Assembly: GCF_025398255.1 (NCBI RefSeq)
Contig: NZ_JAODNW010000002.1
Coordinates: 186,001-250,000 of the forward strand
Origin: Chelativorans intermedius
GTDB lineage: Bacteria > Pseudomonadota > Alphaproteobacteria > Rhizobiales > Rhizobiaceae
Direction: 5' to 3'
Length of the DNA stretch: 64,000 bases
The notes beneath the pieces were generated by a model. The model had not been told where the DNA came from. It did not search any database and saw nothing but the letters and a program-made list of their open reading frames with translations. Made by a program: the position numbers and the translations under genes. Position 1 is the stretch's first letter. Every line of letters begins with the position of its first letter. Shown piece after piece: positions 1-64,000 of this stretch.

Positions 1-1072
1 CCTCGAAGCCGAACCCCCGGGGCCCGACCACCTCCAGGGCCTCAGGAGTTCCCAACAGCGGATGGCAGGGAAGAGCGACGACCGCCACGCGCTGGCCGTA
101 ACGCAACATCTCCGTGGTGATCGCCGTGCCGCTGTCGATGTCGAGGATGATGATGAGATCGGGAACCACCACCTCCACCACGCCATCGCGCTTGAAAATC
201 AGGTTCTCGTTCTGGATGAGGACCGAGCCCGTCTGCCCCCCATGGGCGTCGAAGCCCTCGATGATCGCTTCTCCGGTGACAAAGCCGCCACGCAGGTGAC
301 GCTTAAGGTCGACGATCTTCCCCGTGTGCACGAGGCGGCCCTGTTCCATCTCGCACAGGGCTGCAATGGGGTCGGCGTGGCTTTCTCGCGCTTGCCGCAC
401 CGCCCGGCCAAGCGCGATTGCCCTGGTATAGGAATGGGGGATGGAAAAGCGCTTGACGAAAGCGCCGCTCATCGGCGCACTGGCAAGCGTGGAGGCGCCT
501 CCCTGCGCGATCACACAGGCGCGCGCCATGCGCTCGTGCCACTTTTCGGTGATTGCATGGTCGAAGATGACGACATTGCCATGCGGATCGCACATGACGG
601 AGGGCGTGGAACGGTGCCCGTAGATGGAGTAGGTCGTCATCTGCATCTCGGGGAAGGCGCGGCCCATGCCGTCCGCATCGACCACGGGCAGACCTGCGAG
701 GGAGGCGGTGATCAACGGTTCGAAGGCGTTCTGGCCACCGATTTCTTCACAGGCGATGGCGTCGGCCTTGAAATCCAGCCGTTCCTCCAGCGCGCGCAGG
801 CAGCGCAGGCCCTCCCGGCCTTCCTTGATGCGCTCGAAGGAGATGAGCGGCGCGCCGATGCCGCCGAGCGAGACGACCTTGGCATCGTCCGGCAGGTCGC
901 GAAGCGGCATGATGCGCAGCCGGTTGCCCTCGCGCAGTGCCTGCCGGGCGCGCAGCTTGCCGATGTAGGGATTGCCACCGCCACCGGTGCCAAGGATGGC
1001 TGCGCCGATTTCCAGCGCCTCGATGTCCTCCTCGCTCAGCGTCCACAGGCTTTCACGCCGGCTGGTCAGCAT
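1..1072 (-). CDS. DUF917 family protein, partial (C-terminus beyond the window)
   Basis: The reading frame starts at an ATG at 1072 and stays open to the left edge, giving about 357 residues without a stop. Near the N-terminus it has a glycine-rich motif GTGGGGNP (residues 28-35), typical of DUF917 proteins, which are usually encoded next to hydantoinase/oxoprolinase HyuA-like subunits. Its start overlaps the end of the upstream hyuA-like gene by 20 bases, so the two are probably translationally coupled. DUF917 proteins have no firmly established reaction; context suggests an accessory or second subunit acting on a cyclic amide or amino-acid derivative brought in by the adjacent importer. The family call is from remembered sequence pattern and neighbours. 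Confidence 0.85.
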   Translation of the reverse strand, partial: MLTSRRESLWTLSEEDIEALEIGAAILGTGGGGNPYIGKLRARQALREGNRLRIMPLRDLPDDAKVVSLGGIGAPLISFERIKEGREGLRCLRALEERLDFKADAIACEEIGGQNAFEPLITASLAGLPVVDADGMGRAFPEMQMTTYSIYGHRSTPSVMCDPHGNVVIFDHAITEKWHERMARACVIAQGGASTLASAPMSGAFVKRFSIPHSYTRAIALGRAVRQARESHADPIAALCEMEQGRLVHTGKIVDLKRHLRGGFVTGEAIIEGFDAHGGQTGSVLIQNENLIFKRDGVVEVVVPDLIIILDIDSGTAITTEMLRYGQRVAVVALPCHPLLGTPEALEVVGPRGFGFE

Positions 1073-2624
1073 GCGCGCCTCCCATTTCGCCCACCACCTT
1101 GACGTGAATGCGGGTGGCATTGCCTGGCAGATAGGCAAGCGGCACATCTTCGCGCTCGATCACCTCGATGGTGCCGGCCTGGGCGCCGGAGGCAAGTGCC
1201 CTTTGGGTGGCTTCTTCCTCCGCCTGCCGCAGGCACTCCTCGCGACTCAAGCCGTTCTCAAGCGCATAGATGCGGTCGACCTCGCCGCTGATCTGCGCAA
1301 TCGCCGCGCCCACGGCATTGGCAACCGCGAAATTCTCGGGCCTGAGCACCGCGAGCTCGCCAAGCCTCTCCGGCATCAGGATGGAGCCGCCGCCCACAGC
1401 AATCACCGGCACAGGCTCGGGGGAGATGCGGCTGCGTTCCACAGCCGTCTCCAGCATCTGCGTGATGAGGCGTCTTGCCTCGCCTGCCGTCGCCTTGTCG
1501 ATCGCTGCCGCTCTTGACACATCGCCAACCTCGCATTGGCCAAGCGCCACCGCGATGTCGGTAGCCGTCAACGTGTCGCCACCAAACACCATCGCCTCTT
1601 TGGTGATGCGATAGCCGACCGACTGCGGGCCGACGCTTACGGCACCGTCGGGCCCGCGCCGGACCAGCGAACCGCCGCCCAGCCCGATGGAAAAGACATC
1701 CGGCATGCGGAAATTGGTGCGCACGCCGCCAATGTCGACCACCGTGGCCGCCTGGCGCGGAAAGCCTTGCTGCAGGGCGCCGACATCGGTCGTGGTGCCG
1801 CCGATGTCCACCACGATGCCATTCTTGATGCCGGTGAGAAACGCCGCCCCGCGCATGGAGTTCGTGGGACCGGAGGCAAAGGTGAGCACCGGAAAGCGCT
1901 TTACCACATCGGCGCTCATCAGCGTGCCGTCGTTCTGCGTGATATAGAAGGGGCAGACAAGCCCGATGGACCTCAGAGCACGGGCGAAGGCTTCCACCGT
2001 GCGCTCGCTCAACGCCAGCAGGCTGGCGTTCATGATCGCCGCGCTTTCGCGTTCCAGAAGGCCGATGCGGCCGATATCGCTCGAAAGCACGACGGGCAGG
2101 TCCGGGCACTTCCTGCGCAACCGTTCCTTCGCCGCAATCTCCATTTCCCGATTGATCGGGCTGAAGACGGCGCTGATGGCGGCGGCGGCAACCTTTTTGG
2201 CGTTGATGTCGTCGGCGATGCGGTCGATCTCAGCCTCGTCGAGCGGGGCGATTTCACGACCGTCGAACTCGTAGCCGCCGCGCACCAGATATCCCAGATC
2301 CCCCGTCGCCTGGCGCAGGCTCTCCGGCCAGTCCACCATGGGCGGCAGGCAGGCCGTGGCCGGAAGGCCAAGCCGAATGGCGGCGACGGGGCTGATGTGC
2401 TTGCGCTCGATGACGGCATTGGTGAAATGCGTGGTGCCGATCATCACGGTGTCGATGCGGGTTCGCTCCACGCCGGATTTTGTCAGAACCTGCTCCAGCG
2501 CCTCCAGCACGCCCGAGGTCACGTCCTCGGTCGTGGCCGCCTTGACACCGGCCAGCACCTTGCGGTCCTGCATGACCACGGCATCGGTATTGGTGCCCCC
2601 CACATCTATGCCTAAGCGATACAC
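1053..2624 (-). CDS. Hydantoinase/oxoprolinase family protein, HyuA-like subunit
   Basis: This 523-residue protein carries the ASKHA-type nucleotide-binding motifs of the hydantoinase A/oxoprolinase family: GIDVGGTNTD at residues 5-14, FASGPTNS at 248-255 and DIGGTTTDV at 272-280. Family members perform ATP-dependent opening of hydantoin or 5-oxoproline-like rings, or acetone/acetophenone carboxylation. The length matches the short HyuA-like form that pairs with DUF917 rather than with a HyuB subunit. It lies downstream of a dipeptide-type ABC importer in the same orientation and overlaps the DUF917 start, so one operon is likely. The substrate cannot be read from the sequence; a cyclic amide, pyroglutamyl compound or small peptide derivative is an inference. 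Confidence 0.88.
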   Translation of the reverse strand: MYRLGIDVGGTNTDAVVMQDRKVLAGVKAATTEDVTSGVLEALEQVLTKSGVERTRIDTVMIGTTHFTNAVIERKHISPVAAIRLGLPATACLPPMVDWPESLRQATGDLGYLVRGGYEFDGREIAPLDEAEIDRIADDINAKKVAAAAISAVFSPINREMEIAAKERLRRKCPDLPVVLSSDIGRIGLLERESAAIMNASLLALSERTVEAFARALRSIGLVCPFYITQNDGTLMSADVVKRFPVLTFASGPTNSMRGAAFLTGIKNGIVVDIGGTTTDVGALQQGFPRQAATVVDIGGVRTNFRMPDVFSIGLGGGSLVRRGPDGAVSVGPQSVGYRITKEAMVFGGDTLTATDIAVALGQCEVGDVSRAAAIDKATAGEARRLITQMLETAVERSRISPEPVPVIAVGGGSILMPERLGELAVLRPENFAVANAVGAAIAQISGEVDRIYALENGLSREECLRQAEEEATQRALASGAQAGTIEVIEREDVPLAYLPGNATRIHVKVVGEMGGAHADQPA

Positions 2625-2657
2625 CGAATTCTCCTTTCCTCGTTCGGCCGGCCATCG

Positions 2658-4337
2658 TCACGCGACGGCGTCGACCAGAAACCTTCTGCGTTCCTCGATG
2701 CTTACCGAGGGTTTCATGCGCTCCTCCTCGTCGTCCATCACGGGCACGGCCGCAATCAGCGCTCGCGTATAGGGGTGCCGGGGCTCGGCGAAGACGTCTG
2801 CCGGTCGCCCCTCCTCGACGATTTCGCCGCGCAGCATGATGGCGATGCGGCTGCAGAAATTGCGCATCAGCGAGAGATCGTGAGAAATGAAGAGGTAGGT
2901 AAGTCCCAATTCGTCGCGCAGCTTCTGCAGCAGTGCGATGACATTCTTCTGCACCGAGACGTCGAGCGCCGAGGTCGGCTCGTCGAGGACGATGATCTTC
3001 GGATTGGCAGCAAGCGCGCGTGCGATCGCTACGCGCTGCTTCTGGCCGCCCGAAAGCTCGTGCGGATATTTCGAGATGTAGTGCGGCGGCAGGTCCACCT
3101 GGCCGAGAAGCTCCATCGTGCGCTCCTCGGCTGCCCTGCGGTCAAGACCGGCAAAGCGCAGCGGCACGGCAAGCGTCTGGCCGACTGAACGTTTCGGATT
3201 GAGCGAGGTTCCAGGGTTCTGGTAGACGATTTGGGTGAGATGGCGGAAGGCGTCGCTGCGCGCGGTGCCGGAAAGTTCGGTGCCGTCGACGTTGATGGCG
3301 CCTGCGCTCGGCGCGATCAGACCCATGATCATGCGCGCCACGGTCGTCTTGCCGGAGCCGGATTCGCCGGCAAGCCCAAAGATTTCGCCACGGCGGATCG
3401 AAAGGTCGACATTCCTGACAGCGGTGTGCTCGCGACCGCCGCCGAAAAGGCGCCGTTCGCGGAAAATCTTGGAGACGCCCGAAAGCGCCACAATGACATC
3501 GCCGTCAACAGTCGGCTGGTCGCTCACGCGCGCACCGTAAAGCGCCGGGATGGCATCGACCAATTGGCGCGTATAGGCCTGGCACGGCGCGGAAAACAGA
3601 CGCCTGCGCTCGCCGTGCTCGACAATTTCACCATGGCGCATCACGTAGATGTCGTCGGCCATCTGGCGAACCACACCGAGATTGTGCGTGATCATCAGAA
3701 GCGACAGGCCATTGTCGGCGACCAGCCGGTTGATGAGCTTCATGATTTCGTCCTGCGTCGTCACGTCGAGCGCGGTGCCCGGCTCGTCGGCGATCAGCAG
3801 CTTGGGCTGGTGCAGCAGTGCCAGTGCAATCAGCACCCGTTGGCGCATGCCGCCCGAAAGCTGCGCGGGGAAGGCGGCACATATGCGCTCAGGATCGGAA
3901 AGCTGCACCTTGCGCAGCACCTCGTGGATGCGTTCCCGGCGCTCCGCTGCGTCCGTCTTGCGGCCCAGCCGGCGATCGGCAAACCGCATGACGTCATCGA
4001 GATGCCGGCCGATGCGGAAGACCGGATTGAACGAGGACAGGGGATCCTGCATGATGATGGAAAAGGCCGTTCCCTTCATCGCATTGCGCTGGCCTTCCGA
4101 AAGGGTGAGCAGGTTCTGACCCTCGAAAAGCACCGAGCCGCTTTCGATCCGCGCATTGCCCGGCAACGTGCCCAGGATGGATTTCGCCGTTACCGACTTG
4201 CCGGAACCCGTCTCGCCGATCAGTGCTGCACGACCGCCCTCGGGGATTGTCAGCGACACATCCTTCAGCACATGGGTGCGCAATCCGTAGGTGTGGAAGG
4301 AGACGTTCAGACTGCGAATGTCGAGCAGCGGCTGCAT
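2658..4337 (-). CDS. Dipeptide/oligopeptide-type ABC transporter, fused double ATP-binding protein (DppD-DppF like)
   Basis: This is a 559-residue cytoplasmic ATPase with two complete ABC domains in one chain. Domain 1 has Walker A GETGSGKS (41-48), signature LSGGMRQR (160-167) and Walker B LLIADEP (180-186). Domain 2 has Walker A GESGSGKT (324-331), signature LSGGQKQR (428-435) and Walker B IIVLDEP (448-454). This corresponds to the DppD and DppF subunits fused, a common arrangement in Rhizobiales peptide, opine and glutathione-type importers. It sits 3 bases after the permease gene and 33 bases before the HyuA-like gene. All ATPase motifs look intact. No periplasmic binding protein for this system is visible in the window. 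Confidence 0.95.
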   Translation of the reverse strand: MQPLLDIRSLNVSFHTYGLRTHVLKDVSLTIPEGGRAALIGETGSGKSVTAKSILGTLPGNARIESGSVLFEGQNLLTLSEGQRNAMKGTAFSIIMQDPLSSFNPVFRIGRHLDDVMRFADRRLGRKTDAAERRERIHEVLRKVQLSDPERICAAFPAQLSGGMRQRVLIALALLHQPKLLIADEPGTALDVTTQDEIMKLINRLVADNGLSLLMITHNLGVVRQMADDIYVMRHGEIVEHGERRRLFSAPCQAYTRQLVDAIPALYGARVSDQPTVDGDVIVALSGVSKIFRERRLFGGGREHTAVRNVDLSIRRGEIFGLAGESGSGKTTVARMIMGLIAPSAGAINVDGTELSGTARSDAFRHLTQIVYQNPGTSLNPKRSVGQTLAVPLRFAGLDRRAAEERTMELLGQVDLPPHYISKYPHELSGGQKQRVAIARALAANPKIIVLDEPTSALDVSVQKNVIALLQKLRDELGLTYLFISHDLSLMRNFCSRIAIMLRGEIVEEGRPADVFAEPRHPYTRALIAAVPVMDDEEERMKPSVSIEERRRFLVDAVA

Positions 4338-4340
4338 CGC

Positions 4341-5216
4341 CTACGCCTCCACGTCGAACATGTCACGCAGGCCATCGCCCAGCAGGTTGAAGCCAAGCGT
4401 CGCATAGAAGATGGCAAAGCCGGGGGCGAGCACTTCCCACCACATTTCGGGCAGGAACTGCCGCCCGTCGGCAACCATGGACCCCAGATCGGGCGTCGGC
4501 GGCTTTACCCCAAGACCGAGAAAGGAAAGCGTTGCCCCGAAGAGGATGACGAAGGCGGCATCCAGCGTCGTCTTCACCGAGATTACTGAAATGCAGTTGG
4601 GCAGGATCTCACGGGTGAGCACATGCCAGTGGCTGGCGCCGGCAAGGCGCGCCGCCTCGATGAAATCCTCCGCAGCGATGGATTTCGACACGCGGTAGAC
4701 AAGGCGGGCGTGCCAGGTCCACCACAGAAGGGTAATGGCGAACATGGCGTTGACAAGGTTGGGCTCCAGCACATTTCCGATGGCCAGCGCCATGACAAGT
4801 GGCGGAATCGCCAGCATGACGTTGGTGAAGCCGGTAATCAGACGCTCCGTCAGTCCGCTGAAATAGCCCGCCAGCATGCCAAGCGCCGCACCCACCGGCA
4901 CGGCAACGCCGAGCACGCCGATGACGAGCAGCAGAGAGACGCGAAACCCGAAGATGACGCGCGTAAGGATATCGCGCCCCACCTTGTCGGTGCCCAGCAG
5001 ATGCACCCAATCAGGTGCCATATGGCGGCTGCGAAAGTCGACCACGGCGCCCACATGGTCGGGGAAGGGTGCAATGAGCGGCGCGAAGATGGCCGTAAGC
5101 ACCACCGAGACCACCATGAAGGCGCCCACGACGGCGGCCGGATTGCGGGTGAAGCGGTACCACGCCATGTAGCGGGTGGAAAGCGCCTGAGGTTCGGGAG
5201 TCTGGGCAACGGCCAT
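4341..5216 (-). CDS. Dipeptide/oligopeptide-type ABC transporter permease (DppC-like)
   Basis: This 291-residue inner-membrane permease has a hydrophobic N-terminal segment (around residues 30-50) followed by a typical binding-protein-dependent transport domain. The EAARLAGAS loop fits the EAA motif that contacts the ATPase. The sequence MAWYRFTRNPAAVVGAF near the start is characteristic of DppC/OppC proteins. The ATG at 5216 overlaps the stop of the DppB-like gene by one base (TGATG), which indicates translational coupling. It works with the DppB-like partner and the fused ATPase. Its substrate is unknown; association with hydantoinase and DUF917 genes suggests a peptide-like or cyclic amide compound. 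Confidence 0.95.
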   Translation of the reverse strand: MAVAQTPEPQALSTRYMAWYRFTRNPAAVVGAFMVVSVVLTAIFAPLIAPFPDHVGAVVDFRSRHMAPDWVHLLGTDKVGRDILTRVIFGFRVSLLLVIGVLGVAVPVGAALGMLAGYFSGLTERLITGFTNVMLAIPPLVMALAIGNVLEPNLVNAMFAITLLWWTWHARLVYRVSKSIAAEDFIEAARLAGASHWHVLTREILPNCISVISVKTTLDAAFVILFGATLSFLGLGVKPPTPDLGSMVADGRQFLPEMWWEVLAPGFAIFYATLGFNLLGDGLRDMFDVEA

Positions 5217-6244
5217 CAGCGCGCCTCCTTGAAGCGCAGCCGCGGATCGATGATGAGCAGCACCACATCGATGACGAGATTGGCGACGATGAAGAAGAAG
5301 CCGGAGACGAGCACGACCGCCATCACGGCATTGAGATCTTTCTGAAGAATGGCTTCCAGCCCGTAGGAGGCAAAGCCGCCCCAGGAAAACACCATTTCCA
5401 CCACGAAGGCATTGCCGATCAGCGAGGCAAATTCGAGGCCCATGATGGTCAATGGCGCAATGGAGGAAAGCTTCAGCAGATAGCGGAAGACGATGACGCG
5501 ATCCGGCACGCCGAAGGACTTAAGCGTCAGGACGTGATCGCGCCGCTGATGTTCGATCATTGCGGAACGGGTGATGCGCGTCACCTGGCCGATGCCAGCC
5601 ATGGCCAGGGCCAGAGCGGGAAACGCGATGTGTTGCAGCGCGCTCAAGAACACGTCGCCGCGGCCATGAACCACCGAATCGACCAGCAGCAGCCCGGTCG
5701 GCCCCGACGGCAGGGACAAGCTGTGGTCGATGCGGCCCAGAATCGGCCAGCCTGGCAGGAAGTTGGCGGCAAGAAGCTGCAGGAGGATCGCGAACAGGAA
5801 GCTCGGCATGGTGACGCCGACGATGGAGAAGAAGCGGCCCGCATTGTCGATCCAGCTGTTGCGAAAGCGCGCCGTTGTCACTCCGAGCGGCACCGAGATA
5901 GCGATCATGAGGAAGACGGTGACGATCACCAGCTCCAGCGTGGCGGGCAGCAGCTCCAGGATCTCGCCGCTCACCGGCTTGCCGGAGATCAACGAGCGTC
6001 CGAAGTCGCCCTTCAGTGCACTCGCCGCATAGTCCAGATATTGCACGAGGACGGGCTGATCGAGGCCCATTTCCTGGCGCATGGCATCGACCTGTTCCTG
6101 CGTGGCGCTGGGGCCGAGCGCAATGCGCGCCGGATCGCCCGGGACGATGCGCGCCAGCACGAAGATCATCAAAGAGAGGACAAACATCACGCCGGCAAAA
6201 CCCAACAGGCGCCGCAGCAAGATGTCGAGAGCGTTTGCTTGCAT
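5216..6244 (-). CDS. Dipeptide/oligopeptide-type ABC transporter permease (DppB-like)
   Basis: This is a 342-residue inner-membrane permease of the DppB/OppB type. It begins with LLRRLLGFAGVMFVLSLMIF, the first membrane segment of the family, followed by the FVLARIVPGDPARIALG periplasmic segment typical of DppB. The C-terminal transport domain has several more membrane helices and ends with DPRLRFKEAR, also typical. It is the first transporter gene after the LuxR-type regulator, separated by 114 bases, and overlaps dppC by one base. Normally a periplasmic binding protein gene comes first in such operons; none is present here, so it may lie left of the window. Confidence 0.95.
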   Translation of the reverse strand: MQANALDILLRRLLGFAGVMFVLSLMIFVLARIVPGDPARIALGPSATQEQVDAMRQEMGLDQPVLVQYLDYAASALKGDFGRSLISGKPVSGEILELLPATLELVIVTVFLMIAISVPLGVTTARFRNSWIDNAGRFFSIVGVTMPSFLFAILLQLLAANFLPGWPILGRIDHSLSLPSGPTGLLLVDSVVHGRGDVFLSALQHIAFPALALAMAGIGQVTRITRSAMIEHQRRDHVLTLKSFGVPDRVIVFRYLLKLSSIAPLTIMGLEFASLIGNAFVVEMVFSWGGFASYGLEAILQKDLNAVMAVVLVSGFFFIVANLVIDVVLLIIDPRLRFKEAR

Positions 6245-6322
6245 GGTGTTCCCGTTTGCCCCGCGGTCTGGGCGCCGCGTTCGACGTGATCTTCGCGTCA
6301 GGCAAAGGCCGGGATCAAGGTT

Positions 6323-6360
6323 CGCGAAGTATAGGTTTTCCGCGAAGAGGTATAGGTTTC
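6323..6360. repeat. Imperfect direct repeat at the LuxR-type gene 3' end
   Basis: Two adjacent copies, CGCGAAGtATAGGTTTTC (6323-6340) and CGCGAAGaggtATAGGTTTC (6341-6360), lie just beyond and into the stop codon of the regulator gene and before the DppB-like gene. The function is unknown; it could be a duplicated regulatory half-site or a slipped-strand duplication. Confidence 0.5.
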
Positions 6361-8263
6361 ACGCCACCCAGCCCAGCGCCCGGGCGGTGGCGACCGCCTC
6401 GCTACGCCTGCGGCAGCCGATCTTCCGGTAGATGTTGGACAGGTGAAACTTGACGGTCACCTCGGAGATGCCGAGCTGACGGGCGACATATTTGTTCGTG
6501 CCGCCCTCGACCACCAGCAGCAGCACCTTCATCTCCCGGCGCGTCAGCCCCGCCCTGCGCGCACCTTCGGCAATCGGGGTCTCCATCGCCCTGATCCTGC
6601 GCACCACCTGCCGTGTTTCGCTTGAGGCGAGAACGAATTGTCGCAGTCGCTTGTCGGCCAGAAGCCGCTCCAGCATCGCCGCGTCGTCGACAAGCGGGAT
6701 GATGCTTCCAAGCCTTGCGCTAGCCTCCAGCACCTTCAGCAACGCAGAGCGCGCCGCCGTGATGTCGCGTTGGTGGCGTGCTACATGCGCCGACCACAGA
6801 AGCAGCGTGATGCGCTGCCGCTCCGTGACGTGATCGTTGCGCAAGAGCGCAGCCAGCTGCTCGCGCAGCATCGGCCGCGAAGGCACCTCCCAGATCAGAT
6901 GCCGCAGCCAGGCCATCGCAAGCGCGATCTCCTGGGGATCGACAAGGCGCAACAGATTGTCCGCCGCCCCTTCCACCCATGTGCGGTTGATCCGCGACTG
7001 AACGGCGGTCAGAAGGTCGGCCGCTTCCTGCCAGCGATTGCCACTTTGCAGGATCGCCACCTCGCGCAGCGTGATGAGCGTGCGAAAGCGATTGGAACGC
7101 CACTCCTGCACGCGCCATTTGTCCAGAAAGACCCGGGCGGCCGGAATGGCAATGCAGCGGCTCAGCGCCTGTCCCCCGTAATTGATCGCAAGCTCCGCCA
7201 CGGTGGGCCAGATTTCGCCATAGGCGAACTGGTCGAACTCGTCATTGAGGAAGTCGACCAGTGGGCGCACCTCGCCCTGCTCATAGCGTATGACGGCGCT
7301 CACCAGGCCAAGGATACGCTTGTCGGAGGGCGTCTCGAAGGGCACCTTTTGCAATGTTTCGCCGGCGTCGCGCAGATGGGATTTGGCGGCGGGCAGAGTG
7401 CCGCGCATCAGCGCCAGGATCGCAAGGTAAAGGTCGATATAGAAGCCCAGAAGGTGGGCCTCGGCACGCTGGTAGTGAAAGCGCGCGCGCCGGGCGAGTT
7501 CCACCGCCGCGTCGAACTGGCGACGGCGCACGAACACCTCCAGCATGGCGTTGTAGAAACTGCCGCGCTGGAGATGGTCCTCAAGGGGCACTTCTCCAAG
7601 CGCGTCGAACAGCCGCTCGCGCATCGTATCGGTAATCGGCCGGTCCTCATACATTGCCATAAGGAAACGGAAGAGGCGGAAATCGAGGCAATAGCGGTCG
7701 GTCTTTTCCAGAACCCGTGTCAGGTCGTTGGCCTCAGCGCCGAAGTGGTGGGCAATGAGATGGCGCGCGCGGCTGACATTGCCAGCCTTCAGCGCGTGCA
7801 TGGCACTGGCGAAGATCAGCGTCCTGGTCTCTCGCCGCATCTGTTCGGGAAAGCCGGCAATCGCCTGCTGGCAGGCTTCCATGCCGAAAAAATGCATGAA
7901 GAAGTGGCCGCCGCCGCTGCGGAAGAGCCGCAAGGCCGTATCAAAATCGTTGCGCGCCTGGGCTTGCGACAGGGCGCGCAGAAGGGCCGCGCCGCCGCTC
8001 GTGTCTTCGCGCAGCGCGGCACCGTCGAACGCGCTGGCCAAAAGCGCGCCGACATGCGGCGAGCGCGGACGCAGCACGCCCGCCGCCTTGTCGGCGACCA
8101 GCGTGCTGCGCAGCCTGCCGGTCAGGCTGTCAAGCAGGGCAGGGGAGATCTCATCAAGGGGAATGCCCTGCGGCTGGTACGCCAGCCGCGACAAAAGGGC
8201 GACGTGTTGACCGTCAAGCGTCGCCAACAGATCAGAAACGATGAGCGCTTCGGCGCTGTCCAT
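6359..8263 (-). CDS. LuxR family transcriptional regulator with long N-terminal region
   Basis: This is a 634-residue protein when started at the ATG at 8263 (MDSAEALIVSD). An in-frame upstream start at 8323 would add 20 residues of unusual composition, and neither start has a clear ribosome binding site. The C-terminal 66 residues (about 569-634) form a LuxR/FixJ-type helix-turn-helix: LTRREMKVLLLVVEGGTN, then ISEVTVKFHLSNIYRKIG, with the recognition helix around TVKFHL. The long middle region is leucine- and alanine-rich, probably helical-repeat (TPR-like, MalT-related) architecture; no Walker A motif was noticed, so it is not a typical MalT ATPase. It precedes the dpp-hyu genes in the same orientation and probably regulates them. 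Confidence 0.85.
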   Translation of the reverse strand: MDSAEALIVSDLLATLDGQHVALLSRLAYQPQGIPLDEISPALLDSLTGRLRSTLVADKAAGVLRPRSPHVGALLASAFDGAALREDTSGGAALLRALSQAQARNDFDTALRLFRSGGGHFFMHFFGMEACQQAIAGFPEQMRRETRTLIFASAMHALKAGNVSRARHLIAHHFGAEANDLTRVLEKTDRYCLDFRLFRFLMAMYEDRPITDTMRERLFDALGEVPLEDHLQRGSFYNAMLEVFVRRRQFDAAVELARRARFHYQRAEAHLLGFYIDLYLAILALMRGTLPAAKSHLRDAGETLQKVPFETPSDKRILGLVSAVIRYEQGEVRPLVDFLNDEFDQFAYGEIWPTVAELAINYGGQALSRCIAIPAARVFLDKWRVQEWRSNRFRTLITLREVAILQSGNRWQEAADLLTAVQSRINRTWVEGAADNLLRLVDPQEIALAMAWLRHLIWEVPSRPMLREQLAALLRNDHVTERQRITLLLWSAHVARHQRDITAARSALLKVLEASARLGSIIPLVDDAAMLERLLADKRLRQFVLASSETRQVVRRIRAMETPIAEGARRAGLTRREMKVLLLVVEGGTNKYVARQLGISEVTVKFHLSNIYRKIGCRRRSEAVATARALGWVA

Positions 8264-8429
8264 GGACTGCTTATAGCAAAGGCATCGCCAGGGCCAAGCC
8301 ACACCCGATTCTGTCGCAGGCACATGCGACGTCCGAGCGCGCTGGAAGATCAGTTGCTCTGAGCGTCACAGCGTCAATTCCAAGGCTCCCGGAATCGCTG
8401 CCAGGAGGGATGCATGCAAGCAAGCAGCG

Positions 8430-9242
8430 TCAGCGCTTCGCGGGCGGGGCCGGGGGGGCGTCGGTGTCCTGATAGGCCGCCCAGTCGGGTTCGTTGCGGA
8501 AGACGAAGTCGTAATAGTCGCGGCCCTTCAGCAGCGCCGCCGCCTCCTCGTCGAGCACCACCTTGCAATTGGCATGAAGCTGCAGCGCCGAGGCTGTCAC
8601 CGAGGCGGTGATCGGCCCCTCGACCGCGCGGGCGACGACTTCCGCCTTGGCGCTCCCGCAGGCCAGCAGGAGCAGCTCGCGCGCTTCGAGGATCGTGCCC
8701 ACACCCATGGTCAGCGCCCGGGTGGGCACGCGCTCCGGGTCGCCGCCGAACATCGCGGCGTTCTGGCGTCGCGTGGTCGGGGTCAGGGTCTTGTCGCGCG
8801 TGCGCGAGCTGATGGCGCTCAGCGGTTCGTTGAAACCGATATGCCCCGACTCGCCGATGCCCAGAAGCTGCAGATCTATCCCGCCGGCCTCCCTGATCAG
8901 CCGCTCGTAGTCCGCCGCCGCCTGCTTCAGGTCGCTGGCGGTTCCGTCGGGAAGATGGGTGTTGGCCGGGTCGATATCGACGTGGTCGAACAGTCGCGCG
9001 CGCATGTAATAGGCATAGGAATGCGGGCTCTCCGGCCCGAGGCCGATATATTCGTCCAGGTTGAAGGTGGTTGCGCGCGCAAAGGACACGCCCGAGGCGA
9101 TCAACGCCTGGTAGACCTGCTCCATCGTGCGCCCGGTGGCCAATCCGAGCACCAGTTCGGGCCGGGCGCGCAGGCGGTCGGCGATCAGCCGTGCGACCAG
9201 GGCCACGGCGCTCTCGCGCGTGGGTCTGACGATGACTTCCAT
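8430..9242 (-). CDS. nagB: Glucosamine-6-phosphate deaminase
   Basis: This 270-residue cytoplasmic enzyme converts glucosamine-6-phosphate to fructose-6-phosphate and ammonia, the last step of amino-sugar catabolism. Recognisable features are the phosphate-binding segment LGLATGRTM (32-40), NLDEYIGL (61-68, with the general-base aspartate Asp63) and GIGESGHIGFNEP (128-140, with His134 and Glu139). The position of E. coli Asp141 is Ser132 here; this position also varies in Gram-positive NagB enzymes, so it is not taken as inactivating. It follows nagA with a 3-base gap, in a nagK-nagR-nagA-nagB order transcribed leftward. The length matches the family. Confidence 0.95.
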   Translation of the reverse strand: MEVIVRPTRESAVALVARLIADRLRARPELVLGLATGRTMEQVYQALIASGVSFARATTFNLDEYIGLGPESPHSYAYYMRARLFDHVDIDPANTHLPDGTASDLKQAAADYERLIREAGGIDLQLLGIGESGHIGFNEPLSAISSRTRDKTLTPTTRRQNAAMFGGDPERVPTRALTMGVGTILEARELLLLACGSAKAEVVARAVEGPITASVTASALQLHANCKVVLDEEAAALLKGRDYYDFVFRNEPDWAAYQDTDAPPAPPAKR

Positions 9243-9245
9243 GTC

Positions 9246-10358
9246 TCAGCCTTCCTTCTCTGCCACCGCAGAAAGGCTGCGGCCGGCGATGACCACCTCG
9301 CGCACCGCGAGCGCGTCGTCGAGCACCACAAGATCGGCCCGCGCGCCGGGGCGGATGGTGCCGATGTCGAGGGCGCCGATCCATCGCGCCGGAATGGTGC
9401 TGAGCCGCCGGGCCGCCTCGGCAAGCGGCAGGCCGATGGCGACAAGATTGCGCAATGCCTGGTCCATGGTCAGCGCCGAACCGGCAAGCGTGCCGTCCGC
9501 CAGCCGCACGCTGCCATCCCGCTTGGTCACGACATGCCCGCCGAGCCGGTAGCCGCTGCCGTCGGGCATGCCGGCGCTCGCGGTGGCGTCGGTCACGCCG
9601 TAGAGATTCGGGATCGCCCGGCGGGCGGCAAGGATCGCGCCGGGCTCCACATGGATGAGATCCGGTATGATCTCGGCAAAGCCGGCATGGGCCAGTGCCG
9701 CACCGGCGATGCCGTTGGCGCGGTGGGCAAGCCCCGTCATGGCGTTGAAGAGATGCGTTACCCCGCATCCGCAGGCAATGGCATGGTGCGCCTCGGCATA
9801 GCTGCACAGGCTGTGGCCGATCTGAGCGCGTGCGCCCGCCGCCTGGATGGCCGCGCGCAAGGCGCCGCCGGGGTCGCATTCGGGCGCGAAGGTGACGACG
9901 CGCACCGGCGCAAGCGCGGTCCATTTGCGCAGCAGCGCCGGGTCGGCAGGCCGGGCATGGGGCGGCTGCGCGCCCAGCTTGTCGGGGTTGATGAACGGCC
10001 CCTCGAGATGCGCGCCCAGAACGCACGCCGCGTCGGGCCAGTCGGCGGCCGCAGCCTCGGCCACGGCGGCGAGGAAGGCCGCGGTCTCCTCCACCGGCGC
10101 GGTGACCGAGGTCGCCAGCAGGCTGGTGGTGCCGTGGCGGGCGTGCAGCATCGCGGCGGTCCGGATGGCCGCCGCGCCGGCCATCATGTCCGCCCCGCCG
10201 CCGCCATGCACATGCAGGTCGACGAAGCCGGGCAGCACGAAGGGCGGCCGCGGAGCCGCGACCGGCTCACCCTCGAGCCCGGCGATGCGCGCATCGAAGG
10301 TGACGCGGCCTGAGACCCATCCCTCGGGGGCAAGAATCGATCCCGTAAGCTCCGCCAT
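9246..10358 (-). CDS. nagA: N-acetylglucosamine-6-phosphate deacetylase
   Basis: This 370-residue amidohydrolase-fold enzyme removes acetate from GlcNAc-6-phosphate to give glucosamine-6-phosphate for NagB. Motifs: PGFVDLHVHGGGG (43-55, metal-site histidines His49 and His51), AHLEGPFIN (116-124, metal ligand Glu119), GHS (His182), THLFNAMTGL (201-210, metal ligand His202) and DATASAGMPDG (257-267, catalytic Asp257). All the expected catalytic and metal residues are present. It starts with an ATG at 10358, overlapping the stop of the upstream GntR regulator by one base, and is followed 3 bases later by nagB. It is clearly co-transcribed with both. Confidence 0.96.
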   Translation of the reverse strand: MAELTGSILAPEGWVSGRVTFDARIAGLEGEPVAAPRPPFVLPGFVDLHVHGGGGADMMAGAAAIRTAAMLHARHGTTSLLATSVTAPVEETAAFLAAVAEAAAADWPDAACVLGAHLEGPFINPDKLGAQPPHARPADPALLRKWTALAPVRVVTFAPECDPGGALRAAIQAAGARAQIGHSLCSYAEAHHAIACGCGVTHLFNAMTGLAHRANGIAGAALAHAGFAEIIPDLIHVEPGAILAARRAIPNLYGVTDATASAGMPDGSGYRLGGHVVTKRDGSVRLADGTLAGSALTMDQALRNLVAIGLPLAEAARRLSTIPARWIGALDIGTIRPGARADLVVLDDALAVREVVIAGRSLSAVAEKEG

Positions 10359-11083
10359 CAGGACAGCTCCGTCACGAAGTCCCAGCGATCACCGCGAAAG
10401 GTGGAACGGGTAAATTCCACCGCCCGGTCCTCGGCCGTATAGCCGATGCGCGTGATCAGCAGCCCGCAGGCGCCGGGCTCGGTCTCCAGCATCGCGGCCT
10501 GGTGCTTGTCGAGCGAGATGGCCGAAAGCCGCTGGACGGCGCGCACCGGGCGCATCCCGCGCGCTTCCAGGGTGACATAGAGCGATTCGCCCACCTCGTC
10601 AGGATCGGGCAGGGCTTCGTGGACGAGCGTGGAGGCCTCGAGCGCCAGCGGCTGGCCGTCGGCGCTGCGCAGCCGCACGATGCGGGTGACCTTGCGCCCG
10701 GGAGAAAGACCGAGCGCGATCACCTCCTCCGGCGTGGCCAATCCGACGCCGCGACTGATGAGTCGCGACTGCGCCACCATCCCGCGCGCCGCCACGTCGT
10801 CCGACAGGCTGGTCAGCCGCGTGAGCGACTGTGAGACCTTGGCGGAGACATAGGTGCCCGAACCGCGCCGCTGTTCCACCACGCCCTGGCGGGCAAGCTG
10901 CTCCAGCGCGTGGCGCACGGTGATGCGGCTCACGCCGTGGATCTCGGCCAGCCGCCGCTCGGGCGGCAGGGCCGCGCCGGGGCTATATTCTCCGGTTTCG
11001 ATCTGCCGGGCGAGGGTCTCGGCAAGCTGCTGATAGAGCGGTGCGCGTGCCCCCGCTTCCGGCCGCCGCTGCGTTTCGGTCAT
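10358..11083 (-). CDS. GntR/HutC family regulator of the amino-sugar genes (NagR/NagQ-like)
   Basis: This 241-residue protein has an N-terminal winged helix-turn-helix of the GntR family (about residues 16-79, including LPPERRLAEIHGVSRITVRH) and a C-terminal UTRA ligand-binding domain of the HutC subfamily. Its position between nagA and the sugar kinase gene, overlapping both, indicates that it controls this locus in response to a phosphorylated amino sugar, as NagR/YvoA does in other bacteria. Dyad-symmetric sites in the divergent promoter region at 12035-12122 are the likely operators. The assignment to GntR/HutC is firm; the effector is inferred from family knowledge. Confidence 0.93.
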   Translation of the reverse strand: MTETQRRPEAGARAPLYQQLAETLARQIETGEYSPGAALPPERRLAEIHGVSRITVRHALEQLARQGVVEQRRGSGTYVSAKVSQSLTRLTSLSDDVAARGMVAQSRLISRGVGLATPEEVIALGLSPGRKVTRIVRLRSADGQPLALEASTLVHEALPDPDEVGESLYVTLEARGMRPVRAVQRLSAISLDKHQAAMLETEPGACGLLITRIGYTAEDRAVEFTRSTFRGDRWDFVTELS

Positions 11084-11994
11084 GACGCCCCCCCGCTTCG
11101 CATGGACCGATCCAGAAGAAGCCGCACCAGCCCGTCAAGCGCATTTCCCCGCGGCGCAACCAGCCGGGCACGATGGCGCTCGGGCAGGCGCGGGCCGAAC
11201 ACCTCGGCAAGTCCGCCGAGCAGCGCAATGGGCAGGCCGGCTGTCGAAACGTCGATAGCGTCGATTGTCTCGGCAATCTCTGCCGCGCCCTCGCGCAGAA
11301 TCTCCTCGGCAAGCGCATCCCGATCGGCCGCCGCTGCCACCACCAACGGCGCAAGCGCGGCATATTCGGTCGACCGCGCCTTGCGCAGCCAGGCCTGGAT
11401 GTCGCCCAGCGAGGCACCCAGGCGCTCGGGCAGGGTCTCAAACAGCCGGGAAGGCGCGGTGCGCCGCCCGTCGCGCCATTTAAGATAGGCCTGAAGCGCA
11501 CGATGCCCGATCCAGGCACCGCCACCCTCGTCGCCGACGGGAAAGCCCCAGCCGCTCGCCTGCACCACCTCGCCTCCCGGATGCAGCGCATAGGCCGTCA
11601 CCCCGGTGCCGACGGCAACGGCAACCCCCGGTGCACCGGCAAAGGCGCCGATCAGCGAAGCATAGCCGTCGGTGACAATGGTGAGTTCGGCACCGCTCAG
11701 CGGCGAGTGCTCGCGAAATGCCGCCCGGTTCTCGGCGCAGAGCGCGCCGGCAAGCCCGGCTGCAAGCCGGATGGCGCCCTCCTCCGGCGCGCCTGCGCCC
11801 GCCGCGGCGAAGGCCGCGCGCATGGCCGCAAGAACCGACTCCCAGGCCGCCGGCACCCCGAGCGTCAGGCTGGACGGACCAGCGCGGCCCTCGCCCAACG
11901 GGCGGCCGCCCGCATCGCACACCCGCACACGCGTACCGGTGGCGCCGCCATCGACGGCGACAAGGAACTGCGGGCAATGTCCATCGCGTGCCAC
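11080..11994 (-). CDS. BadF/BadG-type amino-sugar kinase (GlcNAc/MurNAc kinase candidate)
   Basis: This is an ASKHA-fold kinase of the BadF/BadG/BcrA/BcrD family, 304 residues from a GTG start at 11994. An ATG at 12120 would add 42 residues encoded by the palindrome-rich promoter region, so it was rejected. The phosphate-binding motif DGGATGTRVRV is at residues 15-25, and GTGVTAYAL and GDEGGGAWIG follow further on. Members of this family phosphorylate N-acetylglucosamine, and the clostridial MurK enzyme phosphorylates both GlcNAc and MurNAc. Divergence from murQ and overlap with the nagR gene by 4 bases make a GlcNAc/MurNAc 6-kinase the best hypothesis. Specificity cannot be decided from sequence alone. 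Confidence 0.88.
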   Translation of the reverse strand: MARDGHCPQFLVAVDGGATGTRVRVCDAGGRPLGEGRAGPSSLTLGVPAAWESVLAAMRAAFAAAGAGAPEEGAIRLAAGLAGALCAENRAAFREHSPLSGAELTIVTDGYASLIGAFAGAPGVAVAVGTGVTAYALHPGGEVVQASGWGFPVGDEGGGAWIGHRALQAYLKWRDGRRTAPSRLFETLPERLGASLGDIQAWLRKARSTEYAALAPLVVAAAADRDALAEEILREGAAEIAETIDAIDVSTAGLPIALLGGLAEVFGPRLPERHRARLVAPRGNALDGLVRLLLDRSMRSGGAS

Positions 11995-12027
11995 GGGAAG
12001 AATCCAAATCCTGATAAGCTTGACTAC

Positions 12028-12055
12028 ACTATAACCAAATTCCCCAATTGGACAA
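12028..12055 (-). promoter_or_regulatory. Candidate promoter for the leftward kinase-nagR-nagA-nagB operon with embedded palindrome
   Basis: On the minus strand TTGTCC (12055-12050) and TATAGT (12033-12028) are 16 bases apart and fit a sigma-70-type promoter about 34 bases upstream of the kinase start. The spacer holds the dyad CCAAATTCCCCAATTGG (12035-12051), well placed for repression by the GntR regulator. Identified by eye. Confidence 0.5.
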
Positions 12056-12075
12056 GGCATTCCGGGAAATTTGAA

Positions 12076-12122
12076 GACCAAAATAAGTTTGGTATTGATT
12101 TTGGTCTTATGATTGGTCATAA
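12076..12122. promoter_or_regulatory. Candidate GntR/HutC operators in the nag-murQ divergent region
   Basis: GACCAAAAT (12076-12084) and ATTTTGGTC (12098-12106) form a perfect inverted repeat around GTTTGGTATTG, and TTATGATTGGTCATAA (12107-12122) is a second perfect inverted repeat (6-base arms, TTGG centre). The element TTGGTATTGA resembles the TTGGTATAGA half of the Bacillus NagR/YvoA site. A possible murQ promoter (TTGATT, 17 bases, CATAAA at 12118-12123) overlaps the second dyad. Symmetry is seen; the regulator assignment is inferred. Confidence 0.6.
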
Positions 12123-12153
12123 ATCAAGATGTCATCTGAATCCGGGAGCGCCC

Positions 12154-13068
12154 ATGAACACCGAAGACGTCAGCCAGCGCTATCAGCGCCTCGACACCTG
12201 GCCGACGGGTGAGGTCGTTGCCGCGCTCATCGAGGGGCAGATGCGAGCCCCTGCCGCCGTCTGGGCCGTCGAAGGGCATCTCGAGGCCGCTGCCGAGGCG
12301 GCCGCTGCCCGGCTGGCGCAGGGCGGGGGACGGATCGTCTATGCCGGCGCCGGCGCCTCGGGGCGCATTGCCGTGCAGGACGGGGTGGAGCTCCATCCCA
12401 CCTATGGCTGGCCGGACGATCGCCTCGTCTATCTCATGGCGGGCGGCGAGGGTGCGCTTGTGCGCTCCGTCGAAGGTGCGGAGGACGACGCCGAAGAGGC
12501 CAGGCGAAGAGTGGCCGAGCTGGACCTCGGCCCGACCGACGTGCTGATCGCCGTCGCCGCGAGCGGGGCCACGCCCTTCGTCGTCGCCGCCGCCCAGGCG
12601 GCGCGCACCGCCGGCGCGCTGGTGATCGGACTTGCCAACAATCCCGACAGCCCTCTGGCGGCTGTCAGTGACCATGCGGTGGAGCTTCTCACCGGCGCGG
12701 AGGTAATCGCCGGTTCCACGCGCATGGCCGCCGGCACGGCGCAGAAGATCGCGCTCAATGTGCTGTCGACGGCCATCATGGTGCGCCTGCGCCGCGTCCA
12801 TGACAACCTGATGGTCGATCTCGCGTCGACCAACGCCAAGCTCGCCAGGCGGCGGCTGGCCATCCTGCGTCGCATCGTGCCCGCCGATGAGGCAGCGGCA
12901 CAGCGGGCGCTGGAGCGCGCCGGCGGCCACATCAAGACGGCTGCACTGCTGCTGCGGGGCTGCACCCCCGAAAAGGCGGGCGAGGCACTGGCGCGCGCGG
13001 GCGGCGACCTGCGCGCCGCGCTTGCAACCCTCAACACATCTCGGACCGAAAAGGGAGGAACCCCATGA
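12154..13068 (+). CDS. murQ: N-acetylmuramic acid 6-phosphate etherase
   Basis: This is a 304-residue SIS-domain lyase that cleaves the lactyl ether of MurNAc-6-phosphate to GlcNAc-6-phosphate and D-lactate. Motifs match MurQ throughout: GAGASGRIAVQDGVELHPTYG (start of the SIS sugar-binding site), SVEGAEDD and TGSSRM-like AGSTRMAAGTAQK. Glu79 and Glu110 occupy the positions of the E. coli catalytic residues Glu83 and Glu114, with the same 31-residue spacing. The C-terminal helical domain ends near residue 300. The start is the ATG at 12154, after GGGAGCGCCC. It overlaps the binding-protein gene by 4 bases, so it is the first gene of the importer operon, and supplies substrate to NagA and NagB. 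Confidence 0.94.
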   Translation: MNTEDVSQRYQRLDTWPTGEVVAALIEGQMRAPAAVWAVEGHLEAAAEAAAARLAQGGGRIVYAGAGASGRIAVQDGVELHPTYGWPDDRLVYLMAGGEGALVRSVEGAEDDAEEARRRVAELDLGPTDVLIAVAASGATPFVVAAAQAARTAGALVIGLANNPDSPLAAVSDHAVELLTGAEVIAGSTRMAAGTAQKIALNVLSTAIMVRLRRVHDNLMVDLASTNAKLARRRLAILRRIVPADEAAAQRALERAGGHIKTAALLLRGCTPEKAGEALARAGGDLRAALATLNTSRTEKGGTP

Positions 13069-14318
13069 AACGCCTGCTCATGACCACCGCCGCCTACGCG
13101 GCGCTTTCGCTTGCTGCCGCCGGCGCGGTGGCGCAGACATTGACCATCGAAAGCTGGCGCTCGGAGGACCAGGCGATCTGGGATGAGGTCCTTCTGCCCG
13201 CCTTCGAGGCCAAACACCCCGACATCAATGTCGAGTTCAAGCCGACCGCGCCCACGGAGTACAATGCTGCGCTCAACGCACGGCTCGACGGCGGCACCGC
13301 CGGCGACCTGATCGTCTGCCGGCCCTTCGACGGCTCTCTTGTGCTCTATCAGAAGGGACATCTGGCCGAGATCACCGATCTTGCCGGTCTCGAGAACTTC
13401 CCCTCCGTGGCCAAGGCCGCCTGGTCCACGGACGATGGGGCCGAGACCTTCTGCGTGCCCATGGCATCGGTCATCCACGGCTTCATCTACAACCGCGAAG
13501 CCTTCGAGGAGCTGGGGCTCAAGGAGCCGCAGACGGTCGAGGAATTCTTCGCCGTGCTCGACGCGATCAAGGAGGATGGCAGCTACACGCCGCTGGCCAT
13601 GGGAACCGCCGACCAGTGGGAATCGGCCACCATGGGCTACACCAATATCGGCCCGAACTACTGGAAAGGGGAAGAGGGCCGGCTGGGCCTGATCGAGGGA
13701 ACCGCCAAGTTCACCGATCCCGAATTCGTCAAGCCGCTTGAGGTGCTGGCGCGCTGGAGCGACTATATGGGCCGCGGCTATCAGGCGCAAAGCTATTCGG
13801 ACAGCCAGAACCTCTTCACATTGGGGCGCGCGGCCATCTATCCGGCCGGCTCGTGGGAGATCACCGGCTTCAACAAGCAGGCATTCTTCGAGATGGGCGC
13901 CTTCCCGCCGCCCGTCGAGGCCGCGGGCGACACCTGCTATATCTCCGATCATACCGATATCGGAATCGGCATGAACGCGGCCACCGAGCATCCCGAGGCG
14001 GCGCGCACCTTCCTTGAGTGGGTGGCCTCGCCCGAATTCGCCGAGCTCTACACCAACGCCCTGCCGGGCTTCTTCTCGCTGTCGAACGCGACCTTCGAGG
14101 TGAAGGATCCGCTGGCGCGGGAGTTCCTGTCCTGGCGCGAGCAATGCGAGAGCACGATCCGGGTGGCCCACCAGATCCTCTCGCGCGGCGAGCCGAACAC
14201 CTGGAACAACCTCTGGACGGTCGGCGCCAACGTGATCAACGGCGTCATGACACCCGAAGAGGCGGCGCGCACGCTCCAGGACGGGCTTGCGAAGTGGTAC
14301 GCTCCTCAGAAGGACTGA
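13065..14318 (+). CDS. Sugar ABC transporter substrate-binding protein (family 1), amino-sugar candidate
   Basis: This 417-residue periplasmic protein has a Sec signal peptide (about residues 1-23, cleavage after AGAVAQ). The mature part has the fold pattern of family 1 carbohydrate-binding proteins: LTIESWRSEDQ at the start, then FIYNREAFEELGL and GRAAIYPAGSWEI. It delivers the sugar to the two permeases encoded next. Because it begins inside murQ and the pathway genes face it, MurNAc, GlcNAc or a disaccharide from peptidoglycan or chitin are the probable ligands. The ligand is inferred from context only. An intercistronic hairpin follows the gene, which would favour higher expression of the binding protein than of the membrane parts. 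Confidence 0.92.
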   Translation: MKRLLMTTAAYAALSLAAAGAVAQTLTIESWRSEDQAIWDEVLLPAFEAKHPDINVEFKPTAPTEYNAALNARLDGGTAGDLIVCRPFDGSLVLYQKGHLAEITDLAGLENFPSVAKAAWSTDDGAETFCVPMASVIHGFIYNREAFEELGLKEPQTVEEFFAVLDAIKEDGSYTPLAMGTADQWESATMGYTNIGPNYWKGEEGRLGLIEGTAKFTDPEFVKPLEVLARWSDYMGRGYQAQSYSDSQNLFTLGRAAIYPAGSWEITGFNKQAFFEMGAFPPPVEAAGDTCYISDHTDIGIGMNAATEHPEAARTFLEWVASPEFAELYTNALPGFFSLSNATFEVKDPLAREFLSWREQCESTIRVAHQILSRGEPNTWNNLWTVGANVINGVMTPEEAARTLQDGLAKWYAPQKD

Positions 14319-14332
14319 TCTGACGGATCTGA

Positions 14333-14353
14333 GCGCCCGGCTTGCCCGGGCGC
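14333..14353 (+). terminator. Intercistronic GC-rich hairpin after the binding-protein gene
   Basis: GCGCCCGG (14333-14340) and CCGGGCGC (14346-14353) form an 8-bp stem with a 5-base loop. No T-tract follows, so it is more likely an attenuating or mRNA-stabilising hairpin than a full terminator, as often seen between binding-protein and permease genes. Confidence 0.55.
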
Positions 14354-14402
14354 GCAGGCCATCCTGACATCGGCCCACCACTCCGACAGCGGGGATGCCT
14401 CC

Positions 14403-15368
14403 GTGACCCAGACAGCCACAGATTCCGCAGCACCGGCCGCGCTCAGGCGCCGCCGCAAGCGTGCCGGGCGCCTGCACATCGTCGTGTTCCTCGCCCCGGC
14501 CGTGCTGATCTACACCATCTTCTCGGTCTATCCGCTGGCCGAGAGCCTGCGGCTCAGCCTCTATGACGGGCTCGAGGACGGCAGCGCCGTGTGGATCGGG
14601 CTCGGCAACTATGCCACCCTGCTCTTCGATCCCGATTGGGCGCGGCAGTTCTGGAATGCCTTCTCGAACAATCTGGTCCTGTTCTTCGTCCACATGGTGG
14701 TGCAGAACCCGCTGGGCCTGCTCCTGGCGGCACTCCTGAGCCTCGCGCCGCGCTTCGGGGGCGCCTATCGCACGCTGATCTTCGTGCCCACGCTGCTGTC
14801 GGTCGTCATCGTCGGCTTCATCTGGGAGCTGATCCTGTCGCCGCTCTGGGGCGTGGCCGAGACGCTTCTCGGCGCGGTCGGGCTCGCCGGGCTTTACCAG
14901 CCCTGGCTGGGGCTCGAAAGTTCCGCGCTGGTCACCGTGTCGCTGATCTCGGTATGGCAGTATGTGGGCATCCCGATGATGCTGATCTATGCCGCCCTCA
15001 TCGCCATCCCTGACGAGCTCATCGACGCCGCGCGCGTCGACGGGCTTTCGGGCTTTGCCATCTTCTGGAAGGTGAAGCTGCCGCTGATCCTGCCCACGCT
15101 CGGCATCGTCGCGATCCTCACCTATATCGGAAACTTCACCGCCAGCTTCGACCTCATCTACTCGATCCAGGGTGCGCTCGGAGCGCCGAACTTCTCCACC
15201 GACGTGATGGGCACGCTCCTCTTCCGCACCTTCTTCGGCCAGCAGCTCCAGCTTGGCGACGTCCACATGGGCGCCACCGTGGCCAGCATGCTGTTCTTCA
15301 TCATCCTCGTGGGCGTGACGATCTACCTCGCCCTCGTCCAGCGCCGCCTGCAACGCTACGAGATGTAA
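14403..15368 (+). CDS. Sugar ABC transporter permease (MalF/UgpA-like)
   Basis: This 321-residue inner-membrane permease begins with a GTG at 14403 after a basic N-terminus (ALRRRRKRAG). About six membrane helices follow, and the ELIDAARVDGLSGFAIFWKV segment fits the EAA loop that docks on the ATPase. It belongs to the carbohydrate-uptake CUT1 family and pairs with the next gene, 11 bases downstream. It is part of the murQ-led operon. The membrane topology is inferred from hydrophobic runs such as RLHIVVFLAPAVLIYTIFSV near the N-terminus. Confidence 0.94.
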   Translation: MTQTATDSAAPAALRRRRKRAGRLHIVVFLAPAVLIYTIFSVYPLAESLRLSLYDGLEDGSAVWIGLGNYATLLFDPDWARQFWNAFSNNLVLFFVHMVVQNPLGLLLAALLSLAPRFGGAYRTLIFVPTLLSVVIVGFIWELILSPLWGVAETLLGAVGLAGLYQPWLGLESSALVTVSLISVWQYVGIPMMLIYAALIAIPDELIDAARVDGLSGFAIFWKVKLPLILPTLGIVAILTYIGNFTASFDLIYSIQGALGAPNFSTDVMGTLLFRTFFGQQLQLGDVHMGATVASMLFFIILVGVTIYLALVQRRLQRYEM

Positions 15369-15379
15369 GGGGAAGGTCC

Positions 15380-16252
15380 ATGAACACACCCGTCAGAACC
15401 GCCCGCGCCCGCACCAGCCGTCTTCGCCGCATCTCGGGCACGGCCTCGGTCCATGCCGTGCTGCTGGGCTACACGCTGATCGCCGTCTTCCCCGTCTTCC
15501 TGGTGATGATGAACTCCTTCAAGGACCGGCGTGGCATCTTCGGCGAGCCGCTGAGCCTGCCGCATGCCGGGACGTTCAGCCTGGAAGGCTATGCAACGGT
15601 GCTGAGCGAGGGTTCCTTTGCGACCTATTTCGGCAACTCGCTGATCGTCACCGTGGCCTCGCTCTTTCTGATCCTGTTTCTCGGCGCGGCGGCAGCGCAT
15701 GCCCTGGCCGAGTACCGCTTCCGCTTCAATGCCCTGCTCAAGATCTACATGATCGTCGGCATCATGGTGCCCATCCGGCTCGGTACGGTCGCCATCCTCA
15801 AGCTCATGGTCGATCTGAACCTCGTCAACACCCTGTTGGCGCTCATTCTCGTCTATACCGCGCAGGGACTGCCGGTGGCCGTCTTCATCCTCACCGAGTT
15901 CATGCGCACGCTCTCCCGCGACATCAAGGATTGCGCCCGCATCGACGGGCTGAGCGAATACCGCATCTTTCTCGAGGTCGTGCTGCCGCTCATCCGGCCG
16001 GTGCTTGCCACCGTCGCCGTGTTCTCCATGATCCCGATCTGGAACGATCTGTGGTTCCCGCTGATCCTGGCCTCCAGCGATGCCACAAAGACGGTAACGC
16101 TCGGCGTGCAGCAGTTCATCGGCCAGTTCACCGTCAATTGGGGGGCCGTGCTCGCCGCCCTCAGCATCGCCATCCTGCCGGTACTCGGCCTCTACGCGCT
16201 GTTCTCGCGCCAGCTCATCGCAGGGATCACCTCGGGCGCGGTGAAGGGCTGA
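15380..16252 (+). CDS. Sugar ABC transporter permease (MalG/UgpE-like)
   Basis: This 290-residue inner-membrane permease is the partner of the preceding CUT1 permease. The N-terminal helix VHAVLLGYTLIAVFPVFLVM is followed by MNSFKDRRGIFGEP, a pattern typical of MalG-type subunits. The EAA loop lies around DIKDCARIDGLSEYRIFLEV. Ribosome binding sequence GGGGAAGG precedes the ATG. It is followed 24 bases later by the ATPase gene. The substrate is presumed to be an amino sugar, from the neighbouring murQ, nagA and nagB genes. Confidence 0.94.
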   Translation: MNTPVRTARARTSRLRRISGTASVHAVLLGYTLIAVFPVFLVMMNSFKDRRGIFGEPLSLPHAGTFSLEGYATVLSEGSFATYFGNSLIVTVASLFLILFLGAAAAHALAEYRFRFNALLKIYMIVGIMVPIRLGTVAILKLMVDLNLVNTLLALILVYTAQGLPVAVFILTEFMRTLSRDIKDCARIDGLSEYRIFLEVVLPLIRPVLATVAVFSMIPIWNDLWFPLILASSDATKTVTLGVQQFIGQFTVNWGAVLAALSIAILPVLGLYALFSRQLIAGITSGAVKG

Positions 16253-16276
16253 GCCCGTCCAACACGGAGACAGGAA

Positions 16277-17404
<1,128 letters not shown>

Positions 17405-17412
17405 TCGGCCCC

Positions 17413-17426
17413 GGGGGGGGGGGGGG
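17413..17426. repeat. Homopolymer tract of 14 G
   Basis: An uninterrupted run of 14 G residues lies in the 32-base gap between the convergent ends of the sugar ATPase gene and the siderophore ATPase gene. It is outside both coding regions. Such tracts are length-variable in replication and are frequent sites of sequencing error. Confidence 0.95.
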
Positions 17427-17436
17427 AAAGCGGGCC

Positions 17437-18264
17437 TCACTCGGCCGCAGAGGCAAGGCCGGCGTCGTCCGCAGCGCTTGCGTTCGGCAGGGGCACGAGA
17501 ACCGGCGTCTCCTCTCCGGCAAGCTGCACGATCCGGCAGCGGATGGCGAACACCTGCTGCACCCGCTCCTCCGTGAGCACCTGTCGGGTCGGTCCGTGCG
17601 CGGCGATGCGGCCATCGCAGAAAAGCACCACATGGTCCGCATAGCGCATCGCCATGTTGAGATCGTGCAGCACAAGGGCGAAGCTGCGCCCCTCCTGCCG
17701 GTTCAGGCGGCGGATCAGCTCCAGCACCTCGAAGGCATGCGCCACGTCGAGATGGTTGGTCGGCTCGTCGAGAAAGATGCGCGGCGCGTCCTGCGCGAGC
17801 GTCATGGCGATCCAGGCCCGCTGCTTCTGCCCGCCCGACAACTGACCGATCGGCCGGTCGCGCAGCGCCTCCGTTCCGGTCGCGGCGAGGGCGCGCTGGC
17901 AGGCGGCGCGGTCGGCATCGGAAGGTCCGGCAAACCGGCGGCGATGGGCAAACCGGCCCAGCATCACAAGCTCGCCCACGGTCAGCTCCGGTGGCGCCTC
18001 GGGCGTCTGCGAGAGCATGGCGACGGCACGGGCAAGCGCCCGCGGGGTCCATTCGGGCAGCGCCCGCCCGGCGATCTCCACCGTGCCCCGAAGAGGCGGG
18101 TGAAGACCGCGCATCAGCCGCAGGGCCGTCGACTTGCCGCTGCCATTTGGACCGCAGAAGGCGATCACCGCGCCTGCGGGCAGATCGAGCGTCACATCGT
18201 CCAGTGCGCGGGTGCGGTTGTAGGCGGCGCTTGCGGCACGCAGGCGGGCGAACGGATCAGCCAT
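17437..18264 (-). CDS. Ferric-siderophore ABC transporter ATP-binding protein (FecE/FepC-like)
   Basis: This 275-residue cytoplasmic ATPase belongs to the iron-chelate uptake family. Motifs: Walker A GPNGSGKS (38-45), signature LSGGQKQR (142-149), Walker B IFLDEP (163-168) and D-loop NHLDVAHA. The VLHDLNMAMRYADH segment with the switch histidine is typical of FepC/FhuC/FecE. The C-terminal tail of about 25 residues is alanine-rich. The gene overlaps the preceding permease gene by 8 bases and is the last gene of the leftward operon. The siderophore is not predictable, and no TonB-dependent receptor gene is present in the window. Confidence 0.94.
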   Translation of the reverse strand: MADPFARLRAASAAYNRTRALDDVTLDLPAGAVIAFCGPNGSGKSTALRLMRGLHPPLRGTVEIAGRALPEWTPRALARAVAMLSQTPEAPPELTVGELVMLGRFAHRRRFAGPSDADRAACQRALAATGTEALRDRPIGQLSGGQKQRAWIAMTLAQDAPRIFLDEPTNHLDVAHAFEVLELIRRLNRQEGRSFALVLHDLNMAMRYADHVVLFCDGRIAAHGPTRQVLTEERVQQVFAIRCRIVQLAGEETPVLVPLPNASAADDAGLASAAE

Positions 18265-19276
18265 GGGCGCGTCGTCCTTTCAGAAGAAGCCAAAGGAAGA
18301 TGGGGGCGCCGACGAGCGCCGTCAGTGCCCCCGCCGGCAGCTCCAGCGGGGCAGCGATGATGCGCGCCAGCGTGTCGGCACCCAGCACCATCAACCCGCC
18401 GATGAGCGCCGTCGAAACCAGATATCCCGGCGCGAACTGCCCGTGAATGTATCGCGCAGCGTGTGGCGCCACGAGCCCCACGAACCCCACCGCGCCCACC
18501 TGCGAGACGGCCAGCGCCGTCAGCAGAACCGACAGCGACAGGAGCGCTGCCTGCGTCCGCCCGAGCGCCAGCCCCGTCGCGGCCGCGCTTTCGGCATCGA
18601 GCGCGATCTGGCGCAGCGGCAGTCGCAGGGCCACCAGCGCGGGAATGCTCAGCGCAAGCCCTGCTGCGACCGTGGCCGCATCGCTCCAATGCGCCGCGCT
18701 CACCGAGCCCGTCAGCCAGGTCAGCGCCTGGTTGGCGCGGTAGATCGGGCCAAGGATCATCATCAGTGTCACCGCGGCCTTGGCAAGCGCGGCAAGCGCG
18801 ACGCCATAGAGGATGATGCGAAGCGGGCTGCGCCCACCGGGATCGAGAAGCGTCAGCAGTGCCACCAGCGCGGCAAAGCCGAAGGCGCCGATCATGGCGG
18901 CGAGCGGCTGCCAGTGAATCGAAACGGTGAGCGCATTGGCATCGTCGGAGAAGATCCAGAGAAAGGCGACCACGCCCAGAGCGGCTCCGTCCGTCACCCC
19001 AAGCACGGAGGGGGCGGCCACCGGGTTCCGCGTGACCCGCTGAAGCAGCGCCCCCGCCAGCGCCAGCGCCATGCCCGTCAGCACCGCCAGCACGACCCGC
19101 GGCAGCCGCAAGGTCCAGATGATCACCGAATCCATCGGCGCGCCGCCACCCGCCAGCGCGGCGACCACGCGGCCGGGCGGCAGAAAGCTCGATCCAAGCC
19201 CGGCGGCGAGCACCGCGCCCGCCCCGAGCACGAGGCCAAGCAGCGCAAGGCGGTTGCCGGCGGCCATTGCACTCAC
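18257..19276 (-). CDS. Ferric-siderophore ABC transporter permease (FecD/FepG-like)
   Basis: This 339-residue inner-membrane permease of the FecCD family has about nine to ten hydrophobic segments. Family-typical stretches are RLPRVVLAVLTGMALALAGA, GVTDGAALGVV and the C-terminal GAVGFVGLVAPHAARYIHG. A GTG at 19276 overlaps the stop of the partner permease by 4 bases (GTGA) and gives MSAMAAGNRLALLG; an ATG three codons later is also possible. It forms the heterodimeric channel with the next permease and is powered by the FecE-like ATPase encoded immediately downstream. Confidence 0.94.
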   Translation of the reverse strand: MSAMAAGNRLALLGLVLGAGAVLAAGLGSSFLPPGRVVAALAGGGAPMDSVIIWTLRLPRVVLAVLTGMALALAGALLQRVTRNPVAAPSVLGVTDGAALGVVAFLWIFSDDANALTVSIHWQPLAAMIGAFGFAALVALLTLLDPGGRSPLRIILYGVALAALAKAAVTLMMILGPIYRANQALTWLTGSVSAAHWSDAATVAAGLALSIPALVALRLPLRQIALDAESAAATGLALGRTQAALLSLSVLLTALAVSQVGAVGFVGLVAPHAARYIHGQFAPGYLVSTALIGGLMVLGADTLARIIAAPLELPAGALTALVGAPIFLWLLLKGRRAHG

Positions 19277-20268
19277 AGCACTGCCTCCCGCCGTTGGCGC
19301 AGCAGCGCAATCAGCGTCGGCACGCCCACGAGCGCGAGCACCGCCCCGATCGGCGCCTCGCCCGGGGCGACGATCAGCCGTGCGACGATGTCAGCCGCAA
19401 GGGCGACGATCGCGCCGACGAGACAGGTGGTGATGGCAAGCGTGGCCATGGCCGGCTTCGGCTGCAGCCATCGGGCGATGTGCGGCGCCACCAGCCCGAG
19501 AAACACCACCGGCCCGGCCATGGCGACGGTCCCCGCGGCAAGAAGCGCGCCAAGGGCGAGCGCGGCAAGCCGGACGGTCGAGACGCGAACGCCGAGGCTG
19601 CGTGCGCTGTCATCGTCGAGCCGCAGCGCATCGAGCGCCGGGGCGAGAAGCATCGTCCCCAGAAAGCCCGCAAGGAGCGAGGGAACGCCGAGGCGCAGAA
19701 GGTCGCTGCCGCGGTCGGCAAAGCCACCGGACAGCCAGAAAAGCAACGTCTCGAGCGCGGTCTCGTCGATCAGCAGCAGGAGCTGCGTCAGCGAGGCCAG
19801 CATCCCCGCGACCGTCACGCCGGCAAGCAGCGTGGTGGCGGGCCTTGCGGCATCCCCCGCCGCAATGGCGATGCCGAACACGGCGATCGTGGCCGCCAGC
19901 GCGCCGAACGCCGCCAGCGCGCCAAGCTCAAGCAGGCTTGCCGCGCCAAGATGTGCGATGCCGAAGGTCACGGCAAAGGCCGCGCCGGCATTGATGCCCA
20001 TCAGCCCCGGCTCGGCCAGGGGATTGCGCGTGGCCACCTGCATCAGGAGGCCCGACAGCCCCAGCGCCGCCCCGGCGACAGCCGCCACCAGCGTGCGCGG
20101 CACGCGCAGCGACACGATGATCAGCGCATCGCTGTCCGTCCCGCCCCGAAGTGCCGCAAGCACGGTCGCGGGATCATAGATGCGCAGGCCCATGTGCAGG
20201 CTCGCCGCCGCGGCAAGCCCGAGACCGAAAAGGAGAAGAAGATACAGCCGGCTCACATGCAGGTTCAT
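19273..20268 (-). CDS. Ferric-siderophore ABC transporter permease (FecC/FepD-like)
   Basis: This is a 331-residue FecCD-family permease starting at the ATG at 20268 (MNLHVSRLYLLLLFGLG), where the first membrane helix begins at once. An earlier in-frame start would add 25 residues without similarity to the family. Typical segments are RVPRTLVAAVAGAALGLSG, LAEPGLMGINAGAAFAV and GPVVFLGLVAPHIARWL. It is the first gene of the leftward permease-permease-ATPase operon and diverges from the binding-protein gene, with 92 bases between the two starts. That spacer contains TTGACA (20281) and the palindrome TTGTCGACAA (20334-20343), but no clear Fur, Irr or RirA box was recognised. Confidence 0.94.
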   Translation of the reverse strand: MNLHVSRLYLLLLFGLGLAAAASLHMGLRIYDPATVLAALRGGTDSDALIIVSLRVPRTLVAAVAGAALGLSGLLMQVATRNPLAEPGLMGINAGAAFAVTFGIAHLGAASLLELGALAAFGALAATIAVFGIAIAAGDAARPATTLLAGVTVAGMLASLTQLLLLIDETALETLLFWLSGGFADRGSDLLRLGVPSLLAGFLGTMLLAPALDALRLDDDSARSLGVRVSTVRLAALALGALLAAGTVAMAGPVVFLGLVAPHIARWLQPKPAMATLAITTCLVGAIVALAADIVARLIVAPGEAPIGAVLALVGVPTLIALLRQRREAVL

Positions 20269-20360
20269 TTGGCGCCCTGATTGACATTCCCGACCGATAC
20301 AGTCAACAAATCCTCTGGAAAGCCTGACTGGAATTGTCGACAAAAAAAGGGGCCAAGACC

Positions 20361-21266
20361 ATGCACCGACGCCTTCTCCTCAAGCTTCTGTCAGCGTTCT
20401 CGCTGGCGCTTGCCACGCCCGCGCTCGCCCGTGAGGTTGCCGACGCGATGGGGACGGTGACAGTTCCTGACAATCCGCAGCGCGTCGTGGTGCTGACGAA
20501 TGAGGGCACCGAGGCGCTTCTTGCCCTTGGGGTGGTCCCCGTGGGTGCGGCGAACTCCTGGGTCGGTGATCCCTGGTGGGACCACATCGAGGACCGCATG
20601 GGCGATGCCGTTCCCGTGGGCACCGAAAGCGCCGTCAATCTCGAGCTTGTTGCAGCGCTCAAGCCCGATCTGATCCTCGCCAACAAGCAGCGCCACGAAG
20701 AGATCTATCCGCAGCTCACGGCCATCGCACCCACGGTGATGTCGGCGGAGCTGCGCGGCGACTGGAAGATCAACTTCCGCCTTTATGCCGCAGCGCTGGG
20801 GCTTGAGGAGAAGGCGGCCGAGGCCATTGCCGATTACGACAGGGCGGTCGCCGAACTTTCTGCCGCGCTCGGCGACCATCTGAAGGAGAAGGTCTCGGTG
20901 ATCCGGTTCCTGCCCGGGCAGATCCGCATCTATCAGCTCGACAGCTTCTCCGGCGTGCTCTTGAAGGATGTGGGCTTCGATCGCCCCGACAACCAGAAGG
21001 TCGATGCCTTCGCCATACGCACCGGCAAGGAGAGCATCCCCGACATGGACGGCGACCGCATCTTTCATTTCACCTACGACACGGGCGACGGGCAGGGCCA
21101 TGCGCTGGCCGAGGAGGTGCTCTCCGATCCGCTCTGGCAGTCGCTTTCGGCGGTACAGGCGGGCAGGGTCCATGCGGTGAGTGACGCCATCTGGAACACC
21201 GCCGGCGGCATCCTCGCCGCCCGCCTCATGCTTGAGGACATCGCCCGCATCTATGGCGTCGAGTGA
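20361..21266 (+). CDS. Iron-siderophore ABC transporter substrate-binding protein (FecB/FhuD-like)
   Basis: This 301-residue periplasmic protein starts at the ATG at 20361, preceded by AAGGGG at good distance; an upstream TTG is less likely. A signal peptide covers about residues 1-23 (RRLLLKLLSAFSLALATPALA). The mature protein starts with the family pattern AMGTVTVPDNPQRVVVLTNE and includes LELVAALKPDLILANK, as in cluster A-II siderophore-binding proteins. It is divergent from the permease-ATPase operon. The twin-helix bilobal fold and periplasmic location are family knowledge; the siderophore bound is unknown. Confidence 0.93.
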   Translation: MHRRLLLKLLSAFSLALATPALAREVADAMGTVTVPDNPQRVVVLTNEGTEALLALGVVPVGAANSWVGDPWWDHIEDRMGDAVPVGTESAVNLELVAALKPDLILANKQRHEEIYPQLTAIAPTVMSAELRGDWKINFRLYAAALGLEEKAAEAIADYDRAVAELSAALGDHLKEKVSVIRFLPGQIRIYQLDSFSGVLLKDVGFDRPDNQKVDAFAIRTGKESIPDMDGDRIFHFTYDTGDGQGHALAEEVLSDPLWQSLSAVQAGRVHAVSDAIWNTAGGILAARLMLEDIARIYGVE

Positions 21267-21271
21267 GCCAA

Positions 21272-21310
21272 TCGGCGCGCTCCCGCCTGACGCGCGCCGA
21301 CTGTTTCTTC
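21272..21310. terminator. Bidirectional terminator between convergent genes
   Basis: TCGGCGCGC (21272-21280) and GCGCGCCGA (21292-21300) form a perfect 9-bp stem with an 11-base loop, followed on the plus strand by CTGTTTCTTC. It lies between the stop of the siderophore-binding gene (21266) and the end of the convergent hydrolase gene (21309), where a terminator is expected. Confidence 0.75.
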
Positions 21311-22859
21311 ACGCGCTGTCGGGCGTCCGGTTGCGCTGGCGCGCGACGACGCCCGTCTCGGTCAAAAGCAGGTTGGCGAGCGTCTGGTCCTCGGCGCGCA
21401 TTCGCCAGGAAAGAAGTCGCATGGCCTGGTCGCGGGCGAGCGGTGCATGGGCGGGCTCCAGCGCCAGGTTCCGCCATGGCGCGCCTTCCTCCATCGAGAG
21501 CAGGAGGGGAGGAAGCCCGGCGAAATGGACGTAGAGATGCGTCCCGTCAATGCTGGCGTTGAAAGAGCAGGCCTCCGACGGCAGGCCGAAAAACCGCTCC
21601 GGCCGGCCAAGCGCGATGTCGCGAAAGTCGATCGCGTAGTGCGCCGCATCGCGCCAGCCGTCCGGGCGGTGCCCCTCGATGAAGGCAAGGAGCGAGAAGC
21701 CGTCGCATTGCCCCGGCGCCGCCGCGCCCAGCCACGCAAGGATCGTCGGCATGATGTCGACGGCCTCGGTGAACGCGCTGACAACCTGCCCGCGCGTCGC
21801 ATCCGCCTCGCGGCGCGGATCGTGGATGATGAGCGGCAGGTGAAAGGCCTGCGGAAACACCGCCTCCTTGCCGAGCATGTAGTGGTCGCCGAGCAGCTCC
21901 CCATGATCGGAGGTGAAGATCACCAGGGTACGCTCCAGCGTGCCGGTCGCCCGGAGCTGAGCCAGGATGCGGCCCACATGATGGTCGATCTCGGCAACCA
22001 GCGCGGCATATGTGGCGCGGATCTGGCCGATCTGCGCACGGCTGAGGTTGGCCGGGTCGAGCGAGCGGCCGAACACCCAGTTCTCGCGTGTCTGGTTGGC
22101 AAGCCGCCAGGCAACCCAGGGATGGAGCGCTGCCGTCTCCTCGAGGCTTCCGCGGGTCTGGGGCGCCGGCATCTCGTCCGCCGCAAACATGTCGTGCCAG
22201 GGGAGGGGGGCAAGCCACGGCGGATGGGGGCGGATGTAGGAGAGATGCGCGAACCACCCATCGCCCTGCTCGCCCTGCCAGTCGAGAAAGCGGTCCGTCA
22301 GGTAGGCGGTGTCGCTGTCGCTGTCGCGATAGCGGGCAGGGCCCCACAGCTCGCCATCGTGGCGGGCGGCCTCGGGCGTGTAAAGGGCCCTCAGGCCCAC
22401 GGAGGTGTCGTAACCCTGGGCGCGCAGATGCGACAGCCAGGGTGCGGCATCCTCGAGCATCGGGCAGACGGGATCGAACCCGGGGAGGATGCCCTCATAG
22501 CTGCGCAGTGCCGGATCGTTCGGCGCCCGCCCGCGCGGATCGGGCGAGGTATCCGTGTAGCCGAAAAGGGCCGGAGCATAGCCCAGTGCGCGCGCCTCCA
22601 GCGCCAGATTGGTGAAGCGCGCATCGAGCGGGGTGCCGTTCTGCACCGAGCGGTGATTGTGGAGATACATGCCGGTGAGCAGGCAGGCGCGCGACGGCCC
22701 GCAGGGGCTCGCCTGCCCGTAGTGATTGGCAAATCGCACGCTCTGGCGCGCCAGCGCGTCGAGATGCGGCGTGTGCGCCTGGGAATTGCCGGCGCAGCCG
22801 AGAGCATCGGCCCGCATCTGGTCGGCGGTGATGAGCAGGACATTCCAAGACATCGTCAC
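21309..22859 (-). CDS. Phosphonate monoester hydrolase/sulfatase-like enzyme of the alkaline phosphatase superfamily
   Basis: This is a 516-residue protein from GTG 22859 (ATG at 22853 is an alternative). It has no signal peptide, so it is probably cytoplasmic. The sulfatase motif Cys53-Gly-Pro-Ser-Arg57 should be converted to formylglycine. Asp13, Thr102, His212, Asp318-His319 and Lys331 match the metal and substrate residues of the Rhizobium phosphonate monoester hydrolase, and stretches such as LTGMYLHNHRSVQNGTPLD and GYTDTSPDPRG resemble that enzyme more than arylsulfatases. It is the last gene of an importer operon in a 2-aminoethylphosphonate locus, which suggests it releases phosphonates from phosphonate monoesters. 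A true sulfatase or phosphodiesterase role remains possible, as these enzymes are promiscuous. Confidence 0.85.
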   Translation of the reverse strand: MTMSWNVLLITADQMRADALGCAGNSQAHTPHLDALARQSVRFANHYGQASPCGPSRACLLTGMYLHNHRSVQNGTPLDARFTNLALEARALGYAPALFGYTDTSPDPRGRAPNDPALRSYEGILPGFDPVCPMLEDAAPWLSHLRAQGYDTSVGLRALYTPEAARHDGELWGPARYRDSDSDTAYLTDRFLDWQGEQGDGWFAHLSYIRPHPPWLAPLPWHDMFAADEMPAPQTRGSLEETAALHPWVAWRLANQTRENWVFGRSLDPANLSRAQIGQIRATYAALVAEIDHHVGRILAQLRATGTLERTLVIFTSDHGELLGDHYMLGKEAVFPQAFHLPLIIHDPRREADATRGQVVSAFTEAVDIMPTILAWLGAAAPGQCDGFSLLAFIEGHRPDGWRDAAHYAIDFRDIALGRPERFFGLPSEACSFNASIDGTHLYVHFAGLPPLLLSMEEGAPWRNLALEPAHAPLARDQAMRLLSWRMRAEDQTLANLLLTETGVVARQRNRTPDSA

Positions 22860-22867
22860 GGGAACCT

Positions 22868-23689
22868 TCAGGCCGCGGCTTCGGCGGCGAGCGCGCGTCT
22901 GCGCACCTCCGCACGGCGCATGAGTTCATAGATGATGGCCCCCAGGATCGTCAGGGCGATCAGGATCACCGCGATGGCGTTGACAGCGGGCGTCAGGCCG
23001 AGCCGCACGCGGCTTGCGATGTTCAGCGTCATGGTGGTCTCTGTGCCGATGACGAAGAGGGTGGTGTTGTAGTTCTCGAAGCTCTGGAGAAAGGCCATGA
23101 GTGCCGCGGCAAGAAGCGCCGGCCGCAGGAAGGGCACCGTGATGCGCCAGAAGGTCCAGGTATGGCTGGCCCCGAGGTCGAGGGCCGCCTCTTCCAGCGT
23201 GCGGTCGAACCGCTGCAGGCGCGCCAGAATGAGAAGCATCGCGAAGGCGGCGATGAAGGTCGTCTGCGCCACGACGGCGAGCATGAGCCCGCCGCCGACG
23301 CCGAAATACTGCCGCCAGAAGATGAGCGTCGAAATGCCGATGATGACGCCCGGCGTAAGGATCGGCGACACCATGATTCCATAGATCAGCGTCCGCGCCC
23401 GGCTTTGGAGGTTGTAAAGCACGAGCGCGCCGGCAAGCCCGATGGGAACGGACAGCGCCACCACCCCAAGGCCGATCAGGATCGAGTTCCACACCGCACG
23501 GCCCATGAGCTGATCGGCGAAGAGCTCCTGGAACCAGCGCAGCGTGAACCCCTGCCAGGGCAGCATGGTCGGAAAGCGGCTGTCGTTGAAGGCCGCCGCC
23601 ATCATGAAGACGAGCGGCAGGAACAGATAGGCGAAGAACAGGACCAGATAGAGATAGATGAACGAGCGCAACAGGGAAGAGGACGTCAT
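22868..23689 (-). CDS. ABC transporter permease, PotC/PhnV-like (2-aminoethylphosphonate importer candidate)
   Basis: This 273-residue inner-membrane permease starts at the ATG at 23689, which overlaps the stop of the previous permease by 4 bases. It has about six membrane segments and the DLGASHTWTFWRITVPFLRP coupling loop. The order binding protein, ATPase, permease, permease matches spermidine/putrescine-type and phosphonate (PhnSTUV) importers. Proximity to phnW, phnA and phnY supports 2-aminoethylphosphonate as substrate. Polyamine-type alternatives cannot be excluded from the sequence. Confidence 0.92.
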   Translation of the reverse strand: MTSSSLLRSFIYLYLVLFFAYLFLPLVFMMAAAFNDSRFPTMLPWQGFTLRWFQELFADQLMGRAVWNSILIGLGVVALSVPIGLAGALVLYNLQSRARTLIYGIMVSPILTPGVIIGISTLIFWRQYFGVGGGLMLAVVAQTTFIAAFAMLLILARLQRFDRTLEEAALDLGASHTWTFWRITVPFLRPALLAAALMAFLQSFENYNTTLFVIGTETTMTLNIASRVRLGLTPAVNAIAVILIALTILGAIIYELMRRAEVRRRALAAEAAA

Positions 23690-24570
23690 TTCGCGATATC
23701 CTGCAGGCTGACGCGGAACAGGCGCATCATCACGAGGATGAAGACGATGCACAGGATGAGGAGGGCAAAGGCATAGGCCGCACCCTGGTTCCAGTCGCCG
23801 CCGTCGAAAAACCAGGAATAGATGACCTCGGTGAACCAGCGCGAGCGCGGCCCGCCAAGCAGGCGCGGCACCGCGATCGTGCCGGCCGAAAGCATGAAGG
23901 TCATGATGCAGCCGACGGCAATGCCCGGTTTGGCATGCGGAATGACGACACGCCAGTGAATGCGCCAGGTCGAGGCGCCCAGGTCACGGGCAGCCTCGAT
24001 CTGGTGGCGGTCGAGGCTCTCCATGGCGTTGTAGAGCGGAAACACCATGAACAGGATGTAGGCATAGACCATGCCGATCATGACGCCGATATTGCCGTCG
24101 ATGAACTGGATCGGGCGGTCGATCAGCCCCAGGCCAACCAGCGCACTGTTGAAGATTCCGTTGCGCGAAAGGATCAGGAACCAGGCGAAGGTGCGCAGGA
24201 TCTCGTTGACCCAGAAGGGCACGATGAGCGCCACGATCAGCAGTGCCGCCGCCTGCCCGCGCGCCACCTGCGCGAGGTGATAGGCAATGGGGTAGCAAAC
24301 CGCCAGCGCCAGAACGGTGACGAGCATCGACGACCAGATCGTCTTGAAGAAGATGCCGCGGTGAATCGTGTTGGCCCAAAGCGTGGCATAGTTCTTGAGC
24401 GTATAGACGTCCTCGGGCCCGCCGATCTTCGAGGGTGGCAGGGAAGGGCGGAAGGAGAAATCCACCATCATCACCTGCGGCAGCACGATCATGAAGGCCA
24501 CCCACAGAAGGGTGGTCAAAAGGGCCATCCAGGCGATGAGGGGGCCAGTGCGCCGGAAGAGCTCAGCCAT
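23686..24570 (-). CDS. ABC transporter permease, PotB/PhnU-like (2-aminoethylphosphonate importer candidate)
   Basis: This 294-residue inner-membrane permease has a first helix around residues 10-32 (LIAWMALLTTLLWVAFMIVL), a long periplasmic loop and then about five more helices. The coupling loop is AARDLGASTWRIHWRVVIPH. It is the partner of the PotC-like permease and overlaps the ATPase gene by 8 bases. The type is that of the spermidine/putrescine, Fe3+ and 2-aminoethylphosphonate importers; the surrounding phosphonate catabolic genes favour the last. Confidence 0.92.
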   Translation of the reverse strand: MAELFRRTGPLIAWMALLTTLLWVAFMIVLPQVMMVDFSFRPSLPPSKIGGPEDVYTLKNYATLWANTIHRGIFFKTIWSSMLVTVLALAVCYPIAYHLAQVARGQAAALLIVALIVPFWVNEILRTFAWFLILSRNGIFNSALVGLGLIDRPIQFIDGNIGVMIGMVYAYILFMVFPLYNAMESLDRHQIEAARDLGASTWRIHWRVVIPHAKPGIAVGCIMTFMLSAGTIAVPRLLGGPRSRWFTEVIYSWFFDGGDWNQGAAYAFALLILCIVFILVMMRLFRVSLQDIAK

Positions 24571-25657
24571 GGGCGGTCTGTCCCTGCGGCAGGATCATCG
24601 TGGCATCGGTATCGAAGCCGACGCGCAGCAAAGTTGCCGCCTGCAGCCTTGCCTGGGTCCGCCCGTCATTGGTCAGATGCAGTATGGTCTCGCGCTCGCC
24701 GGCGCCATCCAGCAACACATTGATGAAGGCGCCCTCGAAGTCGAAGCGCTGAGGCGCGCTTTCCAGCATGTTGTCGGCCGCCTCGCCCGCGTCCAGAACG
24801 CGCATCCGCTCAGGCCGGACAAGGGCAATGGCGGGCGTGCCGACCGGCAGCGCGTGAAGGTTGCGGCCGCGCATCGGCCCGACCGCCGTCTCGATCAGCG
24901 CCTCTTTTCCCTCGATCCGCGAGATGGTGCCGGGGAACAGGTTGCTCTCCCCCACGAAGGTGGCGACGAAGGCGTTTTGCGGCGCGTCGTAGATGTCGGC
25001 CGGCTGGCCGATCTGCAGCACCTCGCCCTGCGACATCACGCCGATGCGGTCGGACATGGTGAGCGCCTCGCCCTGGTCGTGCGTGATGTAGATGAAGGTC
25101 ACGCCCGTCTTGCGCTGGATGGCGCGCAGTTCGGAGCGCATGTGCTGACGCAGCTTGAGGTCGAGCGCCGACAGCGGCTCGTCGAGCAGCAGCACCGCCG
25201 GCTCGACGGCAAGCGCGCGGGCAATCGCCACCCGCTGGCGCTGGCCGCCGGAAAGCTCGGAAACCGCCTTGTCCGCATAGCCGGGCAGGGCGATGAGATC
25301 GAGCAGCTCCTCGGCGCGCCGCCGCCGCTGCGCCTTGCCGACACCGCGCGCCTCGAGCCCGAAGGCGATGTTCTCCCACACCTTCATGAGCGGGAAGAGC
25401 GCCAGATTCTGGAAGATCAGCGCCGTCGGGCGCCTGTTGGGGCCAATGCCCCGCATGTCCTTGCTGCCGATCCGCACAGCCCCTTCCGTGGGCTCCATAA
25501 AGCCGGAAATCAGGCGCAGGATGGTTGTCTTGCCACAGCCGGAAGGGCCGAGAAAACTGAAGAACTCCCCCGCCCCGATCTTGAGGCTTACATTGCGCAC
25601 GGCGACGAAATCGCCGAAACGCATGGTTACGTTGTCGAGTTCGACGCTCTGGCCCAT
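24563..25657 (-). CDS. ABC transporter ATP-binding protein, PotA/PhnT-like (2-aminoethylphosphonate importer candidate)
   Basis: This 364-residue cytoplasmic ATPase has Walker A GPSGCGKT (about 38-45), signature LSGGQRQR (about 134-141), Walker B VLLLDEPLSALD and switch motif YITHDQGEA. A C-terminal TOBE-type domain follows, with VRPERMRVL. Domain layout and length match PotA and PhnT. It is encoded between the binding-protein gene and the two permease genes, all on the minus strand. It energises import of what is, from context, most likely 2-aminoethylphosphonate or a related phosphonate. Confidence 0.93.
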   Translation of the reverse strand: MGQSVELDNVTMRFGDFVAVRNVSLKIGAGEFFSFLGPSGCGKTTILRLISGFMEPTEGAVRIGSKDMRGIGPNRRPTALIFQNLALFPLMKVWENIAFGLEARGVGKAQRRRRAEELLDLIALPGYADKAVSELSGGQRQRVAIARALAVEPAVLLLDEPLSALDLKLRQHMRSELRAIQRKTGVTFIYITHDQGEALTMSDRIGVMSQGEVLQIGQPADIYDAPQNAFVATFVGESNLFPGTISRIEGKEALIETAVGPMRGRNLHALPVGTPAIALVRPERMRVLDAGEAADNMLESAPQRFDFEGAFINVLLDGAGERETILHLTNDGRTQARLQAATLLRVGFDTDATMILPQGQTAHG

Positions 25658-25726
25658 CCCGTTCCCCTCTCCAGGATTTGGCGGCTCCCGGCGCAGGTGC
25701 CCCGGGAGCCAATTTAGCAGCCAGGC

Positions 25727-26896
25727 TTATCCCGCCAAGAGGCGGTCGCGGAATTCGTTGCGCGCGGCCACGAACCAGGCCGGCTCCGGCGGATACCACC
25801 ACAGCTCCTCGATGGCGTTGCCCGGATAGGCAGCGGCGAAGTTGGCCGCATAGTCCTCGCCCGCAAGCGGTGCCGCACCCTCGGTGCACGAATTGTAGCC
25901 CGACAGGCGCACATGAATGGCCGCGTTCTCGGGCGTGTAGTACCAGTTCAGGAACTCATAGGCCTGGTCGATGTTGCGCGCGCCCTTCGGGATGGCCATG
26001 CTGTCCATCCAGGTGAGCGCGCCTTCCTTCGGCGCCAGATAGGTGATGCGCCCGCCGCTTTCGGTGCGCATGCGCATGGCCGGGCCGTCCCAGGTCTGGC
26101 CGATGACGGCATTGTTCAGCATGAACGCCGCCTCCGTCTCCTGGGCGTTCGACCAGAACTGCACGATCGCGTTCTTGCGCTCGAGCGCGAATTGCAGGCA
26201 GCGCTCGTAGATCTCGCGCATCGCCGTCTCGTCGGTGTAGGTGACGCGCATCTTGTCGGAATCGATCTCGCCGATCGAGTCGAGATAGAGGCCGATCCCG
26301 AGCAGCGAGGAGTGGGCCCGCACCGTGGCGCGGTCGTCCTCCGCCCACACGTCGCCATAGCCAAGCTTGCCGTGCACGGCCTCGATCACCGAGGTGTCGA
26401 TGCACAGACCCTCGGTGCCCCAATTGAAGGGAGAGGCAAAACGCTCGCCGTTGCGCACGCCACCCAGCTCGCCGGAGCTCGCCCACATCGAGGGGATGAC
26501 GCCCGCCACATTGATGCGGCTTTCATCCATGGGCTGCAGCAGCTCCTGCTCGAGCCATACCGGAACATAGGTGATCGAGGGCATCACGATGTCGAACCCT
26601 TCGCCGCCCGAGGCGCGCAGACGGTTCAGAACCTCGTCGTTGGAGCCGTAGGTCGACAGGTTGAGCTTGATCCCGGTCTTCGCCTCGAAGCTTTCGATCA
26701 TCTCCGGATAGACATAGTCCGACCAGGTGAACAGGTTCAGCTCGCCGGAGCTCTGGCCGAAGGCCGGACCGCCGATGAACGGCGCCCCCAGCGTCAGCGC
26801 ACCCGCCGCGCCGGCGCTCTTGAGCAGCGTGCGCCGGTTGAAGGCGCGGGCCGCACCCGCCGTCTGCACGGCATAGTTCTTTGCAGGCTTCTTCAT
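25727..26896 (-). CDS. ABC transporter substrate-binding protein, PotD-like, with twin-arginine signal (2-aminoethylphosphonate candidate)
   Basis: This is a 389-residue periplasmic binding protein starting at the ATG at 26896, preceded by GGGAGTGG. The N-terminus has a twin-arginine motif NRRTLLKSA (20-28) before a hydrophobic segment and cleavage near AFGQ (residue 47), which suggests Tat export. The mature part begins LNLFTWSDYVYPEMIESFEA, the pattern of PotD/PotF-type proteins. It heads the importer operon that ends with the phosphonate-monoester-hydrolase-like gene. The ligand is inferred from the phnW-phnA-phnY genes directly upstream; a polyamine is the alternative. Confidence 0.9.
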   Translation of the reverse strand: MKKPAKNYAVQTAGAARAFNRRTLLKSAGAAGALTLGAPFIGGPAFGQSSGELNLFTWSDYVYPEMIESFEAKTGIKLNLSTYGSNDEVLNRLRASGGEGFDIVMPSITYVPVWLEQELLQPMDESRINVAGVIPSMWASSGELGGVRNGERFASPFNWGTEGLCIDTSVIEAVHGKLGYGDVWAEDDRATVRAHSSLLGIGLYLDSIGEIDSDKMRVTYTDETAMREIYERCLQFALERKNAIVQFWSNAQETEAAFMLNNAVIGQTWDGPAMRMRTESGGRITYLAPKEGALTWMDSMAIPKGARNIDQAYEFLNWYYTPENAAIHVRLSGYNSCTEGAAPLAGEDYAANFAAAYPGNAIEELWWYPPEPAWFVAARNEFRDRLLAG

Positions 26897-27354
26897 GATT
26901 TCCACTCCCGGTTTGCGGACCGCAGAAGAAGACGGCACGCCCTTCAGGCCGCCATCGATATCTCCAATCTTCCCGATCCAGTCTCGTCCATCGGATATCG
27001 TCAAATCAGTTCATCGAGTTCCGTGCCTTCGCCTCCTTCCGCGCTGTTCCCCTTTTCTCACTCAACCACACGTCCCGGGAAGACCCGCTTTCGGCGCATC
27101 GCCGGTCTTCGTTCGGGACCGCTGGTTTTCCAGGCTGCGGGAACGATGATGCCCAACTCTCGGCGTGCCTCAATTTGACCATTTGTGTTACATTTTTTTG
27201 AAGCCTGCGCCCGATCCCGCAAGAATCCCCGCCGGAATGACGAGCGCCGGAGGGCATCGCCGCGAATTCTGTGCCTGGCGCTCTCATTTGTAAATTCATC
27301 CTTCCCGGTCGTTCTCCGGCCGCCTGTCATGCGTCACGCTGCCGTGGCGGGCGG
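26897..27354. other. Noncoding region upstream of the importer operon
   Basis: The 458 bases between phnY and the binding-protein gene hold no credible gene. They contain ATCGATATC (26954-26962) and GGATATCG (26994-27001), which share ATCGATAT with the palindrome in the phnW-LysR promoter region, and a large hairpin at the phnY end. Promoters for the importer operon are expected here but none could be assigned with confidence. Confidence 0.6.
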
Positions 27355-27374
27355 CTATGCCGGCCACGGCAGCG
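27337..27374 (-). terminator. Strong hairpin spanning the phnY stop codon
   Basis: CGCTGCCGTGGC (27337-27348) and GCCACGGCAGCG (27363-27374) are perfect 12-base arms with a 14-base loop that contains the phnY stop codon. No T-tract follows on the minus strand, so termination may be incomplete; an mRNA-stabilising role at the end of the phnWAY message is an alternative. Confidence 0.6.
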
Positions 27375-28806
27375 AGTAGGTCCTGACATTGGTATATCCC
27401 TTCATCGCCTCCTTCACGCCTTCCTTGTAGCCCAGCCCCGAATCCTTGATGCCGCCGAAGGGGGACATCTCGATCCGGTAGCCCGGCACCTCCCAGACAT
27501 TGACCGTGCCGACCTCCAGCCCCTCGACGAAACGGGTTATCCAGTCGAGCCTGTCGGTGCACAGGCCCGCCGACAGCCCGTAGGCCGTCGCGTTGGATAT
27601 CTGAATGACCGTGTCGATGTCGTTCGGGCAGCGGATGATCGGAATGACGGGACCGAACGTCTCCTCGCGCACCAGCTCGCAGTCATGGGGAACGCGGTCG
27701 ACCACGGTCGGCGGATAGAGGGCGCCCTGGCGGGTGTTGCCATGGAGCAGAACGGCGCCCTTCTCCACCGCGTCGTTGACCCGCGCCTCGAACAGGCGGG
27801 CCGAACGCGCGTTGATGACCGTGCCGACATCGGTTTCGGGATCCATGGGATCGCCGCAGCGCAACGCCCGGGCGCGGGCCAGGATCTTCTCCGACAGGGC
27901 ATCGGCGATGGGCTCGACGGCGAGGATGCGCTTGACCGCCGTGCAGCGCTGCCCGGAGTTTCTGGTGGCGCCGCTCACCGCCAGATCGGCGGCCCGGTCG
28001 AGATCGGCATCGGCCAGCACGATCAGAGGATCGTTGCCGCCAAGTTCAAGCACCAGGCGCTTGTAGCCGGCGGTTGCCGCGATGTGCTTGCCGACCCTCA
28101 CCGAGCCGGTGAAGGTGACAAGATCGGCATCCGGATCGGTGATCATGGCATCGCCCATGGTGGCGGGATTGCCGGTGACCACCGACAGCATCTCGGGGGG
28201 CAGGCCCGCCTCATAGAGAATGTCCGCCAGAAGAAGGGCCGTCAGCGGCGTAAGCTCGGTGGGTTTGAGCACCACACGGTTGTTGGTGGCCACCGCGGGC
28301 GCGATCTTGTGGGCCACCATGTTGAGCGGGTGGTTGAACGGCGTGATCGCCGAAATGACGCCCAGAAGCGGCGTGCGCATCGTGTAGATGCGCCGTGGCT
28401 TGCCCTGCGGAGTGATGTCGCAGGAAAAGATCTCGCCGTCGTCCTGGATGACAAGCTGTCCGGCCAGCGAGAAGACATCGCAGGCGCGCCCCACCTCATA
28501 GAGCGAATCCTTTAGGCAAAGGCCGGATTCGGCGGTAATCAGCCGGGCGATCTCGTCGCGGCGGGCGGCAAGCTGCTCGGCAACACCCGTCAGGATCCGC
28601 TGGCGCTCATGGCGCGTGAGCCTTGCCCGAAAGGCGCGGGCCCTCCAGAACGCATCGCGCACATGCTCGGGCCGGGCGGCGGGCACGCTCCCGATCACCT
28701 CGCCGCTATAGGGATTGACGACCTCGATCGTCTCGTCGGTGCCGACCGCGCGCCCGGCGATCCGCATCTTCTCTTCGCGAAAGGCTGTCTTCACCGAAAC
28801 GTCCAT
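27355..28806 (-). CDS. phnY: Phosphonoacetaldehyde dehydrogenase
   Basis: This 483-residue cytoplasmic NAD-dependent aldehyde dehydrogenase oxidises phosphonoacetaldehyde to phosphonoacetate. It has catalytic Cys288 in [12 protein letters not shown], general base Glu254 in LVLELGGND, and Arg107 and His159 (ITPFNHP) at positions corresponding to substrate-binding residues of Sinorhizobium PhnY. The Rossmann segment FTGSVRVGK is at about 232-240. Length is normal for the superfamily. The specific assignment rests on these residues together with adjacent phnA and phnW, which make and consume its substrate and product. It lies 42 bases after phnA in the same operon. Confidence 0.93.
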
Positions 28807-28848
28807 CTCTTCATCGTCCCTGCTCGATGTCGTTGACCGGCTGTGCGC

Positions 28849-30108
28849 TCAGTGTGCGGCGGCAGCCCTCGTCGCAACGTGAAAGGCATCGAAGTTGCGC
28901 AGCTGCGGCGCTTGGGGAAGATCCTCCATCGACCTGTTGACGATGAACGGAACCTCCTGCTCGCCGAGCCCGCCATGGGAGCGCAGGGGCTCCTTCAGGG
29001 CCGACAGATCATGACGGTCGGCGCTGGTGCCGATCACCTTGTTCTCATCCGACAGGAGCACGATGTCGCCGATGCGGTCGGCGGGCAGCTCGAAGCGCCG
29101 GCAGGCCTCGTCGCGCCCGAGCACCAGCTCCATGCCGTCGATCGCGCTGAGACGGGCCATGATCGCGCCGATATCCGCGTTCTTCGGCAGATAGGCGGTG
29201 GCAAAGGACCCGAGCGCGCCATGATGGACCACATACGGGTCGGTGATCGGCAGGATCACGCGCGCCGCGCCCGGACCAAGCCAGCGGTCGAGCAGTTCCT
29301 GCACATAGATGACATCCGGGCTTCCGTCCGGCCGGTGCTTGGGCTTCATGCCATGGTCGGCGGTGATGACGACGACAGCGCCGGCAGCATCGAACTCGGC
29401 CAGATAGCGGTCGAACATCGCGTAGAAGGCGTTCGCCTCTGGCTCGCCGGGGGCGAACTTGTGCTGGATGTAGTCTGTCGTGGTCAGATACATCACGTCC
29501 GGCCGGAAATCGCGCAGAAGCTTCAATCCGGCCGCGAAGACGAACTCGCTGAGGGCCGCCGAATACACATCAGGCACCCGCCGGCCGAGCCAGTAGGCGG
29601 CGTTGTCGATGCCGTGTTCGGCTGCCGTCGTGGTGTCGGCCTTCTCCGACGAGAAGCACATGGCGCGGCCCTCGCCGAAGGTCAGCCCGTGGCCGAGAAG
29701 GGCGCGCAACTTGTCCTTGGCGGTGACCACGGCAACACGGGCGCCGGCGGCGTGGAAGCCGGCGAATATGGTGGGCGCGCGAAGGAAACGCGGATCGTTC
29801 ATCATGACCTCCGCGTCGCGCTCGGGCTCATAGAGATAGTTGCCGCAGATCCCGTGGATGGCGGGCGGCCGCCCGGTGGCGATGGACAGGTTGTTCGGAT
29901 TGGTGAAGCTCGGAATGGCGCTGTGGGCGGTGCGCGTGGTGCCCTTGCGCATCACCCCCTGAAGCGTCGGCATCAGGTCCGCAGCCATGGCGGTCTCGAG
30001 ATAGGCAGGTTCGCAGCCGTCGAGGCAGAAGACGACGGCAGGGCGCACAGGCCAGGGATATTCCCTGTCGTTGACGATGATCGCTCGGGGAGCGTTTCCT
30101 GAGGTCAT
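28849..30108 (-). CDS. phnA: Phosphonoacetate hydrolase
   Basis: This is a 419-residue zinc-dependent enzyme of the alkaline phosphatase superfamily that hydrolyses phosphonoacetate to acetate and phosphate. It starts at the ATG at 30108, preceded by GGAGAAAGG; an upstream extension was rejected because it overlaps phnW and has no family pattern. Asp30 (FCLDGCEP) and the nucleophile Thr69 (IPSFTNPNNLSIATG) match Asp29 and Thr68 of Sinorhizobium PhnA. ITADHGMKPKH provides another metal-site Asp-His pair, and HGGLGEQEVPFI the C-terminal His. It lies 31 bases after phnW and 42 bases before phnY, and completes the route from 2-aminoethylphosphonate to phosphate. Confidence 0.94.
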   Translation of the reverse strand: MTSGNAPRAIIVNDREYPWPVRPAVVFCLDGCEPAYLETAMAADLMPTLQGVMRKGTTRTAHSAIPSFTNPNNLSIATGRPPAIHGICGNYLYEPERDAEVMMNDPRFLRAPTIFAGFHAAGARVAVVTAKDKLRALLGHGLTFGEGRAMCFSSEKADTTTAAEHGIDNAAYWLGRRVPDVYSAALSEFVFAAGLKLLRDFRPDVMYLTTTDYIQHKFAPGEPEANAFYAMFDRYLAEFDAAGAVVVITADHGMKPKHRPDGSPDVIYVQELLDRWLGPGAARVILPITDPYVVHHGALGSFATAYLPKNADIGAIMARLSAIDGMELVLGRDEACRRFELPADRIGDIVLLSDENKVIGTSADRHDLSALKEPLRSHGGLGEQEVPFIVNRSMEDLPQAPQLRNFDAFHVATRAAAAH

Positions 30109-30139
30109 GGGGTCCTTTCTCCGTGGTTGGCCGGACCAC

Positions 30140-31339
30140 TCAGGCAGCCAGCCGGGCCTTTTCCTCCAGCGCCGAGGCGGGGGGTGCCGCGCTCGCAACG
30201 CCCATCTCCTCGAGGCTCTCCCCGACTGCCTTGACGACCCGGCGCATGACCGAAGCATCAAGGCGACCGATGCAGCCGATGCGGAAGGAATCGACCACGG
30301 TCAGCTTGCCGGGATAGATGATGAAACCTTTCCCCTTCATCAGATCGTAAAAGTGTTGGAAGGCGAAGCGGGGATCGGCGGGATTGAAGAATGTGACGAT
30401 GATCGGCGACAGCCAGCGATCGGCAAGAAGCGTCTCGAAGCCGAGCGCGCGCATGCCTTCGACCAGCGTGTCGCGGTTTTCGACGTAGCGGGCAAGACGG
30501 CCGCTCACGCCGCCCTCGGCGCGGTGCTGGCCGAGCGCCTCGAGGAAGGCCGCCACCACATGGGTGGGCGGGGTGAAGCGCCACTGGCCCGTCTCCTCCA
30601 TGTAGGCCCACTGCGCATGGAGATCGAGGCTCAGGGAATGGCTGCGCCCCCGGGCGGCGCGCAGCGCCTCCTTGCGGGCGATGACAAAGCCAAAGCCCGG
30701 CACGCCCTCGATGCACTTGTTGGCCGAGGAGACGACCGCCTCGAAGGGCACCTTGGCCGCATCCAGCGGGATGGCGCCAAGCGCGCTCATGGAATCGATC
30801 AGCAGCTTGCGCCCTCGGGCGTGAACCACCGCGGCGATTTCCTCGACAGGGTTGAGGATGCCGGAGCTCGTCTCGCAATGGACGACGATCACATGCCCGA
30901 TGTCCGGGTCCTCGTCGAGGGCGCGCGCCACCTCCTCAGCCCGCGGCGGCAGATAGTCGCCCTTGTCGATCAGCCGGTAGGAGCGGCCAAGATAGTCCAG
31001 CGTTCGCGCGATGCGCTGGCCATAGGCTCCATTGGCAAGAACCAGGGACCGCCCATCGCGGGGGATGAAACTTCCCAGCATCGCCTCGACGACGAAGGTG
31101 CCGCTGCCCTGCATCGGCACGCAATCGAACTCCTCGACAGTGCCGGAAGAACAGACGAGCTCGAGCAGCTGGCGGCGCAGCGTTGCGGTCATGGCCCGGA
31201 AATCCCCATCCCAGGAGCCCCAGTCGCGCAACATGGCGGCCTTGACCCTCGGCGAGGTCGTCAGCGGCCCGGGGGTGAGCAGATAGGGTTCGCTGCCCGG
31301 CGGATCGACAATGTCCGCACACGAGGATCCGTTTGCCAT
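30140..31339 (-). CDS. phnW: 2-aminoethylphosphonate:pyruvate transaminase
   Basis: This is a 399-residue PLP enzyme (class V aminotransferase) that converts 2-aminoethylphosphonate and pyruvate to phosphonoacetaldehyde and L-alanine. The ATG at 31339 gives [15 protein letters not shown] and then [10 protein letters not shown] (20-29), the typical PhnW start; a longer open frame upstream crosses the promoter. The Schiff-base lysine is Lys208 in [15 protein letters not shown], with Asp182 (LIDSMSALG) contacting the pyridine nitrogen, and [11 protein letters not shown] contacting phosphate. The C-terminal tail of about 20 residues is alanine-rich. It is the first gene of the leftward phnW-phnA-phnY operon and is divergent from the LysR regulator. 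Confidence 0.95.
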
Positions 31340-31387
31340 GCGCCGCTCCCGCTCGCAGTGTTTTCCGGTCGACTCTACGGCGCCTGA

Positions 31388-31412
31388 TTTCATTTGAAAA
31401 ATCGATATTTCA
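31388..31412. promoter_or_regulatory. Palindromic operator candidate for the LysR regulator
   Basis: TGAAAAATCGATATTTCA (31395-31412) is an 18-bp palindrome with 16 symmetric positions around ATCGAT, and TTTCATTTGAAA (31388-31399) overlaps it. It lies midway between the divergent phnW and LysR starts, where LysR proteins bind. GATAAT at 31413-31418 could be the -10 element for the regulator gene. Confidence 0.65.
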
Positions 31413-31458
31413 GATAATAGAATAGGGCAAGGTGATAGTTCCTGCGGAGGGTTCCGCC

Positions 31459-32349
31459 TTGCGCTACGTCCAGCTTCGAGCCTTTCATCATGTCGCGGTG
31501 TGCGGAGGCTTCTCAAAGGCGGCCGGGGCGCTGGGCCTGTCGCAGCCGGCGATCTCCGACCAGGTTCGGCGGCTCGAGGAGGATTACGACGTCATCCTCT
31601 TCAACCGCCAGCGCCGGCAGGTCACGCTGACCGAGATCGGCCGGCAATTGCTGGAGGTCACGAGGCGCCTCTTCGCAACAGAAGGGCAGGCCTTCGAAAT
31701 CCTCTCGCAGTCCCAGACGCTGCGCGGCAGCACATTGCGCGTGGTCGCCGATTCCGCCTTCCACGTGCTGCACGCGCTCGCCCGCTTTCGCGCTGCATTT
31801 CCCGGCGTGGGCATCACCGTGCATGTGGGCAACACCGAACAGGTGATGAACCGCCTCTACGACTTTCAGGCCGATGTCGGTGTGCTGGGCGAGATGCCCG
31901 ACAGCCAGGACTTCAAGACGCTTCTGCTCAGTTCGGAGCCGATCGTCGCTTTCGTCTCGCGCGACGATGCGCTTGCCGCCCGCAGCACCGTGACGCTTGC
32001 CGAGCTTTGCACGCAGCCGCTGGTGCTGCGCGAAAAGGGGTCGAAGACACGCTACAAATTCGAGGCCGAAGCCGCCGCCCGCGGCCTCAAGCCGCAGATC
32101 GCAATCGAAGCGGAGGGACGGGAAGCGGTCCGAGAGATCGTCGCCACCGGAATCGGGGTCGGCGTCGTCTCGGCCGCCGAATTCGGCCAGGATCCCCGCC
32201 TGGTGGCCATCCCCATCGCCGACTGCGACATGCGCATGGACGAAGCCCTGATCTGCCTGCGCGAGCGGGCCCAGTCGAGGCTCATCAGCGCCTTCTTCTC
32301 GGTCGCCGATACGGCATCGCAGCCGGCAGGCGACCTGGCGGCGGGCTGA
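31459..32349 (+). CDS. LysR family regulator of the phosphonate genes (PhnR-like)
   Basis: This is a 296-residue LysR-type regulator from the TTG at 31459, chosen because GGAGGG lies 7 bases upstream and the product then starts [14 protein letters not shown], the normal LysR N-terminus. A GTG at 31432 would add nine residues. The winged helix-turn-helix covers about residues 1-60 ([25 protein letters not shown]), followed by a two-lobed effector domain. It is divergent from phnW with a palindrome between, so control of the phnWAY genes, and perhaps the importer operon, in response to 2-aminoethylphosphonate is likely. The effector is an inference. Confidence 0.92.
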
Positions 32350-32381
32350 GGTGCTTGCAGATCGTCGAGGATCCGGCTTTT

Positions 32382-33320
32382 TCACCCGGAAAAGGAGACA
32401 GGCTCCAGCGGCTTTCTGTTCACGCTCAGCGAAAAGATGTCGGGCCGGGCATAGTGGCCGCAGACATCGAGCGAGCGCCGTGCGCGCCGCGCCAGTTCGA
32501 CGTCGAGCTCGGCGTAGAGAATTCCCTTTTCGCGATGGAGCGGCCCGGCGGCGATGCTGCCTGTCGGCGTCACCACCACCGCATCGCCGTCGTTGAGCCA
32601 CTCTTCCGCCTTGAAGAGCCGGTCACGCTCCGGAAAGTCGCCTGGAATGTCGCTGCCCTGCAGGGCCGTGGCGGTGCCGATCACCCACGTGCCACCCTCC
32701 TTGGCGATGTGCCGCAAAGTGGCAAGGCAGGTTTCCCCATTGTCCCATGTCGGATTGACGAAAATCTCCATGCCCTGGGCATAGAGCGCATAGCGCGCCA
32801 GCGGCATGTAGCTTTCCCAGCAGATCAGACAGCCAAGCCGCCCGGCCGGCGTCTCGACCACCTTGAGGCCGGTTGCATCGCCCATGCCCCAGACCATGCG
32901 TTCCGGGTTGGTCGGCATGAGCTTGCGGTGGCGGTTGAGCAGGGTTCCCTCGGGGCCGATGACCACGACGGTGTTGAACAGCGTGGTGCCGGAGAATTGG
33001 CTGTCGATCTCATGAAGCCCGATCACGATGGTCGCACCGTGCCTGGCGGCCGCCTCCTGGATGGGCTCGAGGTCGTTCCCGCCAAGATCGACCGCATTCT
33101 GGCGCAGCCTGGCGTGAATTTCGCTTGAAAGCGCCATGTCGCCCCCGGGCCTCAAGCGCCAGATCCAGGTTGGATAACCGGGAATATAGGCTTCCGGGAA
33201 TATGAGCAGGCTTGCTCCCGCGCGCACCGCTTCTTCAACCGATGCCAGCACGGCTTCGATCGTCTTGCCCCGGTCGAGCAGGACCGGCGGCTTTTGAATC
33301 ACGGCAATCTTCGTCGACAT
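32382..33320 (-). CDS. Nitrilase (carbon-nitrogen hydrolase family)
   Basis: This is a 312-residue enzyme starting at the ATG at 33320, preceded by GGAAGGGAGGAGAACC. The catalytic triad of the nitrilase branch is visible: Glu43 (FPEAYIPGYP), Lys133 (HRKLMPTNPERMVWG) and Cys167 (LICWESYMPL). The CWES/MPLARY pattern is that of true nitrilases, which hydrolyse nitriles to carboxylic acids and ammonia, rather than amidases. It converges on the LysR gene with 32 bases between stops. Its own promoter region carries a perfect 16-bp palindrome. A link to phosphonate metabolism is suggested only by position. The natural substrate is unknown. Confidence 0.9.
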   Translation of the reverse strand: MSTKIAVIQKPPVLLDRGKTIEAVLASVEEAVRAGASLLIFPEAYIPGYPTWIWRLRPGGDMALSSEIHARLRQNAVDLGGNDLEPIQEAAARHGATIVIGLHEIDSQFSGTTLFNTVVVIGPEGTLLNRHRKLMPTNPERMVWGMGDATGLKVVETPAGRLGCLICWESYMPLARYALYAQGMEIFVNPTWDNGETCLATLRHIAKEGGTWVIGTATALQGSDIPGDFPERDRLFKAEEWLNDGDAVVVTPTGSIAAGPLHREKGILYAELDVELARRARRSLDVCGHYARPDIFSLSVNRKPLEPVSFSG

Positions 33321-33338
33321 GACAGGTTCTCCTCCCTT

Positions 33339-33354
33339 CCGGCACCGGTGCCGG
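33339..33354. promoter_or_regulatory. Perfect 16-bp palindrome upstream of the nitrilase gene
   Basis: CCGGCACCGGTGCCGG reads identically on both strands and ends 18 bases before the nitrilase start codon, next to its ribosome binding site. It could be an operator or an mRNA hairpin affecting translation. A related GCCGGTGCCGGTGCCGG tract lies at about 33473-33489. Confidence 0.5.
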
Positions 33355-33591
33355 CCCCCCGCGCCTGTGCGGGACATCTTGCTAATGTGGACAGATCCTG
33401 CTTCGCGGCCAGTCTTTTTTTCGCGATGATCTTTTTCGGGATGATCGGCGCGCGGAGTTCTTGTCGCGGATGCCGGTGCCGGTGCCGGTGGAAACGCCGA
33501 TCATGTGCATGCCGCCTTCTTTTGGCCGTCTTTGCACGATTCCACCCCGCCATTCGCTTGCTTTGCACTGATGGCATGCTAGTGGTCTGAC

Positions 33592-33618
33592 CGAAACAGA
33601 TGGTACCCATCCGTTTCG
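33592..33618. promoter_or_regulatory. 27-bp palindrome, first of a pair (operator candidate)
   Basis: CGAAAC and GTTTCG arms flank the core AGATGG-TAC-CCATCC, giving 11 of 12 paired positions around a 3-base centre. It shares the core AGATGG-N3-CCATC with the second palindrome at 33661-33687; AACAGATGGTACCCATC here is repeated in inverted orientation there. No T-tract follows, so it is not a terminator. Confidence 0.65.
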
Positions 33619-33660
33619 ACAAGTCAGCCCACAAACTGTTGATCTGGTGGGGCGATTTTT

Positions 33661-33687
33661 CCCAAAAGATGGGTACCATCTGTTGGG
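33661..33687. promoter_or_regulatory. 27-bp palindrome, second of a pair (operator candidate)
   Basis: CCCAAAAGATGG and CCATCTGTTGGG flank GTA, with 11 of 12 symmetric positions. Centre-to-centre distance to the first palindrome is 69 bases. It lies 46 bases upstream of the glycosyltransferase start, and TTTTT precedes it. The pair looks like a double operator for a dimeric regulator of the polysaccharide genes. Confidence 0.65.
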
Positions 33688-33733
33688 ATCGCACCACGAG
33701 CGAGGGCCCGCGGGCCAATGGGACGATTCCGGT

Positions 33734-34726
33734 ATGGCGAAGCGCCAAGACAGGGCAAGACAAGGTGAATGCGAGGCTTTCGGGAGCAGGGCGCCCCGCC
33801 GCGCGTTTGCCGACAAGCGCATCGCCGTCCTGCTGGCCACCTATAACGGGGCGCGGTTTCTGGAAAGGCAGATCGGCACGCTGGCACGCCAGACCGCCGG
33901 GACCATCGACATATGGGCATCCGACGACGGCTCTACGGACGGCTCACGCGCCGTTCTCGAAAAGACCGCCGGTCTGTGGCAAAGGGGCGAATTTCATATT
34001 CTCGATGGGCCTGGCTGCGGATATGCGGAGAACTTCCGCTCCTTGATGACAAACCCGCAGATAGAGGCCGATTACGTGGCCTTCTGCGATCAGGACGACG
34101 AATGGGACGAGGACAAGCTGGAAGAGGCGCTGTCCTGGCTGTGCCGGCAGGAAGCACCGGCTCTCTACTGCTCGCGCACGCGCATCATCACGAGCAGGGG
34201 CGAGACGACGGGCCTTTCGCCGCTGTTCCCCCGCCCGCCGGATTTCCGCAACGCCATCGTGCAGAGCATTGCCGGCGCCAACACGATGGTGATGAACCGG
34301 GCCGCCTGGCAGGTGGTGCGCGAGGCTTCGCGGCGCACGTCCTTCGTCAGCCACGACTGGTGGTGCTATATCATGGTCAGCGGCGTGGGAGGGGTTGTCC
34401 ACTATTCGCCGCAGCCGAAGATCGGCTATCGCCAGCATGACGGCAACCAGATCGGCGAGAACAGCTCCTGGCGGGCGCGGATGTCCCGCATCAGCCATCT
34501 GATGCGCGGTCGCTTCATGGACTGGAACACCCGCAACCTTGCCGCGTTGGAGGCCTGCGGCGACATGCTCTCTCCCTCTGCCAGGAAAACAGCAGCACTG
34601 TTCGCCGAGGCAAGAACGGGCAGGCTTGTCGGGCGCCTCGGCGCGCTGCGGCGCTCCGGCGTGTACCGGCAGACCGTGCTCGGCCAGATCGGCCTCCTGG
34701 CGGCGTGCATCCTGAGAAAACTGTGA
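33734..34726 (+). CDS. Family 2 glycosyltransferase
   Basis: This is a 330-residue GT-A-fold glycosyltransferase from the ATG at 33734; an earlier in-frame start would overlap the palindromes. The catalytic domain has VLLATYNGARFLERQ (about 32-46), the nucleotide-binding DDGSTDGS (64-71) and CDQDDEWDED (118-127), which supplies the metal-binding acidic motif. It resembles WfgF/RfbF-type rhamnosyl or galactosyl transferases by overall pattern, and rhamnose-nucleotide genes follow 156 bases downstream. The acceptor and donor are not predictable. It starts the surface-polysaccharide region and is probably regulated through the two upstream palindromes. Confidence 0.88.
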   Translation: MAKRQDRARQGECEAFGSRAPRRAFADKRIAVLLATYNGARFLERQIGTLARQTAGTIDIWASDDGSTDGSRAVLEKTAGLWQRGEFHILDGPGCGYAENFRSLMTNPQIEADYVAFCDQDDEWDEDKLEEALSWLCRQEAPALYCSRTRIITSRGETTGLSPLFPRPPDFRNAIVQSIAGANTMVMNRAAWQVVREASRRTSFVSHDWWCYIMVSGVGGVVHYSPQPKIGYRQHDGNQIGENSSWRARMSRISHLMRGRFMDWNTRNLAALEACGDMLSPSARKTAALFAEARTGRLVGRLGALRRSGVYRQTVLGQIGLLAACILRKL

Positions 34727-34882
34727 AGGCAGCCGCACAGGCCCCGCATTGGAAAGCAGGACGGTCCAGATGAGGAAATTCCGGGCATAGAGGTGAAGAA
34801 AACACAGCCCCCGCGGTTGTCTATTTCCGCGTGCGTGGTATTTCGAGCCGTGCGGGGGGGACGGGCTTTGGAAAGGCGAAGC

Positions 34883-35764
34883 ATGAAGGGCATCATCCTG
34901 GCCGGTGGCAGCGGAACCCGCCTCTATCCTTTGACCATCTCGGTCTCCAAGCAGATTCTGCCGATCTACGACAAGCCGATGATCTACTATCCGCTTGGCG
35001 CGCTCATGCTGGCGGGCATCAGGGATATCCTCGTCATCTCCACGCCGCGGGACCTGCCGCAGTTCCAGAATCTTCTGGGTGACGGCAGCGCCTTCGGCAT
35101 TTCGCTTTCCTATGCCGAGCAGCCGCACCCCAACGGCCTCGCCGAAGCCTTCATCATCGGTCGCCGGTTTATCGGCAGCAGCCCGGCAAGCCTCATTCTC
35201 GGCGACAACATCTTCTTTGGCGCGGGGCTGTCGAAACTCGCCCGCAATGCAGCCTCGCAGGAAAAGGGTGCCACGGTCTTCGCCTATCATGTCGACGATC
35301 CCCAACGCTACGGTGTGGTGAGCTTCGACCCCGCAACGGGACGGGCCAGCCGCATCGAGGAGAAACCGGCCAATCCGAAATCGAACTGGGCCGTGACGGG
35401 CTGGTATTTCTACGACAACGACGTGGTCGACATCGCCGCCTCCATCAAGCCCTCCGCCAGGGGCGAGCTGGAGATTACCGATGTGAACAGCGTCTATCTG
35501 GAGCGGGGCGATCTGCAGGTGTGTCAGCTCGGGCGCGGCTATGCCTGGCTCGACACGGGCACGCACGACAGCCTGCACGAGGCATCCTCCTTCGTGCGCA
35601 CGATCGAGCACCGCCAGGGCATGAAGGTCATGTGCCCCGAGGAAATCGCCTTCGAGCTTGGTTACCTGACGGCCGAGGCGGTGCTGGCGCGTGCCGACAG
35701 CCTGGGCAAAACGGGATATGCGGCCTATCTGCGCCGCCGAATCGGGGAGCTGACGCATGGTTGA
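34883..35764 (+). CDS. rmlA: Glucose-1-phosphate thymidylyltransferase
   Basis: This 293-residue enzyme couples dTTP and glucose-1-phosphate to dTDP-glucose, the first step to dTDP-L-rhamnose. The ATG at 34883 gives [18 protein letters not shown], the nucleotide-binding signature of the family, followed by [17 protein letters not shown] and ILGDNIFFG (metal site). The C-terminal [10 protein letters not shown] is also typical of RmlA. Length is normal. It is followed by rmlC with an 8-base overlap, and forms an rmlACBD operon. The 156 bases before it are noncoding and presumably hold its promoter. Confidence 0.97.
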
Positions 35765-36317
35765 GATGCGCCCGCTCGGCCTTCCCGGCGTGTTCGAGAT
35801 CGTTCCGAAGAAGTTCGGCGACGAACGCGGCTTCTTCTCCGAGACCTACAATGCCCAGGCGCTGGCCCGGCACGGCATCGAGCTTGCCTTCGTGCAGGAC
35901 AACCATTCCCTGTCGGCGGCGGTGGGGGTGCTGCGCGGTCTGCACTATCAGCTTCCTCCCCGTGCGCAGGACAAGCTGGTGCGCGTGGTGGCGGGGCGGA
36001 TTCTCGACGTGGCCGTCGACATCCGCAGGGGCTCGCCCACCTTCGCCCAATGGGTGGCGCTGGAGGTGTCGGCGGAAAAATGGAACCAGATACTCGTTCC
36101 GGCGGGCTATGCGCACGGTTTCGTGACGCTGGAGCCCAATACGGAGGTCGTCTACAAGGTGACGGATTACTACTCCCCGGAGCATGACCGCTCCATCCGT
36201 TTCGACGACCCCGAGATCGGCATTTCGTGGCCTTTCGCACCGGATCAGCTGCGCCTGTCGGACAAGGACCGGGCAGCGCCGCTCCTCGCCGATGCGGAGG
36301 TTTTCGACTTCGAGTGA
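35757..36317 (+). CDS. rmlC: dTDP-4-dehydrorhamnose 3,5-epimerase
   Basis: This 186-residue cupin-fold epimerase converts dTDP-4-keto-6-deoxyglucose to dTDP-4-keto-L-rhamnose. Motifs: [13 protein letters not shown], then [11 protein letters not shown] with the catalytic histidine, [12 protein letters not shown] with the His/Asp-dyad aspartate region, and [12 protein letters not shown]. The ATG overlaps the rmlA stop by 8 bases, indicating translational coupling. The length is the usual one for RmlC. It is followed by rmlB after 37 bases. Confidence 0.97.
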
Positions 36318-36354
36318 AGATTCTCGTCGTTTCTACCCAGCGGAGAGGGACAGA

Positions 36355-37425
36355 ATGCGCATACTTGTAACCGGGGGCGCGGGCTTTATCGGATCGGCGG
36401 TCTGCCGCCATCTGGTGGAAAAGGGGGTGGAGCGTGTCGTCAATGTCGACAAGCTCACCTATGCGGGCAACACGGCCTCCCTGCAGAGCGTGGCGGACCG
36501 CCCGAACTACGCCTTCCGGCAGGTGGACATCTGCGACGACCGCGCCATTCTGGAGATCCTGCGTGCCGAGCACATCGACAAGGTGATGCATCTGGCGGCG
36601 GAAAGCCATGTGGACCGCTCGATCGACGGGCCCGCCGCCTTTGTGGAGACCAATGTCGTCGGAACCTTCCGCCTGCTCAACGCCGTGCTGGAATATTGGC
36701 GTGGCCTCCCTAAGGCCGAGCAGGAGCGTTTCCGCTTCCATCACGTCTCCACCGACGAGGTGTTCGGCGATCTTCCCTTCGACAGCGGCATCTTCACCGA
36801 GGAGAGCGCCTATGCGCCATCCTCGCCCTACTCGGCATCGAAGGCGGCTTCCGACCATTTCGTGCGCGCCTGGCACGAGACCTATGGCCTGCCGGTCGTG
36901 CTTTCCAACTGCTCCAACAATTACGGGCCCTATCATTTTCCGGAAAAGCTCATCCCGCTCGTCATCCTCAACGCGCTGGAGGAGCGCCCGCTGCCCATCT
37001 ATGGCACGGGCGCGAATGTGCGCGACTGGCTCTATGTGGAGGACCATGCCCGCGCGCTGGAGATGGTGGTCACCCGGGGCAGGGTGGGCGAGAGCTACAA
37101 CATCGGCGGGCGCGCCGAACGTACGAACCTTTCGGTCGTGGAAAGCATCTGCGATGTTCTCGACCGGAAGCGGCCGCGCGGCGGCGGCAGGAGCTATCGC
37201 GAGCTCATCACCTTCGTTGCCGACCGGCCGGGCCACGACCGGCGCTATGCCATAGACCCGTCGAAGATCGAGCGTGAGCTCGGCTGGCGCGCGCAGGAGA
37301 CCTTCGAGACGGGCCTGGCGCGCACGGTCGACTGGTATCTCGAGAACGAGTGGTGGTGGGGGCCGATCCGGCGCCAGCGCTATGCCGGCGAGCGCCTCGG
37401 CTCCGCCCGCAAGGGGGCCGCATGA
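36355..37425 (+). CDS. rmlB: dTDP-glucose 4,6-dehydratase
   Basis: This 356-residue extended short-chain dehydrogenase converts dTDP-glucose to dTDP-4-keto-6-deoxyglucose. It starts at the ATG at 36355, preceded by GGAGAGGGA. The NAD-binding motif [10 protein letters not shown] is at residues 7-16, the THR/YxxxK-type catalytic residues lie in [11 protein letters not shown] and [10 protein letters not shown], and [18 protein letters not shown] is diagnostic of RmlB. It overlaps rmlD by 4 bases. Confidence 0.97.
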
Positions 37426-38306
37426 GACTTGTCGTGACGGGCCGGGAAGGGCAGGTCGTCCGCAGCCTTATGGAACGGGCGAAGGGGCGTGCCGAGGTCG
37501 TTGCGCTGGGCCGCCCGGCGCTCGATCTGGCGCGGCCGGAGACGATTGCGCCTGCCCTGGCCGATGCGCGCCCGGACATCGTGGTCTCCGCCGCCGCCTA
37601 CACGGCCGTCGACCAGGCGGAGGACGAGCCGGAACGCGCCTTCGCCGTGAATGCGACAGGCGCCGGTGCCGTGGCCGAGGCAGCCGCCAGGCTCGGCGTG
37701 CCGGTGATCCATCTTTCCACCGATTACGTGTTCGACGGCACGAAGGAACACCCCTATTCGGAGGAGGATGCGCCGGCGCCCAGAAGCGTCTACGGTGCAT
37801 CGAAGCTGGCTGGCGAGGAGGCTGTGGCCGCCGCCAACCCGGACCATGTCATCCTGCGCACCGCCTGGGTCTACAGCCCCTTCGGAAAGAACTTCGTGAA
37901 GACCATGCTGGCGCTGGCCCAAACGCGCGATCATCTCAGGGTGGTCGATGACCAGCACGGCAACCCCAGCGCGGCGCACGACATTGCCGAGGCGGTTCTC
38001 GCCATCGTCGAGACCTGGCGGCGCCGTGCCGAAAGGCGCCCTCGCGGCGTCTATCATTTCGCCGGTTCCGGGGAGACGAGCTGGTGCGGCCTAGCCAGAC
38101 ACGCTTTGGCCGTAAGCCGGGCGGCCGGCGGGCCGCACGCCGAGGTGGAGGCCATTACCACCGCAGAATACCCCACAAGGGCGGCGCGGCCGCGGAATTC
38201 GCGCCTTGACTGCCGCCGCTTCCGCGCGGATTTCGGGTATTTAGCGCCGGAATGGCAAACCAGTCTCGAAGCGGTGGTAAAGAGACTCCTCGCCGAGGTG
38301 GTCTGA
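37422..38306 (+). CDS. rmlD: dTDP-4-dehydrorhamnose reductase
   Basis: This 294-residue NADPH-dependent reductase makes dTDP-L-rhamnose, the last step of the pathway. It starts at the ATG at 37422, overlapping rmlB by 4 bases. Motifs: [12 protein letters not shown] (the GxxGxxG-like nucleotide motif, with Arg-Glu instead of the common Gly at one position), [24 protein letters not shown] and [10 protein letters not shown], with the catalytic Tyr and Lys. The product supplies rhamnose to the glycosyltransferases of the region. Confidence 0.96.
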
Positions 38307-38339
38307 CATGCGGGCACGGGAAACTGGCGGGTCGGCCTG

Positions 38340-40229
38340 ATGCGCGACTTGATGGCCCGTTGTGTCCGTTACGCACGCTACGGCATGCTTGTTGGGCGAC
38401 TGGTGATCGTTCACCTGCGCAGTCCGCGGCGGCTCGCACACGCGCTGCGGCGCGCCGCGCAGATGTTGTGGCAGAGCGGGCCGCGCGGACTGGTGGCGGC
38501 GCTGCGGCAATACGAAAGGCGCGGCGGCCAGGGCAGCGTGAGCTATCAGGAATGGATTGCGCTCCATGACACGCTGACGGAGCAGGCCCTTGATGCCATC
38601 CGGCGTCAGCTCGCCGAGATTGAGGCTCCGCCGCTCATTTCCGTCGTCATGCCGGTGCACGATACCCCGGAATCTCATCTGCGCGAGGCGATCGAAAGCG
38701 TGCGGGCACAGATCTACGAGAAATGGGAACTGTGCATTGCCGACGATTGTTCCCGCGCGCCCCACGTCAGAAAGGTGCTGGACAGCTATGCCGCTCTCGA
38801 CCCGCGCATAAAGGTGGCCTATCGCCGACGGAACGGTCACATCTCGCGGGCGTCCAACTCCGCATTCGCGCTGGCGGGCGGCGAATGGGTGGCGATGCTC
38901 GATCATGACGACGTGTTGCGGCCTCACGCATTGGCGGAGGTGGCCCTGGAGATCGCCCGTCATCCGCAAGCCCAGATCATCTATACCGACGAGGACAAGA
39001 TCGACGCGCGGGGACAGCGCTACGACCCCTATTTCAAGCCCGATTTCTCGCGCGAGCTGTTCCGCTCGCAGAACTATCTGAACCATCTGACCGTTCACCG
39101 CGCCGCCAACATCCGGGAGGTCGGCGGCTGGCGTCCGGGCTTCGAGGGCAGCCAGGACTACGATCTCAATCTGCGGATCTTCGAGCGCATCGACCCCTCC
39201 GCGATACGCCATATTCCCAAGGTGCTCTATCACTGGCGCGCCGGCAAGGGCTCGACCGCTCTGAATGCGGACGAGAAGGGCTATGCCTACAGCGCGGGCC
39301 TGCGCGCGTTGCAGGAGCATGTGCGCCGCACGGGACTTGCGGCGACGGCAGAACAGGCGCCGGGCACTCCCTTCTATCGCCTGCGCCATTCCCTGCCCGA
39401 ACCTCCGCCGTTGGTCAGCCTCATCATCCCCACACGCGACAGGACAGAGCTTCTGCGCAATTGCATCGAATCGATCCGCCAGAAGACGACCTACCCGAAC
39501 TATGAGATCATCGTGGTGGACAACGAGTCTCAGGAAAGCGAGACACGGGCCTATTTGGACGAGATCGAACGGGCCGGGAAAGCCCGCATTCTGCGATATG
39601 ATGGGGCCTTCAACTATTCGGCCATCAACAACTTCGCAGTCGGCAAGGCGAACGGCTCGATCGTCGGCCTCGTCAACAACGACATAGAAGTGATCGCGCC
39701 GGACTGGCTTGCGGAAATGGTCTCCTGGGCCGCCCAGCCGGACGTCGGCTGTGTCGGAGCCAAGCTCTACTATGCGGACGGGCGCATCCAGCATGGCGGT
39801 GTCATTCTGGGGATTGGAGGAGTGGCTGGTCATTCTCACAAGTATTTCTCACGCATGCATGCGGGATATTTCAGCAGGCTCAAACTGGTTCAGAACCTAT
39901 CCGCCGTGACTGGCGCTTGCCTCGTGGTCCGCAGGGAAGTCTATGAACGTGTTGGGGGGCTTGACGAGAAGAACCTTGCCATCGCGTTCAACGACGTTGA
40001 CCTCTGCCTTAAAGTACGTGATGCTGGGTATGTTAACGTATGGACGCCCTATGCAGAGCTCTATCATCTGGAGAGTGTGTCTCGTGGACCTGAGAATAAT
40101 CCGGAGAAGATTGAGCGTTTTAATCGAGAAGCTGAATACATGAAGAGAAAGTGGAAACTATTTCCAGATCCATATTATTCAATAAATCTCACTATCGATA
40201 AAGAAGATTTTTCGATAATAAATAGATAA
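38340..40229 (+). CDS. Tandem family 2 glycosyltransferase (two GT2 domains)
   Basis: This 629-residue protein has two GT-A glycosyltransferase domains. The first (about 98-290) has SVVMPVHDTPE and MLDHDDVL (metal motif 187-191); the second (about 357-600) has SLIIPTRDRTELLRN and VNNDIEVI (metal motif 446-448). Tandem GT2 proteins of this length build repeating polysaccharides and are often rhamnosyltransferases; dTDP-rhamnose genes lie directly upstream. The last 100 or so codons, from about position 39900, become strikingly AT-rich although the reading frame and family similarity (LAIAFNDVDLCLKVRDAGY) continue, so the 3' end may have been replaced by recombination. Product specificity is not predictable. 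Confidence 0.92.
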   Translation: MRDLMARCVRYARYGMLVGRLVIVHLRSPRRLAHALRRAAQMLWQSGPRGLVAALRQYERRGGQGSVSYQEWIALHDTLTEQALDAIRRQLAEIEAPPLISVVMPVHDTPESHLREAIESVRAQIYEKWELCIADDCSRAPHVRKVLDSYAALDPRIKVAYRRRNGHISRASNSAFALAGGEWVAMLDHDDVLRPHALAEVALEIARHPQAQIIYTDEDKIDARGQRYDPYFKPDFSRELFRSQNYLNHLTVHRAANIREVGGWRPGFEGSQDYDLNLRIFERIDPSAIRHIPKVLYHWRAGKGSTALNADEKGYAYSAGLRALQEHVRRTGLAATAEQAPGTPFYRLRHSLPEPPPLVSLIIPTRDRTELLRNCIESIRQKTTYPNYEIIVVDNESQESETRAYLDEIERAGKARILRYDGAFNYSAINNFAVGKANGSIVGLVNNDIEVIAPDWLAEMVSWAAQPDVGCVGAKLYYADGRIQHGGVILGIGGVAGHSHKYFSRMHAGYFSRLKLVQNLSAVTGACLVVRREVYERVGGLDEKNLAIAFNDVDLCLKVRDAGYVNVWTPYAELYHLESVSRGPENNPEKIERFNREAEYMKRKWKLFPDPYYSINLTIDKEDFSIINR

Positions 40230-40426
40230 TAAATTCTTATATGAGAAAAGTGAAATATTTTATTTTTATTTATGATCAGAAATCCGAATGTATGAAGTTG
40301 AGAAATTTAATTATATAATATAATTACGCAGCAATATCGTATCTGTTCAAGATTGTGGATTAGATCAGAGATTCGTAGATTGTGTAAAGCACGGCTGTCT
40401 AGACAGCGAAATTCTTGTCCGTGTCG
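40230..40426. other. AT-rich intergenic segment
   Basis: The 197 bases between the convergent glycosyltransferase and sulfotransferase genes are very AT-rich compared with the rest of the window, with no gene, and mark the left part of a compositionally foreign block. Confidence 0.6.
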
Positions 40427-41143
40427 TCATTGATCTTGATGTGAATCGTCCCGTGAGATCAGCCAATAGAGCGCGTCATCAAGAGTGTTCCACCTGCGTA
40501 AAAATCGCTTCATTTCGGGTGACTGGAAGTGTTCAATATCGAAATGATAGGGGCTGACATTGCTGCGCTCCGTGACCTCGACCTGCTTGCCGAGCATTCG
40601 GGATAGAAGGTCATTGATCTTGGAGTTATCAACAATTTTTTCATATATATCAAGACGTTGGTGTATATTGCCAGAGTTCCAGTTGAAATCGCGGCCCAAT
40701 ATCCACCGCGATTGGTAGTTGCGGAATAGACCTGAGAAACGAGACAAATTATCAATTATCTGATCCACGCTGTTTGAGTTTGCACGGATCGTTTCCGAGA
40801 TTTCCTTGATAACCTGAGGGTGATTATCGTAGAAAATTGACCCCTTGTGAAAAATCTCGATGAGCCAGTTGTAGTGCGACATCACCTGTTGGTCGGGCTG
40901 CCGCATGCAGGTAAAGAACCGCAAAGGGCGATCCGTCAACTTGCTGAGTTGCGCCTTTGCGGTCGCGATATCAACGTGGCCAGAAAGCCAATCCATATCG
41001 TTGGCCGCGCGTCTGAAGGTCTCCTCATCTCCCATGATTGCCTCACAGTGATCGCAACCGTTCGGCAGAAATTCTTTCAGATAATCATTGACGGTTGAGC
41101 CGGCGGTTTTGGGAACGTGAACGAAGAAGATCAGTGGCTTCAT
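40427..41143 (-). CDS. Sulfotransferase family protein
   Basis: This is a 238-residue protein of the sulfotransferase superfamily (Sulfotransfer_2-like). The N-terminal FVHVPKTAGSTVNDY (7-21) is the phosphosulfate-binding loop that holds the PAPS 5'-phosphate, and FTCMRQPDQQVMSHYN near residues 77-92 corresponds to the 3'-phosphate-binding segment with Arg and Ser. It is transcribed leftward, against the adjacent glycosyltransferases, and its G+C is lower than that of the rml genes. It likely transfers sulfate from PAPS to a sugar of the surface polysaccharide. It is somewhat short for the family, so an intact function is probable but not certain. Confidence 0.8.
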   Translation of the reverse strand: MKPLIFFVHVPKTAGSTVNDYLKEFLPNGCDHCEAIMGDEETFRRAANDMDWLSGHVDIATAKAQLSKLTDRPLRFFTCMRQPDQQVMSHYNWLIEIFHKGSIFYDNHPQVIKEISETIRANSNSVDQIIDNLSRFSGLFRNYQSRWILGRDFNWNSGNIHQRLDIYEKIVDNSKINDLLSRMLGKQVEVTERSNVSPYHFDIEHFQSPEMKRFLRRWNTLDDALYWLISRDDSHQDQ

Positions 41144-41389
41144 CAGATGATCTCATTCATGAACTGGAGACGTTTCAGGAGCGGCAGTTGGGTTCCGGAT
41201 CTTTTCCGGCACATGTCGGTCAAAACATCGTCGATATGGTCAGCTGTTCCGGCTTCTTTAGGCATCGCTCAACCTCATAGACCGCGAACTGGAGTCGGTA
41301 AACCAGATCGCGCAAGATGATGGGACATCCGCAGAAACGATGGTAGAATCCCTCGGTGTGTATCCCGACAGCTTCTGTAATCAGTCAGC

Positions 41390-41694
41390 GGCATCCCTAC
41401 AATCTCTTGATGAAGCGGCCGTTGGAGAATCGCGAAGCCATTATCGCGGAGGCGGAAGCGGTGCTTGAGTCCGTCGATATATTGGGCGTCACGGAGCGGT
41501 TCGAGCAGTTGCAACGGCCTCTGGCCGCATTTGGTATTGCGTTGCCCGACAAAAGGCACAACCGCGCCGTCATTGATGATCTCGAGCTTACGGATCGCCA
41601 GCTAGAGACCATCAGGGCGCACAATACGATCGATTCGGAGGTCTATAGGCGCGCGATGAGGATCGTGGAGTCCAGGGAGGCGGGTGGCCCATGA
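41390..41694 (+). pseudogene. Sulfotransferase C-terminal remnant
   Basis: This segment encodes about 100 residues ending at a stop at 41694 that resemble only the C-terminal part of Sulfotransfer_2-type enzymes: DILGVTERFEQLQRPLAAFG, then LTDRQLETIRAHNTIDSEVY, matching the family pattern FGLTERF...LNALDLELY. The N-terminal PAPS-binding loop is absent. The 245 bases upstream hold scattered frames with stops and no clear family match. It is read as the decayed end of another sulfotransferase gene. A short intact protein starting around 41356 is possible but unlikely. Confidence 0.65.
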
Positions 41695-41896
41695 CCGGCG
41701 CCGGGTCGCAGGGCGTGCCCAGTGTCGTCCGCCGGCGGGGCTGCGCGCCTTCGGCCTTCGACCACGACTCCCGCTCCTCTCTGGACATACGCCCACAAAC
41801 GAATAGAAGTGCGTTGGCGGCAGGCTGGATGCGGCGGCGGTCTGTTGCGCCTTGGCCTGCGCCGCAAGCCAGTGGAACGAGCGACCAGAGGCCACG

Positions 41897-43915
41897 ATGA
41901 AGAAAATGCCTGGAGACGTGTCACCCGAAGATGCCGGCGCGCGGGATGCGGGCGAGGCGGAGCGCACATGCGTGCTCGTGCTCGGCATGCACCGCTCGGG
42001 CACCAGCGCGATGACCCGTGTCTTCAGCCTGCTCGGGTGCGATCTGCCGGCCAACCTCATGGGCGCCAACGAGACGAACAAGGCAGGCCACTGGGAATCC
42101 ACCGCCATCTGCCGCTTCAACGACCGGGTGCTGGAGTCGGCCGGCTCCTGCTGGCACGACTGGCAGGCGTTCCATCCCGGCTGGCTGCGGTCGCCCAAGG
42201 CGCGCACCTTTCGCGAGGAGGCGCTGGGCGTGCTGGAGCAGGAGTTCGGCGGCTCCCGGCTCTTCGTGCTGAAGGATCCGCGCATCTGCCGCCTGGCGCC
42301 CTTCTGGCTGGATGTGCTGGCGGCGGCCGGGGCGCGCCCACTCGTCGTCCTGCCGCTGCGCAACCCGCTGGAGGTCGCCGCCTCCCTGCAGAAGCGCAAC
42401 GGCTTCGAGCCCGCCTTCGGCCACCTGTTGTGGCTGCGCCACGTGCTGGCGGCGGAGGCGGCGACGCGCGGGCTGGCGCGCATCTTCCTCGGCTATGATT
42501 CCATGCTGCGCTCCTGGGCGCGGGTGGTGGAGCGGGCGGAGGAGCGCTTCGGCCTTTCGCTGCCGCGCAAGTCGAGCGCCGCCACGGCCGAGATCGAGGC
42601 GTTCCTGACCGACAAGCTGCGCCACCACAGGGAGGCGTCGGAAAGCGTGGTGGAGAACCCGGCGCTCTCGCGCTGGCTGCGCGACAGCTACCGCATTCTC
42701 TCCCGCTGGGCGGAGGAGGGCGAAGATGCGGCAGACCATGCCGCGCTCGACGCCATTCTGGCCGAGTTCGACGCCGCGGCCCCCGCCTTCGCGCAGCTTG
42801 CCGATGCCGGCCACGCGGCGATCGGCCGGGCGCGCCGCCTGGAAGGCGAGCTGGAGCAGAGCAGGGCCCGCCTGGCGGAGAAGGAGGGCCAGTTCACGCA
42901 GCTCCAGGCCGATCTCGTGGCCGCCAATGCGCGCGCGCAGGAGGCCGCCGCCGCGCGCGACGCCCGCGGGGAGGAGCTTGCCCGCCTGCAATCCGCCCTG
43001 GATGAGGCACAGAAGAAGGCCGCTGCCGGCGAAGGCCGCATTGCCACGCTGGAGGCAGAGCTTGCCGCCGCGCGCGACGCCGCGGCCCGCGCGGAGGAGG
43101 CCCTGGAGGCGGCCGAGAAGGCGGCGGCAGAGGCGCGCGGCGAGCTGCAGCAAACCAGAAGCGCGCTGGAGCAGCGCCGCCACGAGGCGGAGGAGACGGC
43201 GGAAGCCCTCAGGCAGGCGCGCGAGAGGCTGGCCGACGCGGAGACGGCGCGCGCCGCCCAGGCAAAGCTGGCCGAGGGCTTCAAGGAGCATGTCGAGCTT
43301 CTCATCACCGAGATGAGGGAGCGGCGCGCCGCCAATGCCGGCCTGGAGGAGGTGCGCCGCAAGTTCGAGGCCGAGCAGGAGGCGCTGTCCAGCCGCCTCA
43401 ATGGCGAGCTGGCAGAGGTGACGCAGCGCCTGAAGGCGCGGGAGGAGGAGCTGGCCGCCGCCCGCCGCGAGGCGGAGGAGGCTCGCGCCCAGGCCCGGCA
43501 GGAGGCGGAGGCCCGCCGCGCCGAGGCCGAGAAGGCGGCCGCCCGCAGCCGCGAGCTTTCCTCCCGGCTCGATGCCCGGTTCGACGAGATTGCGCAGATG
43601 AGCCGCCTGCTGCGCGCCCGCGAGGCGGAGGCGGAGGCCGGGCGCGCGCGGGCCGAGCAGGCGGCCGCCCAGGCGGCGGTGGAGCTTGGCCGCGCCGTCA
43701 CCGCGCTGATGGAGGACCGGCGCCACCCCCTTTTCTGGGCGCAGGCGCGCCTGCGCCGCGCCATCGCCATCGTCCGCCGCTCGGGCCTCTTCGATGCCGA
43801 GTGGTACCGCAGCCACTACCCGGACGTGGCGCAATCGGATGTCGAGCCCATCAAGCACTATGTGCTCTTCGGCGCGCGGGAGGGCCGCCGCCCCAACGGC
43901 CGCCTCAAGGGTTGA
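41897..43915 (+). CDS. Sulfotransferase with long coiled coil and C-terminal YPDV repeat module
   Basis: This is a 672-residue protein from the ATG at 41897. Residues 25-230 form a sulfotransferase domain with the PAPS-loop LVLGMHRSGTSAMTRVF (27-43), KDPRICRLAPFWLDVL and PLRNPLEVAASL (3'-phosphate site). Residues about 300-620 are a very regular Ala/Glu/Arg-rich coiled coil. The last 46 residues carry one copy of a short module, LFDAEWYRSHYPDV followed by PIKHYVLFGAREGRRP, that recurs in the next protein. The coding sequence is very GC-rich, unlike the flanking AT-rich genes. It probably sulfates the polysaccharide, with the coiled coil giving oligomerisation or scaffolding; that part is inference. 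Confidence 0.85.
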   Translation: MKKMPGDVSPEDAGARDAGEAERTCVLVLGMHRSGTSAMTRVFSLLGCDLPANLMGANETNKAGHWESTAICRFNDRVLESAGSCWHDWQAFHPGWLRSPKARTFREEALGVLEQEFGGSRLFVLKDPRICRLAPFWLDVLAAAGARPLVVLPLRNPLEVAASLQKRNGFEPAFGHLLWLRHVLAAEAATRGLARIFLGYDSMLRSWARVVERAEERFGLSLPRKSSAATAEIEAFLTDKLRHHREASESVVENPALSRWLRDSYRILSRWAEEGEDAADHAALDAILAEFDAAAPAFAQLADAGHAAIGRARRLEGELEQSRARLAEKEGQFTQLQADLVAANARAQEAAAARDARGEELARLQSALDEAQKKAAAGEGRIATLEAELAAARDAAARAEEALEAAEKAAAEARGELQQTRSALEQRRHEAEETAEALRQARERLADAETARAAQAKLAEGFKEHVELLITEMRERRAANAGLEEVRRKFEAEQEALSSRLNGELAEVTQRLKAREEELAAARREAEEARAQARQEAEARRAEAEKAAARSRELSSRLDARFDEIAQMSRLLRAREAEAEAGRARAEQAAAQAAVELGRAVTALMEDRRHPLFWAQARLRRAIAIVRRSGLFDAEWYRSHYPDVAQSDVEPIKHYVLFGAREGRRPNGRLKG

Positions 43916-43958
43916 TCTTCCCGCTCAATCGTTCTAGCTAGATCATTGCACGGCCAGA

Positions 43959-45626
43959 TTGTATCAAGAAAAAATTTCAAGCGAGGGCAAGGTGGGTGGA
44001 TTGTCGAAGGAAGAGCTGGAGGCCATTCGCAACTCCGGCCTGTTCGATGCCGAATGGTATCTGAAAACCTATCCGGATGTGAAGGCGCTGGGCATGGACC
44101 CGCTGGAGCATTTCCTGTGGCTCGGGCACAAGCTCAGGCGCAGGCCCTCTCCGAAGTTCGACACGCGGAGCTATCTGGAGCAGAACCCGGACGTTGCGGC
44201 TGCGGGTGTGAACGCACTGGTGCACTATCTCGGCAACGGCGCGCATCGCCCGGCAGATGGAAATAAAAGTGGTCTCAAACAAGTTTCCGGCAAAAAGCGC
44301 ACTCAGCCTAAATTAGTGTCGGGTGCAGAGAAGTCGCTTGTCGATTCAATTTTAGAGTCGAAGCTATTCGATGCCTCATATTATAAAGCCACCTATGGGG
44401 TCGTTGCTCACGACGTAAGGGATCTTGTTCATGATTTTCTATCAAGCTTCCCGAGTGAATTGCGCGATCTGGGGCCTCTTTTTTGCTCGCGGAACTATTT
44501 AGAGCTAAATCCCGATGTATCTTCATCTGGGATGAATCCCCTTCTTCATTACATTCTTTATGGTAAAAAAGAGAATAGATCCGCTTTTTCACTGGAGAAA
44601 GTAAAATATTTTCTATCTAAATTTGAAATGAAATCATTTTCAAGCCTAGATGAAATTTTAAAAAGGATTAATGTCAACATATATTACGCTGAAAACGGAA
44701 ATTTTTTCTTTAAAGACATATCATACTATTTGAGGGATTTCCTTCTAAGAGAGGGTTATAATGTATGTTTGCTCCCTGAAGAAGAAGGAAATCAATTCTC
44801 CGAAAGTGCTATCGATATTGTTGTTGCGCCCCATGAGTTTTTTGTCATTGGGGCGGGGCGTGCTTGGTCTGACAAAAGAATTTCAAGAGCCGTTTGCTTG
44901 AACACGGAGCAGTGGCAGACGCCGTGGTTCGCGCGATGTTTCTCCTACATATCGAAAAGTGAGCTTGGAGTTCTCGATATCAATCCGAATTCCGCTTCTG
45001 GCTTGCAGGCTTTGGGTCTGAAGGCGTCTTTCGTGCCTTTGCTGCCCTTGGAAGGGACGGCTTTTGCTCAGGACAGGAGAGCGATCTCGGATACCTTAAG
45101 GAAGCATAAGCTCATAAAGAATTTAAATTACCCATCCGACATCAATCAAAGACCGTACGATGTACTATATGTAGCCGCCCACAATTCAAGGCGAGAAAAA
45201 GTATTGTCGCTATTATCCGAAACCTTAAGTGAGTACGAATGTTTCATTCATTCACCTCGATTCTCGGGTCCAATAATTGAGGGTGATCTCGACATGCTTT
45301 CCGGGAGTGATTTTACGCAGATCGCTCTTAACGCAAAGGTCTTATTAAATATACATCGTGATGACGTTGGTTATTTTGAATGGCACAGGATATTCCTATA
45401 TGGCATTATGAATGGCAGTGTTGTGATAACCGAACCCTGCCTTCGTAATCCGTATTTACGACCAGGGGAGAATTACATCGAATCATCGGTTACTGAGATC
45501 CCGGAGCTTTTGCATGGGCTTTTTAGAACTGATGAGGGGAGGAAACGACTATCAATGATATCCAGAAACAATATGCTTCTCAGGTCAAAAATTTCCTCCA
45601 ACTGGAGGAGGATTTTTGAATCATGA
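43959..45626 (+). CDS. Glycosyltransferase-like protein with N-terminal YPDV repeat modules
   Basis: This is a 555-residue protein from a TTG at 43959; a GTG at 43992 after GAGGGCAAG is an alternative and no ATG fits. The N-terminal third has four degenerate copies of the FDxxWYxxxYPDV...HYxxxG module (about 28-63, 66-98, 136-167 and 173-206). The C-terminal half (about 390-555) resembles CgeB-type or family 1-like glycosyltransferases: YDVLYVAAHNSRREKVLSLL, LLNIHRDDVGYFEWHRIF and VVITEPCLRNPYLRPGENYI. Codon use switches abruptly from GC-rich to AT-rich near 44258, inside the gene, after the second module copy. It overlaps the next glycosyltransferase gene by 4 bases. Confidence 0.75.
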   Translation: MYQEKISSEGKVGGLSKEELEAIRNSGLFDAEWYLKTYPDVKALGMDPLEHFLWLGHKLRRRPSPKFDTRSYLEQNPDVAAAGVNALVHYLGNGAHRPADGNKSGLKQVSGKKRTQPKLVSGAEKSLVDSILESKLFDASYYKATYGVVAHDVRDLVHDFLSSFPSELRDLGPLFCSRNYLELNPDVSSSGMNPLLHYILYGKKENRSAFSLEKVKYFLSKFEMKSFSSLDEILKRINVNIYYAENGNFFFKDISYYLRDFLLREGYNVCLLPEEEGNQFSESAIDIVVAPHEFFVIGAGRAWSDKRISRAVCLNTEQWQTPWFARCFSYISKSELGVLDINPNSASGLQALGLKASFVPLLPLEGTAFAQDRRAISDTLRKHKLIKNLNYPSDINQRPYDVLYVAAHNSRREKVLSLLSETLSEYECFIHSPRFSGPIIEGDLDMLSGSDFTQIALNAKVLLNIHRDDVGYFEWHRIFLYGIMNGSVVITEPCLRNPYLRPGENYIESSVTEIPELLHGLFRTDEGRKRLSMISRNNMLLRSKISSNWRRIFES

Positions 45627-46378
45627 TAGTTCAGGAAACGGAGATATTGTTTGAGTCTAGAAGAAACGCGGCCTTATGGCCGGATGTGACTGTAGTTATA
45701 CCTTTGTACAACTACCAAGGATTTATTACTGAGACTCTTAATTCGGTGCGCGAGCAATCTCTTAATTCAATTGGTTTGGTTGTAGTTGATGATTGCAGTA
45801 CTGATGCATCAGCATCAGTGGTTTCTGAATGGCTGAAGAGGAATAATGATCGTTTTGAACGTTCCCTACTTGCCAAGAACGTGAGGAATGCCGGATTATC
45901 TGTCACCCGTAACACTGGTACGAGTTTAACAAATTCACCTTTTTTATTCTTTCTTGATGCAGACAATATTATCTTTAGAAGATGCCTTGATCGTCTCATG
46001 GAGGCATTGAAGGAGAGCTCTGCTGTTTTCGCATATTCGATACTGGACGTGTTTGGCGCGCGTCGCGGTCTTATGGGGACGGAGGTTTTCAATCGTGAAC
46101 GCTTTAAGCGCGGAAATTATATTGATGCGATGGCGCTGATACGGCGGGAAGCCCTTATCCAGCTTGGTGGCTATCATGATCTAAAATTTGGATGGGAAGA
46201 CTTTGACTTGTGGCTGCGTATTTGTGAAAATGGCGACTATGGAATCCAAATCCCTGAGATTTTGGGACGCTATCGTGTTCATGCGAACTCAATGCTTAGG
46301 ACTGTGACTTCAGAGAGTCGCAACCAGGAGCGCTTGAAGAAAATGATGCTCCAGCGTCACTCGTGGTTGGAGCTTTGA
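45623..46378 (+). CDS. Family 2 glycosyltransferase
   Basis: This 251-residue GT-A glycosyltransferase starts at an ATG overlapping the previous stop by 4 bases. Motifs: VTVVIPLYNYQGFITETLNS, the nucleotide-binding VVVDDCSTDAS, FFLDADNIIF (metal motif) and GWEDFDLWLRICENG, a common acceptor-side segment. It is AT-rich like its neighbours and so belongs to the compositionally distinct block. It probably adds a sugar during synthesis of the surface polysaccharide; donor and acceptor are unknown. Confidence 0.88.
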   Translation: MIVQETEILFESRRNAALWPDVTVVIPLYNYQGFITETLNSVREQSLNSIGLVVVDDCSTDASASVVSEWLKRNNDRFERSLLAKNVRNAGLSVTRNTGTSLTNSPFLFFLDADNIIFRRCLDRLMEALKESSAVFAYSILDVFGARRGLMGTEVFNRERFKRGNYIDAMALIRREALIQLGGYHDLKFGWEDFDLWLRICENGDYGIQIPEILGRYRVHANSMLRTVTSESRNQERLKKMMLQRHSWLEL

Positions 46379-46444
46379 CATTTTAGATATATTTTGAAGA
46401 TATAAGTATTGGAAGACATCGGGCGCAGCTTATAGTGGAAGCGT

Positions 46445-47320
46445 ATGAATGATATTTATCTCCATATCGGTTTTGACAAAACGGGATCTACTTCGATCCA
46501 GAAATCTCTTTGGAGGAATCGTTCACGATTGCGTCAAAGTGGAATTTTATATCCAGAAAGCGGTATAGAATCTTCCCATCATGTTCAGCTGGCTCGAGCA
46601 GTTGGATTGTCTTGGGAAAGTGGAGGTGACAAGAGTGTATTTGGTCTTTTAAAGCGAGAAATTGGTGATTGGCAGGGGGACATTATAATAAGCAGTGAAC
46701 ATTTTACGCACCGAGTGAAAAGTGACTCTGTATGTAGGTTATTGGATAATTTTTCCGGCTATAAAATTAATATAATAGTATATTTAAGGAATCAATTTGA
46801 TTGGCTTATTTCCTTATATAAAGAGTCCATTAAATGGGGAAATGAAAAAACTCTTAGTGATTGGGTGGTTGGGAGAAATTTTGACTTCAGTCAAGTTATC
46901 TCTATATGGGAGAAAAATGTCGGTGAAAATAATATTAATGTCCGATCTTATGATTCTTGTATAAATATAGTCTCTGATTTTTATTCTGTAGTTGGTGTAG
47001 ATGTGGAATCGGATTTAGAGCGCTCTAATGAGAGTTTTCCAGATGTGGTAATGGAGTTTTGGCGGCTTGCGAACGCTTCTCCGGAGAAAAAATTTGGATT
47101 TCGAGATGCCATCGAACTTCAGAAGAAATTTAACCATTTAGATTGGAAGAAAATAAGATGTTGGAGTGTTCCAGAGAGTTTTATTTCGCAGATCGATTTA
47201 TTGGAAGAGAAAAATATTTATTTGAGCAAAAAGTATAGAAAAAATCTTTTCCCAAAATCAATTAAAGAAGCAATGAGTGATTTTTTAGAGAAGGATTTCG
47301 TTTCTATAAATGACATTTAA
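46445..47320 (+). CDS. Sulfotransferase-like protein
   Basis: This 291-residue protein begins with a PAPS-binding-like loop LHIGFDKTGSTSIQKSLW (6-23), similar to sulfotransferase P-loops of the HIGxxKTGTTS type found in polysaccharide gene clusters. The segment VYLRNQFDWLISLYKESI (about 116-133) has the Arg and Ser expected for the 3'-phosphate site. The coding sequence is strongly AT-rich. It follows a glycosyltransferase gene by 66 bases. Sulfation of a glycan is the best guess; many proteins of this branch are uncharacterised. Confidence 0.75.
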   Translation: MNDIYLHIGFDKTGSTSIQKSLWRNRSRLRQSGILYPESGIESSHHVQLARAVGLSWESGGDKSVFGLLKREIGDWQGDIIISSEHFTHRVKSDSVCRLLDNFSGYKINIIVYLRNQFDWLISLYKESIKWGNEKTLSDWVVGRNFDFSQVISIWEKNVGENNINVRSYDSCINIVSDFYSVVGVDVESDLERSNESFPDVVMEFWRLANASPEKKFGFRDAIELQKKFNHLDWKKIRCWSVPESFISQIDLLEEKNIYLSKKYRKNLFPKSIKEAMSDFLEKDFVSINDI

Positions 47321-47370
47321 AAAATAGTTATAATAAATTGTGATCGTTTTGGAGTATCGAACTCCTAATT

Positions 47371-47416
47371 TGGGCACCAAGTCCACATAGCCGGTTCCGA
47401 AGATGGTGAGGTGCAC
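47371..47416 (-). pseudogene. ugd: N-terminal stub of UDP-glucose 6-dehydrogenase
   Basis: Downstream of the KpsT-like gene and after GGAAAGGAGAG, a GTG at 47416 opens a frame reading MHLTIFGTGYVDLVPK. The first eleven residues match the start of UDP-glucose 6-dehydrogenases (IFGTGYVGLV), after which similarity ends exactly where the DNA becomes AT-rich. The gene appears to have been cut off by the foreign block. About 14 codons remain. Confidence 0.7.
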
Positions 47417-47434
47417 GTCGCTCTCCTTTCCGGG

Positions 47435-48175
47435 TTATTCCGCGGCCTCGTCCATGGCCGCTTGCCATTCCTCCACGCTCTGGAGGGGGCGTGCCGTGCC
47501 GCCTTCCAGCGTGAGGATCTTGTTGCAGGTCTTCGCCAGCAGCGCGCGGCTGTGGCTGGCCAGCACGATGATGCCCGCCTGCCGGGCAAGCTGCGCGGTG
47601 CGCGCCTTCGCCTTTTCCTGAAAGCGGGCGTCGCCGGCGCCGATCCATTCGTCCATCAGCAGGATCTCCGGCTCCATGGCCGTGGCGATGGAAAAGGCAA
47701 GGCGCGCCGCCATGCCCTGGCTGTAGGTCTTGAACGGCATGTCGATGAAGTCGCCGAGCTCGCTGAACGCGATGATCTCCTCCATCCGCGCCTCGATCTG
47801 TTCCATGCTCCAGCCGTTGATGAGCCCGCGCAGCACGATGTTGCGCCGCCCCGTCGCCTCGCGCCGGAAGCCCAGATTGATGTTGAACAGCGCGTCCACC
47901 CGCCCGTCGATCTCCACCGTGCCCGAGGTGGGGGCATAGATGCCGTAGAGCACCTTGAGCAGCGTCGTCTTGCCCGCCCCGTTGGGCCCCACGAGGCCCA
48001 GCCTGTCGCCCGCCTGAAGCTTGAAGCTCACCCCGTCGAGCGCCGTCACAGAGCGCTTGCGCCCCTCGCCCTCCAGCCGGCCGCCGGTCGGCATGCGCGG
48101 GCGGTTCGGCGCCAGCGACAGCTTGTCGTGCAGGCGGTAGGTGAGGCGCAGGTTTTCGACGCGGATCGAGACCAT
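47435..48175 (-). CDS. Polysaccharide ABC transporter ATP-binding protein (KpsT/Wzt-like)
   Basis: This is a 246-residue cytoplasmic ATPase of the capsule/O-antigen export type, started at the ATG at 48175, which overlaps the permease stop by one base (TGATG). Motifs: Walker A GPNGAGKT (63-70), signature YSQGMAAR (150-157), Walker B ILLMDEW (170-176) and the unusual WIGAGDARF after it, all typical of KpsT/Wzt. It lacks the extra C-terminal carbohydrate-binding domain of long Wzt proteins. With the permease it exports a lipid-linked polysaccharide across the inner membrane. The next gene in the operon was probably ugd, now only a stub. Confidence 0.93.
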
Positions 48176-48969
48176 CAGATTGCGAACACCACCTGTTTGC
48201 GCAGCCTGCCGAGCAGCAGCAGGGCAAAGGCCCACAGCGCCAGCCCCAGCCCCACGCACAGAAGGAAGGAGCGGGACGGCACGTCGCCGGCGATGATCGG
48301 CACGCGCACGATCTCCAGGAAATAGGTGAAGGGGTTCCAGTAGTAGAAGATGTGGCGCACCCCGCCGGCATTGTCATAGGTCCAGAAGACGGGGGTGAGG
48401 AACATGCCGATGCGCATGAGGTTGGACACGATGAACTGGCTGTCGGGGAAATAGACGCCCAGAAAGGCGAAAATGAGGATGGCCGCCGGCGCCGTCGCCA
48501 GCACCACGACGAGGCCGAGGAGCGACCAGCCCCACATGGCCGACACGCCGATGCCGCTCAGCGCCAGGATGGCCGCGCAGCCGACCAGCGCATAGCCGGC
48601 GCGGATGACGGACTGCATGAACAGCCGCATCACATAGACCGTGAGCGGCAGCGTCGTGCCCTTGATGAAGCTCTCCTCGCGCACGAACAGCGTCACGCTC
48701 TGGGTGAGCACCTCCATGATGTAGAACCACACCAGAAGGCCCACCGCCACATAGGCCGGATAGTTGGCCATGCTCGAATCGCCGCGCTGGAAGACGAAGA
48801 TGAAGGTGCCGGCAAACGCCAGATAGTTGAGCAGCAGCCACAGGGGCCCGAGCGCGGTGCGCCGGTGCTGGTCGCCAATGGTTTCCTGCGCCAGCGCCAC
48901 CCACACCCGCCGCATGCGCAGCGCGCTGCCGATGTCTTCCAGTGCGCTTTTGATCGTGGCGAGAAGCAT
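48175..48969 (-). CDS. Polysaccharide ABC transporter permease (KpsM/Wzm-like, ABC-2 type)
   Basis: This is a 264-residue inner-membrane protein starting at the ATG at 48969 ([19 protein letters not shown]). It has about six membrane segments, begins with [21 protein letters not shown], a family signature of ABC-2 polysaccharide exporters, and contains [14 protein letters not shown] and [17 protein letters not shown] near the C-terminus. It pairs with the KpsT-like ATPase encoded directly downstream. It likely exports the polysaccharide made by the neighbouring glycosyltransferases. Confidence 0.93.
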
Positions 48970-49050
48970 GGATCGACCTTCGTGTGGGCGGGCTGTTAGC
49001 ACGCCGCAAGGCGAATGCAAAGCGCAACGATGCCGCGGCGTTTGCGCCGC

Positions 49051-49768
49051 CTATGCCGCCCGCAGCGCGGCAACCAGCCGCTCGCCCACCACCCGCAGCA
49101 GGCTGGCGCGCACGGCGCCGACATCGACGGCGGGGGGATCCCAGTCGATCGTGTCGAAGGTTCCGGGGGTGTAGACCGGCAGCAGCGTCTTCAGGAAGCT
49201 GAACCGGATGTCGTCCCGCTCGCGGCAGACGATGGTGGGAATGCCGAACGCCATGCAGGGCGCGGCGACGTGGTGCAGCGGGGTGAGAACCAGCGTCGCC
49301 TCGCGCCGATAGCGGTCAAACAGCGCCGCCTCATAGGCTTCCGCCTCACGGCGCATTTCCTCGTCGAGCGGGAAACGGCTGGCATGAAAGCGGTGATAGA
49401 TGAGCTGCGCGCGCACAAGCAGCCCCTCGGGGATATGTCGGAAAACGGCAAGCGGCAGGCGCCCGGCGATGTCTCCATAGACGATCAGCAGCTTGGGCTC
49501 CTTCGGTGCCTGCCTGCGCGGCGGCAGGGCAAAGGTCAGGCAACCCGTGGTATATGCCTCGATCCCAAGCGCCAGCATGTGCCGGGTCGTGCCCTCGTCC
49601 CGGCAGCCGATGGGCTGGTATCTCCGCAAAATGTCCGCCTGCTGGCGGATCACATCCTCGGCGGCGTGAAACCCGACAAAGATCGGGGTGATGGCGGGCG
49701 GCAGCGGGAAGCAGGAATTGTAGAAGACGCCGTTCATCAACAGAAGCGCGGGCGGGCGCTGGATGGAT
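49051..49768 (-). pseudogene. Polysaccharide pyruvyltransferase-like gene, 5' end lost to an IS3-family element
   Basis: About 240 residues remain, ending at a stop at 49051. Segments such as PAITPIFVGFHAAEDVI, GCRDEGTTRHML and LVLTPLHHVAAPCMAFGIPTIV fit polysaccharide pyruvyltransferase-family proteins, which add ketal pyruvate to sugars or have related roles. At about 49768 the similarity stops and IS3-family transposase sequence, on the opposite strand, begins. The frame remains open for another 100 codons through the IS by chance. The missing N-terminus makes function doubtful. It sits upstream of the exporter genes in the same orientation. Confidence 0.7.
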
Positions 49769-50145
49769 GGGCCGATGATCACGGCGTCCAGCTGTATTTC
49801 ATCGACCCCGGCAAGCCGACCCAGAACGCCTACATCGAGAGTTTCAATGGCCGATACCGTGAAGAATGCCTGAACCAGCATTGGTTCACCAGCATCGGGG
49901 AGGCTCGCGAGATCATCGAAGACTGGAGAACCAATTACAATACGGAGCGCCCGCACAGCAGCCTGAAGTATCAAACCCCGGAGGAGTTCGCAGCCGCGAG
50001 GCCCTTCGATAAAACGCAATGGGCGCAGCCGCTTGAGCTGCTTGATGGCTCCGCGCCTGCACCCATTGCTCACGCCGCCGAATGATGGCACACAAAAGGA
50101 GAACAGGCTCGACTTACGAGTGGCCCTGAAAAAAGGGGCAGGTCA
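49762..50145 (+). mobile_element. Right end of an IS3-family insertion sequence
   Basis: About 384 bases contain the C-terminal part of an IS3-family OrfB transposase (residues from WADDHGVQLYFIDPGKPTQN to a stop at 50085), followed by a noncoding end and GGGGCAGGTCA at 50135-50145, the complement of the TGACCTGCCCC terminal inverted repeat common in this family. The left part of the element and its other inverted repeat are missing, so it is a non-autonomous relic. Confidence 0.85.
49765..50085 (+). pseudogene. IS3-family transposase OrfB, C-terminal fragment
   Basis: About 106 codons remain of the DDE/rve-type integrase domain. The segment AYIESFNGRYREECLNQHWF contains the catalytic glutamate, and RPHSSLKYQTPEEFA is the typical C-terminal end. 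The N-terminal helix-turn-helix and the first two catalytic aspartates are gone. It is inserted at, or recombined into, the pyruvyltransferase-like gene. Confidence 0.85.
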
Positions 50146-50187
50146 GCCCATTTGCGGCAGGCGGAAATCGCGTGTGCCATGGCCTGC

Positions 50188-50626
50188 TCATGCCTCCAGG
50201 TTCTTACCGATGATACGCATGAGGAAGATCACGACAATGTTCGCGGGGATCGGCCAGCCGGTGGATGGGCTGAAGCCCCAGAAACTTCGCAGCCCACGCA
50301 AACAGGCCGTAGACCGGGTTCATGAACATGTTCTTCCACATCAGCGCCGAGACGGTGGGCATCACGAAAAGGGCGCGATGACGAGCAGGCTCACGATGCC
50401 GCTGCCAAAGGAGGGCTGGTCGAGCAGCAGCGCCACCGCAATGCCGCCGCCCACCGATATGGCAAGCACACCGCCGACCAGAAGCAGCGTGTTGAGAATG
50501 GCCGTGCCGAAGGCGGGGTCGGTGAGGAAGTAGTTGTTGTTGTTGTTATTGTTGTCGAAGCCCGCCCATTCCTTCATGCTCGGCATCAGAAGATGGTAGC
50601 GCAGGTAGATGCCGTAGATCTTGTTC
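50188..50626 (-). pseudogene. Decayed polyol ABC transporter permease (SmoF/MtlF-like)
   Basis: On the minus strand the sequence encodes WAGFDN, an Asn run, LLLVGGVLAISVGGGIAVAL and LLDQPSFGSGIVSLLVIAPF, then, after a one-base frameshift near 50370, FVMPTVSALMWKNMFMNPVYG, and, after an internal deletion and another frame change, ANIVVIFLMRIIGKNLEA and a stop at 50188. These pieces match, in order, the intact permease at 62110-62988. The Asn run is encoded by an expanded AAC repeat (about 50532-50557) in a periplasmic loop. The gene is clearly not functional. Confidence 0.8.
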
Positions 50627-50629
50627 TCC

Positions 50630-50884
50630 CGGTCGGTGATCCTGCGCGCCGCGGCCACACGCGCATTGGTCGAACCCCTCGATAAGCCTGCCTTGCGCGT
50701 GGAAGGCCCAGCCGGCGATTTCGGCCACCGCGCCGGAATCGCGCAGTGCCTTGAGCTCTTCGCGAGTGATGAAGCCCTTGAGGCAAAGCGGTGCGTCGCC
50801 GTCGAGCTCGTCAATGCCCAGAAAGGCTACGTTCGCCTCGGCCGCCAGCACGTGCGGCCTCGTCGAGCCTCCCGCCAGGTGCAC
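50630..50884 (-). pseudogene. SorC-family sugar-binding regulator, C-terminal fragment
   Basis: About 80 residues on the minus strand read LAAEANVAFLGIDELDGD, GFITREELKALRDSGAVAEI and AGWAFHAQGRLIEGFDQ, the pattern of the effector-binding domain of SorC/DeoR-type regulators of polyol operons. The N-terminal DNA-binding domain is missing and the frame shifts before the end. It lies directly upstream of the permease remnant, as expected for a regulator-transporter polyol locus. Confidence 0.65.
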
Positions 50885-50985
50885 TCATCCCTCGTCTCCC
50901 ATTCAGCGCCTCACGCAACACCGCGCCGCAGCCGCGAAGGCTGCCGACGTCAAAGCTCATTCTTATAGCGAACGGGCGCCGCTCT

Positions 50986-51885
50986 CTACTCCCCTGTAAG
51001 GTCCACCCCGTTGAGCTCGGCCACGATGTCGGAGAGCATCGGCACATAGTCCTCCCCATGGCCCGTGCCGACGGCCGTTGCGAAGCTGTTGCGCACCGCA
51101 GCCCCCAGCGGATTGGCAAGGCCCATGTCATTGGCGAAACCCGCCAGATAGGTCATGTCCTTCAATGCGTTCTGCAGGGTGAACTTATGGGCCTCGCGGT
51201 CGCGCTCCAGAACCCATTTGAAGAAGGTGCGGTAGAAGGCGCAGTCCATGCGCCCATCGCGGATCACGCTGTCGAAGACGGTCGGCGAAAGCCCGGCCTT
51301 GGCGCCGAGCGTCAGCGCCTCGGCATAAAGTGCGGCATAGCCCAGCGACAGGAAGTTGTTGATGAGCTTCATGGTGTGGCCGGAGCCGGTCGGGCCGGTC
51401 CTGATGATGCGCTCGCCGAAGGCTTGGAGCACCGGCCAGAGGCGCTCCACCGCCGCATCGTCGCCGCCCACCATGACGTCGAGCGTGCCCGCCTCGGCAT
51501 CCTTCGGCGTGCGGCTGAGCGGCGCGTCGACCAGGGTGATGTCGCGCTCGGCAAGCGCCTTGGCAAGCCGCACGGTGGAGGAGGGGGCAGAGGTGGAGCA
51601 GTCGCACACCAGAAGCGGCCTGCCGGCGGACGCCAGGCCCTCGGGCCCCATGATGATCTCCTCGACCTGCGCACTGCCGGTGACGCAGATGATGACGATG
51701 TCGCTTGCCTCGGCAAGGGCGCGGGCATTTGCGGCCTCCGCCGCGCCGCGCCGTTTCAGATCATCCACCGGCGCGCGGTTGCGGTGGCCAAGCACGGTGA
51801 GCGGCCAGCCTTTCTCGACAATGTTCTTCGCCATGCCGTGGCCCATGAGCCCGACCCCCGCGAAGCCGATCCGTTCCTTGTCCAT
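50986..51885 (-). CDS. NAD(P)-dependent beta-hydroxyacid dehydrogenase (3-hydroxyisobutyrate dehydrogenase/tartronate semialdehyde reductase type)
   Basis: This 299-residue enzyme starts at the ATG at 51885 after GAGGAGG. The N-terminal Rossmann motif is GFAGVGLMGHGMAKN (7-21), and the catalytic segments are DAPLSRTPKDAEAGTLDVMVGG (substrate-binding DAPxSG-like region) and GSGHTMKLINNFLSLG with the catalytic Lys173. Such enzymes reduce or oxidise short beta-hydroxyacids such as 2-hydroxy-3-oxopropionate or 3-hydroxyisobutyrate. Which acid is used is not clear; the DAPLSR variant of the usual DAPVSG differs at the Gly. It stands apart from the thiolase gene by 153 bases. Confidence 0.9.
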   Translation of the reverse strand: MDKERIGFAGVGLMGHGMAKNIVEKGWPLTVLGHRNRAPVDDLKRRGAAEAANARALAEASDIVIICVTGSAQVEEIIMGPEGLASAGRPLLVCDCSTSAPSSTVRLAKALAERDITLVDAPLSRTPKDAEAGTLDVMVGGDDAAVERLWPVLQAFGERIIRTGPTGSGHTMKLINNFLSLGYAALYAEALTLGAKAGLSPTVFDSVIRDGRMDCAFYRTFFKWVLERDREAHKFTLQNALKDMTYLAGFANDMGLANPLGAAVRNSFATAVGTGHGEDYVPMLSDIVAELNGVDLTGE

Positions 51886-52038
51886 TCCGTCCTCCTCAAG
51901 CAGAAGCAGGCCGGACGTTAGTGGCAAAGCGCCGGCCCGTCACCTGCATGGGCGCCGATTTGAAGCGTGGAAGTCCCGGATGTCGCCCCTGAGCCGCAGC
52001 CCTGATCGAGAGAAAGGCGGCGGCAAGGCTGCGCCTGC

Positions 52039-53208
52039 CTATCTCACCCGCTCCATAAGCGACACATAGTTCGCCACCGCCGCGCCGCCCATGTTGAAGA
52101 CCCCGGCAAGGGTTGCGCCCGGCACCTGCATGGCGCCGGCCTCGCCCATGAGCTGCATCGCCGCCATCACATGCATGGAAACGCCCGTCGCCCCGATGGG
52201 GTGGCCCTTGGCCTTCAGCCCGCCGGACGGGTTGACGGGCAGCTTGCCATCCATGCGCGTCACCCCTTCGCGCACCACACGGTGGCCCTCGCCAGGGGCG
52301 GCAAGCCCCATTGCCTCGTATTCGATGAGCTCGGCAATGGTGAAGCAGTCATGGGTCTCCACGAAGGAAAGATCGTCGAGCCCCACCCCCGCCTCCTCGA
52401 GGGCTCCCGCCCAAGCGCGCCGCGCCCCCTCGAAGGCGGTCACGTCGCGCCGGCTCATGGCCAGAATGTCGTTCACGTGCCGGCGCGCGCGAAACGCGAT
52501 GGCGCGTTCAAGCCCCGCCGCCGTCTCCGCATCGGCAAGCACCAGCGCCGCCGCCCCGTCGGAAATCAGCGAGCAGTCGGTGCGCCGCAGCGGCGCGGCG
52601 ACATAGGGGTTCTTCTCCGAGACGGTGTTGCAGAAGTCGAAGCCGAAATCCCTGCGCATATGGGCGTAGGGATTGGCCACGCCATTGGCGTGGTTCTTCG
52701 CCGCGATCATCGCAAGCTCCGTCGAGCGGTCGCCATAGCGCTGAAAATAGTTCTGTGCGATGCGCGCGAAGAGGCCGGCGAAGCCTCCCTTCACCTCCGC
52801 TTCCTGTTTGCGATAGCTCGCCCCCAGCAGAATGTCGCCCACCTGCTCCGTGGGCGTGGCGGTCATCTTCTCCGCCCCCACCACCAGCGCAATGCGCCCG
52901 CGGCCCGCCTCGATGAAGTCCATGGCCGCATAGATGGCGGCCGAGCCGGTGGCGCAGGCGTTCTCCAGCCGCACCGCCGGCACATGCGCCAGCGCCTCGT
53001 TGCCCATGGCCACCAGCGATCCCTGAAAGTCCTGCCGGGAGAAGCCATTGTTCATGACGCCCACAAAGATGCCGTCCACGGCATGGGCCTCTATGCCGGC
53101 ATGGTCCAGCGCCGGCGTCGCGACACTCGCCATCAGGGCCTCGGTGTCCTCCAGCTCGGACTTGCCGAAGGGCGCATGCGCCCAGCCGACGATCTGTGCC
53201 CTGCTCAT
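52039..53208 (-). CDS. Thiolase family protein (SCP-x/acetyl-CoA acetyltransferase-like)
   Basis: This 389-residue thiolase-fold protein has the nucleophile Cys85 in LENACATGSAAIY, a histidine in VETHDCFTIAE and the family ending NPSGGLKAKGHPIGATG. The HDCF pattern is that of SCP-x-type or nonspecific-lipid-transfer-type thiolases, which act on branched or aromatic acyl-CoA and often need a small DUF35 partner; none is visible beside it. The start is the ATG at 53208 after GAGGTTTCC. It and the dehydrogenase before it may belong to one acyl-CoA or branched-acid pathway; this is inference. Confidence 0.92.
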   Translation of the reverse strand: MSRAQIVGWAHAPFGKSELEDTEALMASVATPALDHAGIEAHAVDGIFVGVMNNGFSRQDFQGSLVAMGNEALAHVPAVRLENACATGSAAIYAAMDFIEAGRGRIALVVGAEKMTATPTEQVGDILLGASYRKQEAEVKGGFAGLFARIAQNYFQRYGDRSTELAMIAAKNHANGVANPYAHMRRDFGFDFCNTVSEKNPYVAAPLRRTDCSLISDGAAALVLADAETAAGLERAIAFRARRHVNDILAMSRRDVTAFEGARRAWAGALEEAGVGLDDLSFVETHDCFTIAELIEYEAMGLAAPGEGHRVVREGVTRMDGKLPVNPSGGLKAKGHPIGATGVSMHVMAAMQLMGEAGAMQVPGATLAGVFNMGGAAVANYVSLMERVR

Positions 53209-53707
53209 CCCAGGAAACCTCCCTCAGTTGCAGCCACTCTTCCATAGCGCGCCCACCCCGCAAGCGCCATCCCTGCATTGCCCGGCCTCCATCTTCCCGT
53301 CATCGTCTGGGCCGGAAATCTGTTCGCCAACGGTGCCGCACTCCGCGCCGTGACAGTGAACCGAGGCGCAAACATCGGCGTCCGATCGCATCAATCGCGA
53401 ATACCCGATTTGAAGACGAAGCGGCCGTCGCCACGCCGATCCCCGCATGGCGTGTTCGGGGCCGACAACGGATTGACCGTTGCGGGGATACAAGCATGGA
53501 TGGCTGCCCCTCCAGATCTGGAAACGATACCCGGAAAAATCCGACACGCGGCTGTTTCAAGGGGGTTGCCGAGACCGGCCCATCGCATGCCCTCAAGGCT
53601 GCCACTCTCGGCTGCGCACCGCCGCAGCCGATGCAGCGCATTCCAGCGCCACTGGGCGGCCAGTTTTCCGGTGACAAGACGCCAGCGAGGAACTGAAGGC
53701 CTGTCAG
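53209..53707. other. Long intergenic region with no recognised feature
   Basis: The 499 bases between the thiolase start and the end of the GntR gene contain several open frames in both directions, but none has a ribosome binding site or family pattern. No repeat or RNA gene was recognised. Confidence 0.5.
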
Positions 53708-54397
53708 CTATGCTTCGTCACCCGTGATAAGCGCGAAGCTGCGGCGTATGTCCTTGCTCACGCCCGCCGCCGCCGCCGGTCCGTTTCTGGCGCGAACAGC
53801 CTCGAGGATCTCGGCATGAATGTCGTTGCCGCGCCCGATGGCAGGCCCGGCATTGGCAATCATCAGCTTGAGATAGGGGCCGTATTGCAGCCACAACCCC
53901 TCGACCAGAGGCAGTATCACCGGTGAACAGCTTTGCTTGTAAAGCGTAAAATGGAAGCGGTGGTTCTGTTCGAGATCGGGTTGATCGGCGTTCTCCGCCG
54001 CTTCTTCGAGAATGGCGGCAAGCTCCTCCACGGCCTTGCGGTCGATCCGCTCCACGGCGAGTTCCGTCAGTAGCGGCTCCAGCGCGATGCGTGCACGCAT
54101 CAAATCGGTGAGCCGCTCCTTGTCGAATGGCGGCACCTGCAGTTTGCGCGAAGGGGTGTCGATGAGCGCACCCTCCGCGACCAGCCGACGCACGGCCTCG
54201 CGCACGGGTGTCATGCTCGTGCCAAGCTGGTCGGCGAGCGTGCGCAGGCTGAGCACATCGCCGGGCGCGAAGACGCCGCGGGTGAAAGCGGCGTGCAGGG
54301 CCGAATAGACACTCTCGCGCAGCTTCGTCTGTTCGATGCGATCGAGCACCTTTTCCCCCTGTGATGTTTCCTGATGGTCCACTTTAGCAGCAGCCAT
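53708..54397 (-). CDS. GntR family regulator (FadR/FCD subfamily)
   Basis: This 229-residue regulator has an N-terminal winged helix-turn-helix (about 25-85, with FAPGDVLSLRTLADQLGTSMTPVREAVRRL) and a C-terminal all-helical FCD effector domain with metal-binding histidines in QNHRFHFTLY and NDIHAEIL. It is divergent from the TIGR04076-like gene and TRAP operon, 91 bases away, and probably represses them until an organic-acid-type ligand binds. The spacer contains ATATCAC repeated directly (54433-54446), a possible site. Confidence 0.93.
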   Translation of the reverse strand: MAAAKVDHQETSQGEKVLDRIEQTKLRESVYSALHAAFTRGVFAPGDVLSLRTLADQLGTSMTPVREAVRRLVAEGALIDTPSRKLQVPPFDKERLTDLMRARIALEPLLTELAVERIDRKAVEELAAILEEAAENADQPDLEQNHRFHFTLYKQSCSPVILPLVEGLWLQYGPYLKLMIANAGPAIGRGNDIHAEILEAVRARNGPAAAAGVSKDIRRSFALITGDEA

Positions 54398-54488
54398 TGA
54401 CGTTTTCTACAAATCAAGCATAGAATATAAAATATCACATATCACAGACGCCGCAGGCGGAGAAGCCCGAAACGGGGGAGGGGGAGCC

Positions 54489-54869
54489 ATGTCGTCGGAA
54501 GAGAGCGGGACATTCTGGCTCTACGATCTGAAGGTGGAAACCGTGCTCGACGGACGTACACCCGTCTGCCGGCATGTCGAGGGCGAAAGCTTCCTGGTCG
54601 AAGGAGAAAACCTCGTTTTCGAGGCGAACACACGCGTTTCCATGTATGCGCTCGCCGCTGTCCTGCCGCTTCTTCCCGCCAAGCAGCGCGACACTTCTCC
54701 TGACGACTGGATGAGCACCGACGCCGAGGTGGCCTGCCCCGACCCGCATTGTGGCGGGAGGCTGCGGATAACGCGACTGGAAAAGCGGCAATTCCGGCAT
54801 GCCGAAACGACCGGCCTGCCCGGCGCGCGCGAGACCCCCTATTGGAAAAAGCAGGAGCGTTCGCAATGA
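54489..54869 (+). CDS. TIGR04076 family protein
   Basis: This 126-residue hypothetical protein resembles the small TIGR04076 family: KVETVLDGRTPVCRHVEGESFLVEG near the start, then LAAVLPLLPAKQ and a CPDPHCGG pair of cysteines. Members are uncharacterised and occur next to metabolic oxidoreductases in proteobacteria. The ATG is preceded by a strong GGGGGAGGGGGAG. It overlaps the aldo/keto reductase start by 4 bases and is the first gene of the operon. No function can be given. Confidence 0.6.
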   Translation: MSSEESGTFWLYDLKVETVLDGRTPVCRHVEGESFLVEGENLVFEANTRVSMYALAAVLPLLPAKQRDTSPDDWMSTDAEVACPDPHCGGRLRITRLEKRQFRHAETTGLPGARETPYWKKQERSQ

Positions 54870-55954
54870 GCGTCGAAATCGTCCACTTGCGCCCCGATCA
54901 TCCAATCTCACGGGTGATCAAGGGCTGCTGGCAGCTGGCCGGCGACCACGGCGCGGTCGATCGCGCCGCCGCGATTGCCGACATGGAAGCTTTCCTGGAC
55001 GCCGGGATCACCACCTTCGATTGTGCCGACATCTACACCGGTGTCGAAGAGATGATCGGGCATTTCATTGCCGACATCCGCTCCCGGCGCGGCGTCGATG
55101 TTGCCGACCGTGTCACCGTTCACACCAAGCTGGTGCCCGACCTCGCGCTTCTGGACACGATAAGCGGCGACCAGATCGAGGCCATGGTCGACCGTTCGCT
55201 CCGGCGCCTCAATCTCGACCAGGTTCATCTCGTGCAGTTTTTCTGGTGGGACACTCGGCTCGGAAACCCCATTCGCGCAATGGAGCAACTGGCGAGGATC
55301 AAGGAGAAGGGCAAGATTCGCCACATCGGCGTGACGAACTGGGATGTGCCCGAAACAGAACGCCTGATGCAGGCCGGCGCCGATCTGGTTTCCACCCAGG
55401 TGCAATACTCGATCCTCGATCGCCGTCCCGCCCGGACATTGGCTCCGTGGGCGCTGCGCAACGAGCTGCAGCTTTTGTGCTACGGCACGCTGGCTGGCGG
55501 TTTCCTGACCGAGCGCTGGCTCGGCAAGCCCGATCCGGGCTTCGTCTTCGAGAACCGGTCCCTGGTCAAGTACAGGCTGATCATCGACGAGTTCGGCCCC
55601 TGGGATCTGTTCCAGGAACTCCTCGGCGTACTCAAGGCAACGGGCGACCGGCACGGCGTGTCGCTGTCCTCCGTGGCCACACGCTGGGTGCTCGATCAGC
55701 CGCAGGTCGCCGCGGCGATCGTGGGAGCGCGCTATGCGCGTCATCTGCCCAAGACGCTTGAGGTCTTCGGGTTGAAGCTCGACAGCGAAGACCGCGCGCG
55801 CATCAATGCCGTACTGTCGCGCGCAAAGGGCCCGACCGGGCCTGTCTACGGGCTGGAGAGCGACCGCGAGGGCAGACACGGACGGATCATGAAGTACAAT
55901 CTCAACACGCGACCCGATGCCCCGACCGGGGCGGAGGAGGGCGCCGGTGGCTGA
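54866..55954 (+). CDS. Aldo/keto reductase family protein with altered catalytic tetrad
   Basis: This 362-residue TIM-barrel protein has the AKR start GCWQLAGDHG, DCADIYTGVEE (Asp52/Asp55 and catalytic Tyr57), HTKLVPD (catalytic Lys region) and GVTNWDVPE. The position of the tetrad histidine, in LVQFFWWD where most homologues have QFHWWD or LYxIHWP, is Phe. The ATG at 54866 overlaps the previous gene. The C-terminus extends about 40 residues past the barrel, ending DAPTGAEEGAGG. It is likely cytoplasmic and acts on the compound taken up by the TRAP system encoded next; the missing His makes a non-reductase activity, such as dehydratase or isomerase, possible. Confidence 0.85.
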   Translation: MSVEIVHLRPDHPISRVIKGCWQLAGDHGAVDRAAAIADMEAFLDAGITTFDCADIYTGVEEMIGHFIADIRSRRGVDVADRVTVHTKLVPDLALLDTISGDQIEAMVDRSLRRLNLDQVHLVQFFWWDTRLGNPIRAMEQLARIKEKGKIRHIGVTNWDVPETERLMQAGADLVSTQVQYSILDRRPARTLAPWALRNELQLLCYGTLAGGFLTERWLGKPDPGFVFENRSLVKYRLIIDEFGPWDLFQELLGVLKATGDRHGVSLSSVATRWVLDQPQVAAAIVGARYARHLPKTLEVFGLKLDSEDRARINAVLSRAKGPTGPVYGLESDREGRHGRIMKYNLNTRPDAPTGAEEGAGG

Positions 55955-55987
55955 TCGGGGCGCGGGGTGCGGATGGAGGGGGCGGCC

Positions 55988-56476
55988 ATGAGGCTTATCG
56001 ACGCGATCGCCCGCGCCCTGATCGCCATGCTCGCCCCGCTTTCGGCCGCGACGCTGTTCGCCATCATGCTCGTCATGGTCGTCGATGTCGGCGGGCGCTA
56101 CCTGTTCAACCAGCCGATCCGCGGAGCCTACGAGATCACCGAATTCCTGATGTGCGTGATGGTGCTTGGGGCACTGCCGCTGGTCAGCCTCTGGGGCCGG
56201 CATGTTGAGGCCTCGCTGCTGGCCGATCTTGCACCACGCGCCGCAAGCATTCTCCGGTGGCTCGCGGGCGTGCTTTCGGTGCTGGTGTTCGCCTATCTCG
56301 CCATGCTGATGTGGAATTATGGCGACCAGCTGGCGCAGCAGAATGCGCAATCGCTGTTCGGCGGCATCCCGCGCGCTCCCTTCGCCTATTACATGGCCGT
56401 GCTTTGCCTCGTGACCGCGGTTGCGTCCGCGATCGCCATCATCCGCCACGACGAAGGCCCGGGGCCGGGCGACTAG
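55988..56476 (+). CDS. TRAP transporter small permease (DctQ-like)
   Basis: This 162-residue membrane protein starts at the ATG at 55988, which has GGAGG at a good distance; an upstream GTG would add seven residues. It has four membrane segments (about 15-35, 45-65, 85-105 and 125-145) with FAIMLVMVVDVGGRYLFNQPI and ITEFLMCVMVLGALPLVSL typical of DctQ. It pairs with the DctM-like subunit encoded 9 bases downstream. Confidence 0.93.
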   Translation: MRLIDAIARALIAMLAPLSAATLFAIMLVMVVDVGGRYLFNQPIRGAYEITEFLMCVMVLGALPLVSLWGRHVEASLLADLAPRAASILRWLAGVLSVLVFAYLAMLMWNYGDQLAQQNAQSLFGGIPRAPFAYYMAVLCLVTAVASAIAIIRHDEGPGPGD

Positions 56477-56485
56477 GAGATCTGC

Positions 56486-57772
56486 ATGGTCGCGATGATC
56501 GGACTTCTGACTGTCTTCGTGCTGATCATGTTGCGGGTGCCGGTTGGCGTGGCCATGATCGGGGTCGGCTTTCTCGGCTTTGCCAGCATCGCTGGCGTCC
56601 GTCCGGCCGCATTCATGACCGCGCAGACGGCCTTCTCCACCGTCAATAGCTACAGCCTTTCGGTCGTGCCCCTGTTCCTGCTGATGGGCAATCTGATCAA
56701 CCGCTCGCGCATCTCGGCCGACCTCTACGATGCCGCCCATGCAGCCTTTGGCCACTTCCGCGGCGGGCTGGCGCAGGCAACCATCCTGGCTTGTGGCGGC
56801 TTCGCGGCGATATCGGGCTCCAGCATGGCCACCACCGCGTCGATGGGACGGGTGGCCTATCCGTCCATGCGGCGCTACGGCTATGCCGATATTCTGTCGA
56901 CCGGGTCGATCGCTGCCGGTGGCACGCTGGGCATCCTGATCCCGCCCTCCGTGGTGCTTCTGGTCTACGGTATCCTGACCGAGACCTCGATCTCGAAGCT
57001 GTTCATAGCCGGCATTCTTCCCGGTTTGCTCGCGGTCGCCCTCTACATGCTGACCATCGCAGTGATCGCGCGGCTGCGCCCCGACTGGGGACCGGCCGGC
57101 GCGCGAACCGACCGCGCCGAAAGGCGGCGCAAGCTTGCGCGCGTCTGGCCGGTGCTGGCGTTGTTCGCGCTGGTGATGGGCGGCATCTATGGCGGCATCT
57201 TCACGCCCACCGAGGCGGCGGGCGTCGGAGCTCTGGGGGCGCTCCTGTTCGCGCTGGCGCGCCGGGCGCTGAACTGGCGCAGCCTTTTCGACACACTGAC
57301 CGAAACCGCCGTCACCTCGGCGATGATCTTCTTCGTCATCGTCGGCGCAATGGTGCTCGGCAATTTTCTCAACATCGCCGGCCTGCCGAGCATGCTGGGC
57401 GGCCTGATCAATGCGCTCGACCTCAGTCCGTTCTGGGTAATGGTCATCATCTGCGTGATCTACGTGCTTCTGGGCATGGTACTGGAGAGCATGTCGATGA
57501 TCCTGCTCACCATACCGATCCTGTTTCCCATCGTGGTGGGCCTCGGCTACGACCCGGTCTGGTTCGGAATATTGATCGTGATGGTGGTGGAACTGGCGCT
57601 GATCTCGCCGCCAATCGGCCTCAATGTCTACGTGCTTCGTTCGGTGCTGCCGCATGTGCCGTTGCGAACCCTGTTTGCAGGGGTGTTCCTGTTTCTTGTC
57701 GCCGACCTCGTGAAACTGGTTCTGGTGGTGCTGTTTCCGGGGATCGTGCTGTGGCTGCCCTCGATGATGTGA
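56486..57772 (+). CDS. TRAP transporter large permease (DctM-like)
   Basis: This 428-residue protein has about 12 membrane segments. VPLFLLMGNLINRSRISADLYDA and GGFAAISGSSMATTASMGRVAYP are signature segments of the DctM family, followed by GGTLGILIPPSVVLLVYG. It forms the membrane unit with DctQ and is driven by the sodium gradient. It lies between dctQ and dctP in the operon. Confidence 0.95.
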   Translation: MVAMIGLLTVFVLIMLRVPVGVAMIGVGFLGFASIAGVRPAAFMTAQTAFSTVNSYSLSVVPLFLLMGNLINRSRISADLYDAAHAAFGHFRGGLAQATILACGGFAAISGSSMATTASMGRVAYPSMRRYGYADILSTGSIAAGGTLGILIPPSVVLLVYGILTETSISKLFIAGILPGLLAVALYMLTIAVIARLRPDWGPAGARTDRAERRRKLARVWPVLALFALVMGGIYGGIFTPTEAAGVGALGALLFALARRALNWRSLFDTLTETAVTSAMIFFVIVGAMVLGNFLNIAGLPSMLGGLINALDLSPFWVMVIICVIYVLLGMVLESMSMILLTIPILFPIVVGLGYDPVWFGILIVMVVELALISPPIGLNVYVLRSVLPHVPLRTLFAGVFLFLVADLVKLVLVVLFPGIVLWLPSMM

Positions 57773-57812
57773 TTTCCACAACGAGCAAACCAACCAAGGG
57801 AGGTGGTGAAAA

Positions 57813-58853
57813 ATGACATGCAGGAAACTGATGGGCGCGGTCGCCGCGCTGGGAATTCTGGCCGGAACATTGCCAGCCGCCGCGCAGGAGGTGGTGCTGC
57901 GCTATTCGAACTGGGTGCCGGCAACGCATCCGATCATCACCAAGGTGATCGAACCGCTGGCGCGCGATCTTGAGGCGGCCACTGAAGGTCGGGTGACGAT
58001 CGAGGTCCTGCCCGCGCTCGGGCCGCCTCCGGGACATTTCGACCTGGTCAAAAACGAGGTCGCCGACATGGCCTTCTCTGTGCACGGCTATACGCCGGGA
58101 CGCTTTGCGCTGACCGAGATTGGCGAACTGCCGTTCACCCACAATCACGCTGTGGTCAACTCGCTCGCATACTGGAACACCTACAAGCGCTTCATGATGG
58201 ATGCCAATGAACATGAAGGTGTCCGGCTGCTTGGACTGTGGACCAACGGTCCCTACCAACTGACCATGCGTGGTGACCTGCTGACCTCGATCGACGCCGT
58301 CGAGGGCAAGCGCATCCGCGTGCCCGGCCCGCTGGTGGAGCGGGTCTCGACGGCGTTGGGCATGGTGCCGATTTCCTCTTCCGTCACGGATGCATACGAG
58401 CAAGTCTCGCGCGGGGTCATCAATGGCATGTTCCAGCAGATCGAGACGGTGTGGAACTTCAACCTGTCGGAATACCTCACCCATATCTCGACCGTGCCGG
58501 GCGGCTTTGCGCATTCCAGCCAGTATCTCGTCATGAGCAACGCCGCCTATGAGCGGCTGTCGGAGAAGGATCGGGCCGCGCTCGATGCCTTGACCGGCGA
58601 AGCGCTTGTCCTGCGTTTCGCCGAGATGTGGCAGGAGGAGGAAGAAGCGGCCATCGGCAAGCTGAAAGAGGCGGGAGCCGTGTTCCACGAAGTTACCGGC
58701 GACGTCCTTGCCGAACTCAAGGAACGTCTGGCCTTCATCGAGGATGAATGGGTGCAGGCGGCCGGCGAGCGTGGTATCGACGGCGCCGCAGCGCTGGCCT
58801 TCTACCGCTCCGAGATCAAGCGCCTCGCAGCCGAGTTGGGAGTGGACAACTAG
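57813..58853 (+). CDS. TRAP transporter substrate-binding protein (DctP-like)
   Basis: This 346-residue periplasmic protein has a signal peptide of about 24 residues (LMGAVAALGILAGTLPAAAQ). The mature part has the DctP pattern VVLRYSNWVPATHPI, GKRIRVPGPLV and QIETVWNF with a conserved Arg expected to bind a carboxylate ligand. GGAGGTGG precedes the ATG. It is the last gene of the operon. The ligand is likely an organic or sugar acid, from family knowledge, but cannot be specified. Confidence 0.94.
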   Translation: MTCRKLMGAVAALGILAGTLPAAAQEVVLRYSNWVPATHPIITKVIEPLARDLEAATEGRVTIEVLPALGPPPGHFDLVKNEVADMAFSVHGYTPGRFALTEIGELPFTHNHAVVNSLAYWNTYKRFMMDANEHEGVRLLGLWTNGPYQLTMRGDLLTSIDAVEGKRIRVPGPLVERVSTALGMVPISSSVTDAYEQVSRGVINGMFQQIETVWNFNLSEYLTHISTVPGGFAHSSQYLVMSNAAYERLSEKDRAALDALTGEALVLRFAEMWQEEEEAAIGKLKEAGAVFHEVTGDVLAELKERLAFIEDEWVQAAGERGIDGAAALAFYRSEIKRLAAELGVDN

Positions 58854-58978
58854 CCTGCCCCGGCGGCCTTGGGCCAAAAGCCGGGCGGCGGCCGGGTCCA
58901 TCCCGGTCGCCGCCGGTGGGTCAAGGCGGTGCCACACCGACACTTCTCCCGACCGGGTCCAAGAGCCCGAGCGCGTTA

Positions 58979-59066
58979 GACCGGTTCATCGTTTCAATGA
59001 AACGCTGATCCGGTCCATCTCTTTGTTTTTGCCGCATTTGTGCGACGCCAGATGATTCCATCTGGC
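58979..59066. repeat. Intergenic palindromic element resembling Rhizobium intergenic mosaic elements
   Basis: GACCGGTTCATCGTTTCA and TGAAACGCTGATCCGGTC (58979-59015) form a hairpin with 16 of 18 arm positions paired. It is followed by CATCTCTTTGTTTTTGCCGC and a second hairpin, GCCAGATG-ATTC-CATCTGGC (59047-59066). The order matches a repeat type I recall from many Rhizobiales intergenic regions (RIME-like). It lies between the TRAP operon and the xylulokinase remnant. Confidence 0.65.
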
Positions 59067-59178
59067 TGCAAAATGCTGTAGGCGAGGCGGTCCGAAAATC
59101 TGCGGCGAGGGTTCCAGGGCATTCGGGCACTCCCCAAATGCACGATGTGTAAGCCATGTGACCAGAATAAACCGTCAG
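59067..59178. other. Intergenic sequence after the palindromic element
   Basis: Together with the element before it, this fills the 325 bases between dctP and the xylulokinase remnant. No gene or further structured feature was recognised here. Confidence 0.5.
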
Positions 59179-59343
59179 CTATCTCTCGATAAGCTCACAC
59201 CACACGCCGCAATCCTGTTCGCTTGCGCCGTCAAGCGGGTGCGAAATCCCGAGGGCGGCAGAGGATGTCGCGACGACGGCGCGGTCATGGCCGAGGAGGC
59301 AGACCTTCACCGCCGAAGTGCCGAGATCGATGCCGAGATGCAT
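59179..59343 (-). pseudogene. N-terminal remnant of a xylulokinase (FGGY family)
   Basis: A frame from the ATG at 59343 encodes 54 residues: MHLGIDLGTSAVKVCLLG, then HPLDGASEQDCGVW, and ends at a stop at 59179. This is the phosphate-binding start and SEQDP(E)-like segment of xylulokinases; the remaining 430 or so residues are missing. In Rhizobiales smo loci a xylB gene often lies with the polyol transporter, so this is probably what remains of it after a deletion. Confidence 0.75.
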
Positions 59344-59448
59344 TACGTCCTCTTCTGGGCCGCCGCCGGTGGCGACCTTGTGGTCTTCCGAGCCGAACAA
59401 TCGCATTTCGCCGGATGCCGGCACTCAGCCGGTCGTATCGCGGTTTTC

Positions 59449-59460
59449 AAGAAAATTCTT
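59449..59460. promoter_or_regulatory. LacI-type operator candidate upstream of the LacI gene
   Basis: AAGAAAATTCTT with the following TACTC is closely repeated upstream of the binding-protein gene at 60602-60613 (AAGAAATTTCTT, then GACTC). A shared dyad in front of both genes fits autoregulation and control of the polyol operon by the same LacI protein. Confidence 0.65.
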
Positions 59461-59548
59461 TACTCGCGTCATTTTTTAGGGGTTCTTTGACATCATGGAA
59501 CGGAACAAACGGGGCGCCCTGCCCGAAGCACGCGATAGGGGTGAACTC

Positions 59549-60580
59549 ATGAGCGGGTACAAGATCCGGAACATGGAGGAATTCGCCGCGCTGAGCGGTC
59601 TCTCCCGCCCGACGGTGTCGAAATACTTCAATGATCCCGGGAGCGTCCGACCAAGGACCCGCAAACGCATCGAGGAGGCGCTGGAGCGGTACGACTTTCG
59701 CCCGAACATCTTCGCGATGAACCAGAACCGCAGCCTGACCAAGAATGTCGGGATCGTGGTGCCCTATCTTGCCGACCCGTTCTTTGCCGAGATCGCGCGC
59801 ATCATCGAGCGGCGCTGCATCGATGCGGGCTTCTCGCCCGTCCTCTACAGCTCCCATGGCGAGCAGAAACTGGAGGTCGAGATCCTTGAGGGCCTGACGG
59901 CACTGAAACCCGCGGGCGTGTTCCTGGCGCCGCTCGGCCGCCTGTCGGACCGGGGCGCCATCGAACGCTTCTGCCGCAACGTGCCCACCGTGCTTTTCGA
60001 CAGCAATATCGAGGGGATGGGCGAGGCCTTCGTGGGATCGGACAATTTCAGTTTCGTGCAGCAGACCGTAGAGTATCTGTGCCGGACCGGATCGCCGCCA
60101 TGCTTCTTCGAGATGCGTAATCCGGCAAACCCCAACGCCAACAAGCGGCGCCGCGCCTATATCCGGTTGATGGAGGAGGCGGGCCTTGAGCCGCATGTGA
60201 TCAAGGTTGAGGGAGAAGGCTGGGGCTTCGAGGAAATCGGGCGGCGCGGCGCGCACGAGCTATTCGCCTCGGGCGGGCCGGCGACCGATACCGTCCTTTG
60301 CAGCAACGACCGACTCGCCATTGGCTTTCTCGCGGCCTGCTATGAGCGCGGATTGCGTGTCGGGCGCGGCGACGGCTGTGCGCTGCGGGTGGCGTCGCAT
60401 GACGACCATCCGTTCTCCCGGTTTACCTGCCCGTCGCTCACGACAGCGGCCCACGAATACGAGGCGGTGGCGGCCAAGTGCATGGAAACGCTGTTTTCTC
60501 TGATCGAAGCGGGTGGCCGTTTCGAGAACAGGATGGAGACTCTGATTCCCGCGCGCCTGATCTTGAGGGCTTCTGCGTGA
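59549..60580 (+). CDS. LacI family regulator of the polyol transport operon
   Basis: This is a 343-residue LacI-type repressor from the ATG at 59549, which has AGGGGTG upstream; another ATG at 59495 lacks a ribosome binding site. The N-terminal helix-turn-helix is at about residues 7-30 (RNMEEFAALSGLSRPTVSKYF), followed by the hinge and a periplasmic-binding-protein-like effector domain (KNVGIVVPYLADPFFAEIARI). It precedes the smo-type operon by 96 bases in the same direction. Matching dyads upstream of itself and of the operon are its likely operators. The effector is presumably a polyol such as sorbitol or mannitol. Confidence 0.92.
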   Translation: MSGYKIRNMEEFAALSGLSRPTVSKYFNDPGSVRPRTRKRIEEALERYDFRPNIFAMNQNRSLTKNVGIVVPYLADPFFAEIARIIERRCIDAGFSPVLYSSHGEQKLEVEILEGLTALKPAGVFLAPLGRLSDRGAIERFCRNVPTVLFDSNIEGMGEAFVGSDNFSFVQQTVEYLCRTGSPPCFFEMRNPANPNANKRRRAYIRLMEEAGLEPHVIKVEGEGWGFEEIGRRGAHELFASGGPATDTVLCSNDRLAIGFLAACYERGLRVGRGDGCALRVASHDDHPFSRFTCPSLTTAAHEYEAVAAKCMETLFSLIEAGGRFENRMETLIPARLILRASA

Positions 60581-60601
60581 CAGATATTTTTGACGCGCGT
60601 A

Positions 60602-60617
60602 AAGAAATTTCTTGACT
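60602..60617 (+). promoter_or_regulatory. LacI-type operator overlapping a -35-like element upstream of the polyol operon
   Basis: AAGAAATTTCTT (60602-60613) is a perfect 12-bp palindrome that runs into TTGACT (60612-60617). It lies 60 bases before the binding-protein start. The same motif precedes the LacI gene. A matching -10 sequence could not be fixed. Confidence 0.65.
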
Positions 60618-60676
60618 CACGATAATTTTGGAACGTAGCCTTCTCGCTATCTAGCATCCAACCAGGGAGGATAAGG

Positions 60677-61993
60677 ATGTCCATGAGAACCGCGCTCCGC
60701 GCGACCAGCGCCCTTGCGCTCTGCGCCTTGGCAACCGCCGCAACGGCCCAGGACACAACCATCACGATCGCAACCGTCAACAACGGCGACATGATCCGCA
60801 TGCAGGGCTACACGAACCTGTTCACGGAACAGACCGGCATCGCCGTCGAGTGGGTCACGCTTGAGGAGAACGTGCTCCGCCAGCGGGTCACGACCGACAT
60901 CACCACCAATGGCGGCCAGTTCGACATCATGACGATCGGCATGTACGAGACGCCGATCTGGGGCGCCAACGGCTGGCTCCTTCCGCTCGATGACCTGTCC
61001 GAGGACTACGATGTCGCCGACATCCTGCCGGCCATGCGCGACGGCCTCAGCCACGACGGCACGCTCTATGCCGCGCCGTTCTACGGCGAAAGCTCGATGG
61101 TCATGTACCGCACCGACCTGATGGAAAAGGCCGGTCTGGAGATGCCCAAGGCGCCGACCTGGCAGTTCATCCGGGAAGCCGCCGCGGCGATGGACGACCC
61201 GGAGAACGACATCAACGGCATCTGCCTGCGCGGCAAGGCCGGCTGGGGTGAGGGCGGCGCCTTCATCACCGTGACCGCGAACTCCTTCGGCGCCCGCTGG
61301 TTCGACGAGGACTGGAACGCCCAGTTCGACCAGCCCGAGTGGAAGGAAGCGCTCACCTTCTTCGTCAACCTGATGAACGACTACGGTCCCGAGGGCTACG
61401 CGACCAACGGCTTCAACGAGAACCTGTCGCTGTTCCAGCAGGGCAAGTGCGGCATATGGATCGACGCCACCGTCGCCGCGTCCTTCGTGACCAACCCCAA
61501 TGACTCGACCGTTGCCGATAGCGTCGGCTTCGCGCTGGCGCCGAACGCCGAAGGCGTCGACAAGCGCTCCAACTGGCTCTGGGCCTGGGCGCTGGCGATC
61601 CCGGCGGGCACGCAGAAGGAAGAGGCGGCGAAGGCGTTCATCGAGTGGGCGACCTCGAAGGAGTATATCGAGCTCGTCGCCGCCAACGAGGGCTGGGCCA
61701 ACGTCCCACCGGGCGCGCGCACCTCGCTCTACGAGACGCCGGAATACCAGGAGGTTCCGTTCGCCGCGATGACGCTCGAGTCGATCAACGCGGCCGATCC
61801 GACGAACCCGACCGTCGATCCGGTGCCCTATGTCGGCATCCAGTTCGTCGCCATTCCGGAGTTCGCCGGTATCGCCACCGAGGTCAGCCAGGAGTTCTCG
61901 GCGGTCTACGCCGGGCAGCAGTCCATCGACGAGGCGCTGGAAAAGGCGCAGGCCCTGACCAACGACGCAATGGAAGCGGCCGGCTACCGCTAG
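60677..61993 (+). CDS. smoE: Polyol (sorbitol/mannitol) ABC transporter substrate-binding protein
   Basis: This 438-residue periplasmic protein has a signal peptide ending near AATAQ (residues 1-25). The mature part starts DTTITIATVNNGDMIRMQGY, the pattern of SmoE/MtlE-type polyol-binding proteins, and includes FYGESSMVMYRTDLMEKAGL and PNAEGVDKRSNWLWAWALA. GGGAGGATAAGG precedes the ATG. It heads an operon with two permeases and an ATPase, and follows a LacI regulator. Sorbitol, mannitol or a related polyol is the expected ligand from family similarity. Confidence 0.9.
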   Translation: MSMRTALRATSALALCALATAATAQDTTITIATVNNGDMIRMQGYTNLFTEQTGIAVEWVTLEENVLRQRVTTDITTNGGQFDIMTIGMYETPIWGANGWLLPLDDLSEDYDVADILPAMRDGLSHDGTLYAAPFYGESSMVMYRTDLMEKAGLEMPKAPTWQFIREAAAAMDDPENDINGICLRGKAGWGEGGAFITVTANSFGARWFDEDWNAQFDQPEWKEALTFFVNLMNDYGPEGYATNGFNENLSLFQQGKCGIWIDATVAASFVTNPNDSTVADSVGFALAPNAEGVDKRSNWLWAWALAIPAGTQKEEAAKAFIEWATSKEYIELVAANEGWANVPPGARTSLYETPEYQEVPFAAMTLESINAADPTNPTVDPVPYVGIQFVAIPEFAGIATEVSQEFSAVYAGQQSIDEALEKAQALTNDAMEAAGYR

Positions 61994-62015
61994 GCCGCAC
62001 GGCACGCAAGCTTCC

Positions 62016-62086
62016 CGGGGGGCGGTCCCTCCGCCCTCCGGTACCCGACAGGTGAGCACGCGCGGCAGCGGCCGGGGCTTCCCCGG
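62016..62086 (+). terminator. Tandem intercistronic hairpins after smoE
   Basis: GGGGGGCGG-TCCCT-CCGCCCTCC-like pairing at 62016-62038 (9 bp with one G-U) is followed by CCGGGG-CTT-CCCCGG at 62072-62086. Neither has a T-tract. Such hairpins after a binding-protein gene usually stabilise its mRNA or reduce read-through to the permeases. Confidence 0.55.
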
Positions 62087-62109
62087 TCCGACCCGGGAGG
62101 AGATCGGTC

Positions 62110-62988
62110 ATGGCCACCCAGCATTCACGTTCGGCAGCCCGCCTGATGCTGGCGCCCGCCGTCGTCCTGCTCCTCGGCTGGATGCTCGTCCCGCTCACCC
62201 TCACGCTCTACTTGTCGTTCAAGAAATACCTGCCGCTGCGTGGCGACTCCCTGCAGAACGGCCTCGAATGGGTCGGCTTCGAGAACTACGCGCGCTTCAT
62301 CAGTTCCAGCGCGTTCTGGCCCAGCGTCCAGGCCACCCTCATCATCGTCGGCGGCGTCCTTCTCATCACCGTGGTTCTGGGCGTGCTGCTGGCGATCCTT
62401 CTCGACCAGCCGATCTGGGGACAGGGGATCGTCCGCCTCTTCGTGATCGCGCCGTTCTTCGTGATGCCCACGGTGTCGGCGCTGGTCTGGAAGAACATGC
62501 TCATGGACCCGATCAACGGGATCTTCGCCCATCTCTGGCGTTTCTTCGGTGCGACGCCGGTATCCTGGCTGTCGGACGCCTCGGTCCAGTCGATCATCCT
62601 GATCGTGTCGTGGCAATGGCTGCCCTTCGCGACCCTGATCCTGCTGACCGCGATCCAGTCGCTCGACAGCGAACAGCTCGAGGCCGCCGAGATGGACGGC
62701 GCCAGCCCGCTGGCGCGCTTCTTCTACATCGTGCTGCCGCACCTGAGCCGGGCGATCACCATCGTCATCCTGATTCAGACGATCTTCCTTCTGTCGATCT
62801 TCGCCGAGATCTTCGTGACCACCGGCGGTTCGTTCGGGACGCGGACGCTGACCTACCTGATCTTCCAGCGGGTGGTGGACAGCCAGAACATCGGACTGGG
62901 CTCCGCCGGCGGCGTCTACGCCATCATCCTCGCCAACATCGTTGCCATCTTCCTGATGCGCATCGTCGGCAAGAACCTGGACCGGTAG
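62110..62988 (+). CDS. smoF: Polyol ABC transporter permease
   Basis: This 292-residue inner-membrane permease has about six membrane segments: LMLAPAVVLLLGWMLVPLTL at the start, then LIIVGGVLLITVVLGVLLAI and IAPFFVMPTVSALVW. The coupling loop is AAEMDGASPLARFFYIVLPH and the end is MRIVGKNLDR, both typical of SmoF/MtlF. GGGAGGAG precedes the ATG. The degenerate copy at 50188-50626 is a paralogue. It pairs with the next permease. Confidence 0.93.
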   Translation: MATQHSRSAARLMLAPAVVLLLGWMLVPLTLTLYLSFKKYLPLRGDSLQNGLEWVGFENYARFISSSAFWPSVQATLIIVGGVLLITVVLGVLLAILLDQPIWGQGIVRLFVIAPFFVMPTVSALVWKNMLMDPINGIFAHLWRFFGATPVSWLSDASVQSIILIVSWQWLPFATLILLTAIQSLDSEQLEAAEMDGASPLARFFYIVLPHLSRAITIVILIQTIFLLSIFAEIFVTTGGSFGTRTLTYLIFQRVVDSQNIGLGSAGGVYAIILANIVAIFLMRIVGKNLDR

Positions 62989-62997
62989 GAGGCTGTC

Positions 62998-63828
62998 ATG
63001 GCACGAGCCGTCACCCCGCGCCGCAAGATCATCACCACCGCCGTCGCCTGGGCGATCGGGCTGCTGATCTTCTTCCCGATCTACTGGACAATCCTGACCA
63101 GCTTCAAGACCGAGGCCCAGGCGATCAACGACCCGCCGCTGTTCTTCAGCTTCGACTGGACGCTTGAGAACTACGCGGTGGTGCAGGAGCGCTCGGACTA
63201 CATGCGCTTCCTGTGGAACTCGGTCATCCTCGCCGGCGGCTCGACCCTGATCGGGATCCTCGTCGCGATCCCGGCGGCGTGGTCGATGGCCTTCGTCCCT
63301 TCGCGGCGGACCAAGGACATCCTGCTTTGGATGCTGTCCACCAAGATGCTGCCGGCGGTCGGCGTGCTCTACCCGATCTCGTTGATCTTCGTGCAGTTCA
63401 ACCTGCTCGACACGCGGGGCGGGCTGATCGCGGTGCTGATGCTGATCAACCTGCCGATCATCGTCTGGATGCTCTATACCTACTTCAAGGAAATCCCGAT
63501 CGACATCCTCGAGGCGGCCCGGATGGACGGTGCGAACCTGCGCGAGGAGATCCTCTATATTCTGACGCCAATGGCGATCCCGGGCATCGCCTCGACGATC
63601 CTGCTGAACTTCATCCTCGCCTGGAACGAAGCGTTCTGGACACTGAACCTGACCGCGGCCAACTCGGCCCCGCTCACGGCCTTCATCGCCAGCTATTCCA
63701 GCCCGGAGGGCCTGTTCTTCGCCAAGCTGAGCGCGGCCTCCACCATGGCTATCGCGCCGATCCTTATCCTTGGCTGGTTCAGCCAGAAGCAACTCGTCCG
63801 CGGATTGACGTTCGGCGCGGTGAAGTGA
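62998..63828 (+). CDS. smoG: Polyol ABC transporter permease
   Basis: This 276-residue inner-membrane permease is the partner of SmoF, 9 bases downstream of it. First helix: KIITTAVAWAIGLLIFFPIY. Other typical stretches are SFKTEAQAINDPPLFF, SMAFVPSRRTKDILLWMLS and the coupling loop EAARMDGANLREEILYILTP. The C-terminus RGLTFGAVK is a hallmark of SmoG/MtlG proteins. AGGAGG precedes the ATG. Confidence 0.94.
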   Translation: MARAVTPRRKIITTAVAWAIGLLIFFPIYWTILTSFKTEAQAINDPPLFFSFDWTLENYAVVQERSDYMRFLWNSVILAGGSTLIGILVAIPAAWSMAFVPSRRTKDILLWMLSTKMLPAVGVLYPISLIFVQFNLLDTRGGLIAVLMLINLPIIVWMLYTYFKEIPIDILEAARMDGANLREEILYILTPMAIPGIASTILLNFILAWNEAFWTLNLTAANSAPLTAFIASYSSPEGLFFAKLSAASTMAIAPILILGWFSQKQLVRGLTFGAVK

Positions 63829-63837
63829 GGGACCGAC

Positions 63838-64000
<163 letters not shown>

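Follow-up and report, generated by a model that had tools for sequence, protein, structure and literature searches.

Phosphonate monoester hydrolases (PMHs) serve as models for the study of catalytic promiscuity; we know of no established natural substrate for them. Two described members are PehA of Burkholderia caryophylli and RlPMH of Rhizobium (pRL90232); for the latter, phosphodiester hydrolysis and phosphonate monoester hydrolysis are given as its two primary activities in the relevant part of PMC5488252. In excerpts of PMC8316502, phosphonates are described as being built into lipids and glycans, and phnW, phnA, phnY, and phn_lysR, all of which the present locus shares, are described together with an AepXVW or PhnS2T2U2 importer. 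Clusters for aminoethylphosphonate can also contain optional ancillary enzymes, among them PbfA and PbfF, which are regarded as bringing additional compounds into that pathway. Sosa et al. (2017) postulated that PMH (PEH) releases phosphonates from polysaccharide esters in marine bacteria; as far as the excerpts of that paper extend, it was made for Sulfitobacter with C-P lyase, and the argument draws on presence in genomes rather than on gene clusters, importers, or a regulator (PMC5649143). A link between PMH and phnWAY was not found in the literature searched, and the words sulfatase and monoester were absent from the aminoethylphosphonate-cluster literature searched for them.

The locus analyzed here lies in a 64,000-nucleotide stretch of Chelativorans intermedius DNA (the window) and comprises the following features:

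21309..22859, minus strand: PMH homologue of the D-PMH type with a CGPSR formylglycine motif (profile and structure-chain matches, active-site alignment)
22868..23752 (start at 23689 likely), minus strand: PotC-type permease (profile matches)
23686..24570, minus strand: PotB-type permease (profile matches)
24563..25657, minus strand: PotA-type ATPase (profile matches)
25727..26896, minus strand: PotD-type solute-binding protein, with a twin-arginine type N-terminus (RRTLLK) recognized by eye (profile matches)
26897..27354: phnY-potD gap of 458 bp, with its best candidate match to the phn LysR motif, of 9.3 bits, at 27287 (minus strand) and promoter-like hexamers at 27294-27266 (minus strand)
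27355..28806, minus strand: phnY, phosphonoacetaldehyde dehydrogenase (TIGR03250, 780.9 bits against a cut-off of 635.65)
28849..30108, minus strand: phnA, phosphonoacetate hydrolase (TIGR02335, 533 against 407.55, with a longer open frame as the query)
30140..31339, minus strand: phnW, 2-aminoethylphosphonate:pyruvate aminotransferase (TIGR02326, 482.6 against 400.8; NF010006, 561.1 against 296; again with a longer open frame as the query)
31393..31409, minus strand: predicted phn LysR operator AATATCGATTTTTCAAA (24.7 bits; model built from sites without that of the window)
31432..32349, plus strand: divergent phn_lysR-type regulator (TIGR03339 phn_lysR, 357.9 against 341.1)
32382-33320, at the end of the stretch given (to 33320): nitrilase-type gene

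PhnW, PhnA, and PhnY all exceeded their curated cut-offs within one cluster, and a phn-type LysR gene and an operator-like site were found before phnW. The coordinates of the locus and the identities that a first-pass annotation had assigned to the three enzymes were confirmed, and its divergent LysR gene proved to be of the phn type. The importer that it had described as PotD-type and ending in a hydrolase gene was likewise recovered, with potDABC followed by pmh, which starts 8 bp past the end of potC. Because 458 bp separate phnY from potD, two transcription units are possible; a gap of this size permits separate control. Neither this gap nor the nitrilase-type gene had been mentioned in the annotation. 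The nitrilase-type gene was rejected as a member of the route, as no match to it was found among 48 phnA loci of the family in the stretches fetched. At 8.4-17.4 kb lie genes of the amino-sugar type and a sugar importer, and these yielded no tie to phosphonates.

The hydrolase matched the solved chains 4uph (441.6 bits) and RlPMH 2vqr (405.3 bits). All active-site residues compared, including the metal ligands and the nucleophile (DQ, CGPSR, N, H, DH, and K), were kept, in line with the match to PMH claimed in the annotation; the comparison uses an RlPMH numbering that we in part presume. The protein shares the whole active site and the formylglycine motif with PehA and RlPMH. The protein differs from RlPMH in that Asp replaces Thr beside the nucleophile (D-PMH), and it scored 508.1 bits on the PehA equivalog NF045661, below the cut-off of 900, which was also missed by the PMHs of loci L153 (578.6) and L129 (590.3). 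The window PMH and that of L153 form a sister pair (support 100/98), and both adjoin potD. The window PMH has about 42% identity to the pRL9 protein, and a solved relative of about this identity exists. Unlike in the window, the pRL9 gene is accompanied by an importer of the Dpp type, and the stretch inspected contains no phnWAY. No signal peptide was recognized by eye in the window PMH, and the genome carries a formylglycine-generating enzyme gene (PF03781, 249.1 bits, C45:10276-11100).

We favor, with a probability of about 0.58, the reading that the block serves the catabolism of esterified aminophosphonates: the ester would enter the cell intact, be cleaved in the cytoplasm, and be passed on to PhnWAY. 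PotDABC would import a small molecule carrying 2-aminoethylphosphonate as the monoester of an alcohol, for which a glyceryl ester from deacylated phosphonolipid or a sugar ester is a candidate. Cys53 of the cytoplasmic PMH would be converted to formylglycine, and the enzyme would cleave the P-O-C bond to give the alcohol and free 2-aminoethylphosphonate. PhnW would then take off the amino group, PhnY would oxidize phosphonoacetaldehyde, and PhnA would convert phosphonoacetate to acetate and phosphate, with phnWAY presumably controlled by the divergent LysR protein. Whereas ancillary enzymes are thought to bring further compounds into the pathway, PMH would free the phosphonate from an ester; the likeness to them extends to loci L142 and L204, in which PMH adjoins pbfA. 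The gene identities, their order, the active-site residues, and the operator-like site are read from sequence, as is the fact that in some relatives PMH again occurs with phosphonate genes and importers; we infer the substrate, the uptake specificity, the joint induction of importer and PMH, and the union of all steps in one route.

Other genomes were compared for this recurrence. Of the 69 other genomes holding both genes, 5 had PMH no more than 15 kb from phnA, against 0.64 expected (P about 5e-4), an estimate that assumes uniform gene placement, counts distant PMH matches, ignores kinship and contig breaks, and uses a width picked after the distances were known. The same estimate gave 4 against 0.43 expected at 10 kb (P 0.001) and 2 against 0.21 at 5 kb (P 0.02). 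PMH was present in 36 of 43 phnA-bearing but in only 63 of 341 phnA-lacking genomes of the class (own genome excluded; genome size and kinship ignored). In the class sample, PotD and PMH starts were at most 3 kb apart in 3 cases, where 0.08 would be expected; beyond that count, a potD-pmh pair was also found on an Aliiroseovarius crassostreae plasmid. In all, PMH adjoins potD in four other lineages and lies 4 kb from it in a fifth.

The annotation had named, as grounds for refuting its proposal, a hydrolase gene that is not kept beside phnWAY in related genomes. This situation was found in most of them: in 43 of the 46 other family genomes with phnA, the contig bearing it had no PMH at a distance of up to 15 kb. 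None of the 48 phnA loci of the family had a PotD of the window's type in the stretch fetched, and the 29 PMH loci that the first search yielded all lacked phnA and phnW in stretches of up to 10 kb on each side. As a conserved neighborhood, phnWAY, potDABC, and pmh were seen together in no other genome examined, whereas the PMH-phnA and PMH-potD pairings exceeded expectation. The proposal of import, ester cleavage, and PhnWAY is partly sustained: the enriched pairings, the PMH-type active site, and the operator motifs of L131 and L135 support it, and it is opposed by the 87 of 97 distinct PMH loci bearing none of the phosphonate genes sought, a set (100 loci plus 3 more, copies removed) that was by choice enriched for phnA-bearing genomes and in which many loci are cut by contig ends.

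In five further genomes (L134, L142, L199, L204, and L213), PMH was located near pbfA, phnW, or a phn_DUF6-like gene, the product of which scored 143-151, below the model cut-off of 288. In L142, PMH stands beside pbfA, phn_lysR, and a gene for a 2-hydroxyacid dehydrogenase, which belongs to the same Pfam family as PbfF; the importer there is of the Ugp type. In L199 it is near phnW-phnS2-T2-U2. In L213, PMH is 4 kb from potDABC, with a Na/Pi transporter gene and a phn_DUF6-like gene in between.

A rival reading, which we consider rather unlikely, is that PotDABC and PMH form a separate module for a phosphodiester, such as glycerophosphoethanolamine or glycerophosphocholine, which would be cut in the cytoplasm, and that the phnWAY neighborhood is incidental. 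That PMHs also cut phosphodiesters counts against the esterified-phosphonate route, and this is among the primary activities reported for RlPMH in the part of PMC5488252 that deals with them. The rival is further favored by the 458-bp gap, by one PMH near glpD and glpK (L124), and by the potD-pmh loci L152, L153, L170, and L212, in which no phosphonate gene was found in the available stretch. It is opposed by the occurrence of PMH near phosphonate genes beyond the estimate and with three importer types, and by the phn_DUF6-like gene immediately ahead of potDABC in L213. Matches to the phn LysR operator also speak against it: in a scan of 100 PMH loci, some of them copies of one another, two relatives had strong matches, which lay ahead of the importer genes behind pmh in L131 (22.0 bits) and ahead of a run of a MetE-like gene, pmh, and importer genes in L135 (23.1 bits). 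Single matches can nevertheless arise by chance, since a strong one in L212 (21.2 bits) sits within potD. The best motif before the window potD is weak (9.3 bits, equaled by 23 of 400 shuffles), and we did not accept it as proof that the LysR protein controls the importer. The LysR proteins of L105, L130, and L199 scored below the phn_lysR cut-off.

The importer itself was also examined. Among the families listed, no model for polyamine or aminoethylphosphonate transporters was matched above its cut-off by any of PotA-D of the window: on the polyamine equivalogs, PotA scored 323.1 against 482, PotB 184.5 against 348, PotC 152.9 against 326, and PotD 99 against 582, and on the AepXVW/PhnS2T2U2 models, PhnT2 gave 341.8 against 457.7 and PhnU2 59.4 against 593.25. 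PhnS2 was absent among the window profile matches up to E 0.001. In contrast to the described AepXVW/PhnS2T2U2 systems, the window has a PotABCD-type importer and PMH, and no adjoining PhnS2 or PhnU2 gene. A second rival takes PotDABC as an importer of free 2-aminoethylphosphonate that replaces AepXVW/PhnS2T2U2, with PMH of no weight in the route. The lack of an adjoining PhnS2-type gene fits this reading, as does the retention in PotD of the polyamine-pocket motifs WSDY and WMDS, which we take to be amine-binding; however, pmh follows potC by 8 bp and adjoins potD in other lineages, and we regard this rival as improbable. The pocket motifs do not settle the ligand, because pmh-linked and unlinked PotDs share most of them. 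The closest importers, in L150 and L151 (PotD 73% and 64%), adjoin no PMH, and the scanned neighbors offered no hint.

A third rival, in which the enzyme is a sulfatase that acts on some sulfate ester and has no phosphonate connection, is most improbable, and an arylsulfatase was rejected. The protein has a Pfam Sulfatase domain, and 4uph, the solved chain closest to it, bears the name sulfuric ester hydrolase, but the positions equivalent to Y105 and T107 of RlPMH are occupied by Tyr and Asp (Y-T-D), and its active site is, judged from these residues, of the PMH type. According to the passages of PMC5488252 on these positions, Tyr at 105 with Asp or Thr at 107 marks PMHs, whereas Lys and His mark arylsulfatases. 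The latter combination (K-T-H) occurs in L034-L037, four weaker homologues from other species of the same genus, which the tree places in a separate branch.

If the esterified-phosphonate route is true, a de-esterifying step before PhnWAY would be one bacterial way into the lipid and glycan phosphonate pool. Genes of these kinds are combined differently in some relatives, which suggests a natural job for the PMH family. We tentatively propose, with some doubt, that freeing aminophosphonates from imported esters may be a main natural job of alphaproteobacterial PMHs, which would have been joined repeatedly to phosphonate pathways with Pot, Opp/Dpp, and Ugp importers and placed under phn LysR in some lineages. 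The phn label on the PMH tree was no more clustered than when shuffled (131 of 500 shuffles as low), which fits repeated linkage but is also compatible with no inheritance of linkage. The repeated occurrence of PMH alongside phosphonate genes, importers, and the phn LysR motif puts a name to a class of substrates and to a regulator, and it identifies several genomes suited to a test. Glycerol-type esters would be the first candidates, a lead that is thin: probes for glycerate 2-kinase and glpD found neither gene near any PMH locus beyond the two that provide it, namely L124 and L213, in the latter of which pmh overlaps a glycerate 2-kinase gene.

The best account of this locus is that an esterified aminophosphonate would be taken up, the phosphonate monoester hydrolase (PMH) homologue would cut the imported ester, and PhnWAY would break down the released aminophosphonate. 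The genes lie in the following order:

31432-32349, divergent from phnW: LysR gene, NCBIfam model
31339-30140, minus strand: phnW, NCBIfam 2-aminoethylphosphonate pathway model
30108-28849, minus strand: phnA, same kind of model
28806-27355, minus strand: phnY, same kind of model
458 bp: gap between phnY and potD
26896-25727, minus strand: potD, followed by potA, potB and potC
22859-21309, minus strand: hydrolase (PMH homologue), last of the run, after potC

The first-pass annotation had named phnW, phnA, phnY and the divergent LysR gene, and all four proteins scored above their NCBIfam cut-offs. Spacers of 31 and 42 bp separate the phnWAY genes, the potA-potB overlap is 8 bp, and the hydrolase starts 8 bp after the end of potC. 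The PotDABC proteins matched polyamine and aminoethylphosphonate transporter models below cut-off only. A nitrilase-type gene (32382-33320) adjoins the LysR gene; its closest solved chain, at 200 bits, bears the name NIT4.

The best solved relatives of the hydrolase were 4uph (441.6 bits), the Rhizobium enzyme RlPMH 2vqr (405.3) and 2w8s (391.5). It scored 508.1 bits on the PehA equivalog model against a cut-off of 900, and is therefore a relative of the narrow PehA group, not a member. According to passages of PMC5488252, PMHs carry Tyr and Asp/Thr at two places where arylsulfatases carry Lys and His. The residue-by-residue PMH match claimed earlier held at sequence level: in an alignment of 65 sequences, its own included, every active-site residue examined was kept (nucleophile motif CGPSR), with Tyr and Asp at the two discriminating places. 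In other species of the genus, four weaker homologues (L034-L037) have the Lys/His pair and branch separately. No signal peptide was seen by eye, so the substrate would need to be imported whole. Away from the window, the genome also encodes a formylglycine-generating enzyme (contig C45, 10276-11100), with a short sulfatase-like match (12779-12988) at a distance of about 1.7 kb.

The block is mostly not conserved as a whole. The genus was represented by 16 genomes, and the source genome alone had phnW (E up to 1e-40) and alone had a PMH match above 37% identity. In the family, phnA occurred in 47 of 247 genomes, source genome included; the 48 phnA loci retrieved from the other 46 contained neither a PotD of the window type nor the nitrilase gene within the fetched stretches. 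Same-contig distances of at most 15 kb between PMH and phnA were found in 3 of these 46 genomes (G102, G197, G149), 2 of the 43 class genomes with phnA (G440, G380) and none of 15 further phylum genomes; 69 of these 104 genomes had a PMH match. The first-pass annotation had proposed looking for PMH-phnWAY-importer neighbourhoods: the proximity of PMH and phnA recurred (five pairs observed versus 0.64 expected, P 5e-4 by a uniform-placement estimate with the window left out), but the whole block was found in no other genome examined. In the first PMH search, none of the 29 loci had phnA or phnW within stretches of up to 10 kb each side. With the source genome left out and genome size and kinship uncorrected, PMH occurred in 36 of 43 phnA-bearing versus 63 of 341 phnA-lacking class genomes (Fisher P 2e-17); strict matches (E <1e-100), likewise uncorrected, occurred in 29 of 43 versus 31 of 341.

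A phosphonate gene of those sought lay within 12 kb at 10 of 97 distinct PMH loci. In G089 (L142), the order is Ugp-type importer, pmh, a gene for a 2-hydroxyacid dehydrogenase (PbfF belongs to this Pfam family, according to passages of PMC12366243), pbfA and phn_lysR, the last two above model cut-offs. In G564 (L204), pbfA adjoins pmh, and in G259 (L199), phn_lysR-like, phnW, Na/Pi transporter, phnS2, T2-like, U2 and GST-like genes precede it. A phn_DUF6-like gene adjoins pmh on a 5.6-kb contig of G164 (L134). In G589 (L213), glycerate 2-kinase shares a strand with pmh, and the opposite strand bears a DeoR-type regulator, an Na/Pi transporter, a phn_DUF6-like gene and potDABC; the phn_DUF6-like proteins fell below the model cut-off (143-151 versus 288). 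Opp/Dpp-type importers share the cluster in G197 (L105), G149 (L131) and G102 (L100). On a 64-PMH tree, the eight phn-linked PMHs implied at least six changes by well supported branches.

Importers of several types accompany PMH genes. An ABC permease (Dpp, Ugp or Pot type) lay within 6 kb at 33 of the 97 loci, and permease density peaked 2-6 kb from PMH (10.1 and 7.3 matches per 100 kb, compared with 2.6 below 2 kb, and with 4.0 and 2.0 between 6 and 10 kb). PotD matches occurred in 45 of 385 class genomes sampled, source genome included; PotD and PMH starts lay within 3 kb in three genomes of the class sample (G423, G606, G294) versus 0.08 expected, and G589 was a fourth within 6 kb (4.0 kb between genes). 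On an Aliiroseovarius crassostreae plasmid, pmh is divergent from potDABC, and seven more plasmid records of this species hold PotD and PMH matches close together. In the tree, the sister of the window PMH is the G606 enzyme (56% identity, support 100/98), whose gene likewise adjoins potD; PotC was not found at that locus. Within the stretches examined, L152, L153, L170 and L212 held no phosphonate gene.

We searched 39 distinct family lysR-phn upstream stretches and the window's own for a shared motif. The motif found was AATA(A/T)CGATTTTACATA, and the 28 distinct sites of the scoring model all came from outside the window. In the window the top score was 24.7 bits, for a predicted operator at 31393 in the lysR-phnW interval; before potD, the best match was a weak candidate site (9.3 bits at 27287, a level also attained by 23 of 400 shuffled versions of the gap). 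Across the 97 PMH loci (1.83 Mb), six sites reached 22 bits: three in phn cluster promoters (L105, L142 and L100, the last itself part of the model), two by PMH and one unexplained. One of the two sites by PMH, in L131 (22.0 bits, or 21.9 once the other site of that genome is excluded), is some 300 bp behind pmh and precedes the binding-protein gene of the importer; the second, in L135 (23.1 bits), precedes a run of MetE-like gene, pmh and Dpp-type importer, with phnA on a different contig. The next in rank, 21.2 bits inside the L212 potD gene, is probably a chance match. The unexplained site (23.6 bits, position 600 of Kiloniella locus L019) is 9.4 kb from pmh, and none of the phosphonate genes sought was found in that locus.

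The ester route is favoured over a chance neighbourhood because PMH recurs alongside a variety of phosphonate genes and importers. The limits of this account are that the complete block has no second example among the genomes examined, that potD-pmh pairs also exist by themselves, and that PMHs cut phosphodiesters as well. A role for PMH in releasing phosphonates from marine polysaccharides is postulated in passages of PMC5649143, for Sulfitobacter carrying C-P lyase. Neither "sulfatase" nor "monoester" is used in the main text of the aminoethylphosphonate-cluster enzyme papers PMC8154272, PMC10590968 and PMC12366243 and of the review PMC10574752; monoester appears once in PMC8316502, in a different sense. 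The mentions in the passages of PMC4744853 (in its reference list) and PMC5870055 are unrelated to these clusters. Among titles and abstract openings, in a collection with most subscription journals outside its coverage, no paper on PMH with phnWAY was found.

Several minor features were also observed. In L213 (3540-6427), the glycerate 2-kinase gene overlaps the pmh end with the DeoR-type regulator alongside, hinting at a glycerol-type alcohol as a possible product of PMH. A gene of the cobalamin-independent methionine synthase (MetE-like) type directly precedes pmh in two family genomes (L135 8729-9778, L134 2811-3929). Na/Pi cotransporter genes lie within 8 kb of pmh in L013, L196, L105, L199 and L213, possibly for export of surplus phosphate. 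The stretch 40000-48000 is low in G+C (three of its four 2-kb bins at 44-51%, one at 72.5%; window about 65%), its genes resemble, by eye, sulfotransferase or glycosyltransferase types, and it may be acquired. S-Me-THD (DUF917) and hydantoinase/oxoprolinase genes lie at 2-2624 beside a peptide-type ABC importer (by eye), and the same gene kinds lie near pmh in the Roseibium locus L128.
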